From NCBI GenBank assembly GCA_021324755.1, contig JAJPIL010000007.1:1-64000 (forward strand): a DNA stretch of 64,000 nucleotides. Reading direction: 5' to 3'. This document shows positions 1 through 64,000 of this stretch, in pieces. Source of the stretch: Pseudomonadota bacterium. GTDB taxonomy: Bacteria > Desulfobacterota > Binatia > Binatales > Binataceae. Numbering within the stretch: position 1 is the stretch's first letter; each line of letters starts with the position of its first letter. The translations under genes were made by a program, and so were the position numbers. The notes under the pieces were generated by a model. It was not told the origin of the DNA. It searched no databases and was given only the letters and a program-made list of their open reading frames with translations.

Positions 1-143
1 CGGTCCCGAAGCTCCCCCGCCGCACACAACAGCCCCTCGAGCTCGCCCTGCGGACACTCCAAAAGCGCTACTACCTCGCGCTCCTCAAGCCGCTTGCCGT
101 CCAGAGCTGCTTTCAAAATCGAGCTTATTTCACTCGAACACAT
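1..143 (-). CDS. N-terminus of a CofG/CofH-like radical SAM protein (partial)
   Basis: The window edge cuts this gene; only about 47 N-terminal residues are visible, starting with ATG at 143. The segment ILKAALDGKRLEEREVVALL followed by a Leu-rich helix ending ELRD resembles the leader helices that precede the radical SAM barrel in FO synthase subunits (CofG/CofH, coenzyme F420 biosynthesis) and in related futalosine-pathway enzymes such as MqnE/MqnC. The CX3CX2C motif lies outside the window, so the family is inferred from the leader alone. If CofG is right, the cell makes F420. The next 327 bases upstream of the start hold no gene on this strand. Confidence 0.45.
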   Translation of the reverse strand, partial: MCSSEISSILKAALDGKRLEEREVVALLECPQGELEGLLCAAGELRD

Positions 144-470
144 TTTACCTTATCTTTAAACTCTTCGCCTTATCGTTAAGCTGAGATTATCCCCCACAAT
201 CATGCTTCATCTTTCCAGGCAACGCCTCTAAAAACAAGCTTTAGTGGGCCTCTAAATTGGCCTCCTACGATTCGTGGACAGCGCCTTTGGGCAGCAAGGA
301 GATTCCGGAATGATTGTCATGAGCGCGGTCTGTTGTGGCGTTCGCAAAAGCGGCAGAGCGGTCGCTGCCAAGGGAGTAAGAAGATCACCTCGATGGCGAA
401 AATGGGTGTGTGGTATCCCGTCGACCGCAGACGTCCGCTCGTCGACGGGCTTAGGTCGCATAGTTCAGAG
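144..470. other. Gap without a supported gene
   Basis: Short overlapping reading frames exist on both strands, but none shows a recognisable domain or a convincing ribosome-binding site. The part nearest 144 should contain the promoter and leader of the CofG-like gene; no clear -35/-10 pair was identified. Confidence 0.4.
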
Positions 471-669
471 CTATGGGTTTTTCTTCTCAAGCGCTTTTTG
501 GCCCAGCTCAGATATTTCCCCCAATGTGACGGGGCAAATCCGAATCCATTAAGCTCTCCCCCGTACCTGTAAGAGTGTTGCGACGCCATTGGGCTGTGTT
601 GCGCCAGCGAACGATCTTGGGACCGTACGGAAGCCTTTCGAAGTCGTATTCGTTCAGCCTGGTTCTCAT
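471..669 (-). pseudogene. Small winged-helix (Mrr_N-like) protein, frameshifted
   Basis: From ATG 669, with GGAG six bases upstream, the frame reads MRTRLNEYDFERLPYGPKIV, then RWRNTAQWRRN and SDLPRHIG. This matches the pattern of winged-helix domains found at the N-terminus of Mrr-type restriction enzymes and as stand-alone proteins (a W-N-R-W helix, then a PRG-W-EIS-G wing). The frame stops early, but skipping one base in the C5 run at 518-522 continues it as EISELGQKALEKKNP to a stop at 471. The span is 199 nt, one more than 66 codons. Family assignment rests on pattern only. The break may be real decay or a one-base assembly error; if repaired the product would be about 65 residues. Confidence 0.35.
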
Positions 670-1050
670 TTTTTTCTCCGACCTTAACCGAGACCTGGTG
701 AAATTGGGTTCGGTCGCCGAGCTCGACCAAGGCTTAAAGCGTCTTTGCGGTGTGCGAAGGCCGCGCAACAGACCATCTCTTCCGGAGAGGTCTCCTTTTG
801 GACGGCGCACCGCCCGTCTGCTCGCCATCGCAGTCCGTTCTTTTTGGATCGCTTTGACTTTCTGGTCAATTCCCGCCCTCGGCATTCTACAAAACCCTTG
901 GGGCACAACCGCTGAGCCGTTTTAACGTAGGTCGTATCGAGCAGCGGGTTGAGGCTTTAAAATCGTCCCCGTTGAGTGAGAGCTTGACCCTGGGCATGCG
1001 CGACGTACATTTTCGAGCAATGTGAAACAAGCCGCGCCCCAAAGAGAGCG
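670..1050. other. Gap without a supported gene
   Basis: Overlapping frames on both strands give low-complexity Arg/Ser-rich translations with no motif. Nothing convincing was seen, and it may be decayed coding sequence belonging with the broken winged-helix gene. Confidence 0.35.
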
Positions 1051-1524
1051 TTACGCTTTTTTCAGGGCCGCCAGAACTTTATTCCAGTGCTCCAGGATCG
1101 CGCTCCGCGCTTCGCGATCGCAGGAAAATCCGATACCGTGAGTTACCGGCATCCCGGGATGCTCGTCGCTTTCAGCGCTATCGATTACGATTTCGACTCG
1201 TTCCACCCCAGCCTGGGGGTCGAAACCGATATAGCGGGGCGTGCCTTTGAGATAGAGAACTAGCTGCGGGCGAATAAAGCAGAAAAGAACGCGCTTACCT
1301 TTTTTGAGGTTGTTTAGGGTTCGGCTATTGGGCCAAAGGCCCACGCGCAATAGCTTCGGCCCGGCGGCAAAGATCTCACCCGCGCTGAGCATACACATTC
1401 GAGGCGTTCCGTCATCATCGGTGGAAACCAAAAGATGCGCCTCGCCGAACTTTTCTTCCAGGCCGGTGCCGTCAAATGCCCGGAGGCATTCCTCCGGAAT
1501 GGTATCTGACACGTAGCGGCTCAT
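1051..1524 (-). CDS. Pyridoxamine-5'-phosphate-oxidase-like split-barrel protein
   Basis: This 157-residue protein has the layout of small FMN-binding split-barrel (PPOX-like) proteins. An N-terminal helix is followed by HLLVSTDDDGTPRMCMLSAG (strand with the PR-M step), then LWPNSRTLNNLKKGKRVLF, where Asn-Ser-Arg-T usually contacts flavin phosphate, and an ILEHWNKVL C-terminal helix. Such proteins bind FMN, F420 or heme and reduce or scavenge varied substrates; the specific job here is unknown. It reads in the same direction as the broken ubiX paralogue just upstream (about 105 bp away), so a shared transcript and a flavin-related role are possible. The nearby CofG-like gene makes an F420 partner conceivable, but this is inference. 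Confidence 0.6.
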   Translation of the reverse strand: MSRYVSDTIPEECLRAFDGTGLEEKFGEAHLLVSTDDDGTPRMCMLSAGEIFAAGPKLLRVGLWPNSRTLNNLKKGKRVLFCFIRPQLVLYLKGTPRYIGFDPQAGVERVEIVIDSAESDEHPGMPVTHGIGFSCDREARSAILEHWNKVLAALKKA

Positions 1525-1628
1525 CTAACGCTCGACAACCGGATAGTACGCACACGTTCTAATGGGTGGAATTTTCCCCCTTTTACCGTGTCAGGCCGAA
1601 GCCAGCCAGCTCCCACCTCATCATCAGA

Positions 1629-2199
1629 TTAACTTTCACCCCAGCGTTTGAACAGCCTGTGCTCGAAACCGAGCTGGTCGAAAATTTTCCCGACGGTATG
1701 ATCGACCGAATCGACGATCGTTTGCGGCTGAAAGTAAAAAGTAGGCATCAGTGGCAAGATAATAGCCCCGATTTCGGCGACCTTCACCAACGTCCGAAGA
1801 TGTCCGAGATAGAGCGGGGTTCCCAGCGGAACAAGGATCAGGGGGGCGTCGCTCTTTAAGGCACACGTCCGCTGCGCGGGTCAGCAAATTGCTGGAATCC
1901 CCAACAGCGATCGCAGCGAGCGCCTTCATCGAGTCTGGCACCACTACCATTGCGCAGGTCTTGAACGAACCACTTGCGGTTGGCGCGGCGAGGCTGCGTA
2001 AGTCGTAGACGGTATCAGCCTTGCGTTCCAGATCGTGCGGATCTATGCCCATCTCGTGCGACAGCGTAATCCTGGCCGCCCTGGTCATTACCAAATGGAC
2101 TTCGAGGTCGAAAGTTTGACTTACCCAATCGAGAAAGCGCACTTCATTAATTATCCCATTGGTGCTGGTAACGTTTACTGTCAGCCGTCGTTTTTGCAT
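1629..2199 (-). pseudogene. UbiX-like flavin prenyltransferase paralogue, one-base frameshift
   Basis: The first 115 residues align end to end with the intact UbiX at 25409-25978: VHLVMTRAARITLSHE, SLAAPTASGSFKT and NLLTRAADVCLKERR are shared blocks. After CLKERR the frame is lost, but dropping one base in the G6 run at 1841-1846 restores PLILVPLGTPLYLGHLR and a matching C-terminus ending FKRWGES at 1629. The span is 571 nt versus 570 for the intact paralogue, so the lesion is exactly one extra base. Independently of the frameshift, the normal GITGATG nucleotide-binding loop reads VNVTSTNG, and MAIVPCSMNT reads MVVVPDSMKA, so the active site is also altered. Either decay or a diverged paralogue broken by a homopolymer error. 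Confidence 0.75.
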
Positions 2200-2752
2200 C
2201 GGTTCACTTCTTTGGCCGAGAGATCACCAACCGTTACGAACGCTCTTACTCGCGTAGCGAAACTTAAGGTAGCTACGGGCGCTTTTTGAATGACTGAATT
2301 TTTGTGAAAAGACCGAACTTCGTTGATACCTCACTCCGTTGACCCCTCGCAAAATCCGACTACGTAATCGTAGCTCGGGTCTCGGTTGGCTTGAATGCTA
2401 TAGCGGCGGTAAGCTATGCCTGAATCATCCGAGCGATGCCGCACTCAAGCGGCTCAACCTTGGTCACGTCGGTCGCTGGCTGTGCGAAAAGACGAGTCTT
2501 GCTTATTCGCGCCAAAGGGAGCCTGACCACGCGCTGCGGATAAGTAAGTACCGTCCCTATTAGATTCAACCGAAAACTCAGCCGAGCGGTACCTGAGGGC
2601 TAGTTCTTTCTATTGCTTGCCGCGGACCATCCTGTTCAAATTTGCGCCTTCGCGCCGACCTTTGGGTTAAAAGCTAGTTTGCCCGGGATGTTGGTGGCGT
2701 CGCTATGATCGAATAATCTACTGATTATGAAAGAGTTGGCTTGGAGCTAGCT
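2200..2752. other. Intergenic region between divergent units
   Basis: No supported gene. A plus-strand frame at 2339-2563 has no recognisable domain. The stretch must hold the promoters of the leftward ubiX-like gene and the rightward ArsR-rhodanese gene. A short inverted repeat CTACG-TAAT-CGTAG lies near 2358-2373, of unknown significance. Confidence 0.35.
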
Positions 2753-3427
2753 ATGGCAATTGAGAGTCCGAAGCGAGCAGCGTTCGAGCATCTCGCAGCC
2801 GTCGCTCGGGCGCTTGGCTCCGCGCATCGTCTGGAACTGCTCGAACTCTTAGCGCAGAAAGAGCGGACCGTGGAAGCGCTAGCCGGTCTGACCGGGCTTT
2901 CGATCGCTAACACGTCCCAACATCTTCAGACATTGCGGCGAGCCGGTCTGGTCGTCGCGCGCAGGTCAGGCCGACAGGTGTTTTACCATTTAGCCGATCA
3001 GGAAATTGTCTTATTGCTCTCTGCGCTTCGCAGGGTAACTGAGCGCAACGTTAGCGCGATCGAAAAGGTGCTGAACAGCTATTTTCGCGAGCGGGATAGC
3101 CTCGAGCCAATTTCTCGCAAAGAGCTGCTACGGCGAATACATCAAGGAACCGTTACGGTGATAGACACCCGCCCGGTGGAGGAATTCAATGCAGGTCACC
3201 TGCCAGGAGCTCTTAGTCTTCCCTTGACGGAGGTCAAAAGGAGGCTTCGGGAATTGCCGCGCGACCGGGAAATCGTCGCCTACTGCCGGGGGCCGTACTG
3301 TATATTGTCGTACGAGGCTGTGGCTGAGTTGCGCAAGCGTGGCTTTAAGGCGCTGCGGTTGGAGGACGGCTTTCCGGAATGGAAAGCGGCTGGATTGCCG
3401 GTCGAGACGAACTCACCAACGGTCTAG
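2753..3427 (+). CDS. ArsR-type winged-helix regulator fused to a rhodanese domain
   Basis: Residues about 8-105 form an ArsR/SmtB winged helix (LGSAHRLELLELLAQKERTV, then TSQHLQTLRRAGLV as recognition helix). Residues about 118-220 form a rhodanese fold with the cysteine loop CRGPYC (C178 at the catalytic position). The family is known: ArsR-rhodanese fusions are predicted sulfur or redox-responsive repressors in which the rhodanese Cys carries persulfide or senses thiols. The start is the ATG at 2753, six bases after GGAG; an upstream TTG at 2741 would overlap that ribosome-binding site. The next gene on the strand is terC, 254 bp away, a possible target. No separate operator was identified. 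Confidence 0.85.
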   Translation: MAIESPKRAAFEHLAAVARALGSAHRLELLELLAQKERTVEALAGLTGLSIANTSQHLQTLRRAGLVVARRSGRQVFYHLADQEIVLLLSALRRVTERNVSAIEKVLNSYFRERDSLEPISRKELLRRIHQGTVTVIDTRPVEEFNAGHLPGALSLPLTEVKRRLRELPRDREIVAYCRGPYCILSYEAVAELRKRGFKALRLEDGFPEWKAAGLPVETNSPTV

Positions 3428-3681
3428 CTTTAACGCTTTCGCTTTGGTGTGAGCGAGCGCGCGCATTGCCCGCTCTAGGTGGCTCAGCGAGCTGCAAATT
3501 GGTAATCTGCTCGCCCTGACTTTGTTTTCCGGTCACGTGCCCTCAACTAAGCTTTCAGCTTAACTGTGGCAGTTCTTTTCGTTACTCCCCTCGTAGTTGC
3601 TAACTGAGAGGTTGGTACGTCTCTTCGACGGGCTCGCTGATCGTCAAGAACGGGGGTCGTGAAGAAGTTACGCTAAGACGG

Positions 3682-4365
3682 ATGTCGCTAGAAGATCTCG
3701 CGGCTTTAGTGAGCTTGGTCGTTATCGAGCTTCTATTGTCGGCTGATAATTCTGTCGCGCTCGCTATTCTGGTAAAGCATCTTGGTCCTGGTCTTCAGAA
3801 AAAGGCTCTGTTTTATGGCATAGGCGGAGCTCTCGCGTTCAGAGCGCTGGCGCTGCTGGCCGCAAAATGGCTGCTTGAAAGTTGGTGGCTTCAAGCGTTA
3901 GGCGCGGCCTACATGGTGTATGTGGTGTTGCATCATTTTGTCAAGGGTGAGCCCGAGCAGAGACATGTCAGTACGACTACTAAGTCGAAAGGCTTTTGGC
4001 GTACCACGCTTGCGGTCGAGCTCGTAGACGCAGCGTTCGCGGTCGATTCGATTTTGGTAGCTGTAGCGCTCTCCCGCAAGCTGTGGGTGATTTATACAGC
4101 CGCTGTGCTCGGGATCGTCGGTATACGGGTGGCTACCACGTTCGTTATCAAATTACTTAGCAGATTTCCGATGCTGGAAGACGCCGCCTATTTCATGGTC
4201 GGATGGATCGGAATCAAGCTTGCGCTCTCGTCGTGGGCTCTCTTTGCTCACTCGATCTTGTCGTGGCCGCTTGGAAAGTATGAGATGCCCCATTGGGTGT
4301 TTTGGCTCGGGATGGGACTGATCTCGCTGTGGTCACTGTTTATGGCCTGGAGACAGAAGCGCTGA
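3682..4365 (+). CDS. TerC/YjbE-family integral membrane protein
   Basis: A 227-residue protein with about seven hydrophobic segments and the TerC signature acidic residues in membrane segments: ELLLSADNSVALA near residue 20 and ELVDAAFAVDSILVAVA near residue 115. TerC-family proteins are implicated in tellurite resistance, manganese export and co-translocational metalation of exoenzymes. The exact ion here cannot be told. It lies downstream of the ArsR-rhodanese regulator on the same strand. A hairpin 29 bp after the stop could end transcription. Confidence 0.8.
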   Translation: MSLEDLAALVSLVVIELLLSADNSVALAILVKHLGPGLQKKALFYGIGGALAFRALALLAAKWLLESWWLQALGAAYMVYVVLHHFVKGEPEQRHVSTTTKSKGFWRTTLAVELVDAAFAVDSILVAVALSRKLWVIYTAAVLGIVGIRVATTFVIKLLSRFPMLEDAAYFMVGWIGIKLALSSWALFAHSILSWPLGKYEMPHWVFWLGMGLISLWSLFMAWRQKR

Positions 4366-4393
4366 CGGCGGAATAAGCAATATTATTTTAAGC

Positions 4394-4418
4394 TTGCCGA
4401 GCTGCTGAAGCTCGGCAA
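4394..4418 (+). terminator. Possible terminator hairpin after terC
   Basis: A 10-bp perfect inverted repeat, TTGCCGAGCT-gctga-AGCTCGGCAA, follows terC by 29 bp. No clear T-run follows on either strand, so intrinsic termination would be weak. Confidence 0.4.
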
Positions 4419-4579
4419 CTCTCGCTGTCGATTACCGTCGCCGTCCTACGCGCTTTTCGTTTCGTATTTTGCCTTTGGACTTGCAAGATTAGCTCGGGAC
4501 TTGGGCCTGAAAAGGGGCGCAAGCTTGCTTTCCACCAAAACCTACTCGCGTCTCGCTAGAGCGCTTCACCGGCTCCCTG

Positions 4580-4599
4580 GTATTTGGTATACATAATAC
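4580..4599 (+). promoter_or_regulatory. Palindromic operator candidate in front of the GntR regulator
   Basis: The 20 bp GTATTtgGTATACatAATAC is symmetric at 16 of 20 positions and ends three bases before the ATG at 4603. Its core resembles the short T-G-GT...AC-A palindromes bound by FadR-subfamily GntR proteins, so autoregulation is the simple reading. The site occupies the place where a Shine-Dalgarno would be, hinting at a leaderless or weakly translated mRNA. Confidence 0.5.
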
Positions 4600-4602
4600 A
4601 GA

Positions 4603-5379
4603 ATGGCTACTAAGCGAAATGTCGCTGCCGAAGTCGTCAAGCTCGATGGCCCCGTAACTGGTGCTTCGAAAACGCCAAAGTCCACGCGGCGGCCCAAACT
4701 GCTCGGTCTTAGGCCGCTTAAGCCTGATACCACGGTAACCGCGCGCGCTTACGAGGCTATAAAGCGGGCGATCATGTCTATGGACATATACGGCGTCAAG
4801 CCCGAAGACCTGCGTCTTGACGAGCGATTGTTGGCCCACGAGCTCGGGATAAGTCGCACGCCTGTGCGCGAAGCGCTCGCTCGGCTCGAGCAGGAAGGCT
4901 TGGTCAGGACGATAGCGCGGCGTGGCGTATACGTGGCGCGCAAGTCCAAGGCGCAGATAATTGAATTGATCACAGTATGGGCCGCGCTGGAGAGCATGGC
5001 GGCAAGACTGGCGGCGATCCGGGCTAGCGACGAGGACCTAGCATCGCTACGGGCCACTTTCCATGGATTGGACGGCTCGCAAATCGCCGCCAAGCTTGGC
5101 GAATATTCAGAGCTCAACCTTCGCTTCCATCAGCGAATTATCGATCTCAGCGGCAACGAGCTTCTAAAGAAGATAGCCGAAAACTTGCTTATTCACATGA
5201 GAGCTATTCGTCGGCGGGCGATTGGCGAAAATAATCGGTTCGCGCGCTCGATCGTCGATCACATGAAAATTATCGAGGCCCTGGAACGTCGAGACGCGGA
5301 GCTGGCGGAAAAGCTGGTGCGCGAGCACGCGCTCAACCTTGCGGAGCACGTCGCGGCTTACATCAATGACTTGGAGTGA
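4603..5379 (+). CDS. GntR-family transcriptional regulator, FadR/FCD type
   Basis: A basic 40-residue leader precedes a GntR winged helix (residues about 48-118, with ELGISRTPVREALARLEQEG as the recognition helix). A helical FCD ligand domain follows (residues about 130-250), with the metal-ligand Asp/His positions suggested by ELNLRFHQRII and a later DHMKIIEALERRD. FCD regulators sense small carboxylates or CoA-related metabolites. It sits 32 bp upstream of the ThDP-enzyme gene in the same direction, so it most likely controls the ThDP enzyme/formyl-CoA-transferase pair. A near-perfect palindrome lies directly in front of its start codon. No Shine-Dalgarno is visible. Confidence 0.85.
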   Translation: MATKRNVAAEVVKLDGPVTGASKTPKSTRRPKLLGLRPLKPDTTVTARAYEAIKRAIMSMDIYGVKPEDLRLDERLLAHELGISRTPVREALARLEQEGLVRTIARRGVYVARKSKAQIIELITVWAALESMAARLAAIRASDEDLASLRATFHGLDGSQIAAKLGEYSELNLRFHQRIIDLSGNELLKKIAENLLIHMRAIRRRAIGENNRFARSIVDHMKIIEALERRDAELAEKLVREHALNLAEHVAAYINDLE

Positions 5380-5411
5380 GACGGGGAAACTTCTGAAAGC
5401 GAGGGCGAAAG

Positions 5412-7130
5412 ATGGCGGAGAATGTCAGTCGGCAGGAAAGCTCTGGGCGTGGGTCGTCGGAAAAGATGAAAATTTCGGGCGGACATCTGGTGGCCAAAGC
5501 GCTTAAGAACGAGGGTATCGATGTAATTTTTACGCTGTGCGGTGGCCATATAATCGACATCTACGACGGATGTCTTGACGAGGGGATCGACATAATCGAC
5601 GTCCGTCACGACCAGGTCGCCGCGCACGCCGCCGACGCTTACGCCCGGGTGACCGGAAAGCCAGGATGCGCGGTGGTTACTGCCGGGCCGGGCACTACCG
5701 ACGCTGTTACCGGGGTTGCCAACGCCTTTCGCGCGGAAAGCCCCATGCTTCTGATAGGAGGTCAAGGAGCGCTCAGCCAGCACAAGATGGGATCGCTGCA
5801 GGACTTGCCCCACGTCGAGATCATGCGGCCGATTACGAAGTTTGCGGCGACCGTCTACACCACGGAGCGAATCGCCGACATGATTAGCATGGCTTTTCGC
5901 GAATGCTTTCACGGCGCGCCGGGTCCGGCGTTCCTCGAGATTCCGCGCGACGTGCTCGACGCCACGGTTGACGTCGACAAAGTGAGAATACCCGAGCCGG
6001 GCAAATATCGCGCGTCTACTAAGAGCGTCGGCGATCCGCGAGATATCGAGCGCCTTGCCGAGATTTTGGTAAGGTCCGAGCGGCCGTGCGTGCTTTTTGG
6101 CAGCCAGGTTTGGACCTGTCGCGCCACTGAAGCCGCGGTTGAATTCTGCAAGCGTTTGAATATTCCCGCGTACACCAATGGAGCTGCTCGCGGAACGTTC
6201 CATCCAAACGACGAGCATCATTTCCAACAGACGCGCCGTTATGCCTTCGACAACGCCGATGTCATTCTGATCGTTGGCACGCCCTTCGACTTCCGTTTGG
6301 GTTACGGGCGACGGCTTCGGGCCGACGCAACGGTGGTGCAAATCGATCTCGACTATCGGACGGTAGGAAAGAATCGCGACGTTTCGCTCGGTCTAGTAGG
6401 CGACGTCGGGGCTATTCTATCAGCCGTTACGCAGGCGACTTCCGGGTTTATCGACAAGGGAACGGCTAAGCGCGAAGAGTGGAGAAAGAGACTTCGGGCC
6501 GAAGAAACTCGTTTGGAGCAAGCGTTATTGCCTCAGCGTTTGTCGAATGCCGTGCCGATTCATCCCCTGCGCTTGGCGCACGAAATCGACGCGTTTTTGA
6601 CCGAGGAATCGATCTTCATCGGCGACGGTGGCGACGTCGTCACCTTTTCGGCCTCGGTGATTAAGCCAAAGGCGCCGGGGCATTGGATGGACCCTGGGCC
6701 TTTGGGAACGCTGGGAATCGGCACGCCTTTCGCTTTGGCGGCCAAACGCGCCCGTCCAGACAAGGAGGTCATCTGTCTTTTCGGCGACGGAGCTTTTGGT
6801 CTTACCGGATGGGACTTCGAGACCTGCATACGCTTTAACTTGCCGTTTATCGGAGTGATCGGGAACAACTCCCACATGAATCAGATCAGGTACGGACAAA
6901 TAGCGAGGTACGGCAAGGAGCGAGGAGAGGTGGCGAATTACCTTGGCAATGTGCGCTTTGACGAGTTTGCGCGCATTCTGGGTGGCTACGGAGAGGAAGT
7001 GAAAGAACCTGACCAGATTGGACCAGCTCTGCGCCGTGCTCGCGAATCCGGGCGATGCGCGCTCATTAACGTGTGGGTCGATCCTGACGTATTTGCTCCA
7101 GGGACCATGAACCAGACGATGTACAAGTAA
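5412..7130 (+). CDS. ThDP-dependent 2-hydroxyacyl-CoA lyase / oxalyl-CoA decarboxylase-type enzyme
   Basis: A 572-residue, three-domain ThDP enzyme: Pyr domain (residues about 20-180), central nucleotide/CoA-binding-type domain (about 205-340), and PP domain with the metal-ThDP motif GDGAFG at 458 through NN at 485-486. The usual catalytic Glu of the Pyr domain (RHEQ in acetolactate synthases) is Asp67 here, in VRHDQVAAHAADAYAR, which is unusual. The neighbour 120 bp downstream is a close formyl-CoA:oxalate CoA-transferase look-alike. That favours oxalyl-CoA decarboxylase or the related lyase that splits or forms 2-hydroxyacyl-CoA with formyl-CoA. An acetolactate-synthase-like role is the alternative. 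Start ATG 5412 has GAGGGCGAAAG upstream. Confidence 0.65.
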   Translation: MAENVSRQESSGRGSSEKMKISGGHLVAKALKNEGIDVIFTLCGGHIIDIYDGCLDEGIDIIDVRHDQVAAHAADAYARVTGKPGCAVVTAGPGTTDAVTGVANAFRAESPMLLIGGQGALSQHKMGSLQDLPHVEIMRPITKFAATVYTTERIADMISMAFRECFHGAPGPAFLEIPRDVLDATVDVDKVRIPEPGKYRASTKSVGDPRDIERLAEILVRSERPCVLFGSQVWTCRATEAAVEFCKRLNIPAYTNGAARGTFHPNDEHHFQQTRRYAFDNADVILIVGTPFDFRLGYGRRLRADATVVQIDLDYRTVGKNRDVSLGLVGDVGAILSAVTQATSGFIDKGTAKREEWRKRLRAEETRLEQALLPQRLSNAVPIHPLRLAHEIDAFLTEESIFIGDGGDVVTFSASVIKPKAPGHWMDPGPLGTLGIGTPFALAAKRARPDKEVICLFGDGAFGLTGWDFETCIRFNLPFIGVIGNNSHMNQIRYGQIARYGKERGEVANYLGNVRFDEFARILGGYGEEVKEPDQIGPALRRARESGRCALINVWVDPDVFAPGTMNQTMYK

Positions 7131-7250
7131 ATAGGAACGCAGCGCGAGACGTCCGGACAACCTTGGAGTTTATCGGCCGTGGTAGTGACGTAACTTAGGC
7201 GGGCGATCGCGAGAACAAAGTGAGAGATTCTATTTGGGATAAAACGGCAT

Positions 7251-8483
7251 ATGGGTAAAGCGCTTGATGGTGTCCGTGTTTTGGACCTGACGCATGTTCA
7301 GTCGGGGCCTTCTTGTACGCAGATCTTGGCTTGGCTTGGAGCTGACGTGATAAAGATCGAGATGCCGGGTCGTGGTGATATTACGCGCAGCCAGTTGCGC
7401 GACATCCCCGGCGTGGACTCGTTGTATTTCACGATGCTCAATTGCAACAAGCGTAGCGTGACTTTGAATTTCAAGTCCGACAAGGGCAAGAAAATTCTGG
7501 AAGAGCTGGTCAAGAGGTCGGACGTTTTGGTAGAGAATTTCGGTCCGGGCGTGCTCGATCGGGCCGGTTTTACGTGGGAGCGGCTACGCGAGCTCAATCC
7601 ACGCCTCATTTATGCCTCCATCAAAGGCTTCGGTCCCGGTCCTTACGCGGACTGCAAGGCCTACGAGAACGTGGCGCAAGCGATGGGCGGCTCGATGAGT
7701 ACCACTGGATGGGAGGACGGTCCGCCAACCGTGACTGGGGCGCAGATCGGCGACTCCGGAACCGGAATCCATATGGTCGCCGGGATTCTGGCCGCGCTTT
7801 ATCAGCGAGTCAGCACAGGAAAAGGTCAGCGAGTTGAAGTTGCGATGCAGGACGCGGTGCTCAACTTGTGCCGCGTCAAGATACGCGACCAACAGCGACT
7901 GATGCGGGGGCCGCTCGAAGAGTACCCGAACAAGAGTTTCGGCGACGCCGTTCCGCGCGCGGGAAACGCCTCTGGCGGCGGACATCCTGGCTCGGCTCTG
8001 CGATGCAAGCCTGGAGGCCCCAACGATTACTGCTACGTGATAATCCAAGCCCAGGTTTGGCCAGCGCTGGCGCGAGTGATCGGGCGGCCGGAGCTAGCCG
8101 ACCATCCTGACTTTGCTACGCCGGAAGCGAGACTTAAGCACCTGGATGAGGTTTTCGCGATTATCGAGCAGTGGACCATGCAGCACACGAAATTCGAGGT
8201 CATGCGCATGCTCAACGAGGTAGACGTGCCGTGCGGGCCCGTTTTGTCTACTAAAGACCTTATCGAGGATAAGGCTTTGGCGCAGCGCAACATAATCGCC
8301 GAGGTACGTCATCCTGAGCGAGGCGTATTTAAAACCGTGGGCTGCCCTATCGTGCTTTCCGATAGCCCCGTTGAAATTAAGTCTTCGCCCCTTCTCGGGG
8401 AGCATACTTTCGAGGTGTTGCAAGAATTGCTTGGCTACAGTGAAGAGCAGGTCAAGGAGCTACAGGCCCAAGGCGTGGTATGA
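7251..8483 (+). CDS. frc: Formyl-CoA:oxalate CoA-transferase-like CaiB/BaiF family protein
   Basis: At 410 residues it follows the Oxalobacter Frc sequence as I recall it nearly throughout: [20 protein letters not shown] at the start, [56 protein letters not shown], a Gly-rich GGGHPG loop and LLGEHT near the end. The catalytic Asp of Frc corresponds to Asp168 in IGDSG. Class III CoA-transferases of this type move CoA between formate and oxalate or related acids. The pairing with a ThDP enzyme and an FCD regulator is typical of oxalate/formyl-CoA modules. Substrate is not proven: CaiB/BaiF relatives take other acids. It is the last gene of the plus-strand block before the minus-strand PQQ cluster. 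Confidence 0.8.
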
Positions 8484-8600
8484 GAGCGCGAGTTAGAGTG
8501 CCCGTTGTAGCCCGTAACTCGACTCTCTCGTCAAAGGAGCATCTGCCCGGCAAGGCGGGCTTATTCCGCTAAATTCGGAGCGGGGCGCGTTCGATCAGAA

Positions 8601-11321
8601 TTACGACAGAAGGTTTGCCAGCTCGAGCAATTCGATCCTATATCCGAGCGATCCGATTTGCTGAGCCGCAATTTTCGGTTCGCATATCGTAAGCCAGCTG
8701 ACAACTTGCGGATCGAGTACCGTCTTTAGAACGTAGCGTATGTCCTCGGGCGCGAGTCGTGCAATATCGCTAAGCAAGCGTTCGTAGTAGTCGGGCTCGA
8801 GCTCTCCAATAGCCAAGCTTTCGAGCGCATCTGCGAGCTGCAAGCTAGATTCGCTGAGTGCCATGATCTTCGAGGCTACCCAAGCGCGCGCTCGTTCGAA
8901 CTCCTCGTCGCCGATCGCTTCGGGGCCGACGAGTTTCTCTAACTCGCGAATCATCTTTTCGAGCGCCGTCCCAGTCCTCTCTTTATCGACCGCTGCGTAA
9001 ATCAAGTAAGGTCTTTCTGCGCGCGTTGGCAGGGTTAGCGTGCGCACCCCATAGCTCCAGCCATCCTCTTCGCGCAGACGCGAGTTAAGTCGAGAGCTCA
9101 GCATTTCAGCCACGAGCGCGCTTGCTATTTGCCAGGCCGCAGCTTGGGGACTTTTCAGAGCGGGCGCCAAACTGCCCATCGCGATGATTGATTGTTCAGC
9201 ACTCGGCATCACGAGCACGCTTACAAGGCTGGGGCGGCTTACTCTCGCGGCTGGAGCTTCGGGCATGACGGTGAAATCTGTCCGTTGCTTTCCCCATTTT
9301 GTAAAGGCCTGAGCCATGAGCTCATTGAGCCCGTCGCTATCAGGCTGGATCACGATCAAACTCGAAAGCTCCGGACGAAACCATCGTTCGTGAAACCCTT
9401 CGACCTCTTCTATTGAAATCGCGTTTACGTCAGAGACAAAGCCCGAGCCTGAAAAGGGCTGAGCCCATGGATGGGATGGGTCGAACATGAGGTGGGGCAT
9501 GACCCGTTTCAGTAAGCCGAGCGGATGGGATTTTTCGGTCTCGATTTGGGCGATCAGTTGCTTTTTTTGTCGCTCCAGGTCATCGGGGTCGAACTTTGCC
9601 CCAGTCAACGACTCAGCCAAAACTTCGAATGCTTCTTTGGTAAAAATGTCAAGGCTCGAAATTTCTAAGGTAATCGTATCCAGGCCGACGCTGCCCCTTA
9701 GACTTGTGCCACGAAGCGAAAGTTGGCTAACGTGCGGCGCTCGATTTGGCCCTGTGGCGGCTCGGCAAAGCATCGCGACCGTTACCGCGGCGAGCCCTTT
9801 TCGTGACGCAAAGTCTCCCAATAATCCCCCCTTCACTATCGCTCGTAGTACGACCAAGGGTGCTGCGGCGCTTGGGCTGTAAAATACTTTGAGCCCATTG
9901 TCCAATTGTAAGGAGCCAACACGCGGCCCGGTGAATCGGTGCGAGTCGTGTCCGGGAAAAGGCATCGGCGGCTCATAAACTTTCGCGTTGCTGGACGAAA
10001 AGGTTCGGGAGGCTGCGGGAAGGATTTCGAGCGTGAAGCAACCGCCCGAAAGCCATCGCGCCGCAGCGTCGAGCAACTGTTCAGAGTCGGCATTCGCAAT
10101 CTGTTCAATTCTTTGCACGTAAAAAGCGGGATCGCCGGCAAACAGTTCGCCCTTGACGATAGCCTCGGTAAGACTTGCCGGTCCTGTAAGGCGCTCCAGC
10201 TTGAAAAGCAGATCCTTAACCCGCGTCAATCGTGCGGAATAAAGATTTTCTTGCGGAGCACCGTGTCGGATAAAACGCGTGACTTCTTGCTCGATCGCGT
10301 CGCTGATACTCCGTGCTTGGTCTGGTGGCACTTTGTGGGCGCGAATAATCAGTTGAGAGCTTAGTTCGCCGTCGCTCAGCTCGAAGCTAACATCGACGGG
10401 TGTTTCTGCCATCGCGCTTAGCTTGACGGCGAGCAAAGAACCGCGGGGTCCGCTTAGAATTTCGCCCACAAGCTCGAGCAGAGCGTGATCGGAGCTGCTC
10501 CAAGGTGCAACGTTCCAAACTTTATAGACGCTAGCAAGTGCCCCGGGGCGGTAAAGCACCTTTTTTTTCGACCCATGCCGAGATAACTCCCATCTCTTCC
10601 ACCGTTCCACAGTGGTTCCAGGGCTGACGCCCTCGAAAAATTTCTCGACTTGATCGAAAACGACTTCTGCTGTAACGTCTCCAGCAATTACCAGCATCGC
10701 ATTGCTGGCACCGTAAAAGCGTTCAAACCATTCGCGCACGTCGCTTGTGGTGATGGAATCCAGGTCCTCGAGATTTCCCAGTGGCGACCATCTGTAAGGG
10801 TGATTGTCCGGGTAAGTATTGGCGCGGATGAGCCGGCCTACATCGCCAAAGGGAAGGCTGCTGCGTTCTCGAAGCTCATTTCTTACGATTTCCCGCTGAC
10901 GATTCAGGTTTGCCTGGGTTAGCGCGCCTAGCAGGTGGGCCATTCGCTCCGACTCCAACCATAAAGCCGAGCTCAAGGCGAAGGCGGGAATCGTGGCAAA
11001 GTAGGTCGTATAGTCCTCGGTTGCATTCGCATTAATTGTCGTGGCCCCGAGACGTTCGAGCGTTGGCAGATAGCTCTCCGGATGATGCTCGGAGCCGGCG
11101 TACATAAGATGCTCGACGATGTGAGCAAGGCCCGTCTTGCCCGGCTGCTCATCTTTGGAGCCGACATGATAAGCGACATTGATCCCCACTAGACCATGGG
11201 CAGGTCGCGCAACAACGACGACTGTAAGACCGTTGCGCAAGACTCGGCGAACATGCGGCAGGCGCAGTCGGCTGAGATCTAACGAACTTCCAGTTTTCGA
11301 ACCTGAGTAGCTTGCACCCAT
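8601..11321 (-). CDS. M16 (pitrilysin) family zinc peptidase, last gene of the PQQ operon
   Basis: The 906-residue chain has the inverted zincin motif HIVEH at residues 67-71, with the downstream metal-ligand Glu in REIVRNELRE (about 144-149). Three further M16-fold segments follow, the full two-halves architecture of PqqF or PtrA in one chain. The third quarter (from about residue 450) lacks HxxEH, as in inactive halves. In other bacteria PqqF/PqqG-type M16 proteases cut modified PqqA to release the Glu-Tyr precursor. Its place at the end of a run of pqq genes on the same strand supports that role here. No signal peptide is obvious, so it likely acts in the cytoplasm. Spacing to the upstream permease gene is 153 bp. 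Confidence 0.8.
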   Translation of the reverse strand: MGASYSGSKTGSSLDLSRLRLPHVRRVLRNGLTVVVVARPAHGLVGINVAYHVGSKDEQPGKTGLAHIVEHLMYAGSEHHPESYLPTLERLGATTINANATEDYTTYFATIPAFALSSALWLESERMAHLLGALTQANLNRQREIVRNELRERSSLPFGDVGRLIRANTYPDNHPYRWSPLGNLEDLDSITTSDVREWFERFYGASNAMLVIAGDVTAEVVFDQVEKFFEGVSPGTTVERWKRWELSRHGSKKKVLYRPGALASVYKVWNVAPWSSSDHALLELVGEILSGPRGSLLAVKLSAMAETPVDVSFELSDGELSSQLIIRAHKVPPDQARSISDAIEQEVTRFIRHGAPQENLYSARLTRVKDLLFKLERLTGPASLTEAIVKGELFAGDPAFYVQRIEQIANADSEQLLDAAARWLSGGCFTLEILPAASRTFSSSNAKVYEPPMPFPGHDSHRFTGPRVGSLQLDNGLKVFYSPSAAAPLVVLRAIVKGGLLGDFASRKGLAAVTVAMLCRAATGPNRAPHVSQLSLRGTSLRGSVGLDTITLEISSLDIFTKEAFEVLAESLTGAKFDPDDLERQKKQLIAQIETEKSHPLGLLKRVMPHLMFDPSHPWAQPFSGSGFVSDVNAISIEEVEGFHERWFRPELSSLIVIQPDSDGLNELMAQAFTKWGKQRTDFTVMPEAPAARVSRPSLVSVLVMPSAEQSIIAMGSLAPALKSPQAAAWQIASALVAEMLSSRLNSRLREEDGWSYGVRTLTLPTRAERPYLIYAAVDKERTGTALEKMIRELEKLVGPEAIGDEEFERARAWVASKIMALSESSLQLADALESLAIGELEPDYYERLLSDIARLAPEDIRYVLKTVLDPQVVSWLTICEPKIAAQQIGSLGYRIELLELANLLS

Positions 11322-11474
11322 GAATCATCAAGCTTCATACGTCGCGCCGAAAGAATAATCGTTAAGGCCAACCGTAGTTCGTCTATCAAGCCAGTTTCCC
11401 GCGGTCACTAGCGAGCGCCATCCAGTCAGAAGCCGTTTCGACGCACTGAGTAGCGTAGGTATCCGAGATACGAC

Positions 11475-12281
11475 TCATTCCGCTCGACCGTCGCTAAGCC
11501 ATCGGGCAAGCGGTTCAAAGACACTGTCCTGGGAAAACCTAATCACACTTGCCAGCAGCGCAGCGCCGCTCGCGACACTCACCACCAGTAGGTCTCTGGC
11601 GACGGAAAAATCTGGACCAAGAGGTGAACGTACGTGCGCAAGTGTCGCGTGCTTAAGAAGGTCTACGCCATAACTGAAGGGATTGACGGCAGCTAAGAGC
11701 TTTAGCCAGGCGGGCAAATGATTGACGGGATAGAGAGCGCCGCTTAGGAAGAAAACTGGGAAGATCACGAAGTTCATCACGACCGCGAAATTATCGAGCG
11801 CCCGGCTCGATACGGCGATAAGCACGCCAATCGAGGCGCACAACATCGATGTCGTGACCAACCCAACCAACAGCAGCAGCAAAGAAACATCGTGCGCCAG
11901 GTACCCGAGCGTCGCCAGTACAAGCGACAACATGAAAGCCTGTATCAGTCCGACCACGGCCGCACTCATCCAGCGCGCGAACACGATCCACCCGTGCGCG
12001 AACGGGGCTGCTATCAGCATTCGCATCACTCCCGATTCTTTGTCATAGACCATCGACAGCGATGCCAACATCGCGCCGAACAGCAACACCATTGCAAGCA
12101 GGCCTGGCACTATAAACGATCGATACTGGCTAACGCCGGCCCCTTGTAGCATAGCCTGCACTCCGACGCCCACCGTAAACAGCCACAACAGTGGTCGAAC
12201 TAAAGCGCTTATTAACCGGCCGCGTTGGCGCAAAGTCCAGCGCAGCTCTCGTCGTATGATTGCCCAAATAGGCCGCCACAT
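11475..12281 (-). CDS. ABC-2 type transporter permease in the PQQ operon
   Basis: A 268-residue membrane protein with about six hydrophobic segments and the ABC-2 pattern. It has an N-terminal amphipathic stretch (REL-RWTLRQRGRL), a long loop after segment 2 containing YDKESGVMRMLIAAP, and a late FFLSGALYPVNHLPAW-type re-entrant segment. It starts 13 bp after its ATPase partner stops. Comparable ATPase/permease pairs sit in the PQQ clusters of several methylotrophs and are annotated as PQQ-associated ABC transporters; PQQ or peptide export is plausible but unproven. Confidence 0.75.
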   Translation of the reverse strand: MWRPIWAIIRRELRWTLRQRGRLISALVRPLLWLFTVGVGVQAMLQGAGVSQYRSFIVPGLLAMVLLFGAMLASLSMVYDKESGVMRMLIAAPFAHGWIVFARWMSAAVVGLIQAFMLSLVLATLGYLAHDVSLLLLLVGLVTTSMLCASIGVLIAVSSRALDNFAVVMNFVIFPVFFLSGALYPVNHLPAWLKLLAAVNPFSYGVDLLKHATLAHVRSPLGPDFSVARDLLVVSVASGAALLASVIRFSQDSVFEPLARWLSDGRAE

Positions 12282-12294
12282 TGCCGTGTCTAAG

Positions 12295-13314
12295 CTAGCT
12301 TTCCTTGTCGGCGTAGCCGTGGATTAACCACCAATATACGTCCTGAAGGTTGGGGCGCCGCAGATGCGTCGCTTGCACGTCTCTGTTCAGTTGTCTTGCC
12401 GCCTGGTCTAGCGTGAAGTTCTCGTCGTTGATAGCAAACAGCACCTTTGTTCCAATCGTGAGGCCCCTTCCAAAACAAGACTCGAGGTGCTTAGCGATGG
12501 TTTCGGGATGTGCTCCTTCTACCTCTAAGACGTAACTGCCAAGAGAGGCGACAAGCTCGCCTGGCGTTCCCTGACAGATAACTCTGCCACGTTTTAGAAA
12601 TGCCACTCTATCGCACGCTTTGGCCTCTTCCAGGTAATGCGTGGTTACGAGGACCGTGATATTTTCCTCCTGGCGAAGACGTTGCAGAAACTGCCATAGA
12701 GATTCACGGTTGGTAGGGTCAAGTCCGACCGTAGGCTCGTCCAGAAATAAAACGCGGGGCCGGTGGAGGACACCGCGTGCGACGTCCAGCGCTCGACGCA
12801 TGCCGCCCGAAAGTTTGCCGACAGTGACGTCTCTATGGTTTTCGAGTCCGAACAAGCGCAGCAGCTCCGAGATACGTTCGTTGAGGAGTCTCGGCGCCAT
12901 CTTGTGTAGGGCCCCGGCAAACTCGAGGTTTTCTTGCACTGTGAGGTTACGGTCTAACGCCGGTTCTTGAAACACCAAGCCGATATTTCGCCGGACGGCC
13001 ACAGGCTGTTTATGGACGTCGTAACCCGCAACCTTTGCTACGCCGCCGGTGGGCCGCATGAGGCCAGCCAGCATATGAATCGTAGTGGTCTTGCCTGAGC
13101 CGTTCGGGCCAATAAGGCCGAATATTTGCCCCTCGGGTATACGGAGATTTATCCGGTCAACGGCGACAATGTTCGCGTAGCGTTTTGAAAGGTTTTCAGC
13201 GACAACAGCGAAAGGACCCGAGCCTACTTCGGGCCAAGGCTCGAGCATCTGCCGCTCGACCGCTTTCGGACCGGCTACCGGAATGCCTGTACCGATGCGT
13301 GCCGATCCCACCAT
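12295..13314 (-). CDS. ABC transporter ATP-binding protein in the PQQ operon
   Basis: A 339-residue ATPase of the CcmA/NodI/DrrA type: Walker A GPNGSGKTT, Q-loop FQEPALD, signature LSGGMRR, Walker B VLFLDEPTVGLDP and switch His in TTHYLEEA. About 85 C-terminal residues follow the nucleotide-binding domain, as in drug- or lipid-exporter ATPases. It starts 11 bp after pqqE ends and is followed by its permease, so the pair belongs to the operon. A 40-residue N-terminal extension precedes the fold; the ATG at 13314 has only a weak ribosome-binding site, so a start further in is possible. Confidence 0.8.
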   Translation of the reverse strand: MVGSARIGTGIPVAGPKAVERQMLEPWPEVGSGPFAVVAENLSKRYANIVAVDRINLRIPEGQIFGLIGPNGSGKTTTIHMLAGLMRPTGGVAKVAGYDVHKQPVAVRRNIGLVFQEPALDRNLTVQENLEFAGALHKMAPRLLNERISELLRLFGLENHRDVTVGKLSGGMRRALDVARGVLHRPRVLFLDEPTVGLDPTNRESLWQFLQRLRQEENITVLVTTHYLEEAKACDRVAFLKRGRVICQGTPGELVASLGSYVLEVEGAHPETIAKHLESCFGRGLTIGTKVLFAINDENFTLDQAARQLNRDVQATHLRRPNLQDVYWWLIHGYADKES

Positions 13315-13325
13315 GAGGGACGCCT

Positions 13326-14465
13326 TCAGTGAGCTGCTCTGACGGAGTTGCGGACGTTGCGGAAAACGATCTTGCCTTTGTCGGAGTGCTGTTGGGCGCT
13401 TGCCCTGGCAGAAGCGATAGCGGCGAGCACGAGATCATGATGAGGGGATAGGCTGCAGACCGGGTCAGTATTAGCGGGGTCGCCTGTTAAAAGATACGCC
13501 TGGCATCGACAACCGCCAAAATCCTTAAATCGCTCCGGGCAACTGCGACACGGTTCGCGCATCCAATCGAAGCCGCGAAATCTATTGAACGCTGGGGATT
13601 CGTTCCATATCCACTCCACGCTGTGGTTGCGAACGTTAGGGAACTCTAGACCCGGCAGCTGACGCGCGGCCTGACACGGCAAAGCGGTCCCGTCTGGAGC
13701 GATCGTCAGAAAAAGGTTTCCCCAGCCATTCATGCAGGCCTTGGGGCGCTCTTCGTAGTAATCGGGTACGACGAAAAGCACGCGCATCCGGCCTTTGAAC
13801 TTCTCCTGATATTCATGTGCTATCTGCTCTGCGCGCTCAACCTGTTCTTTGGTGGGCAAGAGTCGGTCGCGATTTAAAAATGCCCAGCCGTAGTACTGGA
13901 CGTTGGCCAGTTCGACCTGATCGGCGCCGATCTCTGCCGCCATTTCGAGCATTACGTCGATATGGTCGATGTTGTCTCGGTAGATTACGAAATTCAGCAC
14001 GACCTCGTAGCCATATTGCTTGACCAGGCGGGCCGATGCGACCTTATGCTCGAAAACTTCGGTGCCGGCCATGAAATCGTTGAGCTCCTTCACTCCCGCC
14101 TGAAAACTTATCTGAATGTGATCGAGGCCAGCTTCTTTTAGCGCTTTTATACGCGCCTCGGTCAGACCGTACGCCGAGGTAATCAAGTTAGTGTAGTAGC
14201 CCAGCTTTCGCCCTTCCGAGACCAAAGTTTCGAGGTCTCGGCGCAGCAAAGGCTCGCCACCCGAAAAACCTAGCTGAACCGCACCTAGCCGCCGCGCTTG
14301 CCGAAGCACCCGAATCCAGTCTTCGGTCGAAAGAGTATCTTTTTGCCAGGCAAAGTCTACGGGGTTGGAGCAGTAAGGACACTGCAGCGGGCACGAATAG
14401 GTAAGCTCTGCACACAACCAGAGCGGCTTAGGAAGGTTCTTTGACGTGAACCCATCCGCGTTCAT
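13326..14465 (-). CDS. pqqE: PqqE, PqqA peptide cyclase (radical SAM)
   Basis: Contains the radical SAM cluster motif C25-x3-C29-x2-C32 in SCPLQCPYC and [16 protein letters not shown]-type C-terminal region carries Cys in [15 protein letters not shown] and [13 protein letters not shown], which bind auxiliary Fe-S clusters. PqqE forms the carbon-carbon bond between the Glu and Tyr side chains of PqqA, working with the chaperone PqqD. Length (379 residues) is normal. It overlaps pqqD by 38 bp, which suggests coupled translation and fits the physical PqqD-PqqE partnership. Confidence 0.95.
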
Positions 14466-14712
14466 GGGCGACCTGAATGAATTCTTTGACGTCGCTTTCT
14501 ATCGGGGCGCCTGGAAATCGGCTCTTGAGCTCTTCGATTATCGCGCCGAGAGAGCGCTTGCCGTCGACCAGAGTTAAAATTTCGCTTGCGCTTTTATTTA
14601 ATTTTATCATTCCTTCGGCATATAGAAGAACGTAGCAGTTTTGTGCCTCTTCCCACTGGAGGCGGAACTTTGGCGACAATGCGAGCACGGAGGCGTCGTC
14701 AAGCTGAGCCAT
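14428..14712 (-). CDS. pqqD: PqqD, peptide chaperone for PqqE
   Basis: A 94-residue protein starting at ATG 14712, with GGAGGAG upstream; a longer in-frame extension to 14796 would overlap pqqC and is rejected. The sequence shows the PqqD fold: an N-terminal strand region, [20 protein letters not shown] with the conserved NKSA-I step, then a winged-helix end [15 protein letters not shown]. It begins 2 bp after the pqqC stop. PqqD binds the PqqA peptide and delivers it to PqqE. Confidence 0.93.
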
Positions 14713-14714
14713 GA

Positions 14715-15452
14715 CTAGATTTTCTCCTCCAGCAACGCTCGCGCTGGCTTGATGTTGTCCACGTAGACGACATACATCGCGTCCAGCATTGCCCACAGTA
14801 TGTCGAGCTTGAACTGAAGGATCTCGAGAGCTCGCTCTTGAAGTTCACGCGTGTTGAAGTAATTAAGCGTTAGCTCGAGTCCGTATTGTACGTCTTCGCG
14901 AGCCTCGTTGAGTCGGCGCCTAAAGTACTCGTAGCCTTTAGGGTCAATCCATGGGTAGTAGCGTGGCCAGTTTTCGAGCCGAACACGGTGGATCTGGACA
15001 GCAAAGAGCTCGGTCAATGAAGCACATACGCCTTCTTGCCAGGAAGCATTGCGAGCGAAGTTTACGTACGCGTCAACCGCGAATCGCACTCCTGGCAAGA
15101 CATGCCGAAGCGAGACCATCTCTTCCCGCGTAAGTCCGCACGCTTCGCCGAGTCTTAGCCATGCTTCGATTCCCCCTTCATCCCCCTCTCGCCCGTCGTG
15201 ATCAAGAATTCGTTTAATCCAACGTCGACGAACTTCTCTGTCGGGGCATTGGGCGAGTATCGCTGCGTCCTTGCGCGGTATATTGATTTGGTAATAAAAC
15301 CGATTCGCGACCCAACCCTGGATCTGCTCACGATTGAGTCGCCCTTCGTTCATCATCATCTGAAAGGGATGGTGAATGTGATAGGCAGCACCTTTTTGGC
15401 GCAGTTTCTGCTCGAATTCTTCCTTGCTCCAAGGAGCCTCCGCGCTAGCCAT
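14715..15452 (-). CDS. pqqC: PqqC, pyrroloquinoline-quinone synthase
   Basis: At 245 residues it matches the heme-oxygenase-like helical PqqC family: [41 protein letters not shown] and a [20 protein letters not shown] helix carry the conserved His/Arg/Tyr active-site residues. PqqC catalyses the final ring closure and eight-electron oxidation to PQQ using O2. It lies between pqqB (39 bp) and pqqD (2 bp). No fusion to pqqD is present, unlike in some methylotrophs. Confidence 0.95.
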
Positions 15453-15491
15453 TTTCTCTTTTCCCAGCTTTCGACAGCTCTCGCTTAACCT

Positions 15492-16409
15492 TTAAAGAAC
15501 TATTTCCATCCCGTCAAAAGCCACTTCGATACCCTCGCGTTCAAGGATCGCCCGTTCGGCTGAGTCCTCGCGAAGGATAGGGTTCGTGTTGTTGATGTGA
15601 ATAAGCACTTTGCGAGGCTTCGGCACTTTACGCAGCACCTCAATCATGCCTCCCGGTCCCCATTGCGGCAGATGACCCATGTCCAGGGCCCGTTTATCTG
15701 AAATTCCTTGAACGGCCAGCTCGTCGTCTTGCCAAAAAGTGCCGTCTACTAACAGGCAATCAGCTTGCGCCATTAGCTCTAGGACGCGCGAGTCGACCTT
15801 GCCGAGAGCCGGCGCGTAGAACAAAGATTTCCCACTGCGGCTGTCCTCAACACAAACTCCGATTGTGTCGCCCGGATGGGGATCGTAGCGGTGTGGTGAA
15901 TAAGGTGGCGCTTTGCTGTCGAGCGCGACCGCTTTGAACTGCAAATTCGGCGTCTCGGGGACTGAAAATATGCTGTCCTCTCCCTCGATACCCACGCGAT
16001 GTCTCTCCACGCCGCAGTAGTTCTCGAGGATTTTAAGCACGGGGAATCCGGTTGTGAGATCCTGGTAAACCATGTCAGAGCAGTAAACACGAAGCGGTGC
16101 GCCTTCCCGAAGCAATAAGAGTCCAGTTGCGTGGTCGATTTGGCTATCGACCAAGATGATCGCAGCTATGCCTGTATCTCTGATTTTTCGACTCGGGCGT
16201 AAGGGCGGAAAACTTTCTATTTGGATGCGGATGTCGGGGGAAGCGTTAAACAACACCCAGCCAGCGCCGTCGTCACTGACAGCAATAGACGACTGGGTTC
16301 GGGGACGTGCCCGCAACTGCCCCGCTCGTACCCCAGCGCAGTTCGTACAGTTGCAGTTCCATTGCGGAAACCCGCCGCCAGCGGCGGAACCGAGCACACG
16401 TACCAGCAC
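15492..16409 (-). CDS. pqqB: PqqB, metallo-beta-lactamase-fold PQQ biosynthesis protein
   Basis: A 305-residue PqqB. The start [20 protein letters not shown] with Cys19, Cys21 and Cys24 is the family's structural metal site, and [17 protein letters not shown] and IHINNTNP are the metallo-beta-lactamase-fold loops. PqqB hydroxylates the Glu-Tyr precursor. The gene is separated from pqqA by a strong hairpin, so it may be expressed at a lower level than pqqA. Confidence 0.95.
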
Positions 16410-16521
16410 GGCGATCCCCAGCGGACCCCAAAAGAATCACACTCGCAGCCTTCCCGAAACAAGCGCTCTAGAATCCAACCCAGATGCCGAGCGCGTTTGA
16501 CGGCCTAGCTAGTAAAGGGCG

Positions 16522-16552
16522 AAAATATAGGGCTGGAAAATATAGGGCTGGA
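16522..16552. repeat. Tandem direct repeat of 15 bp next to the pqqA-pqqB hairpin
   Basis: The unit AAATATAGGGCTGGA occurs twice in tandem, the second copy running into the left arm of the hairpin at 16543-16576. The extra copy reproduces one arm of the stem and could form an alternative pairing with the right arm. Confidence 0.6.
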
Positions 16553-16576
16553 AGGAGACGTCTCCTTCCAGCCCTA
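16543..16576 (-). terminator. Perfect 17-bp inverted repeat between pqqA and pqqB
   Basis: TAGGGCTGGAAGGAGAC is followed without a gap by its exact complement. It lies just after the pqqA stop (16584) and before the pqqB start (16409). Read leftwards it is followed by an AT-rich stretch but no long T-run. In other bacteria a hairpin here gives partial termination, so that PqqA peptide is made in excess of the enzymes. Confidence 0.65.
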
Positions 16577-16583
16577 CGTCGAA

Positions 16584-16658
16584 TTAGCGGTTGTAGATGT
16601 AGAGCGTCAGCTCGAAGCCAAGGCGCAGGTCTTCAAATGTCGGCTTGGTCCACTCCAT
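16584..16658 (-). CDS. pqqA: PqqA, precursor peptide of PQQ
   Basis: A 24-residue peptide that ORF callers often miss: it begins MEWTKPTFEDLRLGF and ends YIYNR. The conserved Glu-x3-Tyr pair that becomes PQQ is E16-L-T-L-Y20. A strong GGAGGGGG ribosome-binding site lies ahead of ATG 16658. The leader W3-KP and DLRLGFE are typical of PqqA. It heads the operon pqqABCDE-ABC-M16 and has its own candidate promoter about 70 bp upstream. Confidence 0.97.
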   Translation of the reverse strand: MEWTKPTFEDLRLGFELTLYIYNR

Positions 16659-16728
16659 AGTGCTTACCCCCTCCTTTTTAAATTAAGTTCGCGAGACCCC
16701 AGAAGTTGCTCGCCCTAGGCATCTTAAT

Positions 16729-16756
16729 GATATACGTGGCTCGAATTCTGAGTCAA
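16729..16756 (-). promoter_or_regulatory. Sigma-70-like promoter of the pqq operon
   Basis: On the minus strand TTGACT (16756-16751) is followed after 16 bases by TATATC (16734-16729), or after 18 by TATCAT. The -10 lies about 70 bp from the pqqA start. The rest of the 405-bp interval between xoxG and pqqA shows no gene. Confidence 0.5.
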
Positions 16757-17063
16757 GTAAATCCGTAGAAATAACGGAACGACCTTCTTGGCAACCCTAA
16801 GACTTTCACTTCAAACAAAATCGTTGTGACTTTTTCGCCCCTACGGGGCATCGCATTTGAAGCTCCTTGTACAAGCAGCTCAGAACGATAAATGCGCTAG
16901 TCAGTCTGCGCTGTTTCTCCTTTTTATCGCGAGCGATTAACAACTTTTTTGCGAGCGAGTAACTAATTTCTGCCCGCCTAAGCAAAAGTTAAATTCAAAG
17001 AACAGCGTTCGATTGGGTAAAACACATAACGGTCGTGTCTCTATTAATCGCGCTTTTCAAAAG

Positions 17064-17852
17064 CTAGTCATTTGGCCGCCCAGCGCTTAAGATCCCGACA
17101 CTCCGAGCTTTCACATATTCGTAAATCTGCTCGGCATCGTCGGGATCGAAAAAGCCTGCCCATTTTGGCATACCCTTGTCCGGCCGTCCCTCCATCATCG
17201 TGGCTATAAACTCTTCCTTCTTCATTCCGCCGTTAAGCGACTGACGCAAGTCGGGCGCGTACTCGCTTCCGGAAGCGTCGGCCCCGTGGCATCTGAAACA
17301 GTACGAGTTGAACTTCTCCCAGCCCAGGAAAATCGTTTTGGTTACTTTGCTGTCGGTCGTGAATACAGGAAATGACAGGCTTACGACTTTGCCGTCGGGA
17401 AGCTTGTAAGTGTATCGCTTAGCTTGCGCAGCAACAGGCTTCTTTACTTCTACGGGCGCCTTGCTAAGCGAAAGAATCCACTTGACGAGCGTTTCGATTT
17501 GAGCGTCGCTCAGCTGGGGATGCGCGGGCATCGGCAGGTTGCCCCAGTTTCCGGCCCCTCCATCCTTTACCTTTTTCACTAGCTTTTGAAGCGCACCAGG
17601 ACTGTTTGCGTAACGCTTAGCGACCTCGGCAAACGCCGGCCCGACCACTTTCATGTCGACCCGATGGCACGAAAGGCAATCCGTGCTATCCATAATTTGC
17701 TTCACTTTAGGAGGCATTGAACTCTTGGATTGTTCTTGAGCGACGCTCGTGCCAGCCAAAAGCCCAAATCCAATCGCAACAACCATCGCTAGCGAAGCAA
17801 TCGGTCGTGCGAGGCGATAAGAGCGATGTGCGGTGGAAATGCGCGAAATCAA
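17064..17852 (-). CDS. xoxG: XoxG-type diheme cytochrome c, electron acceptor of XoxF
   Basis: Signal-anchor region, then two c-type heme sites: CLSCH at residues 59-63 and CFRCH at 185-189. The first domain looks like cytochrome c551/c5 (VGPAFAEVAKRY, distal Met in NLPMPAH); the second, ending GMPKWAGFFDPDDAEQIYEYV, is the XoxG/cytochrome cL-like domain. The fusion is longer than a standard monoheme XoxG. Start is taken as TTG 17852, directly after the purine block GGGGGAGGGGGAAGAGAG; a TTG at 17888 would place that block inside the gene. It follows xoxJ closely, completing a xoxF-xoxJ-xoxG set. Confidence 0.85.
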   Translation of the reverse strand: MISRISTAHRSYRLARPIASLAMVVAIGFGLLAGTSVAQEQSKSSMPPKVKQIMDSTDCLSCHRVDMKVVGPAFAEVAKRYANSPGALQKLVKKVKDGGAGNWGNLPMPAHPQLSDAQIETLVKWILSLSKAPVEVKKPVAAQAKRYTYKLPDGKVVSLSFPVFTTDSKVTKTIFLGWEKFNSYCFRCHGADASGSEYAPDLRQSLNGGMKKEEFIATMMEGRPDKGMPKWAGFFDPDDAEQIYEYVKARSVGILSAGRPND

Positions 17853-17900
17853 CTCTCTTCCCCCTCCCCCAGGTCGAGGATTTTGCAATTTTAAGCTAAA

Positions 17901-18734
17901 TTAATAGGAACCGATGCCTGGTATGTCCGGTTTATACAACTTGACCCCGAAATTATTTAACACTGCGGTTATCTCTGCCTGTCGCTTTTGAATTACCTCG
18001 TCTAAGCGCTTTTTGGTGGCTTCATCGCCTTTGCGCACGCCCATTGAAATCGGAAACGAGTACTGTTCGGGCGCGCCGTACGTCCTTTCGTTGGGGACTG
18101 CTACGACTTCGAGGTCTGGATAACGCGGCAAAAAGTAGCCTATCGAGGGCTCCCAGGTAATCGCCACGTCAAGGTTACCTTTTTCGATTTCCTCCAGCAT
18201 TATTGCGGGTGACAGGCCGTCCGTATCCCCGATCCTAAACGGTGTCGCAGACAGCACGAGTCCTCTCAGTTTCAAGCCCATCTCAGGGGGCGTGTCGTAC
18301 TCAAACCCGATTTTAAGTTTGCGCAACGCAGGCGAATCCATACTTCGAATGTCGTAGTCTTTTCCCTTTTTGAACACAAAAACGTAGGAAGAAACGTAGT
18401 AAGGCTGGGTAGTCAAAGCTTGAGCATACCCGTACGGAATTTCCATCACTACATCACATTTGTTAGCGTTGAGCGTCTCGTATAAAAAACCGTCAAATCC
18501 TCCTCGTCCTCTGTAGCTTGCCCAAGTGTACTGGAGGTCATCGCCGAGCGTTTTGGCAACTATTTCGGCGATCTTGTTCTCGAGGCCTTGGCCAGACTTG
18601 TTCGAAAAAGGCATGTAGTCCGGGTCAGCGCACACACGTAAAGTACCGGCTAGCACCCTGCTCGCTCCCAGCAGCGTAATAGCAACCACTAAGGCCATTA
18701 CCGCGGGCAAAAAACTCTTTTTTTGTCTACTCAT
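17901..18734 (-). CDS. xoxJ: XoxJ, periplasmic binding-protein-like partner of XoxF
   Basis: A 277-residue protein with a signal peptide (hydrophobic run ending SRVLA), followed by a type-2 solute-binding fold. The start TLRVCADPDYMPFSNKSGQG and the region YRGRGGFDGFLYETLNANKCDVV are characteristic of the MxaJ/XoxJ family rather than amino-acid binding proteins. XoxJ is thought to assist activation or assembly of the lanthanide methanol dehydrogenase in the periplasm. It lies between xoxF and xoxG, separated from xoxF by a hairpin. Confidence 0.9.
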   Translation of the reverse strand: MSRQKKSFLPAVMALVVAITLLGASRVLAGTLRVCADPDYMPFSNKSGQGLENKIAEIVAKTLGDDLQYTWASYRGRGGFDGFLYETLNANKCDVVMEIPYGYAQALTTQPYYVSSYVFVFKKGKDYDIRSMDSPALRKLKIGFEYDTPPEMGLKLRGLVLSATPFRIGDTDGLSPAIMLEEIEKGNLDVAITWEPSIGYFLPRYPDLEVVAVPNERTYGAPEQYSFPISMGVRKGDEATKKRLDEVIQKRQAEITAVLNNFGVKLYKPDIPGIGSY

Positions 18735-18968
18735 TCGGAGACCCCTTAAATAGGATTTAAAATCAACCTTTCATCAATTAAGCTTAGCTCGCTTGTCCCT
18801 CAGCAAGTCAACGTCTCCGCTGGGCCACTCGGTGCCCAATCCGTTTAGGCCTTAAGCAGTTTAGCTTTTAGATTGACGGACTTGGCCAAAAAATGGCGCG
18901 AAGATGCACTCGCCGGCTTCGCAGTGTTTGCTACGGGGCGAAATGTAGAGCAAGTAATAATAGGATAA

Positions 18969-19006
18969 ATGGTCCCGCACTCGCCGCTGGACGAGCGCGG
19001 GACCAT
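18969..19006 (-). terminator. Hairpin between xoxF and xoxJ
   Basis: ATGGTCCCGC pairs perfectly with GCGGGACCAT, with an inner CTCG/CGAG extension and an 8-nt loop. It begins 21 bp after the xoxF stop and is followed leftwards by the U-rich ATTTATCCTATTATTA. It probably terminates most transcripts or protects the xoxF message, giving more XoxF than XoxJ/XoxG. Confidence 0.7.
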
Positions 19007-19026
19007 GTCTAGTCAAGCCTCTTGAG

Positions 19027-20823
19027 TTAGAGCGAGAAGATCATGAGAGTGCCGCCCAGATTGGTGTAGTCTTTTAAGTTAGCGGTCAGCCCGACGGCGC
19101 CCAGACCGGCAGTTGGCTCAGTCAACCCTTCAGCCAATCCGATCGCAGGCCAACCACCGACACCGCACAGGACAGCAACGTACTGTTTGCCGTTGTGCAT
19201 AAAGGTGATCGGGTTCCCGATGATTCCGGAGGGGCAGTGGAACTGGTATAGAATCTTGCCGGTTTTGACGTCAACTGCCCTGAACCAGCCGGTGAGAGTA
19301 CCGTAGAACGCAAGTCCTCCACCAGTAGTCAGAGCTCCACCCCAATCTTGAAACTCGTCTTTGATCTCCCACTTGGTCTCGCCAGAGATCGGGTCGAACG
19401 CGATGAAGCGTCCTCGGTTTCCGCCCTCAGCAGGATACATGCTGACGATCGCTCCTACAAACGGGAAGCCAGCCTTATACTTCACGGCAAAACCCTGGTA
19501 GTCCATGCACAGGTGGTTGAGCGGAGCATAGAAGAGCTTGGTGTCGGGGTCGAAAGATACCGGCTGCTGGTCCTTGTCGCCTTCCGCTGCAGGGCAGATT
19601 CCCTTTACGTTGACGTCCTGCTTGGTCATGTACCTGGGATCGACCTCCGGTCGTCCGGTCTCCAGGTTCACCTCTTTGGCCCAGTTGACCGTCGGATCGT
19701 ACTTGTGCGCGGCGATCAACTTTCCGTTAGACCGGTCGAGGACGTAAGCAAAGCCGTTGCGGTCAAAATGGACCAAAGTCGGAACGGTTTTGCCGTTGAC
19801 TTCCAGATCGGCAAGGATGCACTCGTTGACGCCGTCGTAGTCCCATCCGTCATGGGGCGTCATCTGGTACACCCATTTCGCCATGCCCGTGTCCGGGTCG
19901 CGGGCGAAAATCGTCATTGACCATTTGTTGTCACCGGGCCGTTGCGAAGGGTTCCACGTTCCTGGGTTACCCGAGCCGTAGTAGAGGAGGTTTAGCTTGG
20001 GGTCGTACGAGTACCAACCCCACGTGGTGCCACCTCCGAGTTTCCAAGCATCTCCCTTCCAGGTTTTGAGGCTTGAATCTTTACCTACGGGCTTTTGGGT
20101 AGCACCGTCGATCGTCTTTTCAGGGTCGAAGAGCAGGTCCGAATCTGGCCCTTCGCTGTAGGCGCGCCAAATCCGTTTGCCGGTTGCCAGGTCATAGGCG
20201 GTTACATAACCGCGTACTCCGTACTCGCCGCCGGATACCCCTACGATCACCTTGTCGTGGACAACCAAAGGCGCTGAGGTCATCGTCTGGCCAAGCTTCG
20301 GATCGGCATTTTGTACCGACCAGATTACGCGCCCAGTCTTCGCGTCAAGCGCATAGACGTGCGCGTCCAGCGTTACTACGATAAGTTTGCCGTCGGCGTA
20401 CGCCGGTCCTCGGTTGACGACGTCGCAGCACGCTACCGACGGGGCAAACGAATCTTGATGTGGTGTGAATTTCCACACAAAGCGGCTCATGTCGTTGAGG
20501 TTTATCGCGTAGACATAGTTCGGATAGGCGCTCTCGAAGTACATCATGTCGCCAACCACTAGCGGCTGCCCTTCATGGCCGCGCAGCGCCCCTGTCGATA
20601 TGGTGAACACCACCTTGAGGTTCTTGACGTTTTCCGTGTTGATTTGATTAAGCGGGCTGTAGCGTGTAACCGCGTAATCACGACCTGGCATCACCCACTG
20701 GTTTGGGTCTTTCGACAGAGCCTCCAGGTCCTCTGCCCAGGCTGCAGTTCCCAGAGAAGCCAGAAAAACGACCCCCAATAAAATCCTAAGCCAAAGAAAA
20801 GGACTTCGCCTGCTCTCCCTCAT
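19027..20823 (-). CDS. xoxF: XoxF, lanthanide-dependent PQQ methanol dehydrogenase
   Basis: A 598-residue quinoprotein with signal peptide, eight-blade propeller and the vicinal disulfide C132-C133. Metal ligands are Glu200 (SGGEYG), Asn286 (GSGNPGTWN) and catalytic Asp328. The diagnostic extra Asp330 two residues later (WDYDGVNE) coordinates a lanthanide; calcium MxaF enzymes have Ala there. It oxidises methanol, and often formaldehyde, in the periplasm. Start ATG 20823 has GGGAGG eight bases upstream; the in-frame ATG at 20844 lies before that site. No mxaF/mxaI is seen, so methanol oxidation here would depend on lanthanides. Confidence 0.95.
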   Translation of the reverse strand: MRESRRSPFLWLRILLGVVFLASLGTAAWAEDLEALSKDPNQWVMPGRDYAVTRYSPLNQINTENVKNLKVVFTISTGALRGHEGQPLVVGDMMYFESAYPNYVYAINLNDMSRFVWKFTPHQDSFAPSVACCDVVNRGPAYADGKLIVVTLDAHVYALDAKTGRVIWSVQNADPKLGQTMTSAPLVVHDKVIVGVSGGEYGVRGYVTAYDLATGKRIWRAYSEGPDSDLLFDPEKTIDGATQKPVGKDSSLKTWKGDAWKLGGGTTWGWYSYDPKLNLLYYGSGNPGTWNPSQRPGDNKWSMTIFARDPDTGMAKWVYQMTPHDGWDYDGVNECILADLEVNGKTVPTLVHFDRNGFAYVLDRSNGKLIAAHKYDPTVNWAKEVNLETGRPEVDPRYMTKQDVNVKGICPAAEGDKDQQPVSFDPDTKLFYAPLNHLCMDYQGFAVKYKAGFPFVGAIVSMYPAEGGNRGRFIAFDPISGETKWEIKDEFQDWGGALTTGGGLAFYGTLTGWFRAVDVKTGKILYQFHCPSGIIGNPITFMHNGKQYVAVLCGVGGWPAIGLAEGLTEPTAGLGAVGLTANLKDYTNLGGTLMIFSL

Positions 20824-21070
20824 CACTGGTTCCTCCCTAACCATTCAGAAGTAGCAAAGTCAAATTCGATTTTTCCCCTCCCCGGGGCAGCATAACGTTG
20901 TAGAAGATGCTTTGCTTTTGGCGTTGTGCCCACTCTGCGCCGTTAGCGCCTCCGCCGGGAAGCACAAGCGTGTAGTGCTACGTGAAGTTCAAATTCTTCA
21001 CCCCCTCCCTTCGGCGAGTTAATGCCCGGCTGCTCTGGATACGGCGCGGATTTTACCAAACCTGAATTCC

Positions 21071-22051
21071 TTATGGCAACATCACGCTCGAGCCAGTGGT
21101 GCGACGCTCCGAGAGAGCGCGATGAGCCTCGGCGGCCTGCTCGAGCTTGTACCGCTGACGAACTTCGCATCGCACAATTCCGCGTGCGATTGCATCAAAT
21201 AGAGCACGCGATCGTTCGAGAAGTTCCTCGCGCTCGGCTACGTAATTCGCCAGCGTTGGTCGGGTCAAATAGAGCGACCCTTTAGCGCTCAGGATTCCGA
21301 CGCTGAAGGGTGGAACGACGCCGGACGACTGCCCGAAGCTGACCATCAAGCCGCGCGGTCGCAAGCAATCCAGCGAGCCCATAAACGTGGCCTGGCCAAC
21401 CGAGTCGTAGACTACGGGAACCCCCTTTCCGTCGGTGATCTCCCGCACTCGCGCAGTGAAGTCTTCTTTATGGTACAGGATGACGTGATCGCATCCGTGT
21501 TCGCGCGCAAGGCGCGCTTTCTCCTCGCTGCCGACAGTGCCGATGACCGTGGCGCCCAGATGCTTAGCCCATTGGCACATAATCAATCCCACGCCACCGG
21601 CCGCCGCGTGGACTAAAATTGTGTCTCCCCTTTTCACCTGGTAGGTCGAAAAAAGCAGGTAATGCGCCGTCAGACCTTTTAGCATCGAGGCCGCAGCGAT
21701 GCTGTCGTCGATTTCGGCGGGCAGCGGAACAAGAAACTTTGCAGGTATGACCCTAACCTCCGAATAAGCACCCATCGGGCCCGTACAGTATGCCACCCGG
21801 TCGCCGACCTTAAGCTCCGTCACCCCAGGGCCTACTTTCTCTACCACACCTGCGGCTTCGGTCCCGGGTATATATGGCAACTGAGGTGGCTGGTAAATCC
21901 CAGAGCGGAAATAAATTTCTACGAAGTTCAATCCCACTGCGCGATGGCGCACCAAAACCTCGCCCGGACCAGGATCGGGAACGCTGACTTCTTCCCATTT
22001 CAGAACTTCTGGCCCCCCTGTCTGATGGACTACTATCGCTTTGCATTTCAT
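21071..22051 (-). CDS. NADPH:quinone oxidoreductase (MDR family, zinc-free)
   Basis: A 326-residue medium-chain dehydrogenase/reductase of the quinone-reductase branch. It has the N-terminal GroES-like domain GPGEVLVRHRAVGLNFVEIY, the YIPGTEAAGVVEKVGPGV loop and a Rossmann motif HAAAGGVG, and lacks the structural-zinc Cys cluster of alcohol dehydrogenases. It reduces quinones or enones with NADPH. It sits between xoxF and the PQQ sugar-dehydrogenase-like gene in the same direction. A link to those enzymes is possible only by position. Confidence 0.85.
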   Translation of the reverse strand: MKCKAIVVHQTGGPEVLKWEEVSVPDPGPGEVLVRHRAVGLNFVEIYFRSGIYQPPQLPYIPGTEAAGVVEKVGPGVTELKVGDRVAYCTGPMGAYSEVRVIPAKFLVPLPAEIDDSIAAASMLKGLTAHYLLFSTYQVKRGDTILVHAAAGGVGLIMCQWAKHLGATVIGTVGSEEKARLAREHGCDHVILYHKEDFTARVREITDGKGVPVVYDSVGQATFMGSLDCLRPRGLMVSFGQSSGVVPPFSVGILSAKGSLYLTRPTLANYVAEREELLERSRALFDAIARGIVRCEVRQRYKLEQAAEAHRALSERRTTGSSVMLP

Positions 22052-22102
22052 CGCTCGCCTCGCCTCGGGTTCATTCCCTCACTAAGAAGGCGAAAATTAT
22101 CC

Positions 22103-23419
22103 TCATTGTCGACCGGTGTACGCGATGCGGTAAATGCGGTTGTTGGCATCATCGCAAAATAGCAGACTTCCGTCCGGCATCGACAGTATACCCGTGGGAC
22201 GACCCCAGACCAGCGGTTCGTTCGGGTCGACCAGAAAACCGGTGAGAAAATCCTGGTAATAGCCAAGCGGGCGGTTGTCAGGTCCGAACGGAACGAAGAC
22301 TATCTTGTAGCCAGTTGCGACGCTACGGTTCCAACTTCCGTGAAGAGTTACGAAAGCTCCGTTTCGGTATTCTTCCGGGAACGTTTTGCCTCGATAGAAG
22401 GCCAAGCCGAGCGAGGCTGAGTGAGCTTGAAACAAAAGGTCAGGGGTTACGGTTTTCGAAGCTAGCTCGGCATTTAAACTGACACCGTTTTTCATCATCC
22501 GAGGGTCGAGCAGCGTTGGTGCCAAGTAGGCGTAAGGCCAGCCGTAAAAAGCGCCCTCCTTGATTCGCGTCAAATAGTCCGGAACTAGATCGTCTCCCAT
22601 CCCGTCGCGTTCATTTACCACGGCGTAAAGTTCGTGCGTGCGAGGGTGTAAATCCATACCCACCGGATTTCGTAGCCCCCAGGCCACTGTCTTCATCTCG
22701 GTTCCGTCCAGGCTTATAAGCTGGATCGACGCGCGTGGTAACTTTTCCTCTCCCACATTGGTGCGCGATCCAATCGCGACGAAAAGATGTTTGCCGTCGG
22801 GCGCAGCAAGCAGATTGCGCGTCCAATGGCCGCCGTAACCAGGTATCGTAGCGATTAGCTCGCCCTTGCCTGAAAGGCTTGTCTGGCCAGGTTGGTAAGG
22901 AAAGCGCAGGATGCCATTGGTGTTAGCGACGTAAAAGTAATTTCCTACAAAGGCCATGCCGAATGGCATGTTAAGCCCGTTCTCAGGTCCGGCGAAGATG
23001 TGAGTTTCGGTGGCGCGGCCCTCGTTTTTCGGATCGCGCAACAATCTTATGCGGCTTTTCTCCGACTCCGCCACTAGCACAGAGTCGTCAGGCGCAAGTG
23101 CAAGCCAGCGCGGCTCGTGCAGGGGCGGACCGTCGGTTACCTCGCCGGCGTAGACGGTCATCGTAAAGCCGGGTGGCAGCTTTACCACTGGGTCGGTAGG
23201 CATTTCAGCGATTCGCGGTGCCTTGCCTGCGCTTGGAGTCGCAAATGGGGGTGGCAGGTCGCTAAGCTTAACCGTGAACTTCGTCGGTGTGAGCGTCTCG
23301 ACCTTGAATTCCTGTGCCAGGCTTTGTGCTGGCCCCTCTAACGCGAGCGCGCAGAGTACAACACCTACGATAGAAAAGCCGACTAGTCTATTCGGAAGAC
23401 TTCGATTTTTCCCGCTCAT
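22103..23419 (-). CDS. PQQ-dependent sorbosone/glucose dehydrogenase-like exported protein
   Basis: A 438-residue protein with a signal peptide and a six-blade propeller of the soluble glucose/L-sorbosone dehydrogenase superfamily. Visible are the first-blade LHEPRWLALAPDDSVLVAES, GYGGHWTRNLLAAPDGKHLFVAIGS, where the His is the catalytic base position, GLRNPVGMDLHP and DYLTRIKEGAFYGWPY. These enzymes oxidise sugars or aldehydes in the periplasm using PQQ, so the local PQQ operon makes a functional enzyme plausible. Substrate unknown. It is 51 bp upstream of the quinone oxidoreductase gene and probably co-transcribed. Confidence 0.8.
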   Translation of the reverse strand: MSGKNRSLPNRLVGFSIVGVVLCALALEGPAQSLAQEFKVETLTPTKFTVKLSDLPPPFATPSAGKAPRIAEMPTDPVVKLPPGFTMTVYAGEVTDGPPLHEPRWLALAPDDSVLVAESEKSRIRLLRDPKNEGRATETHIFAGPENGLNMPFGMAFVGNYFYVANTNGILRFPYQPGQTSLSGKGELIATIPGYGGHWTRNLLAAPDGKHLFVAIGSRTNVGEEKLPRASIQLISLDGTEMKTVAWGLRNPVGMDLHPRTHELYAVVNERDGMGDDLVPDYLTRIKEGAFYGWPYAYLAPTLLDPRMMKNGVSLNAELASKTVTPDLLFQAHSASLGLAFYRGKTFPEEYRNGAFVTLHGSWNRSVATGYKIVFVPFGPDNRPLGYYQDFLTGFLVDPNEPLVWGRPTGILSMPDGSLLFCDDANNRIYRIAYTGRQ

Positions 23420-23892
23420 CCGCTTTCGTAACCTTCGTCACGACCTTACGGATAATAATATGCAAACCGAGGTTTACATGCCCCACATCAAGCTTTGACG
23501 GCCAAGGTCACGTTCCTGCGTGCTTTATATCGACGCCTCGCTCGGCGTAATCCTTATGGCTGGTTTGGGGCGACAAAGTCAAGAAATTCAATCCTTTCAT
23601 CCTGTCAGCCAGTTTCCAGCAAAGTCGGAGCATTTATCGCGCAGCTCCATTAGTCGTGGCCCACGCCACCTGTAGCTAGTGCCATGTGGCGTTTCCATTT
23701 GGTAGGCTCACCAGCGAGGGGGTCAAGATAGCCGTTGCTCGCTTAACCGTGGTTGCACCGTGATAGCCTAGGTTTCGGTATGCCGTGGCTATCCGGGCGC
23801 GTGACCGGCTGGTCGAGTCGTTGCAGGATTTCCCCATTGGGGAGACGCAAGCACAATCGAACGTTTCGAGCAACTCCTTGCCGTAGTGTTCT
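23420..23892. other. Intergenic region between the PQQ supercluster and the catabolic block
   Basis: No gene, RNA or strong hairpin was recognised. Minus-strand frames here overlap the tail of the transporter gene and have no motif. It should hold the promoter for the sugar-dehydrogenase-like gene and the 3' end of the catabolic transcript. Confidence 0.4.
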
Positions 23893-25227
23893 CTAAGCCC
23901 CCTCGTCGTACTCCTGACTGATATCGACATTTGTATAATCCTTGAGCGCCGAGGTGGCAAGCAGAGAGACCACGGCGCAGACGAGTACGTAGCCGGCAAT
24001 CGCAAAACCGGATTTGTAGCGCGCAAGAAGCGCAGTTGCGATAAGAGGAGCTGGTCCGCCGGCAATAATCGAGGCCAGTTGATAGCCGAGCGACGACCCA
24101 CTGTAACGGAGCCTCCCGGTGAAACACTCGGCGATTAAGGCCGCTTGTGGCCCGTACATCATCGCGTGCGGAATCAATGACAGCAGGATCGCCAAGTAAA
24201 TCAGGGCGACTCGGCCGGAGTTTAGCATCGCGAAGTAAACGAAACTATATGCTCCGACCGTCGCCGCTCCCAGCATGTACATGCGTTTGCGTCCGATTCG
24301 GTCGGACAAGTAGCCGAAAAGCGGGATCATGAAAAATTCGACCACCGAGGCCGAAAGCACCGCCGCCAACAAAAGGTCGCGCGAGACATGAAGCGAGGCT
24401 GTACCGTATGCGAAAACAAATGCTGTGAACGTATAGAAGGGAGCCTGCTCAGCGACGCGAGCAAGGGCCGTGAGCACGATCTCTTTGGGATGGCGCCTGA
24501 TCGCTTCCACCATCGGGACGCGTTCGATCCTGTTTTCCGCAGTAAGCCGCATAAAAGTTGGGGTTTCGAGGATCCCGAGCCGGATGTAAAGCCCGATACC
24601 GACCAAAATGATGCTCAGCAAGAAGGGAATCCTCCATCCCCAAGACACAAACTGGTCTCCAGAAAGCGCGCTGAACGCCAGCACCGCCAAGTTCGCCAGG
24701 AAAAGACCGGCTGGAACGCCAAACTGGGGCCACGAGGCAATAAAGCCGCGATGCGAAGCGGTGCGCGACCACTCCATCGCAAGCAGCACCGACCCGCCCC
24801 ATTCGCCGCCAACCCCAACGCCTTGAATAAAGCGTAATCCGGTCAGAATTATCGCTCCCCATACACCTATCCGAGCGTAGGTCGGGACGAGCGCGACTAA
24901 AAATGTTGCAATGCCCATCAGCATGAGGGTTGCGATTAACGTAGACTTTCTACCGATCCGGTCGCCGTAATGGCCGAAAATTGCGGCGCCAACGGGTCTG
25001 GCAACGAAACCTACTGCGTAAATGAGAAACGCTTCGAGAGTTCCGATTAGAGGATCCGATTTTGGAAAGTAGAGCTTGGCGAACACCAACCCAGTTACGG
25101 TGCTGTACAAGAAGAAATCGTACCATTCGATCGTCGTTCCGATCGTGCTGGCGATCACGGCGCGCCGAAGTTGCTTGCGATGTTCCTCTTCAGACAAGCC
25201 GGTTACGGCAATATCAGGTGTCGCCAT
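23893..25227 (-). CDS. MFS metabolite:H+ symporter (ShiA/ProP-like)
   Basis: About 12 membrane segments, with the MHS-family signature: TIEWYDFFLYSTVTGL in segment 1, the loop GHYGDRIGRKSTL between segments 2 and 3, GVGVGGEWGGSVLLAMEW in segment 4-5, and a second DRIGRKRMYM loop at mid-protein. Relatives carry shikimate, alpha-ketoglutarate, citrate or aromatic acids. Start chosen at ATG 25227, with GAGAGGAGG upstream; the frame stays open to 25278. It is the last gene of the catabolic block, and the block begins with a second MFS carrier, so uptake of the pathway substrate is a fair guess. Confidence 0.8.
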   Translation of the reverse strand: MATPDIAVTGLSEEEHRKQLRRAVIASTIGTTIEWYDFFLYSTVTGLVFAKLYFPKSDPLIGTLEAFLIYAVGFVARPVGAAIFGHYGDRIGRKSTLIATLMLMGIATFLVALVPTYARIGVWGAIILTGLRFIQGVGVGGEWGGSVLLAMEWSRTASHRGFIASWPQFGVPAGLFLANLAVLAFSALSGDQFVSWGWRIPFLLSIILVGIGLYIRLGILETPTFMRLTAENRIERVPMVEAIRRHPKEIVLTALARVAEQAPFYTFTAFVFAYGTASLHVSRDLLLAAVLSASVVEFFMIPLFGYLSDRIGRKRMYMLGAATVGAYSFVYFAMLNSGRVALIYLAILLSLIPHAMMYGPQAALIAECFTGRLRYSGSSLGYQLASIIAGGPAPLIATALLARYKSGFAIAGYVLVCAVVSLLATSALKDYTNVDISQEYDEGA

Positions 25228-25408
25228 CGTCGTTCTAAGCCTCCTCTCGAGCTGATAATGCTCGACCAGGCGCGTCACGGGTCACTTTTCTGCTACCGAG
25301 CGCCTCCAAAAACGTCACGTCTTCCTTCCCATCGCGCGCCCGCATGAAGCCACAAGCCTACTTTCTGTTTGGTGGAAAGCCAGTAACATATTAAAACTTC
25401 CAGCGGCC

Positions 25409-25978
25409 TTAGGCTTCGCCCCAACGTTTAAATAACGAATGCTCGATGTTGAGCTGGTCGAGAATCTTGCCGACAGTATGGTCAATTAGATCCTCGACGG
25501 TGCGTGGTCCGAAGTAAAACGCGGGCAACGGCGGCAAGATGATCGCACCGTTTTCTGCAGCGGCAGCCAGCGCGCGCAAATGACCTAAGTGGAGTGGAGT
25601 CTCGCGCGGTACCAGGACTAGCGTCCGCCTTTCCTTAAGGCAGACGTCGGCCGCCCGCGTCAAGAGATTGCCCGCGTAACCATACGCAACCGCAGAAAGC
25701 GTATTCATCGAGCACGGCACGATCGCCATTCCGTCGGTTCGGAACGAGCCGCTGGCAATTGGGGCTGCCATGTTGCGCACGTCGTGGACCGCTGTCGCCA
25801 ACTTGAGCACTTCCTCGGGCGAGCGACCGGTTTCCAGCGTCAGCGTAGCCTTCGCCGCTTCGGTCATGACCAAATGTAGCTCGATATCCGCTCGGCGGGT
25901 CAAATATTCGACCAGTTTGACGCCGTAAATAATGCCGGTCGCGCCAGTGATTCCAACGATTAACCTTCGCTTAGACAT
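25409..25978 (-). CDS. ubiX: UbiX-type flavin prenyltransferase
   Basis: A 189-residue protein with the full family pattern: GITGATGIIYGVKL (FMN phosphate loop), LHLVMTEAA, MAAPIASGSFRTDGMAIVPCSMNTL, NLLTRAADVCLKERRTLVLVPRETPLHLGHL and IILPPLPAFYFGP. UbiX makes prenylated FMN, the cofactor that UbiD enzymes need. The UbiD at 32633-33961 is in the same block and is the obvious client. The broken paralogue at 1629-2199 is its close relative. Confidence 0.95.
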   Translation of the reverse strand: MSKRRLIVGITGATGIIYGVKLVEYLTRRADIELHLVMTEAAKATLTLETGRSPEEVLKLATAVHDVRNMAAPIASGSFRTDGMAIVPCSMNTLSAVAYGYAGNLLTRAADVCLKERRTLVLVPRETPLHLGHLRALAAAAENGAIILPPLPAFYFGPRTVEDLIDHTVGKILDQLNIEHSLFKRWGEA

Positions 25979-26276
25979 CGCAAAAAGTTGGAACCGTCTG
26001 GAGGCTCGAGCGCTTCAACCCAGCAAAAGCGGGCGTCGCCGTGCCTTCGCAACTGTCACCATGACGACCGTTCGTAGACTATGACCCGTTTGGGGATAGC
26101 TCGCTTACCGCGCACCGGCCCAGCTAGCAAGGCAGCATCCGAAGCGGCTGTGCCGCGCGGCTACGTTTCGACAAAAGCCCCCCACCCAGAAAAAGCAAGG
26201 ATCTTTGAATCTCGGTCCGAGCGCCAACTTTAAAAGCCGTGGTGCGCTTTTTCGCCATGTCGCTAGCCGCGACCGG

Positions 26277-26768
26277 CTACACCTGTTCTCCCTGGCGCAA
26301 GCGCGCCGCGGCCGCCTTGACGGCGTTTATTATGCCGTTGTAGCCGGTACACCGACACAGCACGGCTGAGAGAGCGGCGCGGATTTCGCTTTCAGTGGGA
26401 GTGGGGTTGACCCGAAGTAGGTCGTATGCTGTAAGTAACATCCCAGGCGTACAAAACCCGCATTGCAGGCCATGATGCTCCCAAAACGCCTCCTGGAGCG
26501 GATGAAGCTTGCCATCGCGCGAGGCAAGACCCTCTACGGTGGTAAGCTCGGCTCCGTCGGCCTGCACGGCCAGCATCAAGCACGAACGCGCTGCTTCGCC
26601 ATTGAAAAGAATCGTGCACGCACCACAGATTCCGTGCTCGCACCCCACGTGTGTTCCGGTAAGTCCCAGGTCCTCGCGTAAAAAATCTGCCAAGAGTTTG
26701 CGCGGCTCAGCGAAACCTTCGCGCATCTCGCCGTTGACTCTCAACCGAATCAATCGCTTCTGGCTCAA
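26277..26768 (-). CDS. Molybdenum hydroxylase small subunit, two [2Fe-2S] clusters (CoxS type)
   Basis: Residues 1-75 carry the plant-ferredoxin site C-x4-C-GAC-x11-C (VGCEHGICGACTI); the C-terminal helical domain carries CGFCTPGML and CRCTGY. Length (163 residues) is normal for CoxS/xanthine-dehydrogenase small subunits. Start is taken as TTG 26768, which overlaps the coxM-type stop as TTGA and has AAAGGAG eight bases upstream. It passes electrons from the Mo site to FAD in the M subunit. The gene order here is L-M-S. Confidence 0.93.
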   Translation of the reverse strand: MSQKRLIRLRVNGEMREGFAEPRKLLADFLREDLGLTGTHVGCEHGICGACTILFNGEAARSCLMLAVQADGAELTTVEGLASRDGKLHPLQEAFWEHHGLQCGFCTPGMLLTAYDLLRVNPTPTESEIRAALSAVLCRCTGYNGIINAVKAAAARLRQGEQV

Positions 26769-27643
26769 CTCTGTCGCTCCTTTGCCCGTGCCAAGGCCTT
26801 GCACAATGCGCGCTTGGTCAATACGCGTGTCAGATGGCGCCGATAGTCTGCCGGCGCATGAATATCGCTCGAAGGTTCGACCTCCTCACTGGCGGATTGG
26901 GCGGCTTCAGCTAAAACCTCGTCGCTAAGGCTGCTTTGAAGGAGGATCTTTTCGGCTTTTTGGAGCCGTACGGGAGTCGGGCCCGCACCAGCCGCAGCAA
27001 GCCGCACCTCGGAGCATCGTCCGGCGCGGTCTATTGCCAGTTGGGCAGCTACCGCAACGATCGCAAAATCACCGTGCCGGCGGCTGAACTCCTCGAAAGC
27101 CCAGCCCGCTCCGGAAGGCATTGGCGGTATACGCACCTCGAGCAAAACTTCATCTGGTTCGAGCGCGGTCGTCATTACGTCACGGAAAAATTCGCGCGCC
27201 TTCATTATTCGTTGCCCCGTGGCTCGACCGATCACCAGCTCGGCGTCGAGAGCGGTTACGAGCGCGGGATATTCTGCCGCCGGGTCGGCATGAGCTAGGC
27301 TCCCTCCGATCGTGCCACGGGTGCGAGTCGGCAGATGGCCGACGTACTGAGTTGCCTCGGCCATCAAAGGCAAGCGCTCTCTTACAACTGTTGAAAATTC
27401 AATCGTCCGCTGTCGGGTCAGTGCGCCAAAGCAAAGACGGCCGTCGCGTTCTTCGATATAGGACAGGTGGGGAAGTCGGTTTATATCGATTAGAGCGGCT
27501 GGCCGGCTTAAGCGAAAATTAAGGAGCGCGATTAGGCTTTGCCCGCCGGCCAAGATTTTGGCATCCCCTTGATAGCGCCCAAGGAGTTCGAAAACTTCCT
27601 CCAGTTCGCGCGGATCGTAGTAATCGAAATTCGGTGGTTTCAT
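26765..27643 (-). CDS. Molybdenum hydroxylase FAD-binding medium subunit (CoxM type)
   Basis: About 292 residues from ATG 27643, which overlaps the large-subunit stop as ATGA. FAD-binding motifs are AKILAGGQSL (the AGGQSL loop) and TRGTIGGSLAHADPAAEYP (TIGGSLAHADPA). The C-terminal CO_deh_flav_C-like domain follows from about residue 175. It transfers electrons from the Fe-S subunit to an external acceptor. Translational coupling to both neighbours shows that the three genes act as one enzyme. Confidence 0.93.
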   Translation of the reverse strand: MKPPNFDYYDPRELEEVFELLGRYQGDAKILAGGQSLIALLNFRLSRPAALIDINRLPHLSYIEERDGRLCFGALTRQRTIEFSTVVRERLPLMAEATQYVGHLPTRTRGTIGGSLAHADPAAEYPALVTALDAELVIGRATGQRIMKAREFFRDVMTTALEPDEVLLEVRIPPMPSGAGWAFEEFSRRHGDFAIVAVAAQLAIDRAGRCSEVRLAAAGAGPTPVRLQKAEKILLQSSLSDEVLAEAAQSASEEVEPSSDIHAPADYRRHLTRVLTKRALCKALARAKERQS

Positions 27644-30066
27644 AGCTGTCGTACTCGGCGCGCCTCTTCGATTAGCCGCCATAACTTATCTGGCTTGATG
27701 GGAAGCTCCGTTATCTGAATACCCAACGGGGCCAGGGCGTCACTTACGGCGTTGGCGACCAGAGCTGGGACGGTCATCGAGCTTGACTCACCGAGCCCCT
27801 TGGTTCCGAGAAGCGTGAACGGCGAGGGCGAAACTATGTGAGCGATGTCGATGCGCGGCGCCTCGCTTGCAGTGGGTACCAGATAGTCCATGAAGCTTCC
27901 GACCAGAAACTGCCCCGCTTCGTCGTAAACTAGCTCCTCATAAAGAGCTCCACCCAAACCGTGCAACGCTCCCCCATAGATTTGCCCTTCGGCGATCATC
28001 GGGTTGATAATCGTGCCTGCGTCATGAACCGAGGCGTAACGCAAAATTTTGACCACGCCTGTCTCAGCCTCGACTTCGACAGCCATAACCTCCGCAATAA
28101 AACCATAGGTATTGGAAGAGTTGACGCGATCATAAAGATCGGGGCTCTTCGCCTCCGGAAAGCCGAACACTGCCGACGCTTGAAGCCCTGGTTCTAACTC
28201 GCGAGGAAAGTCCGCCGCATTCCAGTGTGCGCGCCCAGCTAGTTCCTTGAGCGTAAGCGTGGGGCCCGCCGAGGAACGCGGTTGCACTCTGCCCTCGGAA
28301 AACTCGAGCATCTCCTCGGGCGTTTCGGTCAGATAGGAAGCGTATTTGATCAGCTTCGCCTTAAGCTTCCGAGCTGCGAGTGCTGCGGCGCTGGCCCCTA
28401 CTGCTGCAAAGCGGCTCGAGTAGCTCCCTGACGAGACTCCCCAAAGCCGCGTAAACGTATCCATTTCATCCACTACCATCACGTCGTCCAACGCCACTCC
28501 GAGTTCCTCGGCCACGACTTGCGCGATCACCGTGCGATGGCCCTGTCCCTGGGGTGTAGAACCCATCACTACGACGATCTTGCCCAAGGGGTCGACTTTT
28601 ATCGTGGCCGCCTCGGTCGCTCCGGACTTGGGCAGGTAGCTCGGCCGACTTCGATACTGTGGGTCGAGCGCAACCGTGATGTAACCAATGTTGGAAACAG
28701 AAGGATCGACCGCTAACGCAAGCCCGATTCCAAAAAGCCTTCCCTCGCTGCGGGCCTTTGCTTGCTCTTGCCGCAACTCGTCATACTTCGCCAGTTCGAG
28801 CGCTTTCTCCAGTACGGCTGGATAATTGCCTGAATCGTAAAGTCCCCCGGTCGGTGTGCGATACGGAAACTGGTCCGGCGGTATCAAATTTCGCCGCCGC
28901 ACTTCGGCGGGATCCATGCCGAGCTTGGCTGCCAGCATGTCCACCATCCGCTCGATCTCGAAGTACAAATGGCCGCATCCGTAACCACGGTTGGGACCCG
29001 TGGGGCACTTGTTGGTCATGACCACGAACACGTCGGCTTCTAGATTTTGGAACCGATAGGGTCCCACCCAGTTACCGATGGGTCTAAACGAGCAACCAGG
29101 TTCGGGGCTTCGAATGTAGGCGCCCACGTTGTCGAACCATCGCGCCCGCATCCCCAAAATCGTTCCATCCTTCCGAGCGGCCAATTCGCGATAGACTATT
29201 CGGTCAGTCCCGCTCGACGACGCCATCAGATGCTCGCGACGGTCTTCGAGCCAGCGCACCGGCACTCCAAGCTTCATCGCGGCTAGACCGACGAGCGCCA
29301 TGTACGGAAACACGCTCGTCTTGATTCCGTAGCTTCCTCCGATATCGGGCGGCACAATGATACGCAAGCGGTTTTCCGGCAGCTTAAGCGCTCGTGCTAA
29401 CAACGAATGAAGAATGAAAGGGCCCATGAAGTTTGCCCAAATCGTCAGCACACCACCGCTCACGTCGTACGAGGCGACAACGCCGTACGTCTCGATCGGC
29501 GTGGAAGAAAATTTCGGAAATTTGAAACGTGCCTTGATTACTACGTCCGCCTCGGCAAACGCACGATCTGGGTCGCCGTAAATTAAGCTGCGATGGCAAG
29601 CGACGTTCGAGCCTATCTCCTCGTGTAGTAGAGGAGCATCAGTAGCCGTCGCCTGCTCCGGGTCCACCACCGCAGGAAGCGGGTCGTACTCTACCTCGAT
29701 CACATCCAAGGCGTCTTCGGCCACGTATCGGTCTGTTGCCACGACAAGTGCAACCGGTTCGCCAACAAACCGAACCTTGTCGACTGCTGCACAGTAATAC
29801 TTGACCGGAGCCTGGACGCCCACTGAAAAGGGCTGCGTTAGCTGGCCAACGTCTTGGCCGGTGATCACGCCTACCACGCCCGGGATTTCGAGGGCCTTGG
29901 CGACGTCGATGCGAACGATGCGGGCGTGCGCGTAGGGCGAGCGAAGGATCGCCGCGTGGTGCAAATTATTGAATGGCAAATCAGCAATGAAGGTGCCGCG
30001 CCCGGTCAGAAGCGCTGGATCCTCGCTGCGCTTTACAGGCTGTCCGACCAACCGCCGGGATCCCAT
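27640..30066 (-). CDS. Molybdenum hydroxylase large, Moco-binding subunit (CoxL/xanthine-dehydrogenase family)
   Basis: At 808 residues it has the usual length and Moco contacts: GQ near GSTPQGQGH, the catalytic Glu in KGLGESSS near the C-terminus, and AEGQIYGGALHGLGGAL. The active-site loop that reads AYRCSFR in true CO dehydrogenase is GPNRGYGCGHLYFEIER, so it is not a CODH. It belongs to the broad group of hydroxylases for aromatic, heterocyclic or aldehyde substrates; these use water as oxygen source. It starts at ATG 30066, overlapping the enoyl-CoA hydratase stop as TGATG. The substrate is unknown; context suggests a pathway acid. Confidence 0.88.
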   Translation of the reverse strand: MGSRRLVGQPVKRSEDPALLTGRGTFIADLPFNNLHHAAILRSPYAHARIVRIDVAKALEIPGVVGVITGQDVGQLTQPFSVGVQAPVKYYCAAVDKVRFVGEPVALVVATDRYVAEDALDVIEVEYDPLPAVVDPEQATATDAPLLHEEIGSNVACHRSLIYGDPDRAFAEADVVIKARFKFPKFSSTPIETYGVVASYDVSGGVLTIWANFMGPFILHSLLARALKLPENRLRIIVPPDIGGSYGIKTSVFPYMALVGLAAMKLGVPVRWLEDRREHLMASSSGTDRIVYRELAARKDGTILGMRARWFDNVGAYIRSPEPGCSFRPIGNWVGPYRFQNLEADVFVVMTNKCPTGPNRGYGCGHLYFEIERMVDMLAAKLGMDPAEVRRRNLIPPDQFPYRTPTGGLYDSGNYPAVLEKALELAKYDELRQEQAKARSEGRLFGIGLALAVDPSVSNIGYITVALDPQYRSRPSYLPKSGATEAATIKVDPLGKIVVVMGSTPQGQGHRTVIAQVVAEELGVALDDVMVVDEMDTFTRLWGVSSGSYSSRFAAVGASAAALAARKLKAKLIKYASYLTETPEEMLEFSEGRVQPRSSAGPTLTLKELAGRAHWNAADFPRELEPGLQASAVFGFPEAKSPDLYDRVNSSNTYGFIAEVMAVEVEAETGVVKILRYASVHDAGTIINPMIAEGQIYGGALHGLGGALYEELVYDEAGQFLVGSFMDYLVPTASEAPRIDIAHIVSPSPFTLLGTKGLGESSSMTVPALVANAVSDALAPLGIQITELPIKPDKLWRLIEEARRVRQL

Positions 30067-30869
30067 CAGATACCTCGAAAGTTCGGCTTGCGGCGAGCTT
30101 TGAACGACTCAACCCCTTCGCGGAAGTCGTGCGAGCTGCGCAGTCGACCGTAAGCTTCTCCTTCAAGCTCGATACCGACGTGCAGCGGCGCGTCCTGAGC
30201 AGCGTTCAGCACTTTCTTGAGCGTGCGCTGTGCCAGTGGCGAGAAGTATTTAAGTTCCTCGACTAGCGCGTCTACCTCCTTAGCAAGCTCGCTGTCGGGT
30301 ACTACTGCTACTGCCAGTCCCCATTCGTAAGCCTCGCGGCCTGGAATGCGCCGTGACCGCATTGCCATATCTTTGGCGCGCCCTATTCCGATCATCTTGA
30401 CGAGTCGGCTCGTTCCCCCTGACCCGGGGATCATACCTATACGTTGCTCGGGCAAACCGAGCAGCGCCGACTCGGTGACGATCCGAAAGTCGCACGCGAG
30501 CGCTAACTCCAGCGCTACCCCAAAACAATAGCCTTGAATGGCGGCGATCACAGGCTTGCTACATCGTTCGGGAGCGGCCACGTTGTAGGCCAGGTTCGAA
30601 AGGTGTTCGGGAGTTTGTTCCAGGAAGCCCGGGATATCGCCGCCGCTCGAGAAATTGTCGCCCGCTCCGCGCAGGACAATTACTCGCACAGATGGCTCTC
30701 TATCCAAAGCATCAAATGCTGCGGCCATCTGCTCGCGTTGTTTCATTGTGATGACGTTGAGCGGTGGACGGTCCAAGATAACGTCCGCCCGCTCTTTGTC
30801 GCTATTTACCTCTACCCGAAAACCGTCAGCTGTCTTGATAATTTCCGCCAATTCCACAGGTGCGCTCAC
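30066..30869 (-). CDS. Enoyl-CoA hydratase/isomerase (crotonase) family protein
   Basis: A 267-residue crotonase: oxyanion-hole motifs NFSSGGDIPGF and YCFGVALELALACDFRI, with Glu at both catalytic positions (ALELALA and LPEQRIGMIPGSGGTSRL). N-terminal DRPPLNVITMKQREQM is the family's CoA-binding strand-helix. It starts with GTG at 30869. Members hydrate enoyl- or dienoyl-CoA esters, or hydrolyse or isomerise them. Being coupled to the Mo-hydroxylase L subunit and next to a CoA ligase, it probably acts on the CoA ester the ligase makes, perhaps an alicyclic dienoyl-CoA; that is inference. Confidence 0.85.
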   Translation of the reverse strand: MSAPVELAEIIKTADGFRVEVNSDKERADVILDRPPLNVITMKQREQMAAAFDALDREPSVRVIVLRGAGDNFSSGGDIPGFLEQTPEHLSNLAYNVAAPERCSKPVIAAIQGYCFGVALELALACDFRIVTESALLGLPEQRIGMIPGSGGTSRLVKMIGIGRAKDMAMRSRRIPGREAYEWGLAVAVVPDSELAKEVDALVEELKYFSPLAQRTLKKVLNAAQDAPLHVGIELEGEAYGRLRSSHDFREGVESFKARRKPNFRGI

Positions 30870-30912
30870 TTAGTGGGAGTTATCCAATCCACAAAAATCA
30901 AAGTTTTAAGGT

Positions 30913-32436
30913 TTACGAGTCGATCTGATAATTGCCTGCCAGCAACATTCGGCGCAATATCTTGCCAGTGGGCGATTTCGGAACTTCACGGATAAAGACG
31001 TATTCACGCGGGCGTTTAAAGTCAGCAAGCCTCGAAGCCCGGCAATGAGCATCGAGCTCCTGCGCGCTCACATCGGCGCGTCGTTTGATAAAGGCGGTAA
31101 TCTTTTGGCCAAGCCGCTCGTCTGGCAGTCCCACAACCACGACTTCGCCGACTGCAGGATGGAGCGACAGGATGTCCTCGATTTCGACCGGATGGACGTT
31201 CTCGCCTCCGCTTATGATCATGTCGTCGACGCGGCCGGTAACGAACAGATCGCCTTGTTCGTCGAAATGTCCCACATCGCCCGTGAAGTACCATCCATGA
31301 TGTAACGCATTGGCGTCAGCCTCTGGCCTTTTCCAGTACCCTTCAAAGGCCTCGTCTCCCTCCAGGGAGGCGATAATCTGGCCGTCTTCGCCCACTTCGG
31401 CGAGATCGTTGGGGTCGGTGGAGTTAAGCTTAACAACACGCACTCGGCTATTTATTCCAGCCTTGCCAGCGGAACCGGGCTTGGCGGCGGCGTTCTGGTT
31501 GATAGTGAACGTGTAGATTTCTGACGAGCCGTAATGGTTAACGAAAAGCTCAGGATGAAACGCCGCCGATACCCGACGTAGAAGTCCTTCGCTCATTGGC
31601 GCTCCAGCAAAGCCTAACTTGCGCACTGAAGAAATGTCGGTGCTCGCGAAGGATGGGTGCATCAGGAGGTCGTGGTAGAGCGTGGGTATGAGATAAAGGT
31701 TAGTTATGCGCTCGCGTTCGATAAGCTTAAGCGCTTGTCCGGCGTCGAACCGCGGCAAGCACACAAAGCAGCCGTTGACCACCGCCATAGCGAGCAGCGA
31801 GCGCACACCCATCGTGTGGTAAAGCGGCATCACCCCTAACGTTCGCTCGCCGTAGCTGTAACAGTTCTGCGCGACATGAGCTATCGCAGCCGAGCGTTCG
31901 GCGCGATGGCGACGAGGCACCCCTTTCGGCCGACCTGTTGTCCCAGACGTGTAGAACATTAGAGAGATATCGTCCGCTGTAGCTTTGGGCGAAGGACTTG
32001 CCGGTGCCGCGCTCAAAAAGTCTGCGAATCGATAGTTGGCGTCCCCGCTTTCGTCGAGCGCGATGCGTACAAGGTGGCGCGCAAGGGTTGACTCCGCTAC
32101 GGCGTTGGCGGAGACGTCTTGAAAAACGACGGCCCGGGCCTCTGCGTCGTCGATATAAAAATCGAGTTCGGGTGCCTTCACACGCCAATTGACTGGCGTA
32201 CTTATGATGCCAAGCATCTGGCACGCCCAGTGTATCACCGCCATTTCAGCTCGGTTCTGGAGCACCATTAGCAGATGCTCGCCGCGCCGTATATTCAGCT
32301 CTTCCAAAGCAGTCATGACGCGGCAGACCTGGTCTAAAAGCTTCTGATAAGTAAGCCTAAGGTCGCCGTCGACCAGAGCCTCCGCCGCGGGATCTTTTTC
32401 GACTGCTGCAATTAATGTCCGGCCTAGGTCGAACAT
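30913..32436 (-). CDS. AMP-dependent aryl/acyl-CoA ligase (4-chlorobenzoate/benzoate-CoA ligase-like)
   Basis: A 507-residue adenylate-forming enzyme with P-loop YTSGTTGRPKGVPRRH, YGSSEIYTF (A5 motif), HHGWYFTGDVGHFDEQG, the hinge GRVDDMIISGGENVHPVEIE and catalytic Lys in SPTGKILRR. Its start, MFDLGRTLIAAVEKDP at ATG 32436 behind GGGGGAGGG, resembles 4-chlorobenzoate-CoA ligases. It activates a carboxylic acid as its CoA thioester. Together with the crotonase 43 bp downstream it gives the block a CoA-dependent degradation phase. Confidence 0.85.
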   Translation of the reverse strand: MFDLGRTLIAAVEKDPAAEALVDGDLRLTYQKLLDQVCRVMTALEELNIRRGEHLLMVLQNRAEMAVIHWACQMLGIISTPVNWRVKAPELDFYIDDAEARAVVFQDVSANAVAESTLARHLVRIALDESGDANYRFADFLSAAPASPSPKATADDISLMFYTSGTTGRPKGVPRRHRAERSAAIAHVAQNCYSYGERTLGVMPLYHTMGVRSLLAMAVVNGCFVCLPRFDAGQALKLIERERITNLYLIPTLYHDLLMHPSFASTDISSVRKLGFAGAPMSEGLLRRVSAAFHPELFVNHYGSSEIYTFTINQNAAAKPGSAGKAGINSRVRVVKLNSTDPNDLAEVGEDGQIIASLEGDEAFEGYWKRPEADANALHHGWYFTGDVGHFDEQGDLFVTGRVDDMIISGGENVHPVEIEDILSLHPAVGEVVVVGLPDERLGQKITAFIKRRADVSAQELDAHCRASRLADFKRPREYVFIREVPKSPTGKILRRMLLAGNYQIDS

Positions 32437-32632
32437 ATCTTTTTCCCTCCCCCTCAATTTCCTTTAGCACATTTTTGTCCTAAGCCAGAATTTGCAAGTA
32501 TACCAAGCGGTCGGATAAAAATTTCCGTATATGACAATGTAGACAAAACTATCCACAAGCGCATTTTGGACCGACTCTATGGTGGCTCTAAAACGCTTCT
32601 GTGAATGGGGTAGCGCCTCGGTGTACGATCTG

Positions 32633-33961
32633 CTAGCTGCGCCTTGGCGTTTTGACGCGTTCGAAACGCGAAGGATCTGCTCCAACAGGAATCGTTGCAT
32701 CTAGACCCCATTTATCGGTGACACCTCGGCTGTCGGCCGACGGGTCGAGCGGCGAGCCCAATGCCTCCCTTATCAAGATCAAGTCGCGGCCTGGCTGAAA
32801 CCGTGTCGCAAGCGCCCATTCGACGTCTTCCGGCGAGTGGATGTCGATGTCGTCGTTTACGACAACGACCCGTTTAACTTCGTTCGCGGCCGCAAAGGCA
32901 GCCAGAATAACGTTTTTGGCCTCGCCCGGAAGCCTAGGAGTCATCGCTACGACCGCGTGATAACGACACCCAGAGGCGAAAGTGAGCACGACGTCTTTGA
33001 CGTTCGCCGAGACCTGTTGCGTGGCCTTATACAACGCACATTCGCGCGGAATAGCGCCTAGCAACATATGTTCGCGGCTTGCGGGCAAGATCGTTTGAAA
33101 GTAGGGGTTGCGGCGGTGGTAGATCGCCTCGACGCGCACCACGGGCTTGTCGCTTCTGGGTCCGTAGGTGCGTGGAAACTCGCCAAAGGGTCCTTCGGGC
33201 TGCCTGACGTTGGCTAAAATTCTACCCTCGAGTAAAAACTCGGCCATGGCCGGACTGAGCAAGCCGTAGCGTGGCGACTTGACCAACGGAGCGGGAACGC
33301 CTAAAAGACCGCCCGCGACACTGGCTTCGTCGACACCGTAAGCCGTAAGTGCCTGCGACGCCAGCGTATAAGCGGGTGGAAGCCCTATCGCCAACGCTAC
33401 GGGTAGGTCTTTGCCCTGATGCTCTGCCTCGGTGAACATTCGCCAAAGGTGGCGAGGCAAGATGAAAATCCCCAGATGTTTCGAGTCGTTTATCTGCAGA
33501 CGATGGATCGACCAATTGTAGACCCCGTTCGAAAGGCTTCGCGCGACGACGATCGCCGCGGTTATATAGCGCCCACTGTCTTTTTCGTGATGCCATGGAG
33601 CGGGCAAAAGGTCGACACGTACGTCAGCTTCTTCGACTTCCAGTACTGGAGCCTCAACTTGTGACACCTCTCGAGGAGTAATCGGGTTTTCCAACGCCCT
33701 AAGATACCTTGCCAGAACCTGATCTTTGCTCACACCGAGCGCTCGCGCTGCCTGTGCTCGCGAGCCTAAGGTATTACCAACTACGACACCGGCGAGACTT
33801 GGTGAAAAGGCGGGTTTTTCGAACAGGACGGCACTTCGCCCATCGTTATCTTCCAAGATACGGGGAATGTCGTAGCTGAGATCGGCTGACTCCTGCCAGC
33901 GCACCAGCTCCCCGTCACGCTCGAGTTGATCTAGCCAGCTGCGTAAATCGACAAACGCCAT
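32633..33961 (-). CDS. UbiD-family prenyl-FMN-dependent (de)carboxylase
   Basis: About 442 residues. The catalytic Arg and Glu pair of UbiD enzymes is visible in WSIHRLQIND and in EGPFGEFPRTYG (the E-x4-E motif); TLASQALTAYGVDEASVAGGL and RECALYKATQQVSANVKDVVL are also family blocks. UbiDs (de)carboxylate alpha,beta-unsaturated or aromatic acids by dipolar cycloaddition with prenylated FMN, supplied by UbiX of this same block. The start is ATG 33961; no clear Shine-Dalgarno. Substrate could be a hydroxybenzoate, phthaloyl-type or acrylic acid, in either direction. Confidence 0.92.
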   Translation of the reverse strand: MAFVDLRSWLDQLERDGELVRWQESADLSYDIPRILEDNDGRSAVLFEKPAFSPSLAGVVVGNTLGSRAQAARALGVSKDQVLARYLRALENPITPREVSQVEAPVLEVEEADVRVDLLPAPWHHEKDSGRYITAAIVVARSLSNGVYNWSIHRLQINDSKHLGIFILPRHLWRMFTEAEHQGKDLPVALAIGLPPAYTLASQALTAYGVDEASVAGGLLGVPAPLVKSPRYGLLSPAMAEFLLEGRILANVRQPEGPFGEFPRTYGPRSDKPVVRVEAIYHRRNPYFQTILPASREHMLLGAIPRECALYKATQQVSANVKDVVLTFASGCRYHAVVAMTPRLPGEAKNVILAAFAAANEVKRVVVVNDDIDIHSPEDVEWALATRFQPGRDLILIREALGSPLDPSADSRGVTDKWGLDATIPVGADPSRFERVKTPRRS

Positions 33962-34024
33962 AGCTTTGCGCGCGAAATGCAAGCGTGCTTTAAGGCTTTC
34001 TTCTTGGTCCCCATTAAGCGTCAG

Positions 34025-34792
34025 TTAGTCGAATACGCCGCCTCCGTCGACCACCAACGTTTGCCCGGTTACGAAATTGCTTTCCGGCGACGCAAAAAAG
34101 AGCACAGCGCCAAGCAGATCGCTCGCATCCATCGAGCGACTGAGTACGCGCATCCGGGCGGCGCTACTCAGATACTGTGATGTATTGAGCTTGAGCGAAG
34201 CTTGATTTTCCACAAGCCCGGGCGAGACGGCGTTGACCGTGATATTGTAAGGCCCAAGCTCTCGTGCCAGAGCGCGGGTTAGGCCGATAACTGCGGCTTT
34301 GGACGCAACGTAATGGGCAAACCCCGCCGCGCCCGTATTAAATACCACGGAAGCAATGTTGATTATCTTGCCAGCGTTCTGCCGCTTCATGTAAGGGGCG
34401 ACACTTTTGACACAGTTCCACACGCCTCGCACATTTACCGCCATCACCAGGTCCCATTCGGATGTGGTAATCTCGTCGAACGCTTTCTTCTGCCCGAGCG
34501 CCCCGTATACCGCAGCGTTGTTGACCAGAACGTCGATTCTGCCGTGGATACCGTTCGCAATAGCCGCCATGCTCCGGGTTTGCTCCTCGTCGGCCACATC
34601 GGTTTGCACAAATACTGCCCTTCCAGGTCCTCGTTTTGAAAGCTCTTCAGCCAATTGATTCCCAGCCTCGACAGCTAAGTCTGCAAGCACGACAGAGGCT
34701 CCGGCGCGATGGAATGCGCGCGCGTATTCCGCCCCAATGCCGGCTGCACCTCCCGTGATGATTACCGTTTGACCCAGGAATGCTGATTGCAT
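34025..34792 (-). CDS. Short-chain dehydrogenase/reductase
   Basis: A 255-residue classical SDR: TGGAAGIG nucleotide loop, NNAAVYG, active-site Ser in NIASVVFNTG and YVASK (Tyr-x3-Lys), then NAVSPGLVEN and a C-terminal GQTLVVDGGGVFD. Asp after the second strand (VVLADLAVEAG) favours NAD(H). It lies 63 bp upstream of the ubiD gene and could oxidise a hydroxyl made by the crotonase or hydroxylase. Substrate unknown. Confidence 0.88.
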   Translation of the reverse strand: MQSAFLGQTVIITGGAAGIGAEYARAFHRAGASVVLADLAVEAGNQLAEELSKRGPGRAVFVQTDVADEEQTRSMAAIANGIHGRIDVLVNNAAVYGALGQKKAFDEITTSEWDLVMAVNVRGVWNCVKSVAPYMKRQNAGKIINIASVVFNTGAAGFAHYVASKAAVIGLTRALARELGPYNITVNAVSPGLVENQASLKLNTSQYLSSAARMRVLSRSMDASDLLGAVLFFASPESNFVTGQTLVVDGGGVFD

Positions 34793-34847
34793 TGTACTTT
34801 TTCCACGTTTGATCTAATTGCTTGCTAACAATTCATAGACTCTTGCC

Positions 34848-36182
34848 TCACTCAAGCCGCCCGCGCGTCTCTGGCACGACAAGAGCACCTACAATGTAGA
34901 TTACGATTGCACCGACAAGGAAGCTCACAACGTGGCGCGGCAAGGCGGAGATACCAGGGCTAGTGACGGTCGCAAAAGTAGGCATCATCCCGCCCACTGC
35001 AAATCCCACGTTCCACGATACAGCGGTCCCTGTTGCGCGAATCCTGGTAGGAAAACGTTCATTAAGAAAGACAAGAATAGGAGCGTAAGAAGCGTTGCCA
35101 CAGACTGTCAAAGCCAAAACGAGCCAGCGTATGTGTGACGTATCTAGGACAACTTTTGCGTCAAGCCTCGAAAGTTTGAAATAAAGTATCGGAATCAATA
35201 TCAAGTTTATAATTCCAACGGTTAGAAAAAGCTTTTTCCTTCCAGCTAGCTCGCTCAGATGGCCTGCCAATGGTCCGGTCAGGATGATTAACAGACTGGA
35301 GAGAACCAGAAGCGACCCTACTTGAGGTTTCGGTAGATGATTGATTAGCGCCAAAAACGTCGGCAGGTAGCCAGAGGTGAGGTAATACTGTGTACTAGCT
35401 CCTACAACGAGCATTAAGTTGGCACCTACCACACGCAAATACTGTCTCGAAAGCAACGTCCGCAGCGGAGCCCGCTGACCGGCTTGAGTATCGATTTTCA
35501 GGTTTTTCCAAAGGGGCGATTCCTCAAGCGAGCGAAAGATAAAGAGGCCAAAAATAGAACTTAGAATGCCCGAGAAAAACATCACTCGCCAACCAAAATG
35601 TTTGAAGGTCTCCCCAGGAAAAAGCGACGAGATCACAAAGAAGATAGCTGAGGCCAGAAGCCCGCCAAACCCGGCTCCGCCAGCGCCGATTAGACCCGAG
35701 AACAGCCCTCGCCACGCGGGCGGGGCAGTTTCAGTGCCTATCGTGTGAGTCGATGCGACTACGCCACCTACGAAAATTCCCTGGATTAAGCGCAAAAGGA
35801 GAAACAACAAAGGCGCGACGAGCCCGATTTGATCGATTGTTGGCACCGCCCCCATCAGGGCCGTAGCCACGCCGACGCCAATTACCGAAATTACCATCGC
35901 ACGCTTGCGGCCGTACTTGTCGGCGTAAGCGCCGAAAATCGCCGAGCCGGCCGGCCGCATCAAAAGCGTCACACCGAAGGCTGCGTATACGCTGGCCAAT
36001 GAAAGTGTCGGCAAAGACGAGGGAAAGAACAAAGGCGCGATGGTTGGCGCGACGTAAAGAATGATGAACAAATCGAACAGATCGAGCGCCCATCCAAGGA
36101 CCGAAGCTATCAGTGCAGTAGCTACCTGACCCGGGGTTACCTCGACTCGAGCTAAGGAAACTTTAGCTTCTTTTACCTCCAT
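34848..36182 (-). CDS. MFS transporter, sialate/aromatic-acid:H+ symporter type
   Basis: A 444-residue, 12-segment carrier. Segment 1 ALDLFDLFIILYVAPTIAPL, the loop GAYADKYGRKRAM and GIFVGGVVASTHTIGTETAPP resemble the NanT/aromatic-acid symporter branches of the MFS. It is the first gene of the minus-strand catabolic block (SDR follows after 55 bp) and the likely importer of its substrate. The 265 bp upstream (36183-36447) contain no gene and must hold the block's promoter. Confidence 0.82.
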   Translation of the reverse strand: MEVKEAKVSLARVEVTPGQVATALIASVLGWALDLFDLFIILYVAPTIAPLFFPSSLPTLSLASVYAAFGVTLLMRPAGSAIFGAYADKYGRKRAMVISVIGVGVATALMGAVPTIDQIGLVAPLLFLLLRLIQGIFVGGVVASTHTIGTETAPPAWRGLFSGLIGAGGAGFGGLLASAIFFVISSLFPGETFKHFGWRVMFFSGILSSIFGLFIFRSLEESPLWKNLKIDTQAGQRAPLRTLLSRQYLRVVGANLMLVVGASTQYYLTSGYLPTFLALINHLPKPQVGSLLVLSSLLIILTGPLAGHLSELAGRKKLFLTVGIINLILIPILYFKLSRLDAKVVLDTSHIRWLVLALTVCGNASYAPILVFLNERFPTRIRATGTAVSWNVGFAVGGMMPTFATVTSPGISALPRHVVSFLVGAIVIYIVGALVVPETRGRLE

Positions 36183-36447
36183 GTCCCCCCACGAAATAGC
36201 GCATCAAAATGAGTCGACAACGGTACTCGTACTCGCGGGTAAAAGCGGCGCCCCCATCTTGGAGCACGCTCTATTAAAGCCGGCAAATATAAAAACCCCG
36301 GTCGTTCCGCCGTTTGCCGACTATGCCCAGATTCGACCGGCGCCCCAAAACCTTGCTACCACTTTTTATCAAACTGAGCCCCACGATGCAAAATGTGGCG
36401 AAGCTCACTTTTGTTGAAAGGTAGCCGATCACTGCAAGGCTAGGCGC

Positions 36448-38046
36448 TCACCGAGGTTCATTGACGATAAACAAATCGTAGTAGCCGCGACCGTAACGCG
36501 GGTATCGTTCCCACAAGCTCAGACAATCGGCTTTGTGGGGATCCTTTGCGCCGGTCTCCTCACGGCTCGATAAAACCACGAAGCGAACCGCTGGATGTTC
36601 TCTAAGCCATCCGCAAAGGTTCGGTGCTGGCTCGTTTGGAAGCTGAACGTGCTCTACTCCGGCATAAAAAGCCACTCGAGAGTCGCTCGCCGCCACCGCG
36701 CCCGCTTTGTCGATAGCATGGGCAATTCTAATGCCTGCCAAGCGGTAGCCCCGCATATCGTATCCCAAAGGCCAAAGCGTGCGAGGAAGCGTGACGAGCC
36801 CGATCACGGCAAATAAAACCTCAGGCCGTAGAAGGCGTCGTCCGAAGACCTTGAGCCCGCCTAACCGACGGACCGCGAGGCTGATCCCCATCGCAACCCG
36901 GCCGAAGGTCAGCGTCATGTAATGAGCAAGAAAACGCTCACCGGTGTAAAGGAAAGCGAGACCGACAAAATAAAAGAGCACGACACAGCCCAGAAGATTT
37001 TCCTTCCAGTTGGTGCCCAAAGCGGTTTCGCCAGACCATAATCCCATCACCAGAGCTGCAGCAAAAAGGGGCTCGAGAGCTTTCACCAGATCGTAAAAAG
37101 ACATAACCAAGTCGGTTGCAACCTTCTTAGCGTAAAGACCCGGCGCTTCCAGAATTGGTTTTAGTATCGGGGCATAGTTTTCGAAAGCCAACGCACGCCA
37201 CCGCTCGCCAGAGCTAGACACTTCGCCCATATGGTAATAGACTGCGGCTGTTAGCTCGCGACCTACTAGCCAGTGACCGGTGGCAAAACGCAAGTAAATT
37301 AGGTAGGGCGAAGCGACAAAGCCGAAGGCGACGCCGTACGTCACAGCCGCCCGAACGCCAAAACCTACGCTCCACTTCTTCGACAGCCTCTGGGCTACCA
37401 ATGGAAAAAGGGTGAGTATTATGGCAAACCCTATCCCCTCGGTCCTGTACAAGTAGGAGATACCCGACACTACACCTGCCAGTGCCGTCTCCCATAAACT
37501 CTGGCGGCGCAGTGAGCGAATAAAAAGGTACAAAGACAATACAACTAGGAAGATAAATCCGGCTTCGGTTAAAACCGAGGCCGAATAGGCAGCCAATCTG
37601 GGGTGTATCGCCACGAGCAGCGCAGCGCAGAGCGAAAGTTGTTCGCACTCGTACACTTCGTTCATCAAAGCCCACGCAGCTACGACCGCCGCAGTGCCGA
37701 AAGCTACCGAGACGAGCTCGCCCGCTAACTCCCAGTTCGAAATTACGCGATGCGTCAAAGCGATCAGCCAAGGGTAGAGCGGAGAGGGTACGCCAGACAG
37801 AGCGTCCCACCATTTGCCAGCTGCAAACAGACGTGCCATCCGAATGTACCCTACCCCATCGCCAGATATGCAAAAGTTCGTAAACGCGAGGTATAAACGA
37901 ACCGCGAGACCGAATGCGGTAATCACCGCGATTGCTACATAGCGATGGTGTTCATTGCCTGTCAGACGGCGAAACCGTGCCTTGGTTTGTCGAAATAGAA
38001 CGTCGATCATCTCCTTGCCCCTAGCTGAATGGCCTATGAATACCAA
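36448..38046 (-). CDS. GT39/PMT-type membrane glycosyltransferase (ArnT-like)
   Basis: About 520-532 residues with some 11-12 hydrophobic segments. The first periplasmic loop has the GT39/ArnT pattern ISGDGVGYIRMARLFAAGKW, with the catalytic-type Asp, and PSPLYPWLIAL. A C-terminal soluble part (from about residue 440) includes ASDSRVAFYAG. Such enzymes transfer a sugar from a polyprenyl phosphate to lipid A, protein or glycans. The start is unsure: TTG 38046 gives the longest frame, while ATG 38010 is abutted directly by AAGGAG. No glycan genes are adjacent. Confidence 0.75.
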   Translation of the reverse strand: MVFIGHSARGKEMIDVLFRQTKARFRRLTGNEHHRYVAIAVITAFGLAVRLYLAFTNFCISGDGVGYIRMARLFAAGKWWDALSGVPSPLYPWLIALTHRVISNWELAGELVSVAFGTAAVVAAWALMNEVYECEQLSLCAALLVAIHPRLAAYSASVLTEAGFIFLVVLSLYLFIRSLRRQSLWETALAGVVSGISYLYRTEGIGFAIILTLFPLVAQRLSKKWSVGFGVRAAVTYGVAFGFVASPYLIYLRFATGHWLVGRELTAAVYYHMGEVSSSGERWRALAFENYAPILKPILEAPGLYAKKVATDLVMSFYDLVKALEPLFAAALVMGLWSGETALGTNWKENLLGCVVLFYFVGLAFLYTGERFLAHYMTLTFGRVAMGISLAVRRLGGLKVFGRRLLRPEVLFAVIGLVTLPRTLWPLGYDMRGYRLAGIRIAHAIDKAGAVAASDSRVAFYAGVEHVQLPNEPAPNLCGWLREHPAVRFVVLSSREETGAKDPHKADCLSLWERYPRYGRGYYDLFIVNEPR

Positions 38047-38424
38047 CTGATTGATGAGTCATAAAATGAGTCACGCGTCTCATAGCCATCTTGGCTTTTG
38101 AGGCCGCGAGGCTGTACGGCTGATGCACCGCGAAAGCATATCTTGTTGTGTTTAAAAGATTGAAACGGCAAGCAAAAATTCAAAGTTTTACTGACTTCAT
38201 CGTCAAGAAAGCAGCCTGTGGCGAATGAATGCCGGGGGTAAGCGCATTCATGCTCGACAGCAAAGCCAAAACGACCGGTAGCGGTACGGGACGACGGCTT
38301 AAGATGCGTCGCTCACATAGCAATCCGGACTCGGCATGCATCGGGAGCGCATTTTGTGCTCGAGAAGGCGAGATGGTAGTGTTTTTGGGGACGCGGTCAT
38401 TTAGCGCTTGGAGAGCTACCGTGT
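38047..38424. other. Divergent intergenic region
   Basis: Separates the leftward glycosyltransferase from the rightward pentapeptide-repeat gene and must hold both promoters. A 70-residue plus-strand frame ending at 38441 has no motif and is not supported. Confidence 0.4.
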
Positions 38425-39210
38425 ATGAATTTAAAGTATAAATTCCTCGCTGTTGTGTGCGGCCTAAACGTTGCCTTTTGGGTGGCAGCCTCTGTCTACG
38501 GCCACGACGCATTGACGGTTGATGACGTGAAAAGCTTGCTTGCTGCGTCAAGCCCCGCAAAGCCCGCTAACCTTCTTAAAGCAAATCTGGCGAATTTCGA
38601 TTTGAAGGGCCTAGACTTCAGGGGTGCAAATTTGGCTGGCGCGAACTTGTTTGGCGCAGAGTTAGATGGCGCGAACCTCGAAGGATGTAATCTCGAAGGG
38701 GCTAATCTCGACCGCGCCCACATGGTGCAAGCACGCCTTGCGCGCGCTCGGCTTAGAGGCGCAAGCTTGCTGCTTACGATTCTTGCCGACGCGGACCTTT
38801 CGGGTGCCGATATGCGAGGCGTAACCGCGATCATAATCGGCCCTCGAATAAAGCTCGCTCGCGCCAACTTGAGCCGGGCCAAACTTGCCAATGATCCTAG
38901 CAACCAAATGATGATCGAGTTGCGTAGCGAGTTTCAATCAGGAGACTTGAGCGGCGCCAATCTCGAAGGCGCTGACCTGTCGGAGGCCTTGCTTGAGTCC
39001 GCCAAGCTGAAAAGTGCCAACCTGCGTGACGCGAAGATGGTTTGGAGCGAGCTCGGCTCGGCCGACTTCACCGGAGCTGATGTTACGGGGCTTGATCTGT
39101 CGAATGCTAACGTTTGGGAGACAAAATTTATTTGCGTCAAAGGAGCCAACAAGATTAAGGGCCTCGACACAGCTCGCAATCGGGAAACAGCCGTGTTTCG
39201 CTGCCCGTAA
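38425..39210 (+). CDS. Exported pentapeptide-repeat protein
   Basis: A 261-residue protein with an N-terminal signal peptide (hydrophobic run ending VAASVYG-H). It is followed by more than 25 A(N/D)LxG-type pentapeptides, which form a right-handed quadrilateral beta-helix: LKANLANFDLKGLDFRGANL is typical. The repeat run is interrupted by a non-repeat insert around residues 130-175. Two Cys lie near the C-terminus (FICVKG and VFRCP), possibly a disulfide. Biochemical role unknown; exported members are usually structural or binding proteins. The next gene starts 67 bp downstream in the same direction. Confidence 0.8.
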   Translation: MNLKYKFLAVVCGLNVAFWVAASVYGHDALTVDDVKSLLAASSPAKPANLLKANLANFDLKGLDFRGANLAGANLFGAELDGANLEGCNLEGANLDRAHMVQARLARARLRGASLLLTILADADLSGADMRGVTAIIIGPRIKLARANLSRAKLANDPSNQMMIELRSEFQSGDLSGANLEGADLSEALLESAKLKSANLRDAKMVWSELGSADFTGADVTGLDLSNANVWETKFICVKGANKIKGLDTARNRETAVFRCP

Positions 39211-39277
39211 CGACTTTTGAGGCTCAACATATTGTGTTCGCTAGGCAAACTTTTTAGTCAGTAGCGGATGGGCGTCG

Positions 39278-39802
39278 ATGGAACGAATAACGATTGAACT
39301 CCTTTTGGACAAGGATGTGGCGCGTCGGCTCAGGGAGTTTTGCCAAGCGCGCAACATAGAGATCGCAGACGTTGTTCGCGACCATCTAATTTCATTGGTT
39401 GCGAACGCGAGCTCGGCTACTGAGATTTCGAGCGAAAGGCCCAATATCTCCACGTCGGCTGTTTCCGCCGAGCTTCTGGCAAGCCATCAAAAGTCGACCT
39501 CTCGATACTCGGTCGAAATTTTAGCTCGAACCGAGAACTTGCGTATGGTATTGATTCATCTTCCCCAGGGTGGTGAAGTGCCGTGGCATTATCACACTGA
39601 AGTGTTCGACCGGTTTTTCTGCCTGAAAACGCCAATTGTTATTGAAGCGCGCGAACCTTCGGAGCGGTTCGAGCTTGTGCCGGGCGACACATGCCTTATC
39701 GCGCCCGGGCGTCCGCATCACGTGACGTCCCTAGACGGCCAAGAATGCACGTTTGCTTTGCTTCAGGGAGTTGGGCGCTACGATTTTGTTCCTTGTCCCT
39801 AA
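39278..39802 (+). CDS. Ribbon-helix-helix-like N-terminus fused to a cupin domain
   Basis: Residues 1-42 (ITIELLLDKDVARRLREFC, then NIEIADVVRDHL) have the strand-helix-turn-helix spacing of ribbon-helix-helix DNA-binding domains. Residues about 75-170 are a single-domain cupin with metal-ligand-like residues: VPWHYHTEVFDRFFC (His, His, Glu) and the second motif GRPHHVTS. The combination suggests a small-molecule- or metal-sensing DNA-binding protein, but the RHH assignment is from pattern only. If the N-terminus is not RHH, it is a plain cupin of unknown substrate. It ends where the gene-poor remnant region begins. Confidence 0.6.
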   Translation: MERITIELLLDKDVARRLREFCQARNIEIADVVRDHLISLVANASSATEISSERPNISTSAVSAELLASHQKSTSRYSVEILARTENLRMVLIHLPQGGEVPWHYHTEVFDRFFCLKTPIVIEAREPSERFELVPGDTCLIAPGRPHHVTSLDGQECTFALLQGVGRYDFVPCP

Positions 39803-39976
39803 ATGACTAAAAGTAAAGAGTGGGGTTTTCACACGAGCAAACCCAGCGAGCGGCGAAAAGCCACTTGGCCTGCTCCCCTTTCTTGCAGCAGCTGATTGGT
39901 CCGACTTCGGGTCACACCGACAATTACAAGCTCGTAGCTTTCTTTCGAAAGAGTCGTTACCGAGCGCTAGACTGGT

Positions 39977-40348
39977 GTGGTCACCATAAACATCCACCGA
40001 CGCCGGCTTTTAAAGGAAAAGCTAGAGGAGGTGCAGACGAAAGTACACTCAAAAAGCGGTCGGGAACGCTCGAGCCCTTTTTTCGTGCAGAATCTGGAAA
40101 ACGTTGAAGGCGATGAGCGCGACGTCATATTTTTTACTTCCTTCCGCCGTATATGGCTCGGAGGCTCCCGCCTGCACCCTGAGCAACGCGGCTGACCCAT
40201 TTACCGCCTTTGGTCGACCGAAAGGTTCTTCGGCCGCAAACGCGAGGAACAACGCCTGATCACTTCTTTAAACTCTCGCCATAAGCCTCCCGGGTACTTA
40301 AAACCAGTTGTTATAACAAGCAGTTTCGCTTTACAGCGCAAAGAATGA
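39977..40348 (+). pseudogene. C-terminal remnant of a superfamily I DNA helicase (AAA_12/DUF3320-type)
   Basis: One frame reads SSPFFVQNLENVEGDERDVI followed by FFTSF, which is helicase motif V of the large DUF4011/AAA_12 helicases (normally FFVKNLENVQGDERDVI). After a frame change, another reads PIYRLWSTERFFGRKREEQR to a stop at 40348, matching the R-hydrophobic-WSTDWF-ER-L end of the same proteins. The intervening motif VI region is mutated or partly lost, and no N-terminal half precedes it. It is therefore a true truncated fragment, not only a frameshifted gene. These helicases are common in defence islands and mobile regions. Confidence 0.6.
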
Positions 40349-40667
40349 ACAATTGCTTTTACAATACGGTAGATTAACATCTTTTAGTTTTTTCGTTTTG
40401 ACTACTTCGACAGGTGGCCGAAAATCATCTTGTTTTTCTGTTGACTAGATTGGTCGTCACCTTGCGCCCCCATATAGACGAGCGGGAGGTAACTTGCAGC
40501 CACCGTCTAGCGTTGTCTGATAGCGGCTGCACCGCCTAGAATCGGCATTGGCTCAAAGTAAGCAGGGTCCTTGCGGACCTTTTCAAAGCGAAGCCTGCGT
40601 GCAGCAGTACGCAGCAATAGGCAGTGGCAGCGCGCGACGACCTCGGCTCAATCAGGACCACGTTGGT
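40349..40667. other. AT-rich gap without a gene
   Basis: Nothing recognisable. Base composition is more AT-rich than the surroundings near 40350-40440, consistent with non-coding or decayed sequence. Confidence 0.4.
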
Positions 40668-40935
40668 TCAGCGCTTAACGTCTGCGCGTTTGGCTTCGTT
40701 CTTTAAGATTGAATCCCGAATAACTTCGACTGTCTGGCTGAGCTCTTCCAATACTTGATAGGTTTTTTGGCTTCTTCGGGGTCGATGCGCAAAATAGTGA
40801 ATCTTCCGTGAACCATAACATAGTTGTCCAACTTCGCCTCCGGAACGTAGCGAAGGCATACGTCGTGAGCGATCCCGGCAAATCGTACCTTGCCGACTCT
40901 GGTACCAAGGCGACCCGCCCGAAAGAACGGCACAC
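40668..40935 (-). pseudogene. hypC: hypC remnant, [NiFe]-hydrogenase maturation chaperone
   Basis: Starting at GTG 40935, VCRSFGRVALVPES keeps the essential Cys2 of HypC (MCLxxPG-V). After a frame change the next stretch, GKVRFAGIAHDVCLRYVPEA then KLDNYVMVHGRFTILRIDPE, is an excellent HypC core (usual YVLVH-GFAI-DEEEA). A second break at a six-base A run (T6 on the plus strand, near 40762-40767) leads to KTYQVLEELSQ, the usual end. No other hydrogenase gene was seen nearby, so it looks like a leftover of a lost hydrogenase region or a transferred fragment. Confidence 0.65.
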
Positions 40936-41741
40936 GAAAATTGCGGACGCGGCGGCAAAAAGCGCTGGCACTGGAGGCGGCTGAATTTGATCGCGACCAG
41001 TAAGTACGAGTGTCGGCCTGGAGGAAAATTGAAAGACCTATGGCAAGCCGCTGACAGGGCCGGCGCCGCTCTGGCTGCGCTTCGCAAAAAGCACGCGCTT
41101 GAGGAAATAGTGGCCAAATGCATGATCCTGCGAGCAAAAGGCTCGAAGCGAGACGCTATATGGTGTTTTTTAGAAGTTGCTTTAGTTTCAGCGCGGAAGG
41201 AAGTTAAAAGCCTTGCTAGATGTGAAAGCGTTGCAAAAAGTCCTAGACAAACTGCGCAGCTCTTTTCTCGCATGTCATCGTAGGCCACAGTACCGGGCAA
41301 GACACCTGAACGATTAAAAAACACAAAATCAGGACCATAGCTTTAGTTACGCCTATGGTGAGCGACGAATTTGGCGTTGTGCGATCGGTCGATCACGCCG
41401 CCCAGTAACTTTTCGGCCGTGGCGCAGAAGCTCTCTTCGACCACCACTTGCGATCGTTTTGCGAACTCACTATTTTCGGTCGGGAAAATGCCAACTACGT
41501 GAAGGTTTAGCAGTAGGGAACTCGTTTGGCCGATCGAATCCGATGCTTGGCGCAAGCGATTTATGCCGTCGGCAAGACGAGGCTTGACCAGCGTTCAATA
41601 GCGAAGAACATTAGCTTTTCCTTGACGGTATAATGTCTTGTTCTCGATAATAGGACCGCCAGGGTTGTTATGAGCGCAGCGAACGTGGGATGCGGCTGAT
41701 TTGGGTTTCGTTGCGCCAGTACTTTTTGGGGGGACATCGCG
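40936..41741. other. Gene-poor interval before the AlkK-type ligase
   Basis: A minus-strand frame at 41343-41555 gives a coherent 70-residue translation (GQTSSLLLNLHVVGIFPTEN, then VIDRSHNAKFVAHHRRN) but has only a TTG start and an upstream in-frame stop. It may be the tail of a decayed gene; no family is recognised. A plus-strand frame at 40987-41283 also lacks motifs. The last 100 bp hold the leader of the CoA-ligase gene. Confidence 0.35.
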
Positions 41742-43376
41742 ATGCGGTCTACGATGATGCGGTATCCGTTGACGATAGCTCATGTTTTGGAGCGCGCAAG
41801 TCGTTATTTTTCTGGGGTCGAGGTCGTGTCGCTGTTGCCGGACAAGTCGCTTCATCGCACAGACTTTGGTCGCCTCACCGCTCGCGCTCGCGCGCTCGCG
41901 CAAGGGTTGCTCAGTGCCGGCTTAAAGCGTGGGGACCGGGTAGGAACCTTGATGTGGAACCATTACGCGCATTTTGAAGCGTATCTGGGAGTACCAGCGG
42001 CAGGCGGCGTGTTGCACCCTCTCAATGTCCGGCTCCATCATACGGACCTCCAGTGCATCGTAAATCACGCGGAAGATCGATTTCTCATTGTGGATTCGTC
42101 GTTGCTTTCCAGATTCGATGAGATCAAAAGTAGCGTAAATCCCGAACGTGTTTTCGTCGTTCCACTAGGCGATGCGTCGGTTCCGGCAGGGTACGAAAAC
42201 TATGAAGACCTGCTCGCCCAAGGGGCGCACACCTTCGGCGGCTATCCGGAAATCGACGAGGATCAGGCGAGCGGAATGTGCTACACCTCCGGTACGACCG
42301 GGCGTCCGCGCGGTGTGGTATATTCCCATCGCTCAACGATCATTCACACCTACGACGTAGCGCTCGCCCTTGGCATTCGCCCCACCGACGTCGGGCTGCC
42401 GGTGGTGCCCATGTTTCATGCATTTGCCTGGGCGTGGCCGTATATCGCGGCGCTGGTCGGAGCGAAGAGCGTATTCGCCGGACCCCATACCGATCCTGAG
42501 AGCCTTCTCGAGCTCTGCCGCAAGGAGGGCGTTACGTTCGCGTCCGGTGTGCCTACGGTGTGGCTGCGTGTGCTAGAGGCGGTGCAGGCTAACCGCGGCC
42601 GCGCGTGGTTTAAGCCCGGGATGCGCCTGTTGGTTGCCGGCTCAGCGGTGCCGGAGGCGATGTTGCGGGCGTACGACGCGCTGGGCGTTGAGGTGATTCA
42701 TAGCTGGGGAATGACGGAGGTTACCTCGTGCGGAACCATGGCCATTTTAAAACCCTACTTCCACGGCCTGCCCGAAGAGGAGCGCTACCGGATGCGCGCC
42801 AAGCAGGGCTATCCGTTAGGGTTTGTTGAGGCACGCGTGGCCGACGAGGCTGGCAACCCGGTCAATCCCGATGGCAAAACGGTCGGGGAGTTACAGGTGC
42901 GCGGCCCGTACGTTACCGGGGCTTACTTTAAAATGGCACCCGACGCGGAAAAATTTACCTCGGACGGGTGGCTGCGCTCGGGTGATGTTGCCACCGTTGA
43001 CCGCGAGAGATTTATTAAGATAACCGACCGTAGCAAGGATCTCATCAAATCTGGCGGTGAGTGGATTAGTTCGGTCGACCTGGAAAATGCCATAATGGCC
43101 CATCCAGCCGTCGCTGAAGCGGCCGTGATCGCAGTGCCGCATCCACAATGGGACGAGCGGCCGCTCGCGTTCGTTGTGCCTAAGCAAGGCGCTACTGTTA
43201 CAGCCGACGAGATCCGGCAGTTTATCGCCGATAAATTCGCGAAATGGTGGCTTCCTGACGATTATGTCTTTATCGACGCGATTCCACGCACCTCGACCGG
43301 CAAGTTCTCCAAGCTCACGTTGCGCGAGCGTTACCGCGACTACTTCACCAAGCGCGCGAAGCACGTCCCCAGCTGA
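41742..43376 (+). CDS. AlkK-type medium/long-chain fatty acid-CoA ligase
   Basis: A 544-residue adenylate-forming enzyme with P-loop CYTSGTTGRPRGVVYSHR, HSWGMTEVT (A5), DGWLRSGDVATVDRE, hinge-region ITDRSKDLIKSGGEWISSVD and catalytic Lys in RTSTGKFSK. The sequence MMRYPLTIAHVLERASRYF and PMFHAFAWAWPY are typical of the AlkK branch, which activates medium-chain alkanoic acids and related acids. A GGGGGGAC block precedes the ATG. It converges with the SDR gene downstream. This region is visibly more GC-rich in codon choice than the plus-strand genes before it. Confidence 0.85.
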   Translation: MRSTMMRYPLTIAHVLERASRYFSGVEVVSLLPDKSLHRTDFGRLTARARALAQGLLSAGLKRGDRVGTLMWNHYAHFEAYLGVPAAGGVLHPLNVRLHHTDLQCIVNHAEDRFLIVDSSLLSRFDEIKSSVNPERVFVVPLGDASVPAGYENYEDLLAQGAHTFGGYPEIDEDQASGMCYTSGTTGRPRGVVYSHRSTIIHTYDVALALGIRPTDVGLPVVPMFHAFAWAWPYIAALVGAKSVFAGPHTDPESLLELCRKEGVTFASGVPTVWLRVLEAVQANRGRAWFKPGMRLLVAGSAVPEAMLRAYDALGVEVIHSWGMTEVTSCGTMAILKPYFHGLPEEERYRMRAKQGYPLGFVEARVADEAGNPVNPDGKTVGELQVRGPYVTGAYFKMAPDAEKFTSDGWLRSGDVATVDRERFIKITDRSKDLIKSGGEWISSVDLENAIMAHPAVAEAAVIAVPHPQWDERPLAFVVPKQGATVTADEIRQFIADKFAKWWLPDDYVFIDAIPRTSTGKFSKLTLRERYRDYFTKRAKHVPS

Positions 43377-43559
43377 ACAGGCGCCCGAACTAACAACGGC
43401 TCCCCAGACCGTCGATGCTTGACTGCAAACGCCAGGTCATTGTCCGTGAACGTCGAGCATGAACCAGTGAAGCTGCTTGCAGCGCCGGTCGCGACCATTG
43501 CTAGATTACGCCGGCAGTGCGTAGCCTAAGCGGCGGAAGCGCTTGTCAGTAACTCGGCC

Positions 43560-44318
43560 TTAGCCTACGGTCGAGTACCCACCGCTTACGCTTATTGTTT
43601 GTCCCGTAATCCACGCGGCGTGCGTCGAGGCTAGAAAGGCGACCAAGGAGGCGACGTCCTCAGGCTTGCCCAGGCGCTTTATCGCGTAAAACTGAAGGAT
43701 TCGGTCTCGGTATGCTCTAAGGAATTCGGCGTCGGAATGGGACGTCTCGATTAGACCGAGCGCTACGGCGTTCACCGTGATCTCGGACGGGCCCAGTTCC
43801 TTCGCGAGGCTTTTGGTCAGCGCGAGCACGCCGCCACGCGCAGCCGCAGTCACCGCTAAGCGTCGCTCGCCGACCCGCGCCGAATCGCCGACGATATTGA
43901 TGATCCGCCCAAACTTTCGCTCCACCATCGATGGCGCGAATACCCGACAGCAGTTCATCACGGCGTTTAAGCCGACCGCGATCTGCCGCTCCCATTGCTC
44001 GGGCGATGTGTGCAAGAACAGCTCTGGAGCAACAAAGCCGGCATTATTGACCAGAATATCGACCGGACCGAGCTTGTCCACGATTTCGCGTTCGAGCTCT
44101 AGTACGGCGCTGAAGTCACTCACGTCAGCCTTGAAAGCCAACGCCCGGCCGCCTTGCGCAACGATCTGGTCAACGGTCTGGTAGGCTTCGCCCTCTGAGC
44201 GTAGATAGTTTACCGCGACTGCTGCGCCCTCACGAGCGAGCGCAAGCGAAATCGCCCGCCCAACGTCACGCGCACCGCCGGTGACCAGCGCCACCCTGTG
44301 CTGAATCCCCAAATCCAT
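43560..44318 (-). CDS. SDR-fold protein lacking the catalytic Tyr and Lys
   Basis: About 252 residues with a normal SDR nucleotide loop (TGGARDVGRA), NNAG, NAVALGLIETS and a C-terminal GQTISVSGG. At the active site, where classical SDRs read Y-x3-K, the sequence is AVTAAARGGVLALTKSLAKE: Thr replaces Tyr and Arg replaces Lys. The preceding Ser is kept (GDSARVGE). The codons were checked directly and no frameshift explains it. It may bind NAD(P) or a CoA ester without dehydrogenase chemistry, or use another mechanism. Start ATG 44318 preferred over an upstream TTG. It lies 80 bp downstream of the orphan CoxL gene. Confidence 0.75.
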   Translation of the reverse strand: MDLGIQHRVALVTGGARDVGRAISLALAREGAAVAVNYLRSEGEAYQTVDQIVAQGGRALAFKADVSDFSAVLELEREIVDKLGPVDILVNNAGFVAPELFLHTSPEQWERQIAVGLNAVMNCCRVFAPSMVERKFGRIINIVGDSARVGERRLAVTAAARGGVLALTKSLAKELGPSEITVNAVALGLIETSHSDAEFLRAYRDRILQFYAIKRLGKPEDVASLVAFLASTHAAWITGQTISVSGGYSTVG

Positions 44319-44398
44319 AAGATGCTTATCGCCCTTTCGAAAACATGTGTTCCCGTGCAATATTTTGAAAACCTATTTGAAAACCGCTATCGGTAATC

Positions 44399-46786
44399 CT
44401 AGCTGGACCGGTCTGCAGCGTATTCCCCTGAAGCTCCTCGCTTCTTAAATAGAAGGAAGAGACGCTCCGGCGTGATCGGCAGCTCGTTTATTTCGATACC
44501 GAGCGGCTCAAGCGCGTCAGCCACAGCATTGGCGATCGCCCCTGGCGCGCCGATCGTGCCCGACTCTCCAACTCCACGAAAGCCGCCAAGTGCAGTAGGT
44601 GATGGTTCTTCGACGTGCGCTACTTCGATTTGCGGAACTTCGCTTGCCGTCGGCAATAAGTAGTCCATCAGGCTCGCCGTGGCCGGCTGGCCGAACTCGT
44701 CGTATACCATCTCCTCGAGTAGTGCCCCGCCCAAGCCTTGCACTACGCCGCCCACGATTTGGCCTTCGACGATAATCGGGTTGATAACCCGCCCGCAGTC
44801 CTCGGACACGACGTAGCGTACCACGCGAATCTCAAAAGTCTGCGGGTCGATCTCGACGATAGCGATGTGGGCGGCGGCGCTGGCGGTCCCATAGAAAGGG
44901 TCGTAAAAACGCGTCACTTCTAGTCCGGGCTCCATCCCAGGCGGCAGTCGTTTGCGGCCTGAATACGCTGCCTGAGCAATGTCGCGCAAGTTTACGCGTC
45001 GCGCCGCGGTCGGTGCGTCGTGAGCTTGCACTGGGGCAGTCTCTAGCAAGTGAGCAGCAATCCGATCGATTTTTTCGCGCAAAGCGCGCGCAGCCAGGAT
45101 CGCAGCGCCGCCCCCCAGCACCGCGCCACGGCTGGCATAACTTCCCGTGCCGTAGGGGGCGAAGGACGTGTCTCCGTACATTACCCTTACGTCCTCGAGC
45201 GGAACGTCGAGCTCGTCGGCCACGATTTGCGCAAGCGCGGTCTCGAGCCCTTGACCGTGAGACGCTACGCCGAAGATCGCCGTCACCGTACCCGACGGGT
45301 CGACGCGAATGGTTGCTGCTTCAGTGCCTGCGGGAATCGGCATCCCAGGTGCGGCTGGCGTGCCCGAGCCGATGCCGGTTAGTTCGCAAAAAGTGGCGAT
45401 CCCGATACCGACCAACCGCCCCTCGCCCCGCGCCTGGGTCTGTTCGGCGCGCGCTCGGTCGTAATCCAGACGTTCGACGGCTGTCTTGAGCAGTTCTGCA
45501 AAAGGCGCGCGGTCCCACACGATACCGGTCGGCGTGCGGTATGGGAATTGGTCCGGGCGCACGTAGTTGAGCATCCGCATCTCGACCGGATCGCGGCCAA
45601 GCCGACGCGCGGCGCGGTCGAGCAATCCTTCCATGACGAAGGTCGAGATCGGCCGACCAACACCGCGATATGGTCCGACGGGCGGTTTGTTCGTAGCCAC
45701 GGCCCGAGCCCGAGCCCAGTAGTTGGGGACGTGGTACGGGCCGGGCAAGAAGCTTACCGTCTGAACAGGTTCGATCGTAAGCGTCCACGGATAAACTGCG
45801 TAAGCACCGACGTCGGCTAGAACGTCGGCCTTGAGCTCCAAGATTCGGCCGTCGGAGGAGACCGAAAGCTCGGCGTCGATAATTTCGTCCCACGCCTGGG
45901 AGGTCGAAAGCAAATCTTCGCGCCGGTCGCTGGTCCACTTGACGGGCCGCCCGAGCATCCGGGCAAGCGCTGCGACGGCGATCTCTTCAGGATATACCGA
46001 CGACTTGGCCCCGAAGCCGCCGCCAACGTCGTTCGATACGACGCGTACCTGGTGCTCAGGCATGCCAAGTGACGCAGCGAGGGCGGTGCGTACGACACCC
46101 GGGCATTGCGTGCTCGAACGCAGCGTGAGCTCGCCCGAGCCGAGGTCATACTCGGCCAAGCAGCAGCGCGGCTCGATCGCTACCGCGGCATGGCGTCGGA
46201 AGCGAAAGCGCTCGCGCACCGTTAGAGCGGCTTCGGCGGGTGCGCTCAAGCCGAGGCCAGGGCTTGATGCGCCATGCTTGAACTCCCGCGCCACCATCAC
46301 ATTGCTTTCCGCTTCCTCATGCACCAGCGGCGCGCCTTTGAGTGCACCGCTCTCGACGTTGCTCACTACCTCCAGCGGCTCGTACTCAACGACTATCCGC
46401 TCGAGCGCGTCCTCTGCGATATAGCGGCTTTGAGCGACAACGACGGCTACCGCCTCCCCGACAAAACGCACTTTGTCGCGGGCGAGAATCGGCTGCTCGG
46501 TAATCACGTAAGTGCGCATCGTCGAGGTTGCGCGCAGAGGCTTTGCTAGTTCGGCCATTTGCCTGCCGGTCACGACAGCGACAACGCCGTCGACCGCCAG
46601 AGCACGCGAGACGTCTATCGCGCTAATTAGGGCATGCGCGTAGGGAGAGCGCAGAAAGGCCGCCTGCAGCATCCCCGCAGGACTTAAATCGCCGGCGTAA
46701 CGGCCTCGCCCGAGCAAAAAGCGCCGGTCTTCGACGCGCTTGATTGCCGCGCCGACCAGCCCGCCCGATTTAGACTCGTTCGCCAC
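44399..46786 (-). CDS. Orphan molybdenum hydroxylase large subunit (CoxL family)
   Basis: A 795-residue Moco subunit with GVASHGQGLETALAQI, the loop GPYRGVGRPISTFVMEGLLD (form-II-like AYRGAGR position), VEGQIVGGVVQGLGGALLEE and catalytic Glu in FRGVGESGTIG. It shares the layout of the 27640-30066 subunit but differs in the active-site loop. No FAD or Fe-S subunit gene is next to it; the neighbours are an SDR-like gene and a Met-rich protein. It may borrow the S and M subunits of the other cluster or have partners elsewhere. The residue at the loop rules out true form I CO dehydrogenase (AYRCSFR). Confidence 0.85.
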   Translation of the reverse strand: MANESKSGGLVGAAIKRVEDRRFLLGRGRYAGDLSPAGMLQAAFLRSPYAHALISAIDVSRALAVDGVVAVVTGRQMAELAKPLRATSTMRTYVITEQPILARDKVRFVGEAVAVVVAQSRYIAEDALERIVVEYEPLEVVSNVESGALKGAPLVHEEAESNVMVAREFKHGASSPGLGLSAPAEAALTVRERFRFRRHAAVAIEPRCCLAEYDLGSGELTLRSSTQCPGVVRTALAASLGMPEHQVRVVSNDVGGGFGAKSSVYPEEIAVAALARMLGRPVKWTSDRREDLLSTSQAWDEIIDAELSVSSDGRILELKADVLADVGAYAVYPWTLTIEPVQTVSFLPGPYHVPNYWARARAVATNKPPVGPYRGVGRPISTFVMEGLLDRAARRLGRDPVEMRMLNYVRPDQFPYRTPTGIVWDRAPFAELLKTAVERLDYDRARAEQTQARGEGRLVGIGIATFCELTGIGSGTPAAPGMPIPAGTEAATIRVDPSGTVTAIFGVASHGQGLETALAQIVADELDVPLEDVRVMYGDTSFAPYGTGSYASRGAVLGGGAAILAARALREKIDRIAAHLLETAPVQAHDAPTAARRVNLRDIAQAAYSGRKRLPPGMEPGLEVTRFYDPFYGTASAAAHIAIVEIDPQTFEIRVVRYVVSEDCGRVINPIIVEGQIVGGVVQGLGGALLEEMVYDEFGQPATASLMDYLLPTASEVPQIEVAHVEEPSPTALGGFRGVGESGTIGAPGAIANAVADALEPLGIEINELPITPERLFLLFKKRGASGEYAADRSS

Positions 46787-46939
46787 TTGCAGCTGTAGTG
46801 TCGTTTGATGGTTTGCTGATTATTTCGCCATTGAAATGCAAAAGCCAAGACGCCAACGGTATAACCTGCTGGCGCAACGTTATTCCCTGTACTTGCTCCG
46901 CTTTCAATACGGCCGGCGTTTGCTTGCGCGTATCAACGC

Positions 46940-47278
46940 TTACTTGGTACCCTGCAGTTCCTTGCCACGCTGAATCATAGCCTCGCCCATAAGCCGCATC
47001 ATCTCGCCGTGAAGCTCCATCATACGGCCCCTTAATTTCGGATCGTCTTGCATCAGGTGCATCATCTCGCGATGCATCATCTGCATGTGCATGCATCCCA
47101 TGCCCATACCGCCGGGACCCATCCCCATCGGATGGCCCATCATCGGGCCCGAAGCGGGCATTCCGGCTTCTTGCTGAGGTTGAGCATGTGCGGGCCGTGA
47201 TACGGCGAGGGTTAAGGATAAAACTGCTGGGAAGACCGTGGCGGACAAAATCGCTACCAAACGTCTACGAAGTTCCAT
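46940..47278 (-). CDS. Met-rich periplasmic protein, probable metal binder
   Basis: A 112-residue exported protein. A signal peptide (VAILSATVFPAVLSLTLAVS, cleaved after HAQ) is followed by a linker with many Met-Gly and Met-His repeats (GMGMGCMHMQMMHREMMHLM) and a helix with further M-xx-M spacing. Such Met/His clusters bind Cu(I) or Ag(I) and resemble short CopK/Spy-like stress proteins. Start ATG 47278 follows AGGAGG; a longer in-frame start at 47332 is not needed. No copper exporter is adjacent. Confidence 0.7.
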   Translation of the reverse strand: MELRRRLVAILSATVFPAVLSLTLAVSRPAHAQPQQEAGMPASGPMMGHPMGMGPGGMGMGCMHMQMMHREMMHLMQDDPKLRGRMMELHGEMMRLMGEAMIQRGKELQGTK

Positions 47279-47794
47279 TGCCGAGCCTCCTATTTTCATC
47301 TCGACCGCTACTTGGCGGTCTGCAGTCGACACTCATTCACCTTATTGCTTTGGCTTGTGCTCCATTGTGCCCCAAGTAAGAAACGCTGCGCAAACCTCAG
47401 CAGCGCGAGAATTACCGAGTCGTGCTTCGTTCGTGCATTTTGCTGCTTGCTTTGCCCCGGCTACAGCAGAAATTTCCGAGCGCTTACCGTTGTGCAGAGT
47501 CTCCTGAATGAGAGTTGTTCTGCCAAAGCCTTGGACGTGCTGGGGGTTCGATTTATTTAAGGCAAACTTTGGAGGCTATCGTTAGACGGGGCCTCATTCT
47601 TCGTGCGACCTGTTCTTCGGGAGGCGATGCTCGACTCGCTCGTAAAGGATGATCACCTCCATGAGCCACGAGCTGGTTCCGATGGCGGGAACACGCTTCG
47701 AGCTCCTAATCCTTCCACTCCCAGCTCTCCATCCGCCGGGTAAGGGCTGCTGACGCGGCAACGAGTCCGGTAACTCGTCTCGCAACGGGTGGCG
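47279..47794. other. Gap between the Met-rich protein and the methyltransferase
   Basis: Minus-strand frames at 47594-47862 overlap each other and show no domain. A cobalamin-type leader was looked for and not found. Contains the promoter region of the Met-rich gene. Confidence 0.35.
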
Positions 47795-48445
47795 CTAGCT
47801 TGAGGCTCGCGAGCGGATCGCAAAGTGGAAACGCAATCGGTTCGGCAACGACTCAGCGGCAAAACCCAAGCGCTTCAAACGGTCCAAAGCTTCCTCGAGG
47901 GTGTAGGTATGCTCAGGTGGCGGACCGACAGGCCGTGGCACCCGTGCGTCCCAGTCTATTAATAGCGCAAAGCCTCGCCGAGCGAGTAACTCTCGAGCCA
48001 GTTGCAGCGAGTCGTCGTCGAGTTCGTGCAATACATTGAGGGCTAGCAGCCTGTCAGCTTGGCCTTTATAGGCGGCTATTTCGCTTGGCCCGCAAACAGT
48101 GATTCTGCTGCTGTTCAGTGCGGGCTTGGACCTCATCATCGCCAGCATTTCGGGTTGTATATCGTAGGCGATTACTTGGACCGAAGGCCGGTAGCGGGCG
48201 ATTTCAGCCGAATAGAGTCCGGTACCGGCACCGAAGTCGACCACCGTCATTCCGTCCTCGAGTTCGAGCATTTGCACGATCTGGGACGGCGGCAGGTAAT
48301 CAAACCGTTCGGTGTCATCGAGCAGAGCGGCGCGCTGGGGATCGAATGGTTCGGGCTGCCGCGGACCTGTTAGATGGTGCTGGTGCGGAGGGCACGAAGG
48401 TGGGTGCGTTTCACGTCCTTTTTTACTGCTGATGTCGTCCGTCAT
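47795..48445 (-). CDS. Class I SAM-dependent methyltransferase
   Basis: A 216-residue protein. A disordered, His/Pro-rich leader (residues 1-35) precedes a Rossmann methyltransferase: motif I TVVDFGAGTGLYSAEIA, the acidic end of strand 2 in VIAYDIQPEMLAMM, and motif IV ADRLLALNVLHELDD. A C-terminal winged-helix-like tail (YTLEEALDRLKRLGF) resembles those of UbiE/ArsM-type enzymes. The methyl acceptor is unknown. It stands alone on the minus strand. Confidence 0.75.
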   Translation of the reverse strand: MTDDISSKKGRETHPPSCPPHQHHLTGPRQPEPFDPQRAALLDDTERFDYLPPSQIVQMLELEDGMTVVDFGAGTGLYSAEIARYRPSVQVIAYDIQPEMLAMMRSKPALNSSRITVCGPSEIAAYKGQADRLLALNVLHELDDDSLQLARELLARRGFALLIDWDARVPRPVGPPPEHTYTLEEALDRLKRLGFAAESLPNRLRFHFAIRSRASS

Positions 48446-49613
48446 CTAATCTGCGGTGCTAACAACGAAGGCCGTTTCGCACCGAACAGCCAACATGTGG
48501 CGTTTTTGAAATACTATCGAATCCCTACAACTGCCACAACGCTCCAGAACGCGCACAACAATAACCACCATAACTGGGCCACTACCTTATTCCTATCCCG
48601 CCAAGCCGAAAAGCGAACGACTGTCTCAGTCGAGCCGTTGGCAATCACGCCGATCACCGGCTTTCGCGACTTTGCCATGCAAGCACCAAAGAGCCGTCAC
48701 TCAGCACGTAAGAGCGTATCAACTCGCCAAAGTGCTCGCGCTTTGGGCCAGTTCCCGCCACTAATGTGTGCCTTGCATACCAAATGCGTTGCGAAGCCCG
48801 GAAAGATTCAGCTTTCGGCATCCCAACGATGCCGGGCCGCCCCCGGCTATCACCTAAACCGCACGATCGCTCAGTTAGACGAGGTTCCACTTACGCTCCT
48901 CCGCAGGTATGTTCTCGACTTAAGTAGTGCGCTTGCGCAGGGTGCCAATGGCGCCGTTCCCTTGCCCAAATCACGTGCACTACGAAGCGTGGCGCGACCA
49001 CCAGGTTGTCGTTTTGCCTAACACTCACGCGATAGACCGGACGGTTAAAGAAGCCGCGCAACGTAAACTGGAATAAGCGTTAGCATAGTCGTCGAGCTCG
49101 GCGCGGGCGCAGCCTTGCAGCCGATGCAAGCCAAAGGGCCTAGGCACCGGCCTGAACGCAATTTTACGTTCCACTGCCACCTCATTTCGCCGGCAAAGAG
49201 ACCAGCAATCCGCTTGACTAAATGTGCCTAAGCCTTATCACCTGGCGTCGGCCGCAACGGATTGCAGCTGTCAACTGTGCCACAATCGCCGTTGGCTATT
49301 CATCGCTCCTGCATTCTCCGTGATGATGCTGGTTTTCGCGCTATACCACGCGCCTAAACGAATCTCTCTGTGCGGTTTTTCTTCTCCACTTAGCTGCTGA
49401 TTGCCACTACCGCAAGTTGCGTCGTGCGGGGGCCTAGCAATCGTCGCCAATAGAATGACGCAGAACTGCCGTAACGGCCCGCCCTAAGCGCAAGACCAGG
49501 GTCATCAATAACCGAGTCCGTCGCCAGCGCCTTGCACTGCTCGACAGTCTTTATAGTGTCTCGCCCTTCTCACGCCCGTAACGCGAATTTTGTGCGAGCT
49601 TATGCCTCTTAAT
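48446..49613. other. Long gene-poor region upstream of the TonB receptor
   Basis: A 215-residue plus-strand frame through here has no domain and is probably chance. A tiny plus-strand frame at 48948-49076 (42 residues, including YEAWRDHQVVVLPNTHAID) reads like real protein but has no clear ribosome-binding site and no recognised family; it may be the end of a decayed gene. No RNA element was identified. Confidence 0.35.
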
Positions 49614-49620
49614 TGAAATT

Positions 49621-49639
49621 GAAAACGATTTTCATTATC
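49621..49639 (+). promoter_or_regulatory. Fur-box-like operator before the TonB-dependent receptor
   Basis: GAAAACGATTTTCATTATC matches the 19-bp Fur consensus at 15 positions and contains the perfect arms GAAAA-cga-TTTTC. It lies 20 bp before the ATG at 49659, so iron (or another metal read by a Fur-family protein) probably represses the receptor. Confidence 0.65.
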
Positions 49640-49641
49640 GT

Positions 49642-49660
49642 ATCGGACAGTAAGTCCGAT
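49642..49660 (+). promoter_or_regulatory. Hairpin overlapping the receptor start codon
   Basis: ATCGGAC-agtaa-GTCCGAT is a perfect 7-bp stem with a 5-nt loop. Its right arm contains the A and T of the ATG at 49659-49661, so folding would hide that start codon. It could instead be part of the operator with the adjacent Fur box. Confidence 0.4.
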
Positions 49661-52334
49661 GCCTAGCCTTTGTTCCGAACTGCGAACGCCAATTCTGGCT
49701 TTAATCAGCGCAAAAGACGAGCCTCGTTCCCAAGTAACGTTTTCGCAACTCGCCTGCAGGGGCAAGGGATGTCCTTTCGCACGTCCTCTTACGCCGTTTG
49801 CTGCCGACATATGCCGTTCAGACAACAGGCTAAAAATTTCGGATACCCAGCACGCGAGCATAATCAGCAACCTTCGCCCTTGCGTCAGAGGCAGCAAAGG
49901 TCCCAAGCCATCGGCCTTAATAAGCCTTCCGTGCAAAGGATCGGCGAGTAGGCCGGGGGTTTTTGGTGCGTTTCGCATCATTCACATACTGTTACTTACC
50001 GCGGCTTTGCTGCTTGGGTTTTGCGTTTTGGCACGGGCTGGTTCGGAGGGGATTGGCGGCACCGTTAAGGATGCACTCGGACGCCCGGTGAGCCAGGCAC
50101 ATATTGGACTGCTCGATCAAAACGGCAACGAGGTTGCGCACGCAATCTCCGATTCACGGGGAAGGTTCCAACTTTCGGTGCCTAGGTCCGCGGTTTACGC
50201 GCTAACCGTGCGCAAATATGGCTTCAAACCCTCAATTAAGATCGTGACGTTTACTGGAGAGAAAGAGTCGAACCTGGATATCACGCTCGAATCGGAACGC
50301 GCGCTTACGTTGCAAATTAAAGAGCAGGTGTTGCGCACGCAAAACGGTTTGTCCGATAACGGCGCTACCAAGTACACGATGAGCGAACGCGACATTAGCG
50401 AACTGCCCAAAGGCGACTACACGACGTTGAGCGACGTGCTCGCGCAGATGCCTGGAGTAAGCTATGACCGCAACGGCTTAATTCACGTGCGCGGGTGGGC
50501 GATTGGAAACGTTCAGTATCAGGTTAACGGAGTAACGCTGCCGTTCAACATTTACACCAACTCGGGCTTTGTTCAGGTCCTGAACTCGTTCATCGTCAAG
50601 GACGTAAGTCTATTGGACGGCATCTTGCCGGCGCAGTACGGCTTCGAAAATGACGGCGTAGTTCAGGTTACAACCAAGAACGGTTGTGCCGACAAGGGAG
50701 GAAACGTCGGCATTTACGGCGGCCAACGCGAAACCGCTCAACCCAGCGTCGAGATGGCGGGCTGTCATGGGAAGCTTAGTTACTATGTGATGGGCATGTA
50801 CCTGCACAACAATATCGGTTTTTCATCTGCCACACCCGGTCCGAACCCTATTCACGACGAATCAGACCTGGGCGAAGGCTTCGGCTATTTTACATACGAT
50901 ATCTCACCGACGACGCGACTAAGTCTCATCACTGGTCTCGCTGCGTGGAATAGCCAGTTTCCTGATAGCATAGGTCTCGCACCGCAGTACAGTTTGGCCG
51001 GCGTAAATCCGGTCACCTATCCGTCCACTGCGATCAACGACAATTTCGAGCAGCGGGATTACTGGGCGGTGCTTGCTCTTAATGGTCTTATTACACCGAC
51101 CCTCTCCTACCAGCTTGCTTATTCTACTCACTTCCAGAGCCAGCATTATCTTCCCGATCCAGTCGGTGACCTTATTTACCAAGGCGCGTCTCCTGACGCC
51201 TTGGTCGAGGGTCTAGCGAACACGTTTCAGGGCGACTTTACATATCACTTCATGTCTTCTCACACAGTAGCCGCGGGCTTTTACGTCGGTGCCTATAACA
51301 CATACGCAAGAAGCCTGACTCTAACCTTTCCGGTTAACGACCAAGGCCAGCAAACCAGCGATACTCCGATTAGCGTTGCCGATGGCCTTAATGGCCTGAA
51401 CATGGTTTATGGCGTTTACTTGCAGGATACATGGGACATAAACGAACGGCTAAGCGCTAACTTTGGTGCTCGATGGGACAAGGTCACCGGTTTTGCTACC
51501 GGCGAGCAGCTAAGCCCCCGCGTAAACCTAGTGTACAAAGCTCGCCCCGACACGACATTACACGCGGGCTTCGCCCGTTACTTCCAGGTTCCAAATTTTT
51601 TCGCCCTCTCGCCCAACGCCTTCGGCGCGTTCGCAAATACCTCTGCTGGGTTTGGCAGCGTGCTCGAAGGGCCATTCCCCAAACCAGAGAGGGACTGGTA
51701 TTGGGACGTTGGGGCAGTATATCGCGTGACGCCGCACCTCGTCTATCAGCACGATGATTACTTCCGCCTCGACCGCGACTACCTTGACTATGGCTACTTT
51801 GGTTACGTTCCGATCGACATACCGTTTAACTTTAGCCACGGCTACGGTTGGGGCACTGAGAACAGTCTCACCTACAATATCGAGAATTTAACGCTACGGC
51901 TAAACTTGAGCATCGGGCAAGAGACGGACAAGGGAATTGCAACCGGTCAGTATAATTTCGACCAAGCGGAGCTCCAATACATCAACACGCATTATATCGT
52001 GCTCGACCACGAACCGCTGGTTGCCGTAAGCGGCGGACTCGCATATCACTGGGGAAAGTATCTTTTCAGCGTGGATGGTATTTACGGCAGTGGTTACGTG
52101 GGTGGATTTGCCAATACGCAGCAGGAGCCGATGTGGTGGTGGATAAACTTGGGTGTGGCAAGGAAGTTCTCGCTGCCGTGGATCGGGGAAGTCGAAGAAC
52201 GCGTTATCGTTAATAACGTATTTAATCGCACCAATTTGCTCCGGCCTGCCGGAGGAATCGGCATATTCCAGGCGATGTACTCACCGAGACTAGCGGTCTA
52301 TAACAGTATCGCCGTGCCGATCCCGCCGCTATAG
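49659..52334 (+). CDS. TonB-dependent outer-membrane receptor with carboxypeptidase-like N-domain
   Basis: The recognisable protein starts with a signal peptide at residues about 100-128 (IIHILLLTAALLLGFCVLARA). A carboxypeptidase-regulatory-like domain (about 130-205: GTVKDALGRPVSQAHIGLLD), a plug (about 225-330: LSDVLAQMPGVSYDRNGLIHVRG) and a long beta-barrel ending at 891 follow. The frame stays open to ATG 49659, adding about 100 odd residues, and no ATG, GTG or TTG occurs between. The true start may be a rare codon near 49960, or a frameshift may be present. Cargo unknown: a Fur-like box points to a siderophore, while the XoxF genes make a lanthanophore worth considering. Confidence 0.8.
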   Translation: MPSLCSELRTPILALISAKDEPRSQVTFSQLACRGKGCPFARPLTPFAADICRSDNRLKISDTQHASIISNLRPCVRGSKGPKPSALISLPCKGSASRPGVFGAFRIIHILLLTAALLLGFCVLARAGSEGIGGTVKDALGRPVSQAHIGLLDQNGNEVAHAISDSRGRFQLSVPRSAVYALTVRKYGFKPSIKIVTFTGEKESNLDITLESERALTLQIKEQVLRTQNGLSDNGATKYTMSERDISELPKGDYTTLSDVLAQMPGVSYDRNGLIHVRGWAIGNVQYQVNGVTLPFNIYTNSGFVQVLNSFIVKDVSLLDGILPAQYGFENDGVVQVTTKNGCADKGGNVGIYGGQRETAQPSVEMAGCHGKLSYYVMGMYLHNNIGFSSATPGPNPIHDESDLGEGFGYFTYDISPTTRLSLITGLAAWNSQFPDSIGLAPQYSLAGVNPVTYPSTAINDNFEQRDYWAVLALNGLITPTLSYQLAYSTHFQSQHYLPDPVGDLIYQGASPDALVEGLANTFQGDFTYHFMSSHTVAAGFYVGAYNTYARSLTLTFPVNDQGQQTSDTPISVADGLNGLNMVYGVYLQDTWDINERLSANFGARWDKVTGFATGEQLSPRVNLVYKARPDTTLHAGFARYFQVPNFFALSPNAFGAFANTSAGFGSVLEGPFPKPERDWYWDVGAVYRVTPHLVYQHDDYFRLDRDYLDYGYFGYVPIDIPFNFSHGYGWGTENSLTYNIENLTLRLNLSIGQETDKGIATGQYNFDQAELQYINTHYIVLDHEPLVAVSGGLAYHWGKYLFSVDGIYGSGYVGGFANTQQEPMWWWINLGVARKFSLPWIGEVEERVIVNNVFNRTNLLRPAGGIGIFQAMYSPRLAVYNSIAVPIPPL

Positions 52335-54649
52335 GACCTTGCCCGTCGCGCGGTTCCCAAGACAGCCTAGGACTGGGCGACCAGCCGTCGCGCGGCCGTT
52401 ATTATGGTTTGTGTGTCGATTCCGTAAGCGCGGTACGAATTCTGTTGTAAGCCGCTTCGACCGAAGGCGCTAACGCCCAGAGCGACCGTCCCAGGCGAGA
52501 GTGCACTCCCATTCGATGAGTCCCCCCTCCCACGTTCGTCGAGGTTGGGAAGCCGGGCGAGAGGGTCGCCGAATGTTTTGCAATTTTTGGTTGGCGGCTC
52601 AGCGATAGAAGGATCGGTCGAAACGCGCTCTGGATCGAAAGCTTTGCACGATATACTGCGCACAATCGTTGCCAAACATGAACCTTCGAGCTCGCCGCTA
52701 GCTTGGGAGGGTTTGGCCAACGTAAGGCGCTTATGCGCTCGCTGATATACTCATCTTCTTCACTGTCTGGAACAGAGGCAGGAAAGTCCTCGCCGGGTGG
52801 TATTCCCGGGCTCTGGTTCAGTTTTTCAAACCGAGCCAGGCTCAATCGATAAATCTCTGTCTTGGCTGATACCGGTGCGGCCTGATCTTTAGATATCACC
52901 TCTCTTATGTCCAGACCGACACGACCGAAACGCCAAAAATCACTAACGAAAGCGATGCGGCCACGAGTTTCCCGGTTTGAAGAGTTGCGATGCACGTTGC
53001 CACGTTTGTGTTTAAGCCATTCACTTAAGCCGGGATTTTCGTATACGCAGCTTGCTGCCTGAGGCTATCTAAAGCACGAACCCAAGCTGCGAAGCAAACG
53101 CACGGGCATTCGCAGGTCGCAACCTTCTGTCCGTCGCTCCATCCAAAGGTTTAGATGTTGAACCGAACTTCATGCCTGTGTGCAGCTTTGAGCACTTAAG
53201 CATAAGTTCACCTCGTACGAAAACGGCGAAATTAACGGAACCGAGCAATCGCCGTGGGACGGCTCGATCGCTGTCGCGTGATAGAACGGCTCCAGCTATT
53301 TTTTCAAATTCGCTGCGACGCTTCGGCCGACCTCTCGCGCTAGTGTAGGCAAGCGAATTGCCTCATGGCCGGCCGTCATGCCCGCTCAAGTGGATCGCAC
53401 GTCAACGGCCGGCGCGAATCCGCTTCGTGGTTTGCCCCACGCGCTACGGTGACGACGAAAAAAGCGGCATCGTTTTTATCACCGGCCTTTGCAGTACCAC
53501 ATCCCAACCAGCACAGGCGCGAGTTGGTGAAAACCCCGTAGCCGTGTGGCTTCGACGAACGCTGGTTCAAACGGTTTCGGGTCGTTTAATTCCACTTGCC
53601 AGCCTGACAAATGAGCGCTTGACGGCGCATCATTCGCGCGTCGTCACTTTGTAACTCAACCAGTACCGCAGCCTCCAGACCGGCGAACCGCGTTGTTTTG
53701 AAGTGTCGGCAGTGGTACAGCCGATGCGACTAGAGACGGCTTTTGCGACCGGGGTCACCGTTGGCGGCGGAAATTTAGGAAGCGAGGCGAGGTGCGACGT
53801 CGTCGACGTTGCTGTCGACCATCCCATTTCGCGCGCTCCATAGTATAACCTCCACATCGCGGCCGCCAGCACCGATCCGGCCTAATTCTTCAATCTCGGC
53901 TTCGAACTTCTACCATTCAGGGATGGTAGGAATCTTCTAGTCGGAAAGTACCGGGATGGGTCGGCAGCCGCTAATCTCGTAATCCTAAGAGCTTCTACGA
54001 TTGAACCGATGGGTTTTGGGGTTAGATGGTTTCGCCATCGAAGCCTTCATAAGCTAATCTCTCGTTGCAAATCGGGCAAGCTTGACGCTGTTGCGCATTC
54101 CACACACGACCTGAAGCTTTCGAACGTCCGCGCGAGACATCGTTGAAGGGGAAAACGATGGCCGCTTCGACAAGCGGCAAGGGTCGAGTCTGATCATGCG
54201 GGTTACGATCGCACCGAGCCGTGGATCGATTCTGCGAATCAAGTTACCGATCCAGTGAGTTTCATCTTGGCTGCACCAAATACCGACATCTTTCCAGCCG
54301 ACGCTATGCACGCGCGTTTTCCATCGACGCCTGGGTCGAAGAATTCAGTGACGTAGCGCGAAGCCGCGCTCGAGAGCCCTGTTATACAACTCGACGATGC
54401 AGATAAGAGCTTTTATGCGCTCGCGCAGTTTGTGCGCGATGTACTTCCCCAACTCGCGACTAAAGCGTCGGAAACTGCCACGGGTCCAAGGCCGTTGCTG
54501 AAATTCAAAGCAATTGATGAACGACTTGAGGTACGCGAGCTTACGTGGTTCTCAGCGGCGTTTATCACCGCCGTAAAGGGAATAGAAGTTGCCTTAATTC
54601 GCGTGTTTTGGGTCTGTAATCGCTGTTACTACGCTTTGCCGGCTGACCG
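52335..54649. other. Long gene-poor, apparently decayed region
   Basis: Frames on both strands are short and overlapping. A minus-strand frame at 52402-52995 has no recognised domain. A plus-strand frame at about 54381-54659 (DKSFYALAQFVRDVLPQLAT, ending RVFWVCNRCYYALPADRAT) resembles the end of proteins with a C-terminal CxxC zinc finger of the CGNR/ABATE sort, but the second Cys pair is lost. The setting, next to an integrase remnant and a tRNA, suggests an eroded genomic island. Confidence 0.4.
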
Positions 54650-54875
54650 CGCGACGTAAAGCCGCCGCTGGATCCGATGGCCGTGCACGGCGACTTCAAG
54701 CGCTTGCTCAAAAGGGGGGCTGCCGACCGCGATCCGGTTTCACGCATCGAGGTATTCCGCGGCGGTGTACTTGTTAGGCGAAGGCGTTGACCTCAAGACG
54801 ATCAAAGGGCCGCTCGCCCATTCGTCGCTTGCCGTAACGTCGGGCTTTTATCTTCACGTTGCCCCAGTGAATTAA
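54650..54875 (+). pseudogene. C-terminal remnant of a tyrosine recombinase (phage/island integrase)
   Basis: RDVKPPLDPMAVHGDFKRLL in one frame leads, across a break in the G6 run at 54714-54719, into GLPTAIRFHASRYSAAVYLL and then GEGVDLKTIKGPLAHSSLAV and GFYLHVAP. The catalytic H-x-x-R (HASR), the His of LAHSS (normally LGHSS) and the Tyr nucleophile in FYLHV are all retained. The N-terminal half is missing. It ends 165 bp from tRNA-Glu and points towards it, the classic arrangement of an island integrase and its attachment site. Confidence 0.75.
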
Positions 54876-55039
54876 AACGCCAAGCCGCCGCGGCGATCGA
54901 TCGGGTAGTCGCCGGCAAGTCGAACTAAAGACAAAAACGGGCAGTTCTGAATCCCGTGGCTGTCAGAAGGCCTACCCTAGCGTCCAACTCGAGAAACCTC
55001 ATCGGCCAAAAAAGCTAGCATTTTCAAGGGTTTTTGGGT

Positions 55040-55117
55040 TGGCGTCCCCGACGGGATTTGAACCCGTGTTACCGGCGTGAAAGGCCGGTGTCCTAGGCCG
55101 AGCTAGACGACGGGGAC
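55040..55117 (-). tRNA. tRNA-Glu (anticodon TTC)
   Basis: The minus strand folds into a full cloverleaf: acceptor GTCCCCG/CGGGGAC, D-arm region TCTAGCTCGGCCTAGGA, anticodon arm CCGGC-CTTTCAC-GCCGG with TTC, and T-arm ACGGG-TTCAAAT-CCCGT. The discriminator is G and the 3' CCA is encoded. No intron. Its 3' end faces the integrase remnant. Confidence 0.97.
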
Positions 55118-55471
55118 GCGATTAGCCCATGTCAAAAGAATACGGCTGGCAAGCTAGCAAAGAAAGGATTGCCCTTGCAAGCTCTATTCGCTGCCAAAGC
55201 CTCGGCTGCTTAGCTCAGCATAAGACCTCTAATCCTTCCGCGTTGGGTCCGCAAAGCACAAGCGAAATAAGGATTAATCGCGAGTCCTTCTCGAGCGCGT
55301 CAATGCAAACTACTCTTCAAGTAAGTGATTATTTAGTTGCGCCTGCGACGCTTTGACAACGTCGCTCTGATACTTAAGCTTAAGCTTTATCCTGGTAGCG
55401 TTACCAATTGAAGCCTGCCCATAGATTTTAGGAGGCGCTTGACGATTTTGATAGAATTAGAATAACACGAT
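55118..55471. other. Intergenic region between tRNA-Glu and the JAMM gene
   Basis: A plus-strand frame at 55129-55356 lacks a ribosome-binding site and any motif. It should contain the promoters of the divergent tRNA and JAMM genes; a TTGACG at about 55439 could be a -35 element, but no good -10 was seen. Confidence 0.35.
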
Positions 55472-55951
55472 ATGAATAGAGTTCGGCCCGTTATCATTCA
55501 GGAAGATACCTTCAAGCGCATGGTCGATCACGCTGAGCGCTCGTACCCTTATGAGTGTTGCGGCGTTGTGCTAGGTATCGGGCCCGAAGAGCAACTGAGA
55601 CCCATACGTAACATCCAGAACGAAAAGCACGCTGAGAGCCCCGAAGAATTCCCGCGCGACGCTCGCACCGCCTATCTTATGCATCCTGCGGACTTTCGCG
55701 CCGCTTTAGAAGAGGCTGCAACTCGTAAGCTTCCACTTTCGGTTATTTACCATTCCCATCCCGACCACGATGCATACTTTTCGCCAACCGACCGAGCTGC
55801 GGCTTGCCTGTTCGATCCCAACGAAGCCGATTATCCAGACACCGCCCAAATCGTGATTTCGGTCAAGAGCGGGCGGTTTGCTGACGCTGCGGCGTTCGTC
55901 TGGGATCCGATAGTTAAGGACTTCGTGCGCACTGAGCTCATTCGCCGTTGA
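55472..55951 (+). CDS. JAMM/MPN+ metalloprotease (Mov34/Mec+ family)
   Basis: A 159-residue single-domain JAMM protein. The zinc and catalytic residues are complete: Glu28 in YPYECCGVV, then H94-S-H96 and S104-x2-D107 in YHSHPDHDAYFSPTDRAA. Small bacterial JAMM proteases release sulfur-carrier proteins such as CysO or ThiS/MoaD-like domains from their substrates. No such carrier is adjacent, so the client is unknown. It is convergent with ftsZ, with a hairpin between them. Confidence 0.88.
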   Translation: MNRVRPVIIQEDTFKRMVDHAERSYPYECCGVVLGIGPEEQLRPIRNIQNEKHAESPEEFPRDARTAYLMHPADFRAALEEAATRKLPLSVIYHSHPDHDAYFSPTDRAAACLFDPNEADYPDTAQIVISVKSGRFADAAAFVWDPIVKDFVRTELIRR

Positions 55952-56085
55952 GATAACTTTACGCCGGTTACGTTACGAAGCCACCTACCTATCGCCCACG
56001 GCAAGCTCGGCAAAAGACGATTAGCGTCCTAAAAGCTAGTCGTTGTCGACGCGAGCTAAGCTGGCTTCCGTCAGCATTTGAGCTG

Positions 56086-56129
56086 TGCGGCCCGGGATCG
56101 AGCTCGAAGCTCTGGCGCTCCGGGCCGCA
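56086..56129. terminator. Strong hairpin between the convergent JAMM and ftsZ genes
   Basis: TGCGGCCCGG pairs perfectly with CCGGGCCGCA, and the loop itself contains GAGCTcgaAGCTC. It sits 62 bp after ftsZ and 135 bp after the JAMM gene, so it could serve both strands, although no T-run follows on either side. Confidence 0.55.
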
Positions 56130-56191
56130 GCCTGAGTTCCCCGCGGACAGCCATCTAGGTTGCGCTTTACTTCGAAGCCAGCTGTATAAGC

Positions 56192-57499
56192 TCAGTCGTC
56201 GTGTTTTCGCAAAAACGTCGGAATGTCGAGGTTATCCTCGCCTTCTACCAGATGTTTTGCCTCCAGGTGCACCATCGTGTAATCCGCGTCCTCACCGCGA
56301 CGCTTGAAGGTGGGGATATCGAGACCGTCGTCGATGATCATCCCGAGTCTTCTCACCGGTCTATTGGGCGCAACCTTTGGCGGCTTCGAGGTCGCGGGCC
56401 GCACAGAGATGTGGGGCACTTCGCCTGGTTCGACGGCGTTGGTGGCTGCCGCGTTTGCCGGTGCGGTAACTCGCGCATTGGCGGCAGTTCCGGAAGTGAA
56501 GATGGTCGAAGTGGAGGACGACGTGGGGCTATAGCGCGTATTCAGATCGCCGAAGCCGGTGGCGATCACCGTGACACGGATTTCGTCTTTGAGATTCTCA
56601 TCGATGACGGCGCCAAAAATTATGTTGGCGTCTTCGTGAGCTTCCTCCTGGATGAGCGTGGCCGCCTCGTTGACCTCGTAGAGCGACATATCTGGGCCGC
56701 CGGTGATATTGATCAGCAGGCCACGTGCTCCTTTGATCGAAAGCTCTTCTAGCAATGGGCTGGAGATAGCCCGTTGAGCGGCTTCGACCGCGCGGTTTTC
56801 ACCCACGGCCGAGGCCGTTCCCATGAGCGCCATCCCCATCTCAGCCATAATCGAGCGGACATCGGCGAAATCCAAATTGATCAGGCCTGGAATCGTCACC
56901 AGCTCGGAAATACCGCGCACAGCTTGAAGCAGAACGTCATCGGCTCGCTGAAACGCTTCGCTCAAGGGCGTGGTTCGACTCGCTATCGAAAGCAGCCGCT
57001 GATTAGGAATAGTTATCAGCGTGTCAACCGCATCCCTAAGCTCGCGTAAGCCCTCTTCCGCCTGCGCCATGCGGCGACGTCCCTCGAACTGAAAGGGTTT
57101 CGTCACCACCCCGACGGTCAATGCTCCGGCTTCGCGAGCCAATCGCGCGATTACTGGAGCGGAGCCAGTGCCCGTGCCCCCGCCCATACCGGCGGTGACG
57201 AAAACCATCTCCGACCCTGTCAAACATTCGCGCAATCGTTCTTCGTCCTCCAAAGCGGCTTTGCGACCGATTTCCGGATTTCCGCCTGTTCCTCGGCCAC
57301 GCGTGATGCTTTGTCCGATCTGCAGTTTCAGCGGCGCTTTGCTCAGCTGAAGCGCCTGGAGATCGGTGTTGACCGCTATGAACTCGACGTTTTTAAGGCC
57401 GGCTGCGATCATGTGGTTTACCGCGTTACCACCACATCCACCGGCACCGATCACTTTTATTCGTGCTCCTGGATCTGGGTTATCGATCAATTCAATCAT
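56192..57499 (-). CDS. ftsZ: FtsZ, tubulin-like cell-division GTPase
   Basis: A 435-residue FtsZ: N-terminal [21 protein letters not shown]-binding [13 protein letters not shown], and T7-type synergy-loop residues [12 protein letters not shown] linker of about 75 residues leads to the C-terminal peptide [11 protein letters not shown] (from 425), the binding site for FtsA and similar partners. A second copy of the peptide, [13 protein letters not shown], lies at about 392-404, which is unusual. Start ATG 57499 follows GGGGAGGAG; the longer frame to 57535 is rejected. Last gene of the dcw cluster. Confidence 0.97.
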
Positions 57500-57545
57500 T
57501 GCGTCTCCTCCCCGCCGCTCCCCATTGGCGATCAAAGTTGGTTAT

Positions 57546-58766
57546 TTAGAAAAACTCCTTCACCCATTCGGTCACACGAGACTTGATCTTCAGCCACCGT
57601 CGGTAGCGCCCTAATCCATTTGAGTTGGACGGCTCGTTGTAGGCGTAAAGGACCAGCCCGGCGGCGGTAGTGTACATCGGCTTCATCAGTTCTTCTGGGA
57701 TGCCTTTGAGGTTTACCGGCAACCCACGCCTTACCGGAGCGTTGAAAACCCGCTCGGCCAGTTCCTGCGCTCCTTCGAGCAACGAGCTGCCACCTGTGAG
57801 TACCAAGCCGGACGCTAAGTTATTCCCCACGCCGGAGCGAGCCAACTCGCGCTGTACCAACGCGAAAATTTCCTCCATCCGAGGCTCCAAGATTTCGCCC
57901 AACAGCCGGCGCGCTATCGCCCGCGGGGCTCGTCCTCCAACCCCTGGCACGCGCACCATCTCGTCGCTTTTCACCACCAGATTGGTTGCCACGCCGTATG
58001 CGATCTTCAGCCGCTCGGCTTCCGCAACCGGCGTTCTCAGCCCCGCGGCAAGATCGCTGGTGAGATGGTTGCCACCAACTGGCAGCACCGCGGTATGCAT
58101 CACGGCGCCTTCCAGCATCACGACGATTCCCGTCGCACCGCCGCCGATATCGACCAGACCGACGCCTAATTCTCGCTCTTCCGGGAACAGAGCAGCCGTT
58201 GCCGAGGCGAGCGGTTCAAGAACTAGTTGACTTACTGCTATCCCGGCGCGCTCGCAGCATTTGATAAGGTTTTGCGCGTAGCTTTGCGCGGCTGTGACGA
58301 TGTGGATGTTGGCCTCGATCCGTACGCCGGCCATCCCGACAGGGTCGCGCACTCCCTCCTGGTCGTCGACGGTAAAGTGTTGCGGAAGGATGTGAATCAC
58401 TTGACGATCTAGGGGTATCGCCACGGCGCGAGCAGCCTCGATCACTCGCTGAACGTCGCGCGGCGATACCTCGCCGCCTTTGACCGCGACGATTCCATGA
58501 CTGTTGAAGCCGTTGATATGCGCACCCGCGATACCGACCACGGCTGAGCTTATTTTTACGCCCGCGCTTTTTTCCGCCTCCGTTATAGCCGCCCTGATAG
58601 CCTCGACCGTCGCGTCAATATTCACCACCACGCCCTTGCGCAGGCCTCTACAAGGCGAAACGCCGTAGCCGATCGGCACGGGCTCGCCGTTTTGGCTTGC
58701 GCCCTCCGCAACGAGCGCGCAAACCTTGCTTGTGCCGACGTCGAGTCCAACCACAACGTTCTTCAT
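57546..58766 (-). CDS. ftsA: FtsA, actin-like membrane tether of FtsZ
   Basis: A 406-residue actin-family protein: phosphate-1 loop VVGLDVGTSKVCALV, phosphate-2 LGVGLVDIGGGATGIVVM and adenosine loop GLVLTGGSSLLEGAQELA. It ends in a basic amphipathic tail (KSRVTEWVKEFF) that anchors it to the membrane. Its ATG overlaps the ftsQ stop as TGATG. It binds the FtsZ C-terminal peptide, of which this organism has two. Confidence 0.96.
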   Translation of the reverse strand: MKNVVVGLDVGTSKVCALVAEGASQNGEPVPIGYGVSPCRGLRKGVVVNIDATVEAIRAAITEAEKSAGVKISSAVVGIAGAHINGFNSHGIVAVKGGEVSPRDVQRVIEAARAVAIPLDRQVIHILPQHFTVDDQEGVRDPVGMAGVRIEANIHIVTAAQSYAQNLIKCCERAGIAVSQLVLEPLASATAALFPEERELGVGLVDIGGGATGIVVMLEGAVMHTAVLPVGGNHLTSDLAAGLRTPVAEAERLKIAYGVATNLVVKSDEMVRVPGVGGRAPRAIARRLLGEILEPRMEEIFALVQRELARSGVGNNLASGLVLTGGSSLLEGAQELAERVFNAPVRRGLPVNLKGIPEELMKPMYTTAAGLVLYAYNEPSNSNGLGRYRRWLKIKSRVTEWVKEFF

Positions 58767-59494
58767 CAGCGGCTCGAATTCTTTACGACAGCTTGGGCGT
58801 TAGCCTTAAAACGCGGCCTTTTGCCGTCCAACTGCTTGTCAACGCTCGCCACGCGCGCGGTGGCGCGTGGTGGGACGCGAAGCGAAACGACCGCCTCATC
58901 TTCGGGCGTTACGTCGATCGCGGCAAGCAGTTGTTCGCGACCGCGCCATCGCCGGATCACCTGCGCTGCACGCTCGAGCTCGCTTGAGGCTCGAGCGGTG
59001 TCGAGAATGACTTCGGTGTGGAAGTCCGCCAAATAAAGTCGCGCTAAGCCAGGTTTTTCGACCCGCACTTCCGACACTGTTTGCGACAGAGCCGCCTCGG
59101 CCCTCACGGCCAAAGCCGCGTACTCAACGAGTTTTTGCCCCGACGCGTTTTCGACCGCGCTGCCGGCGAGGATCGGAACATCGCTTTGGGGTGTTTCGGA
59201 TACGGGGCCGCTGACGCGACCATCCGACTCGAGCACGTAAAACCGGTCTCCCTGGCGCACGAGTGCCGCCGGAAAGCTTTGAGTTGTCAAGCCGCGACTT
59301 GTCGCCAAGTGGCGCAATCGCATGCTCAGGTCCTTGACTCGTCGCAGCCCATGCTCGATCGCGTCGGTCGCCTGGCCCCGTTCGGTTTTTGCTCCGACAA
59401 AAACGCCCATTGCGAAAAAAGCGCAAAGCGTCACTCCCAGAAGCCTTCTGCTCCATTCGGTCAGCTCTCGCGCTTTTCGACTCTTGCGTGCCAT
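58766..59494 (-). CDS. ftsQ: FtsQ/DivIB-like division protein with a reduced POTRA region
   Basis: A 242-residue bitopic protein: basic cytoplasmic tail, one membrane segment (LLGVTLCAFFAMGVFVGA), then the FtsQ beta-domain (AALVRQGDRFYVLESDGRV, LARLYLADFHTEVILD, DVTPEDEAVVSLRV). Between membrane and beta-domain only about 35 residues occur, with a helical look, where most FtsQ proteins have a POTRA domain of about 70. Position between murB and ftsA supports FtsQ. It recruits FtsBL/FtsWI and is normally POTRA-dependent for FtsK contact. Confidence 0.8.
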   Translation of the reverse strand: MARKSRKARELTEWSRRLLGVTLCAFFAMGVFVGAKTERGQATDAIEHGLRRVKDLSMRLRHLATSRGLTTQSFPAALVRQGDRFYVLESDGRVSGPVSETPQSDVPILAGSAVENASGQKLVEYAALAVRAEAALSQTVSEVRVEKPGLARLYLADFHTEVILDTARASSELERAAQVIRRWRGREQLLAAIDVTPEDEAVVSLRVPPRATARVASVDKQLDGKRPRFKANAQAVVKNSSR

Positions 59495-59517
59495 CCTTTA
59501 ACGTGCCCGAGTCGCTT

Positions 59518-60420
59518 TCACCATTCGCCGACAAGTTTAACTTCCGGCTCGAGTTTAATTCCTGTTTTTTCCTCCACGATCGCTTGAGCGGTTTCGATCA
59601 GCTTTTTGACGTCGGCTGCGGTTGCGCTGCCAAGATTTACGATGAAATTCGCATGGCGTTGCGAGAACGCCGCTCCGCCGATGCGCTTGTCTTTAAGACC
59701 GCATGCCTCGAGCAATTTTGCTGCGAAGTTGCCCGGAGGGTTCTTGAACACCGATCCGGCGTTAGGCATGTCGGTCGGCTGGCGCGCGGCTCGTTTGGCT
59801 CTAAGTTCTTCGACTCGCGCGCGCATTAAAGCCTTCTCTCCGCGTGAAAGAGCGAATTCCACCCAAGTGATTACCATTTGTTCGGGAAGTGTCGCCGCTC
59901 GGTAATCAAAACGCAACTCGCGTCGCTCGAGCTTAAGTTTCTCGCCACGCATGGTTACCCCATGCACGGCGGCGACGGCCGCGGACAATTCACCACCGAA
60001 TGCGCCCGCGTTCATCAGGAGTCCGCCGCCGACCGTGCCGGGAATTCCTTCGGCGAATTCGAGCCCGCTTAAGCCGGCTTCGATCGTCGTCTCCACCAAT
60101 CTGCGAAAAATTACAGCCCCGCCAGCCTTGACGTTCGTTCCTTCGATTTCGATCCGGTCGAAGCTTTTGCCGAGCTTCACCACTAGGCCGCGCACGCCGC
60201 GGTCGCTAATGAGTAAGTTCGTTCCGGCTCCCAAGCAGAAAGTAGGGACGCCGTAATGACTTGCCGTTTTGAGCGCGTCGCAAAGCTCCTGCTCGCTTTC
60301 CACGACAAGCATCAAATCCGCCGGTCCGCCGATACGAAAAGAAGTGTATGGAGCGAGCGGCTCATTAACCTTAACTCTCTCTCCAAAGCGTTGGCGAAGC
60401 TGCTGGTAGAGTTCGCTCAT
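59518..60420 (-). CDS. murB: MurB, UDP-N-acetylenolpyruvoylglucosamine reductase
   Basis: A 300-residue (short, type II) MurB: APYTSFRIGGPADLMLV, LGAGTNLLISDRGVRGLVV, GIPGTVGGGLLMNAGAFGGE for FAD, and catalytic Ser in MPNAGSVFKNPPGNFA. It reduces enolpyruvyl-UDP-GlcNAc to UDP-MurNAc with NADPH. Its ATG overlaps the murC stop as ATGA, and ftsQ begins 23 bp after it. No ddl gene follows, unlike many dcw clusters. Confidence 0.96.
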   Translation of the reverse strand: MSELYQQLRQRFGERVKVNEPLAPYTSFRIGGPADLMLVVESEQELCDALKTASHYGVPTFCLGAGTNLLISDRGVRGLVVKLGKSFDRIEIEGTNVKAGGAVIFRRLVETTIEAGLSGLEFAEGIPGTVGGGLLMNAGAFGGELSAAVAAVHGVTMRGEKLKLERRELRFDYRAATLPEQMVITWVEFALSRGEKALMRARVEELRAKRAARQPTDMPNAGSVFKNPPGNFAAKLLEACGLKDKRIGGAAFSQRHANFIVNLGSATAADVKKLIETAQAIVEEKTGIKLEPEVKLVGEW

Positions 60421-61835
60421 CTGATGTGCGCCTCGTCGGAAAGTTTTTGAAGTATAGTCTCGCCAAGCTTATAGATGTCGCCGGCTCCAAGCGTCGCGAT
60501 CACGTCGCCCTCCCGCGTAGCCTCGATTACCGTTGTCGCCGGATCAGGTGCTTCGCCCAGAAAGTGCACCGGTGGCCATCCTCGGCGCAGCAAAGCCTGG
60601 TAGAGTGCGCTCGAAGAAACCCCCGGGATGGGCGTTTCGCCCGCCGGGTAAACCTCGGCCAGGTAGAGCAGGTCGGCCTCGTCGAACGCCAGCGTGAACT
60701 CGTCGAATAGGTCGAGAAGGCGCGTGTAGCGATGCGGCTGAAAGATCACCACAAGGCGCCGGTCTGCGAATGCAGCGCGAGCGGCGGCGATCGTCGCGCG
60801 CACTTCTGCCGGATGATGCGCGTAGTCGTCGAGCACGATCCGCCCTTGCGCTTCACCCTTGATTTCGAACCGACGGGTAACGCCCGTAAATTGCGCCAGA
60901 GCCTGAGCAGCCTGGGCAAAATCTATTTTCAACTCGCGCGCAAGCGCGATCGCGCCGAGCGCATTGAGGGCGACGTGAAGCCCCGGCAACGGTATGACCA
61001 CCTCGCCTACAAAGCGTCCCCGTTCCAATACGTCGAATTTCGTGTTGAGTCCCGTTATTGTTACGTTTTCCGCACGGTACTCGGCCTCGCGCGCGATGCC
61101 ATAAGTGACTGCGCGCTTATGCAGGCGCGGAAGCAAGCCCCGAACCTCGTCGCTGTCGATTCCAAGGACCGCAAAGCCGTAAAATGGGACGCGGTTGATA
61201 AAGTTGACGAACGCTTCGCGCAGATGCTCCATCGTCTGGTAATGATTAAGATGCTCGCGGTCGATGTTGGTGACCAAAGCGATTGTGGGTGAGAGCAGCA
61301 AGAAGGAGGCGTCGCTTTCGTCGGCTTCGGCCACCATGTAGTCGCCTTTGCCAAGCCTGACGTTACTCCCGTTGCTACGCAGGTTGCCGCCGATTGCTAC
61401 TGTCGGGTCAAGTCCCGCAGCCTCCAAAATTGCGGCGACCATCGAGGTGGTTGTGGTCTTGCCGTGAGCTCCGGCAACCGCTATCCCGACACGGCAGAAA
61501 TGCAAGAGCTCGCCGAGCATTTCGGCGCGGGGTATTATCGGCACGCCCAACCTGCGTGCCGCCAAAAGCTCTGGGTTAGACAAGTCCACGGCCGAGGAGA
61601 ACACCACCGCACTTAAGCCTTTGTTTATGTGTTGGGTACTATGGCCGATCGAGACGCGCGCGCCTGCTTCGGCCAGTCGCGCGGTGTTAACGCTATGTCG
61701 CAGGTCACAGCCGCTGACTTCAAAGCCCAGGCGCAGGCAAAGCTCGGCGATACCGCTCATGCCTGCGCCACCGATTCCGACAAAGTGGAAGCTTCTCGGC
61801 TCGGCGAAAAGTGCGTTGATGGGTAGCGCCTTCAT
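60417..61835 (-). CDS. murC: MurC, UDP-N-acetylmuramate-L-alanine ligase
   Basis: A 472-residue Mur ligase: N-terminal FHFVGIGGAGMSGIAELCL, ATP loop VAGAHGKTTTTSMVAAIL, EADESDASFLLL with the metal-ligand Glu, LDDYAHHPAEVRATIAAAR and VIFQPHRYTR. Start ATG 61835 overlaps the murG stop as ATGA, so a longer frame reaching 61889 inside murG is rejected. It adds L-Ala to UDP-MurNAc. Confidence 0.96.
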   Translation of the reverse strand: MKALPINALFAEPRSFHFVGIGGAGMSGIAELCLRLGFEVSGCDLRHSVNTARLAEAGARVSIGHSTQHINKGLSAVVFSSAVDLSNPELLAARRLGVPIIPRAEMLGELLHFCRVGIAVAGAHGKTTTTSMVAAILEAAGLDPTVAIGGNLRSNGSNVRLGKGDYMVAEADESDASFLLLSPTIALVTNIDREHLNHYQTMEHLREAFVNFINRVPFYGFAVLGIDSDEVRGLLPRLHKRAVTYGIAREAEYRAENVTITGLNTKFDVLERGRFVGEVVIPLPGLHVALNALGAIALARELKIDFAQAAQALAQFTGVTRRFEIKGEAQGRIVLDDYAHHPAEVRATIAAARAAFADRRLVVIFQPHRYTRLLDLFDEFTLAFDEADLLYLAEVYPAGETPIPGVSSSALYQALLRRGWPPVHFLGEAPDPATTVIEATREGDVIATLGAGDIYKLGETILQKLSDEAHIR

Positions 61836-62926
61836 GCCGCAAGCCTCCAGCGCGAGACGATATCCGCGCAGATTCGCGCAATTGCGCAAGCCGCGTCGGG
61901 ACGGGCCACCGATTGAGCCCGCTTGCCCATCTCAACTAAGCGTTGGCGATCGCCCGCAAGCGCAGTCAGCTCGCGGGCGAGCATTTCGGGCAACTGTTGG
62001 TCATCTCGCAAAATAACCGCGCCGCCTTTTTGCTCGACGATCCGGGCATTGAGTTCTTGTTGGCGGTCGCGATGGAATGGGTACGGAACGAAAATCGCGG
62101 GTTTGCCCATCAGCGCGATCTCGGACACTGCCATCGCTCCCGCCCGGCTGATTATTAGGTCGGCAGCGGCGAGCTCGCCCGCGATCTCGTCCAGAAAGGC
62201 GCTTACGCGCGCGTTGAGTCCAAGCCTCGCATAGTGTTCTTTCACTAATTGCTCGTCGGCGGCTCCGGTCTGATGAACAATCGAAAAGTCACGCACGTAA
62301 TCGGTAATTTTTTCAAACATGGCCATTACGGCGACGTTTAAGCGGTGGGCGCCGCTTGAACCGCCCAAAATCAGTAGGCGAAACGGTCTTTGTCGAGATT
62401 CCTCCTCGTTAGACTGGCGTTGCGGCTTAAAGCGAACCGGATTACCGGTCACCCAAACCTTCGACCTAGGAAAGAAAGCTGCAGCCGGTTCAAAGCCCAC
62501 GCATATAGCGTGCGCAAAGCGCCCCATGATCCGGTTTGCCAACCCTGGTCGTGCATTCTGCTCCATCAAAACCAGGGGAATGCGGCTCAAAACGGCGGCA
62601 ACTGCCGTAGGAAGCGAAACGTATCCTCCGCAGCCGACCACGAGGTCGGCGTCGAATTGCTTAAGGAAAGCCTGAGCCTGCTTGGTTGCTCGAAAAAACT
62701 TGATCAACGCGTTGACTCGTTCGCGCGTCGTATGTCCGGTCCAGCCGGATACGTCGAGCAGTTCGTAGCTAAATTCGTGTCGGGCAAGCCACTTGGCCTC
62801 GAAACCTTCTCTTGAGCCAACCAAAAGCACTTGGCTTTCGACGCGCTGGCGCAACAACTCTTCCGCGACTGCGACAGCGGGAAACAGATGTCCGCCAGTG
62901 CCGCCCCCCGCGATAACCACCCTCAT
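61832..62926 (-). CDS. murG: MurG, lipid II glucosaminyltransferase
   Basis: A 364-residue GT28 enzyme: VVIAGGGTGGHLFPAVAVAE glycine loop, LEKFGADLVVGCGGYVSLP-like region, ILGGSSGAHRLN and the UDP-GlcNAc site ISRAGAMAVSEIALMGKPAIF. It acts at the inner membrane face on lipid I. Start and stop overlap ftsW and murC as ATGA, showing tight translational coupling. Confidence 0.97.
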   Translation of the reverse strand: MRVVIAGGGTGGHLFPAVAVAEELLRQRVESQVLLVGSREGFEAKWLARHEFSYELLDVSGWTGHTTRERVNALIKFFRATKQAQAFLKQFDADLVVGCGGYVSLPTAVAAVLSRIPLVLMEQNARPGLANRIMGRFAHAICVGFEPAAAFFPRSKVWVTGNPVRFKPQRQSNEEESRQRPFRLLILGGSSGAHRLNVAVMAMFEKITDYVRDFSIVHQTGAADEQLVKEHYARLGLNARVSAFLDEIAGELAAADLIISRAGAMAVSEIALMGKPAIFVPYPFHRDRQQELNARIVEQKGGAVILRDDQQLPEMLARELTALAGDRQRLVEMGKRAQSVARPDAACAIARICADIVSRWRLAA

Positions 62927-64000
62927 CGCGCCTCCACTTGCCGACTCAGATTCAGTAGCACGCCCAAGGCGGCTAGCGACCCTACCATCGCAGTTCCCCC
63001 ATAACTCAGAAAGGGAAGCGCAAGCCCCTTAGTAGGCAGAAGACCGGTTACGACTGCCATGTTGATAACTGCTTGAAAGGTCAGAAGGGAGGTCATTCCA
63101 GTTGCAAGCAGACTTGCGAAACTGTCGTTATGACGTCTGGCCAGACGCATACCGCGCACCGTAATCGTGCCGAACAGGCTTACTACCAGCAGTACTCCCG
63201 CCAATCCCAGTTCTTCGCCCACAACTGCGAAGACGAAATCGCTATGAGCCTGGGGCAGATAAAACATCTTCTGCCGGCCAGCCCCGAGACCGACGCCCCA
63301 TTTGCCGCCCGCGCCGATCGCTATTAGCGACTGGACCAACTGAAAGCCCGCACTGCGTGCAGTTTCCCACGGATGGGCGAAGCCCAACAACCGTCTTGCT
63401 CGGTACGCTTTGTGAAAAGCCTGGTACGTCATGAACAACGATAAGGCGCCGCCGGCCGCGCCAAGATGCGCGACCGGCACGCCGGCAGCAAAACACATAG
63501 CAAGCAAAATTAACGCCAACACTACTGTGGCGCCGAAATCCGGTTGCTCCAATGTAATGAGAGCAAGGAGCGCGAAGACTGCGAGTAGCGGCATTAGCCC
63601 GCGGCGAAAGTCGTTCAAACGGTATTGATAGCGGCTCAGTCGCTCGGCAAGAAAAAACACCCAGCCCAACTTGGTCAATTCCGCAGGCTCGATCGTAAGC
63701 GGCCCAAACTTAAGCCATCGTCGGGCACCGCCGCGCACCACGCCCAAGCCTGGAACCCAAACGGCGATAAGCAACAGTATGCCGCACACGAAAACAGCGA
63801 ACGAAGCTTGTTTTAACCATTCGGTTGGCAAGCTTGCGAGGATCGCCATCGCAGCGAGCCCAAGCAACACGCTGAGCAACTGGCGTTCGAAAAGGTAAAA
63901 GGGCGCTCCGGTTTTATTTAGGCTCAGGAAGTATGTCGTATTGAGCGCCATCATCAGTCCAAGCAATAAAAGCAGTCCCACAGCACCCAAAAGCCATGGA
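62923..64000 (-). CDS. ftsW: FtsW, SEDS peptidoglycan glycosyltransferase (5' end outside window)
   Basis: At least 358 residues with about ten membrane segments. The frame is open to the window edge, where it reads PWLLGAVGLLLLLGLMM, the usual first segment of FtsW, so only a short cytoplasmic N-terminus is missing. SEDS landmarks are GGARRWLKFGPLTIEPAEL-x-KLG, LEQPDFG with the catalytic-type Asp, QAHSDFVFAVVGEELG, and GLLPTKGLALPFLSYGG near the end. It polymerises lipid II at the septum. Confidence 0.95.
   Translation of the reverse strand, partial: PWLLGAVGLLLLLGLMMALNTTYFLSLNKTGAPFYLFERQLLSVLLGLAAMAILASLPTEWLKQASFAVFVCGILLLIAVWVPGLGVVRGGARRWLKFGPLTIEPAELTKLGWVFFLAERLSRYQYRLNDFRRGLMPLLAVFALLALITLEQPDFGATVVLALILLAMCFAAGVPVAHLGAAGGALSLFMTYQAFHKAYRARRLLGFAHPWETARSAGFQLVQSLIAIGAGGKWGVGLGAGRQKMFYLPQAHSDFVFAVVGEELGLAGVLLVVSLFGTITVRGMRLARRHNDSFASLLATGMTSLLTFQAVINMAVVTGLLPTKGLALPFLSYGGTAMVGSLAALGVLLNLSRQVEAR

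Follow-up and report, generated by a model that had tools for sequence, protein, structure and literature searches.

A ten-gene block in a Binataceae genome as a probable variant of the hmf furan-acid cluster

A block of ten genes on the minus strand of the window (the whole 64,000-nucleotide stretch of contig JAJPIL010000007.1 that was analysed) is, in our assessment, very probably a variant of the hmf cluster for furan-acid catabolism, with all of its substrates and reactions predicted from sequence. This reading is carried by the gene content, the tree positions of the CoA ligase (HmfD) and the crotonase (HmfE), the closest kin of the UbiD decarboxylase and the conserved linkage of the genes. 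Furan acids are compounds that arise from heated sugars. Nine of the genes appear to match the hmf set, the second MFS carrier is weakly matched, and PsfA was not found. The pathway type is already described, and what is new would be modest: a UbiD that is sister to the HmfF clade and a molybdenum-hydroxylase large subunit (Mo-L) that falls outside the canonical HmfA clade. The block is best read as a putative mosaic of true HmfD and HmfE, a deep relative of HmfF and a sister-branch Mo-hydroxylase. An earlier note on this DNA had seen no characterised pathway in the gene set; that view gives way to the match of nine genes with the hmf (HMF/FDCA/2-furoate) pathway, and the pairing of UbiD with a CoxL-type protein, which the note had singled out, belongs to that same described pathway.

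Gene content and the predicted route

The ten genes carry the domains that the earlier note had assigned to them, lie on one strand and extend from position 23893 to 36182, in agreement with its limits. In the order of transcription they are:

34848..36182, minus strand: MFS transporter, HmfT-like (MFS_1/Sugar_tr)
34025..34792, minus strand: SDR, PsfG-like, putative 5-hydroxymethyl-2-furoate dehydrogenase (adh_short_C2)
32633..33982, minus strand: UbiD decarboxylase, HmfF-like (TIGR00148, 338 bits, cut-off 245)
30913..32457, minus strand: CoA ligase, HmfD-type, predicted 2-furoyl-CoA synthetase (AMP-binding; tree position)
30066..30869, minus strand: crotonase-fold protein, HmfE-type (ECH_1; tree position)
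27640..30066, minus strand: Mo-hydroxylase large subunit (Mo-L), HmfA-like, sister branch (MoCoBD_1/MoCoBD_2; trees; loops)
26765..27682, minus strand: Mo-hydroxylase FAD subunit, Mo-M (FAD_binding_5, CO_deh_flav_C)
26277..26804, minus strand: Mo-hydroxylase 2Fe-2S subunit, Mo-S (Fer2, Fer2_2)
25409..25978, minus strand: UbiX flavin prenyltransferase, HmfG/PsfC role (NF004685, 261 bits, cut-off 188; TIGR00421, 243 bits, cut-off 109)
23893..25278, minus strand: second MFS, metabolite/H+ symporter kind (Sugar_tr, MFS_1; TIGR00883, 398 bits, below the cut-off of 443)

Reading from the first MFS (36182–34848) to the last (25278–23893), the intergenic gaps are 55, 42, 175, 43, −1, −43, −40, 298 and 130 bases, values that use the longest open reading frames, whose true starts may be later. 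The UbiD start, for instance, is possibly the ATG seven codons in. The crotonase, L, M and S genes overlap end to end and are tightly packed, and UbiX (298-base gap) and the last MFS (130-base gap) are placed more loosely. Promoter and terminator scans returned 3 sites versus 7.3 in shuffles and 17 versus 18.7, respectively, so they lend no support to one transcript for the block. The earlier description of the block as operon-like is a fair label, and a single transcript is unproven. An RNA family search of the window gave a tRNA as its sole match.

The route of the hmf pathway leads from 2,5-furandicarboxylate (FDCA) via 2-furoate, 2-furoyl-CoA and 5-hydroxy-2-furoyl-CoA to 2-oxoglutarate (PMC6678421 and PMC12064950, both in excerpt). 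HmfD, HmfABC and HmfE of Cupriavidus basilensis HMF14 are described in the former source, with HmfFG decarboxylating FDCA, and the roles of the hmf/psf genes of Pseudomonas umsongensis in the latter. The lactone-opening step is given no gene for HMF14 in the excerpted text of PMC6678421, and is assigned to "hyd" in P. umsongensis (PMC12064950).

In the block, the MFS carriers would import furan carboxylic acids, and the PsfG-like SDR would convert 5-hydroxymethyl-2-furoate to the aldehyde, from which an enzyme encoded outside the block would form FDCA. UbiX would supply prenylated FMN, the HmfF-like UbiD would remove one carboxyl group from FDCA to give 2-furoate, and the HmfD-type ligase would turn 2-furoate into 2-furoyl-CoA. 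The Mo-hydroxylase (L-M-S) would then place oxygen from water onto ring C5 of 2-furoyl-CoA. The hydroxylated product would tautomerise to a lactone, which would open to 2-oxoglutaroyl-CoA, and the HmfE-type protein may assist the conversion of the latter to 2-oxoglutarate. The chemistry proposed in the earlier note (a heterocyclic acid, decarboxylation, a CoA ester and water-based hydroxylation) is probably right in outline, with the substrates predicted; its statement that ring-cleaving oxygenases and benzoyl-CoA reductases are missing also holds, no such Pfam family being matched in the ten proteins. The ten block genes include neither a separate lactone hydrolase nor CoxG. A separate CoxG gene is seen in Geobacillus and in locus L010.

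The SDR is the own-genome best match of the SDR in the PsfG position of P. umsongensis DSM 16611 (44%, 178.5 bits, next match 140.1), for which the PsfG label rests on gene order, and it is 62% identical to its counterpart in L010. The presence of an SDR and the absence of a GMC gene (HmfH) in the block fit the P. umsongensis cluster as excerpted in PMC12064950. For the PsfA aldehyde dehydrogenase, there is no clear orthologue in the window's own genome (best match 35%) and none in the block. The first MFS shares at least 45% identity with an MFS in 43 of the 80 named loci of UbiD relatives (see below), and the second is mostly 25–36% identical to the MFS proteins of such loci, which suggests that it is only loosely tied to the pathway.

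The UbiD decarboxylase and its neighbourhoods

Among solved structures, by far the best match of the window UbiD is the HmfF structure 6h6v (402 bits over residues 12–446), whose source organism we take to be Pelotomaculum thermopropionicum, with the variant 6h6x at 395 bits. The next solved enzymes are a phenolic acid decarboxylase (172 bits), the indole enzyme AnInD (169 bits) and, lower, PA0254 (105 bits); pyrrole (PA0254) and indole (AnInD) identities were set aside at these scores versus 402 bits for HmfF. A VdcC (hydroxyarylic acid) UbiD and the beta phenylphosphate UbiD were rejected as well, at 276 bits versus a curated cut-off of 650 and 132 bits versus one of 469. The identification of 6H6V as HmfF is from PMC8988006, seen in excerpt.

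The E-R-E residues are kept: R161 and E263 are present in all 89 loci compared and E268 in 88 of them, a count that includes the window UbiD and two other UbiDs from its genome. His297 of HmfF is key for furan specificity, according to the excerpted PMC7976604. In the chain counting of 6h6v, the histidine nearest to 297 is residue 296, in an REH motif; its equivalent is H305 in the window UbiD, and the position holds His in 83 of the 86 loci L004–L089 and Asn in the other three. Nine residues before H305, position 296 of the window UbiD is Gln, as in L010 and G027, whereas the same 86 loci have His (75), Tyr (6) or Gln (5). We considered Gln296 as a replacement of the furan-specific histidine and dropped the idea, since the 6h6v equivalent of this position is 287 and its REH histidine is 296. 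From these chain positions, the "H297" of PMC7976604 is more likely the REH histidine, which would be kept as H305. HmfF and the window UbiD are alike in the REH histidine and differ at the FHTI position of HmfF, whose His is replaced by Gln in the window protein.

In a tree of 113 rows (matches covering at least 70% of the query, with a second window copy, L114, and G027 present twice), the branch formed by the window, L010 and G027 adjoins an 84-row clade that contains the HmfF-type proteins of P. umsongensis and of Bacillota. The window UbiD, 42–46% identical to most relatives, is sister to the HmfF clade and not inside it, with HmfF as its best solved match, H305 kept and UbiX present. Its placement outside the clade, Gln296 and the 65% relative in G027, which stands with other UbiDs on a different contig from the furoate core, would suit a lower pathway from furoate to 2-oxoglutarate to which a UbiD for some other acid (a furan with further substituents, or a different heteroaromatic carboxylate) was joined separately; we judge this unlikely, since the 6h6v match, the retained REH histidine and the occurrence of the same UbiD type within a full hmf block of L010 all speak against it. 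The two readings are compatible: the block may encode a furoate pathway of the hmf type even if its UbiD acts on an acid other than FDCA.

The neighbourhoods of UbiD relatives were obtained by a contig scan with a UbiD alignment, keeping the best 80 of at least 570 relatives. Genes were counted from tblastn matches covering at least 40% of the query, with duplicate or short loci dropped; in some neighbourhoods a simple gene caller (longest open reading frames) was used, with some genes misplaced. These best 80 loci include 56 with Mo subunits, 51 with an HmfD-type ligase, 47 with an HmfE-type crotonase and 54 with UbiX; Mo subunits, ligase and crotonase occur together in 45. Among those of at least 21 kb, the full core of Mo subunits, ligase and crotonase is present in 39 of 51 and missing in 12. 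Because the loci were selected by UbiD likeness, the counts show which genes accompany UbiDs of this kind and are no measure of how frequent the set is. Loci with the set belong to Pseudomonadota, Bacillota, Actinomycetota and unplaced bins, and three of six plasmid loci have all three core types (one plasmid record is without annotation). In a Caballeronia region the order is UbiD-UbiX-L-M-S-ligase-crotonase-GMC-MFS.

These counts bear on whether the block is a chance neighbourhood of independent genes on one strand. The null promoter and terminator scans and the gaps on either side of UbiX would be compatible with such a neighbourhood, but the core in 39 of the 51 long loci, across phyla, together with the ligase-crotonase-L-M-S block in two same-family genomes, argues for a grouping beyond chance. 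We therefore reject chance grouping as extremely improbable; a scattering of the genes in relatives, which the earlier note had named as an outcome that would count against it, is not what these loci show.

The CoA ligase, the crotonase and the Mo-hydroxylase

The ligase is nested within the clade of hmf-linked (HmfD) ligases in a tree of 71 rows, and is 58–63% identical to most proteobacterial hmf-linked ligases and 70% to that of Bosea. The crotonase is likewise nested within the hmf-linked (HmfE) clade (61 rows). Both trees were built from matches covering at least 60% of the query and carry FastTree local supports, with some forks below 95. The window ligase and crotonase lie closer to their proteobacterial counterparts than do those of Bacillota and L010. 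In alignments the crotonase keeps both glutamates of its hydratase-type relatives, in which they are presumably catalytic.

The L, M and S subunits are all present beside these HmfD- and HmfE-type genes, with overlapping ends. The best solved relative of Mo-L is the CO dehydrogenase subunit CoxL (515 bits). A CO dehydrogenase was rejected, with Mo-L far below the curated CoxL cut-offs (572 versus 950 and 557 versus 991 bits), as were 4-hydroxybenzoyl-CoA reductase (alpha subunit, 424 bits versus a curated cut-off of 995) and xanthine dehydrogenase (below its curated cut-off). The active-site loop of CoxL is AYXCSFR; that of the window Mo-L is NRGYGCG (residues 359–365), as the earlier note had read it.

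In a large-subunit tree of 73 rows, the window Mo-L groups with six same-family proteins, of which two belong to furoate blocks and the remaining four have different gene surroundings, and this group adjoins the HmfA clade. A second tree, of 32 rows selected from these 73 once the first result was known, agrees in placing it outside the canonical HmfA clade (the rows cover at least 70% of the query). A constrained topology that unites the window, L128 and L134 with HmfA and leaves the four non-hmf sisters outside is rejected (p-AU 3.1e-8). As to the loop, the three members of the family that are linked to furoate genes carry NRGYGCG and the four sisters, those of genomes G001, G013 and G031 among them, NRGYACG; canonical HmfA rows show RGFGG or RGYGG. 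The window Mo-L and HmfA have in common a GGSxG motif (with one exception, L026) that was not seen in outgroup paralogues. Mo-L has 808 residues versus 983–1030 in annotated proteobacterial HmfA-type subunits.

The Mo-hydroxylase might instead act on a different CoA ester, a free acid or an aldehyde, the block then serving a non-furan aromatic or heterocyclic acid. The tree position outside HmfA, the differing loop and the sisters of 71–74% identity in other operons are in keeping with that possibility, but Mo-L adjoins true HmfD and HmfE types in the window, G015 and G027 and has the GGSxG motif of HmfA, and we regard it as improbable. Within the hmf assignment, we tentatively suggest, as one possibility, that a separate Mo-hydroxylase lineage, with sisters in other operons, took over furoyl-CoA hydroxylation in this bacterial family and was combined with true HmfD and HmfE and a deep-branching HmfF relative; the result would be a second, mosaic version of the pathway, whose range of furan or heteroaromatic substrates may have shifted.

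Related genomes and known clusters

Among 57 genomes (the window's own and others of the same family or class), a UbiD of at least 65% identity occurs in the own genome and G027, the ligase (E 1e-100 or better) in four (own, G015, G008 and G027) and Mo-L of at least 71% identity in seven. The ligase, crotonase and L-M-S genes stand together in G015 and G027 at 67–84% identity, with the G027 ligase cut by a contig end. G015 has this core without the UbiD; in G027 the UbiD relative has as neighbours a further pair of UbiDs, an MFS, UbiX and a luciferase-like protein. In G008 the ligase and crotonase share a contig and Mo-L is on another, and in G001, G013 and G031 Mo-L adjoins a second large subunit. 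By this distribution, the family carries the furoate core only patchily, and the UbiD part behaves as a module of its own.

Like the window, C. basilensis HMF14 (hmfABCDE, hmfFG, hmfH) has the ligase, the crotonase, a three-subunit Mo-hydroxylase, UbiD, UbiX and the deduced chemistry, a likeness of roles as excerpted in PMC6678421, not of sequences; the window differs in having an SDR and no HmfH (GMC) in the block, and in its Mo-L and UbiD outside the canonical HmfA and HmfF clades. In P. umsongensis DSM 16611, the counterparts of HmfF, HmfT, PsfG (SDR) and UbiX are 44, 50, 43 and 52% identical, whereas its psfA (aldehyde dehydrogenase), araC, psfD and hyd, in the gene list excerpted from PMC12064950, have no counterpart among the ten window genes. 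Geobacillus kaustophilus pHTA426 has a Mo-L of 810 residues (57% identical), a UbiD (44%), an MFS (52%) and UbiX (52%); unlike the window block, it has CoxG, XdhC-like, ADH and ALDH genes. In the Geobacillus stretch one ligase is visible in full (41%), a second is truncated where the stretch ends, and the crotonase has no match. A literature search on hmf genes in uncultured genomes found no report, which does not prove that none is in print, and one on furoyl-CoA with UbiD or a molybdenum hydroxylase gave PMC12064950 as its sole match, which does not prove that nothing else is.

Observations counted against the hmf reading are the non-nested UbiD and Mo-L, CoxL as the best solved Mo-L relative, the Mo-L sisters elsewhere, the lack of a clear PsfA and of CoxG in the block, the 12 of 51 long loci without the full core, the G015 core without this UbiD, the G027 core on another contig and the null promoter scan.

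If the hmf assignment is true, furan-acid degradation would extend to a family in which few sampled genomes have it (ligase in 4 of 57), and the hmf pathway would tolerate exchange of its Mo-hydroxylase. The block would then provide a natural comparison for the residues that set furoyl-CoA specificity and, with bio-based plastic monomers in view, one more candidate enzyme for FDCA decarboxylation. Blocks of UbiD, Mo-hydroxylase and CoA ligase should be compared with hmf before they are called new.

We examined whether the downstream genes for a XoxF-type alcohol dehydrogenase, ADH, GSDH and pqq might form an upper furan pathway and left them out of the reading, because the stretches taken around the G015 and G027 cores showed no homologues of GSDH, ADH, PQQ-ADH or SBP. 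A GSDH relative (38%) lies near the ligase in G008.

UbiD genes in other genomes and blocks

At least 29 matches to the window UbiD, an HmfF-like decarboxylase, occur in each of three genomes of the same class (G035, G048 and G055), where putative UbiD-type decarboxylases are unusually abundant. A block coding for a CoA-transferase III, a UbiD, a luciferase-like protein, a further UbiD, an MFS protein and UbiX lies in the window's own genome (loci L110/L111, contig C1, about 70.7-83.2 kb) and in a compared genome (L112/L113, G027:C40), the latter version including a 65% relative of the window UbiD.

Mo-hydroxylase large subunits

Close sisters (71-73%) of the window's HmfA-like Mo-hydroxylase large subunit are found at loci L131, L132 and L133 (genomes G001, G013 and G031), and in these operons a second large subunit (40-41%) adjoins the sister. 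Within the window, another SDR adjoins a second Mo-hydroxylase large subunit (43560-46786, - strand).

Other gene groups of the window

5412-8483, + strand: thiamine-diphosphate enzyme followed by formyl-CoA transferase (TIGR03253, 659 bits; cut-off 504)
13326-20844, - strand: gene group of a XoxF-type PQQ alcohol dehydrogenase (TIGR03075, 715 bits; cut-off 480)

The thiamine-diphosphate enzyme is of the acetolactate synthase kind, and the pair possibly has a role in oxalate metabolism. The XoxF-type dehydrogenase carries a DYD motif, known as a lanthanide mark; its group also codes for a MoxJ-like binding protein, a dihaem cytochrome c, and PqqB, PqqC-like and radical-SAM SPASM proteins.
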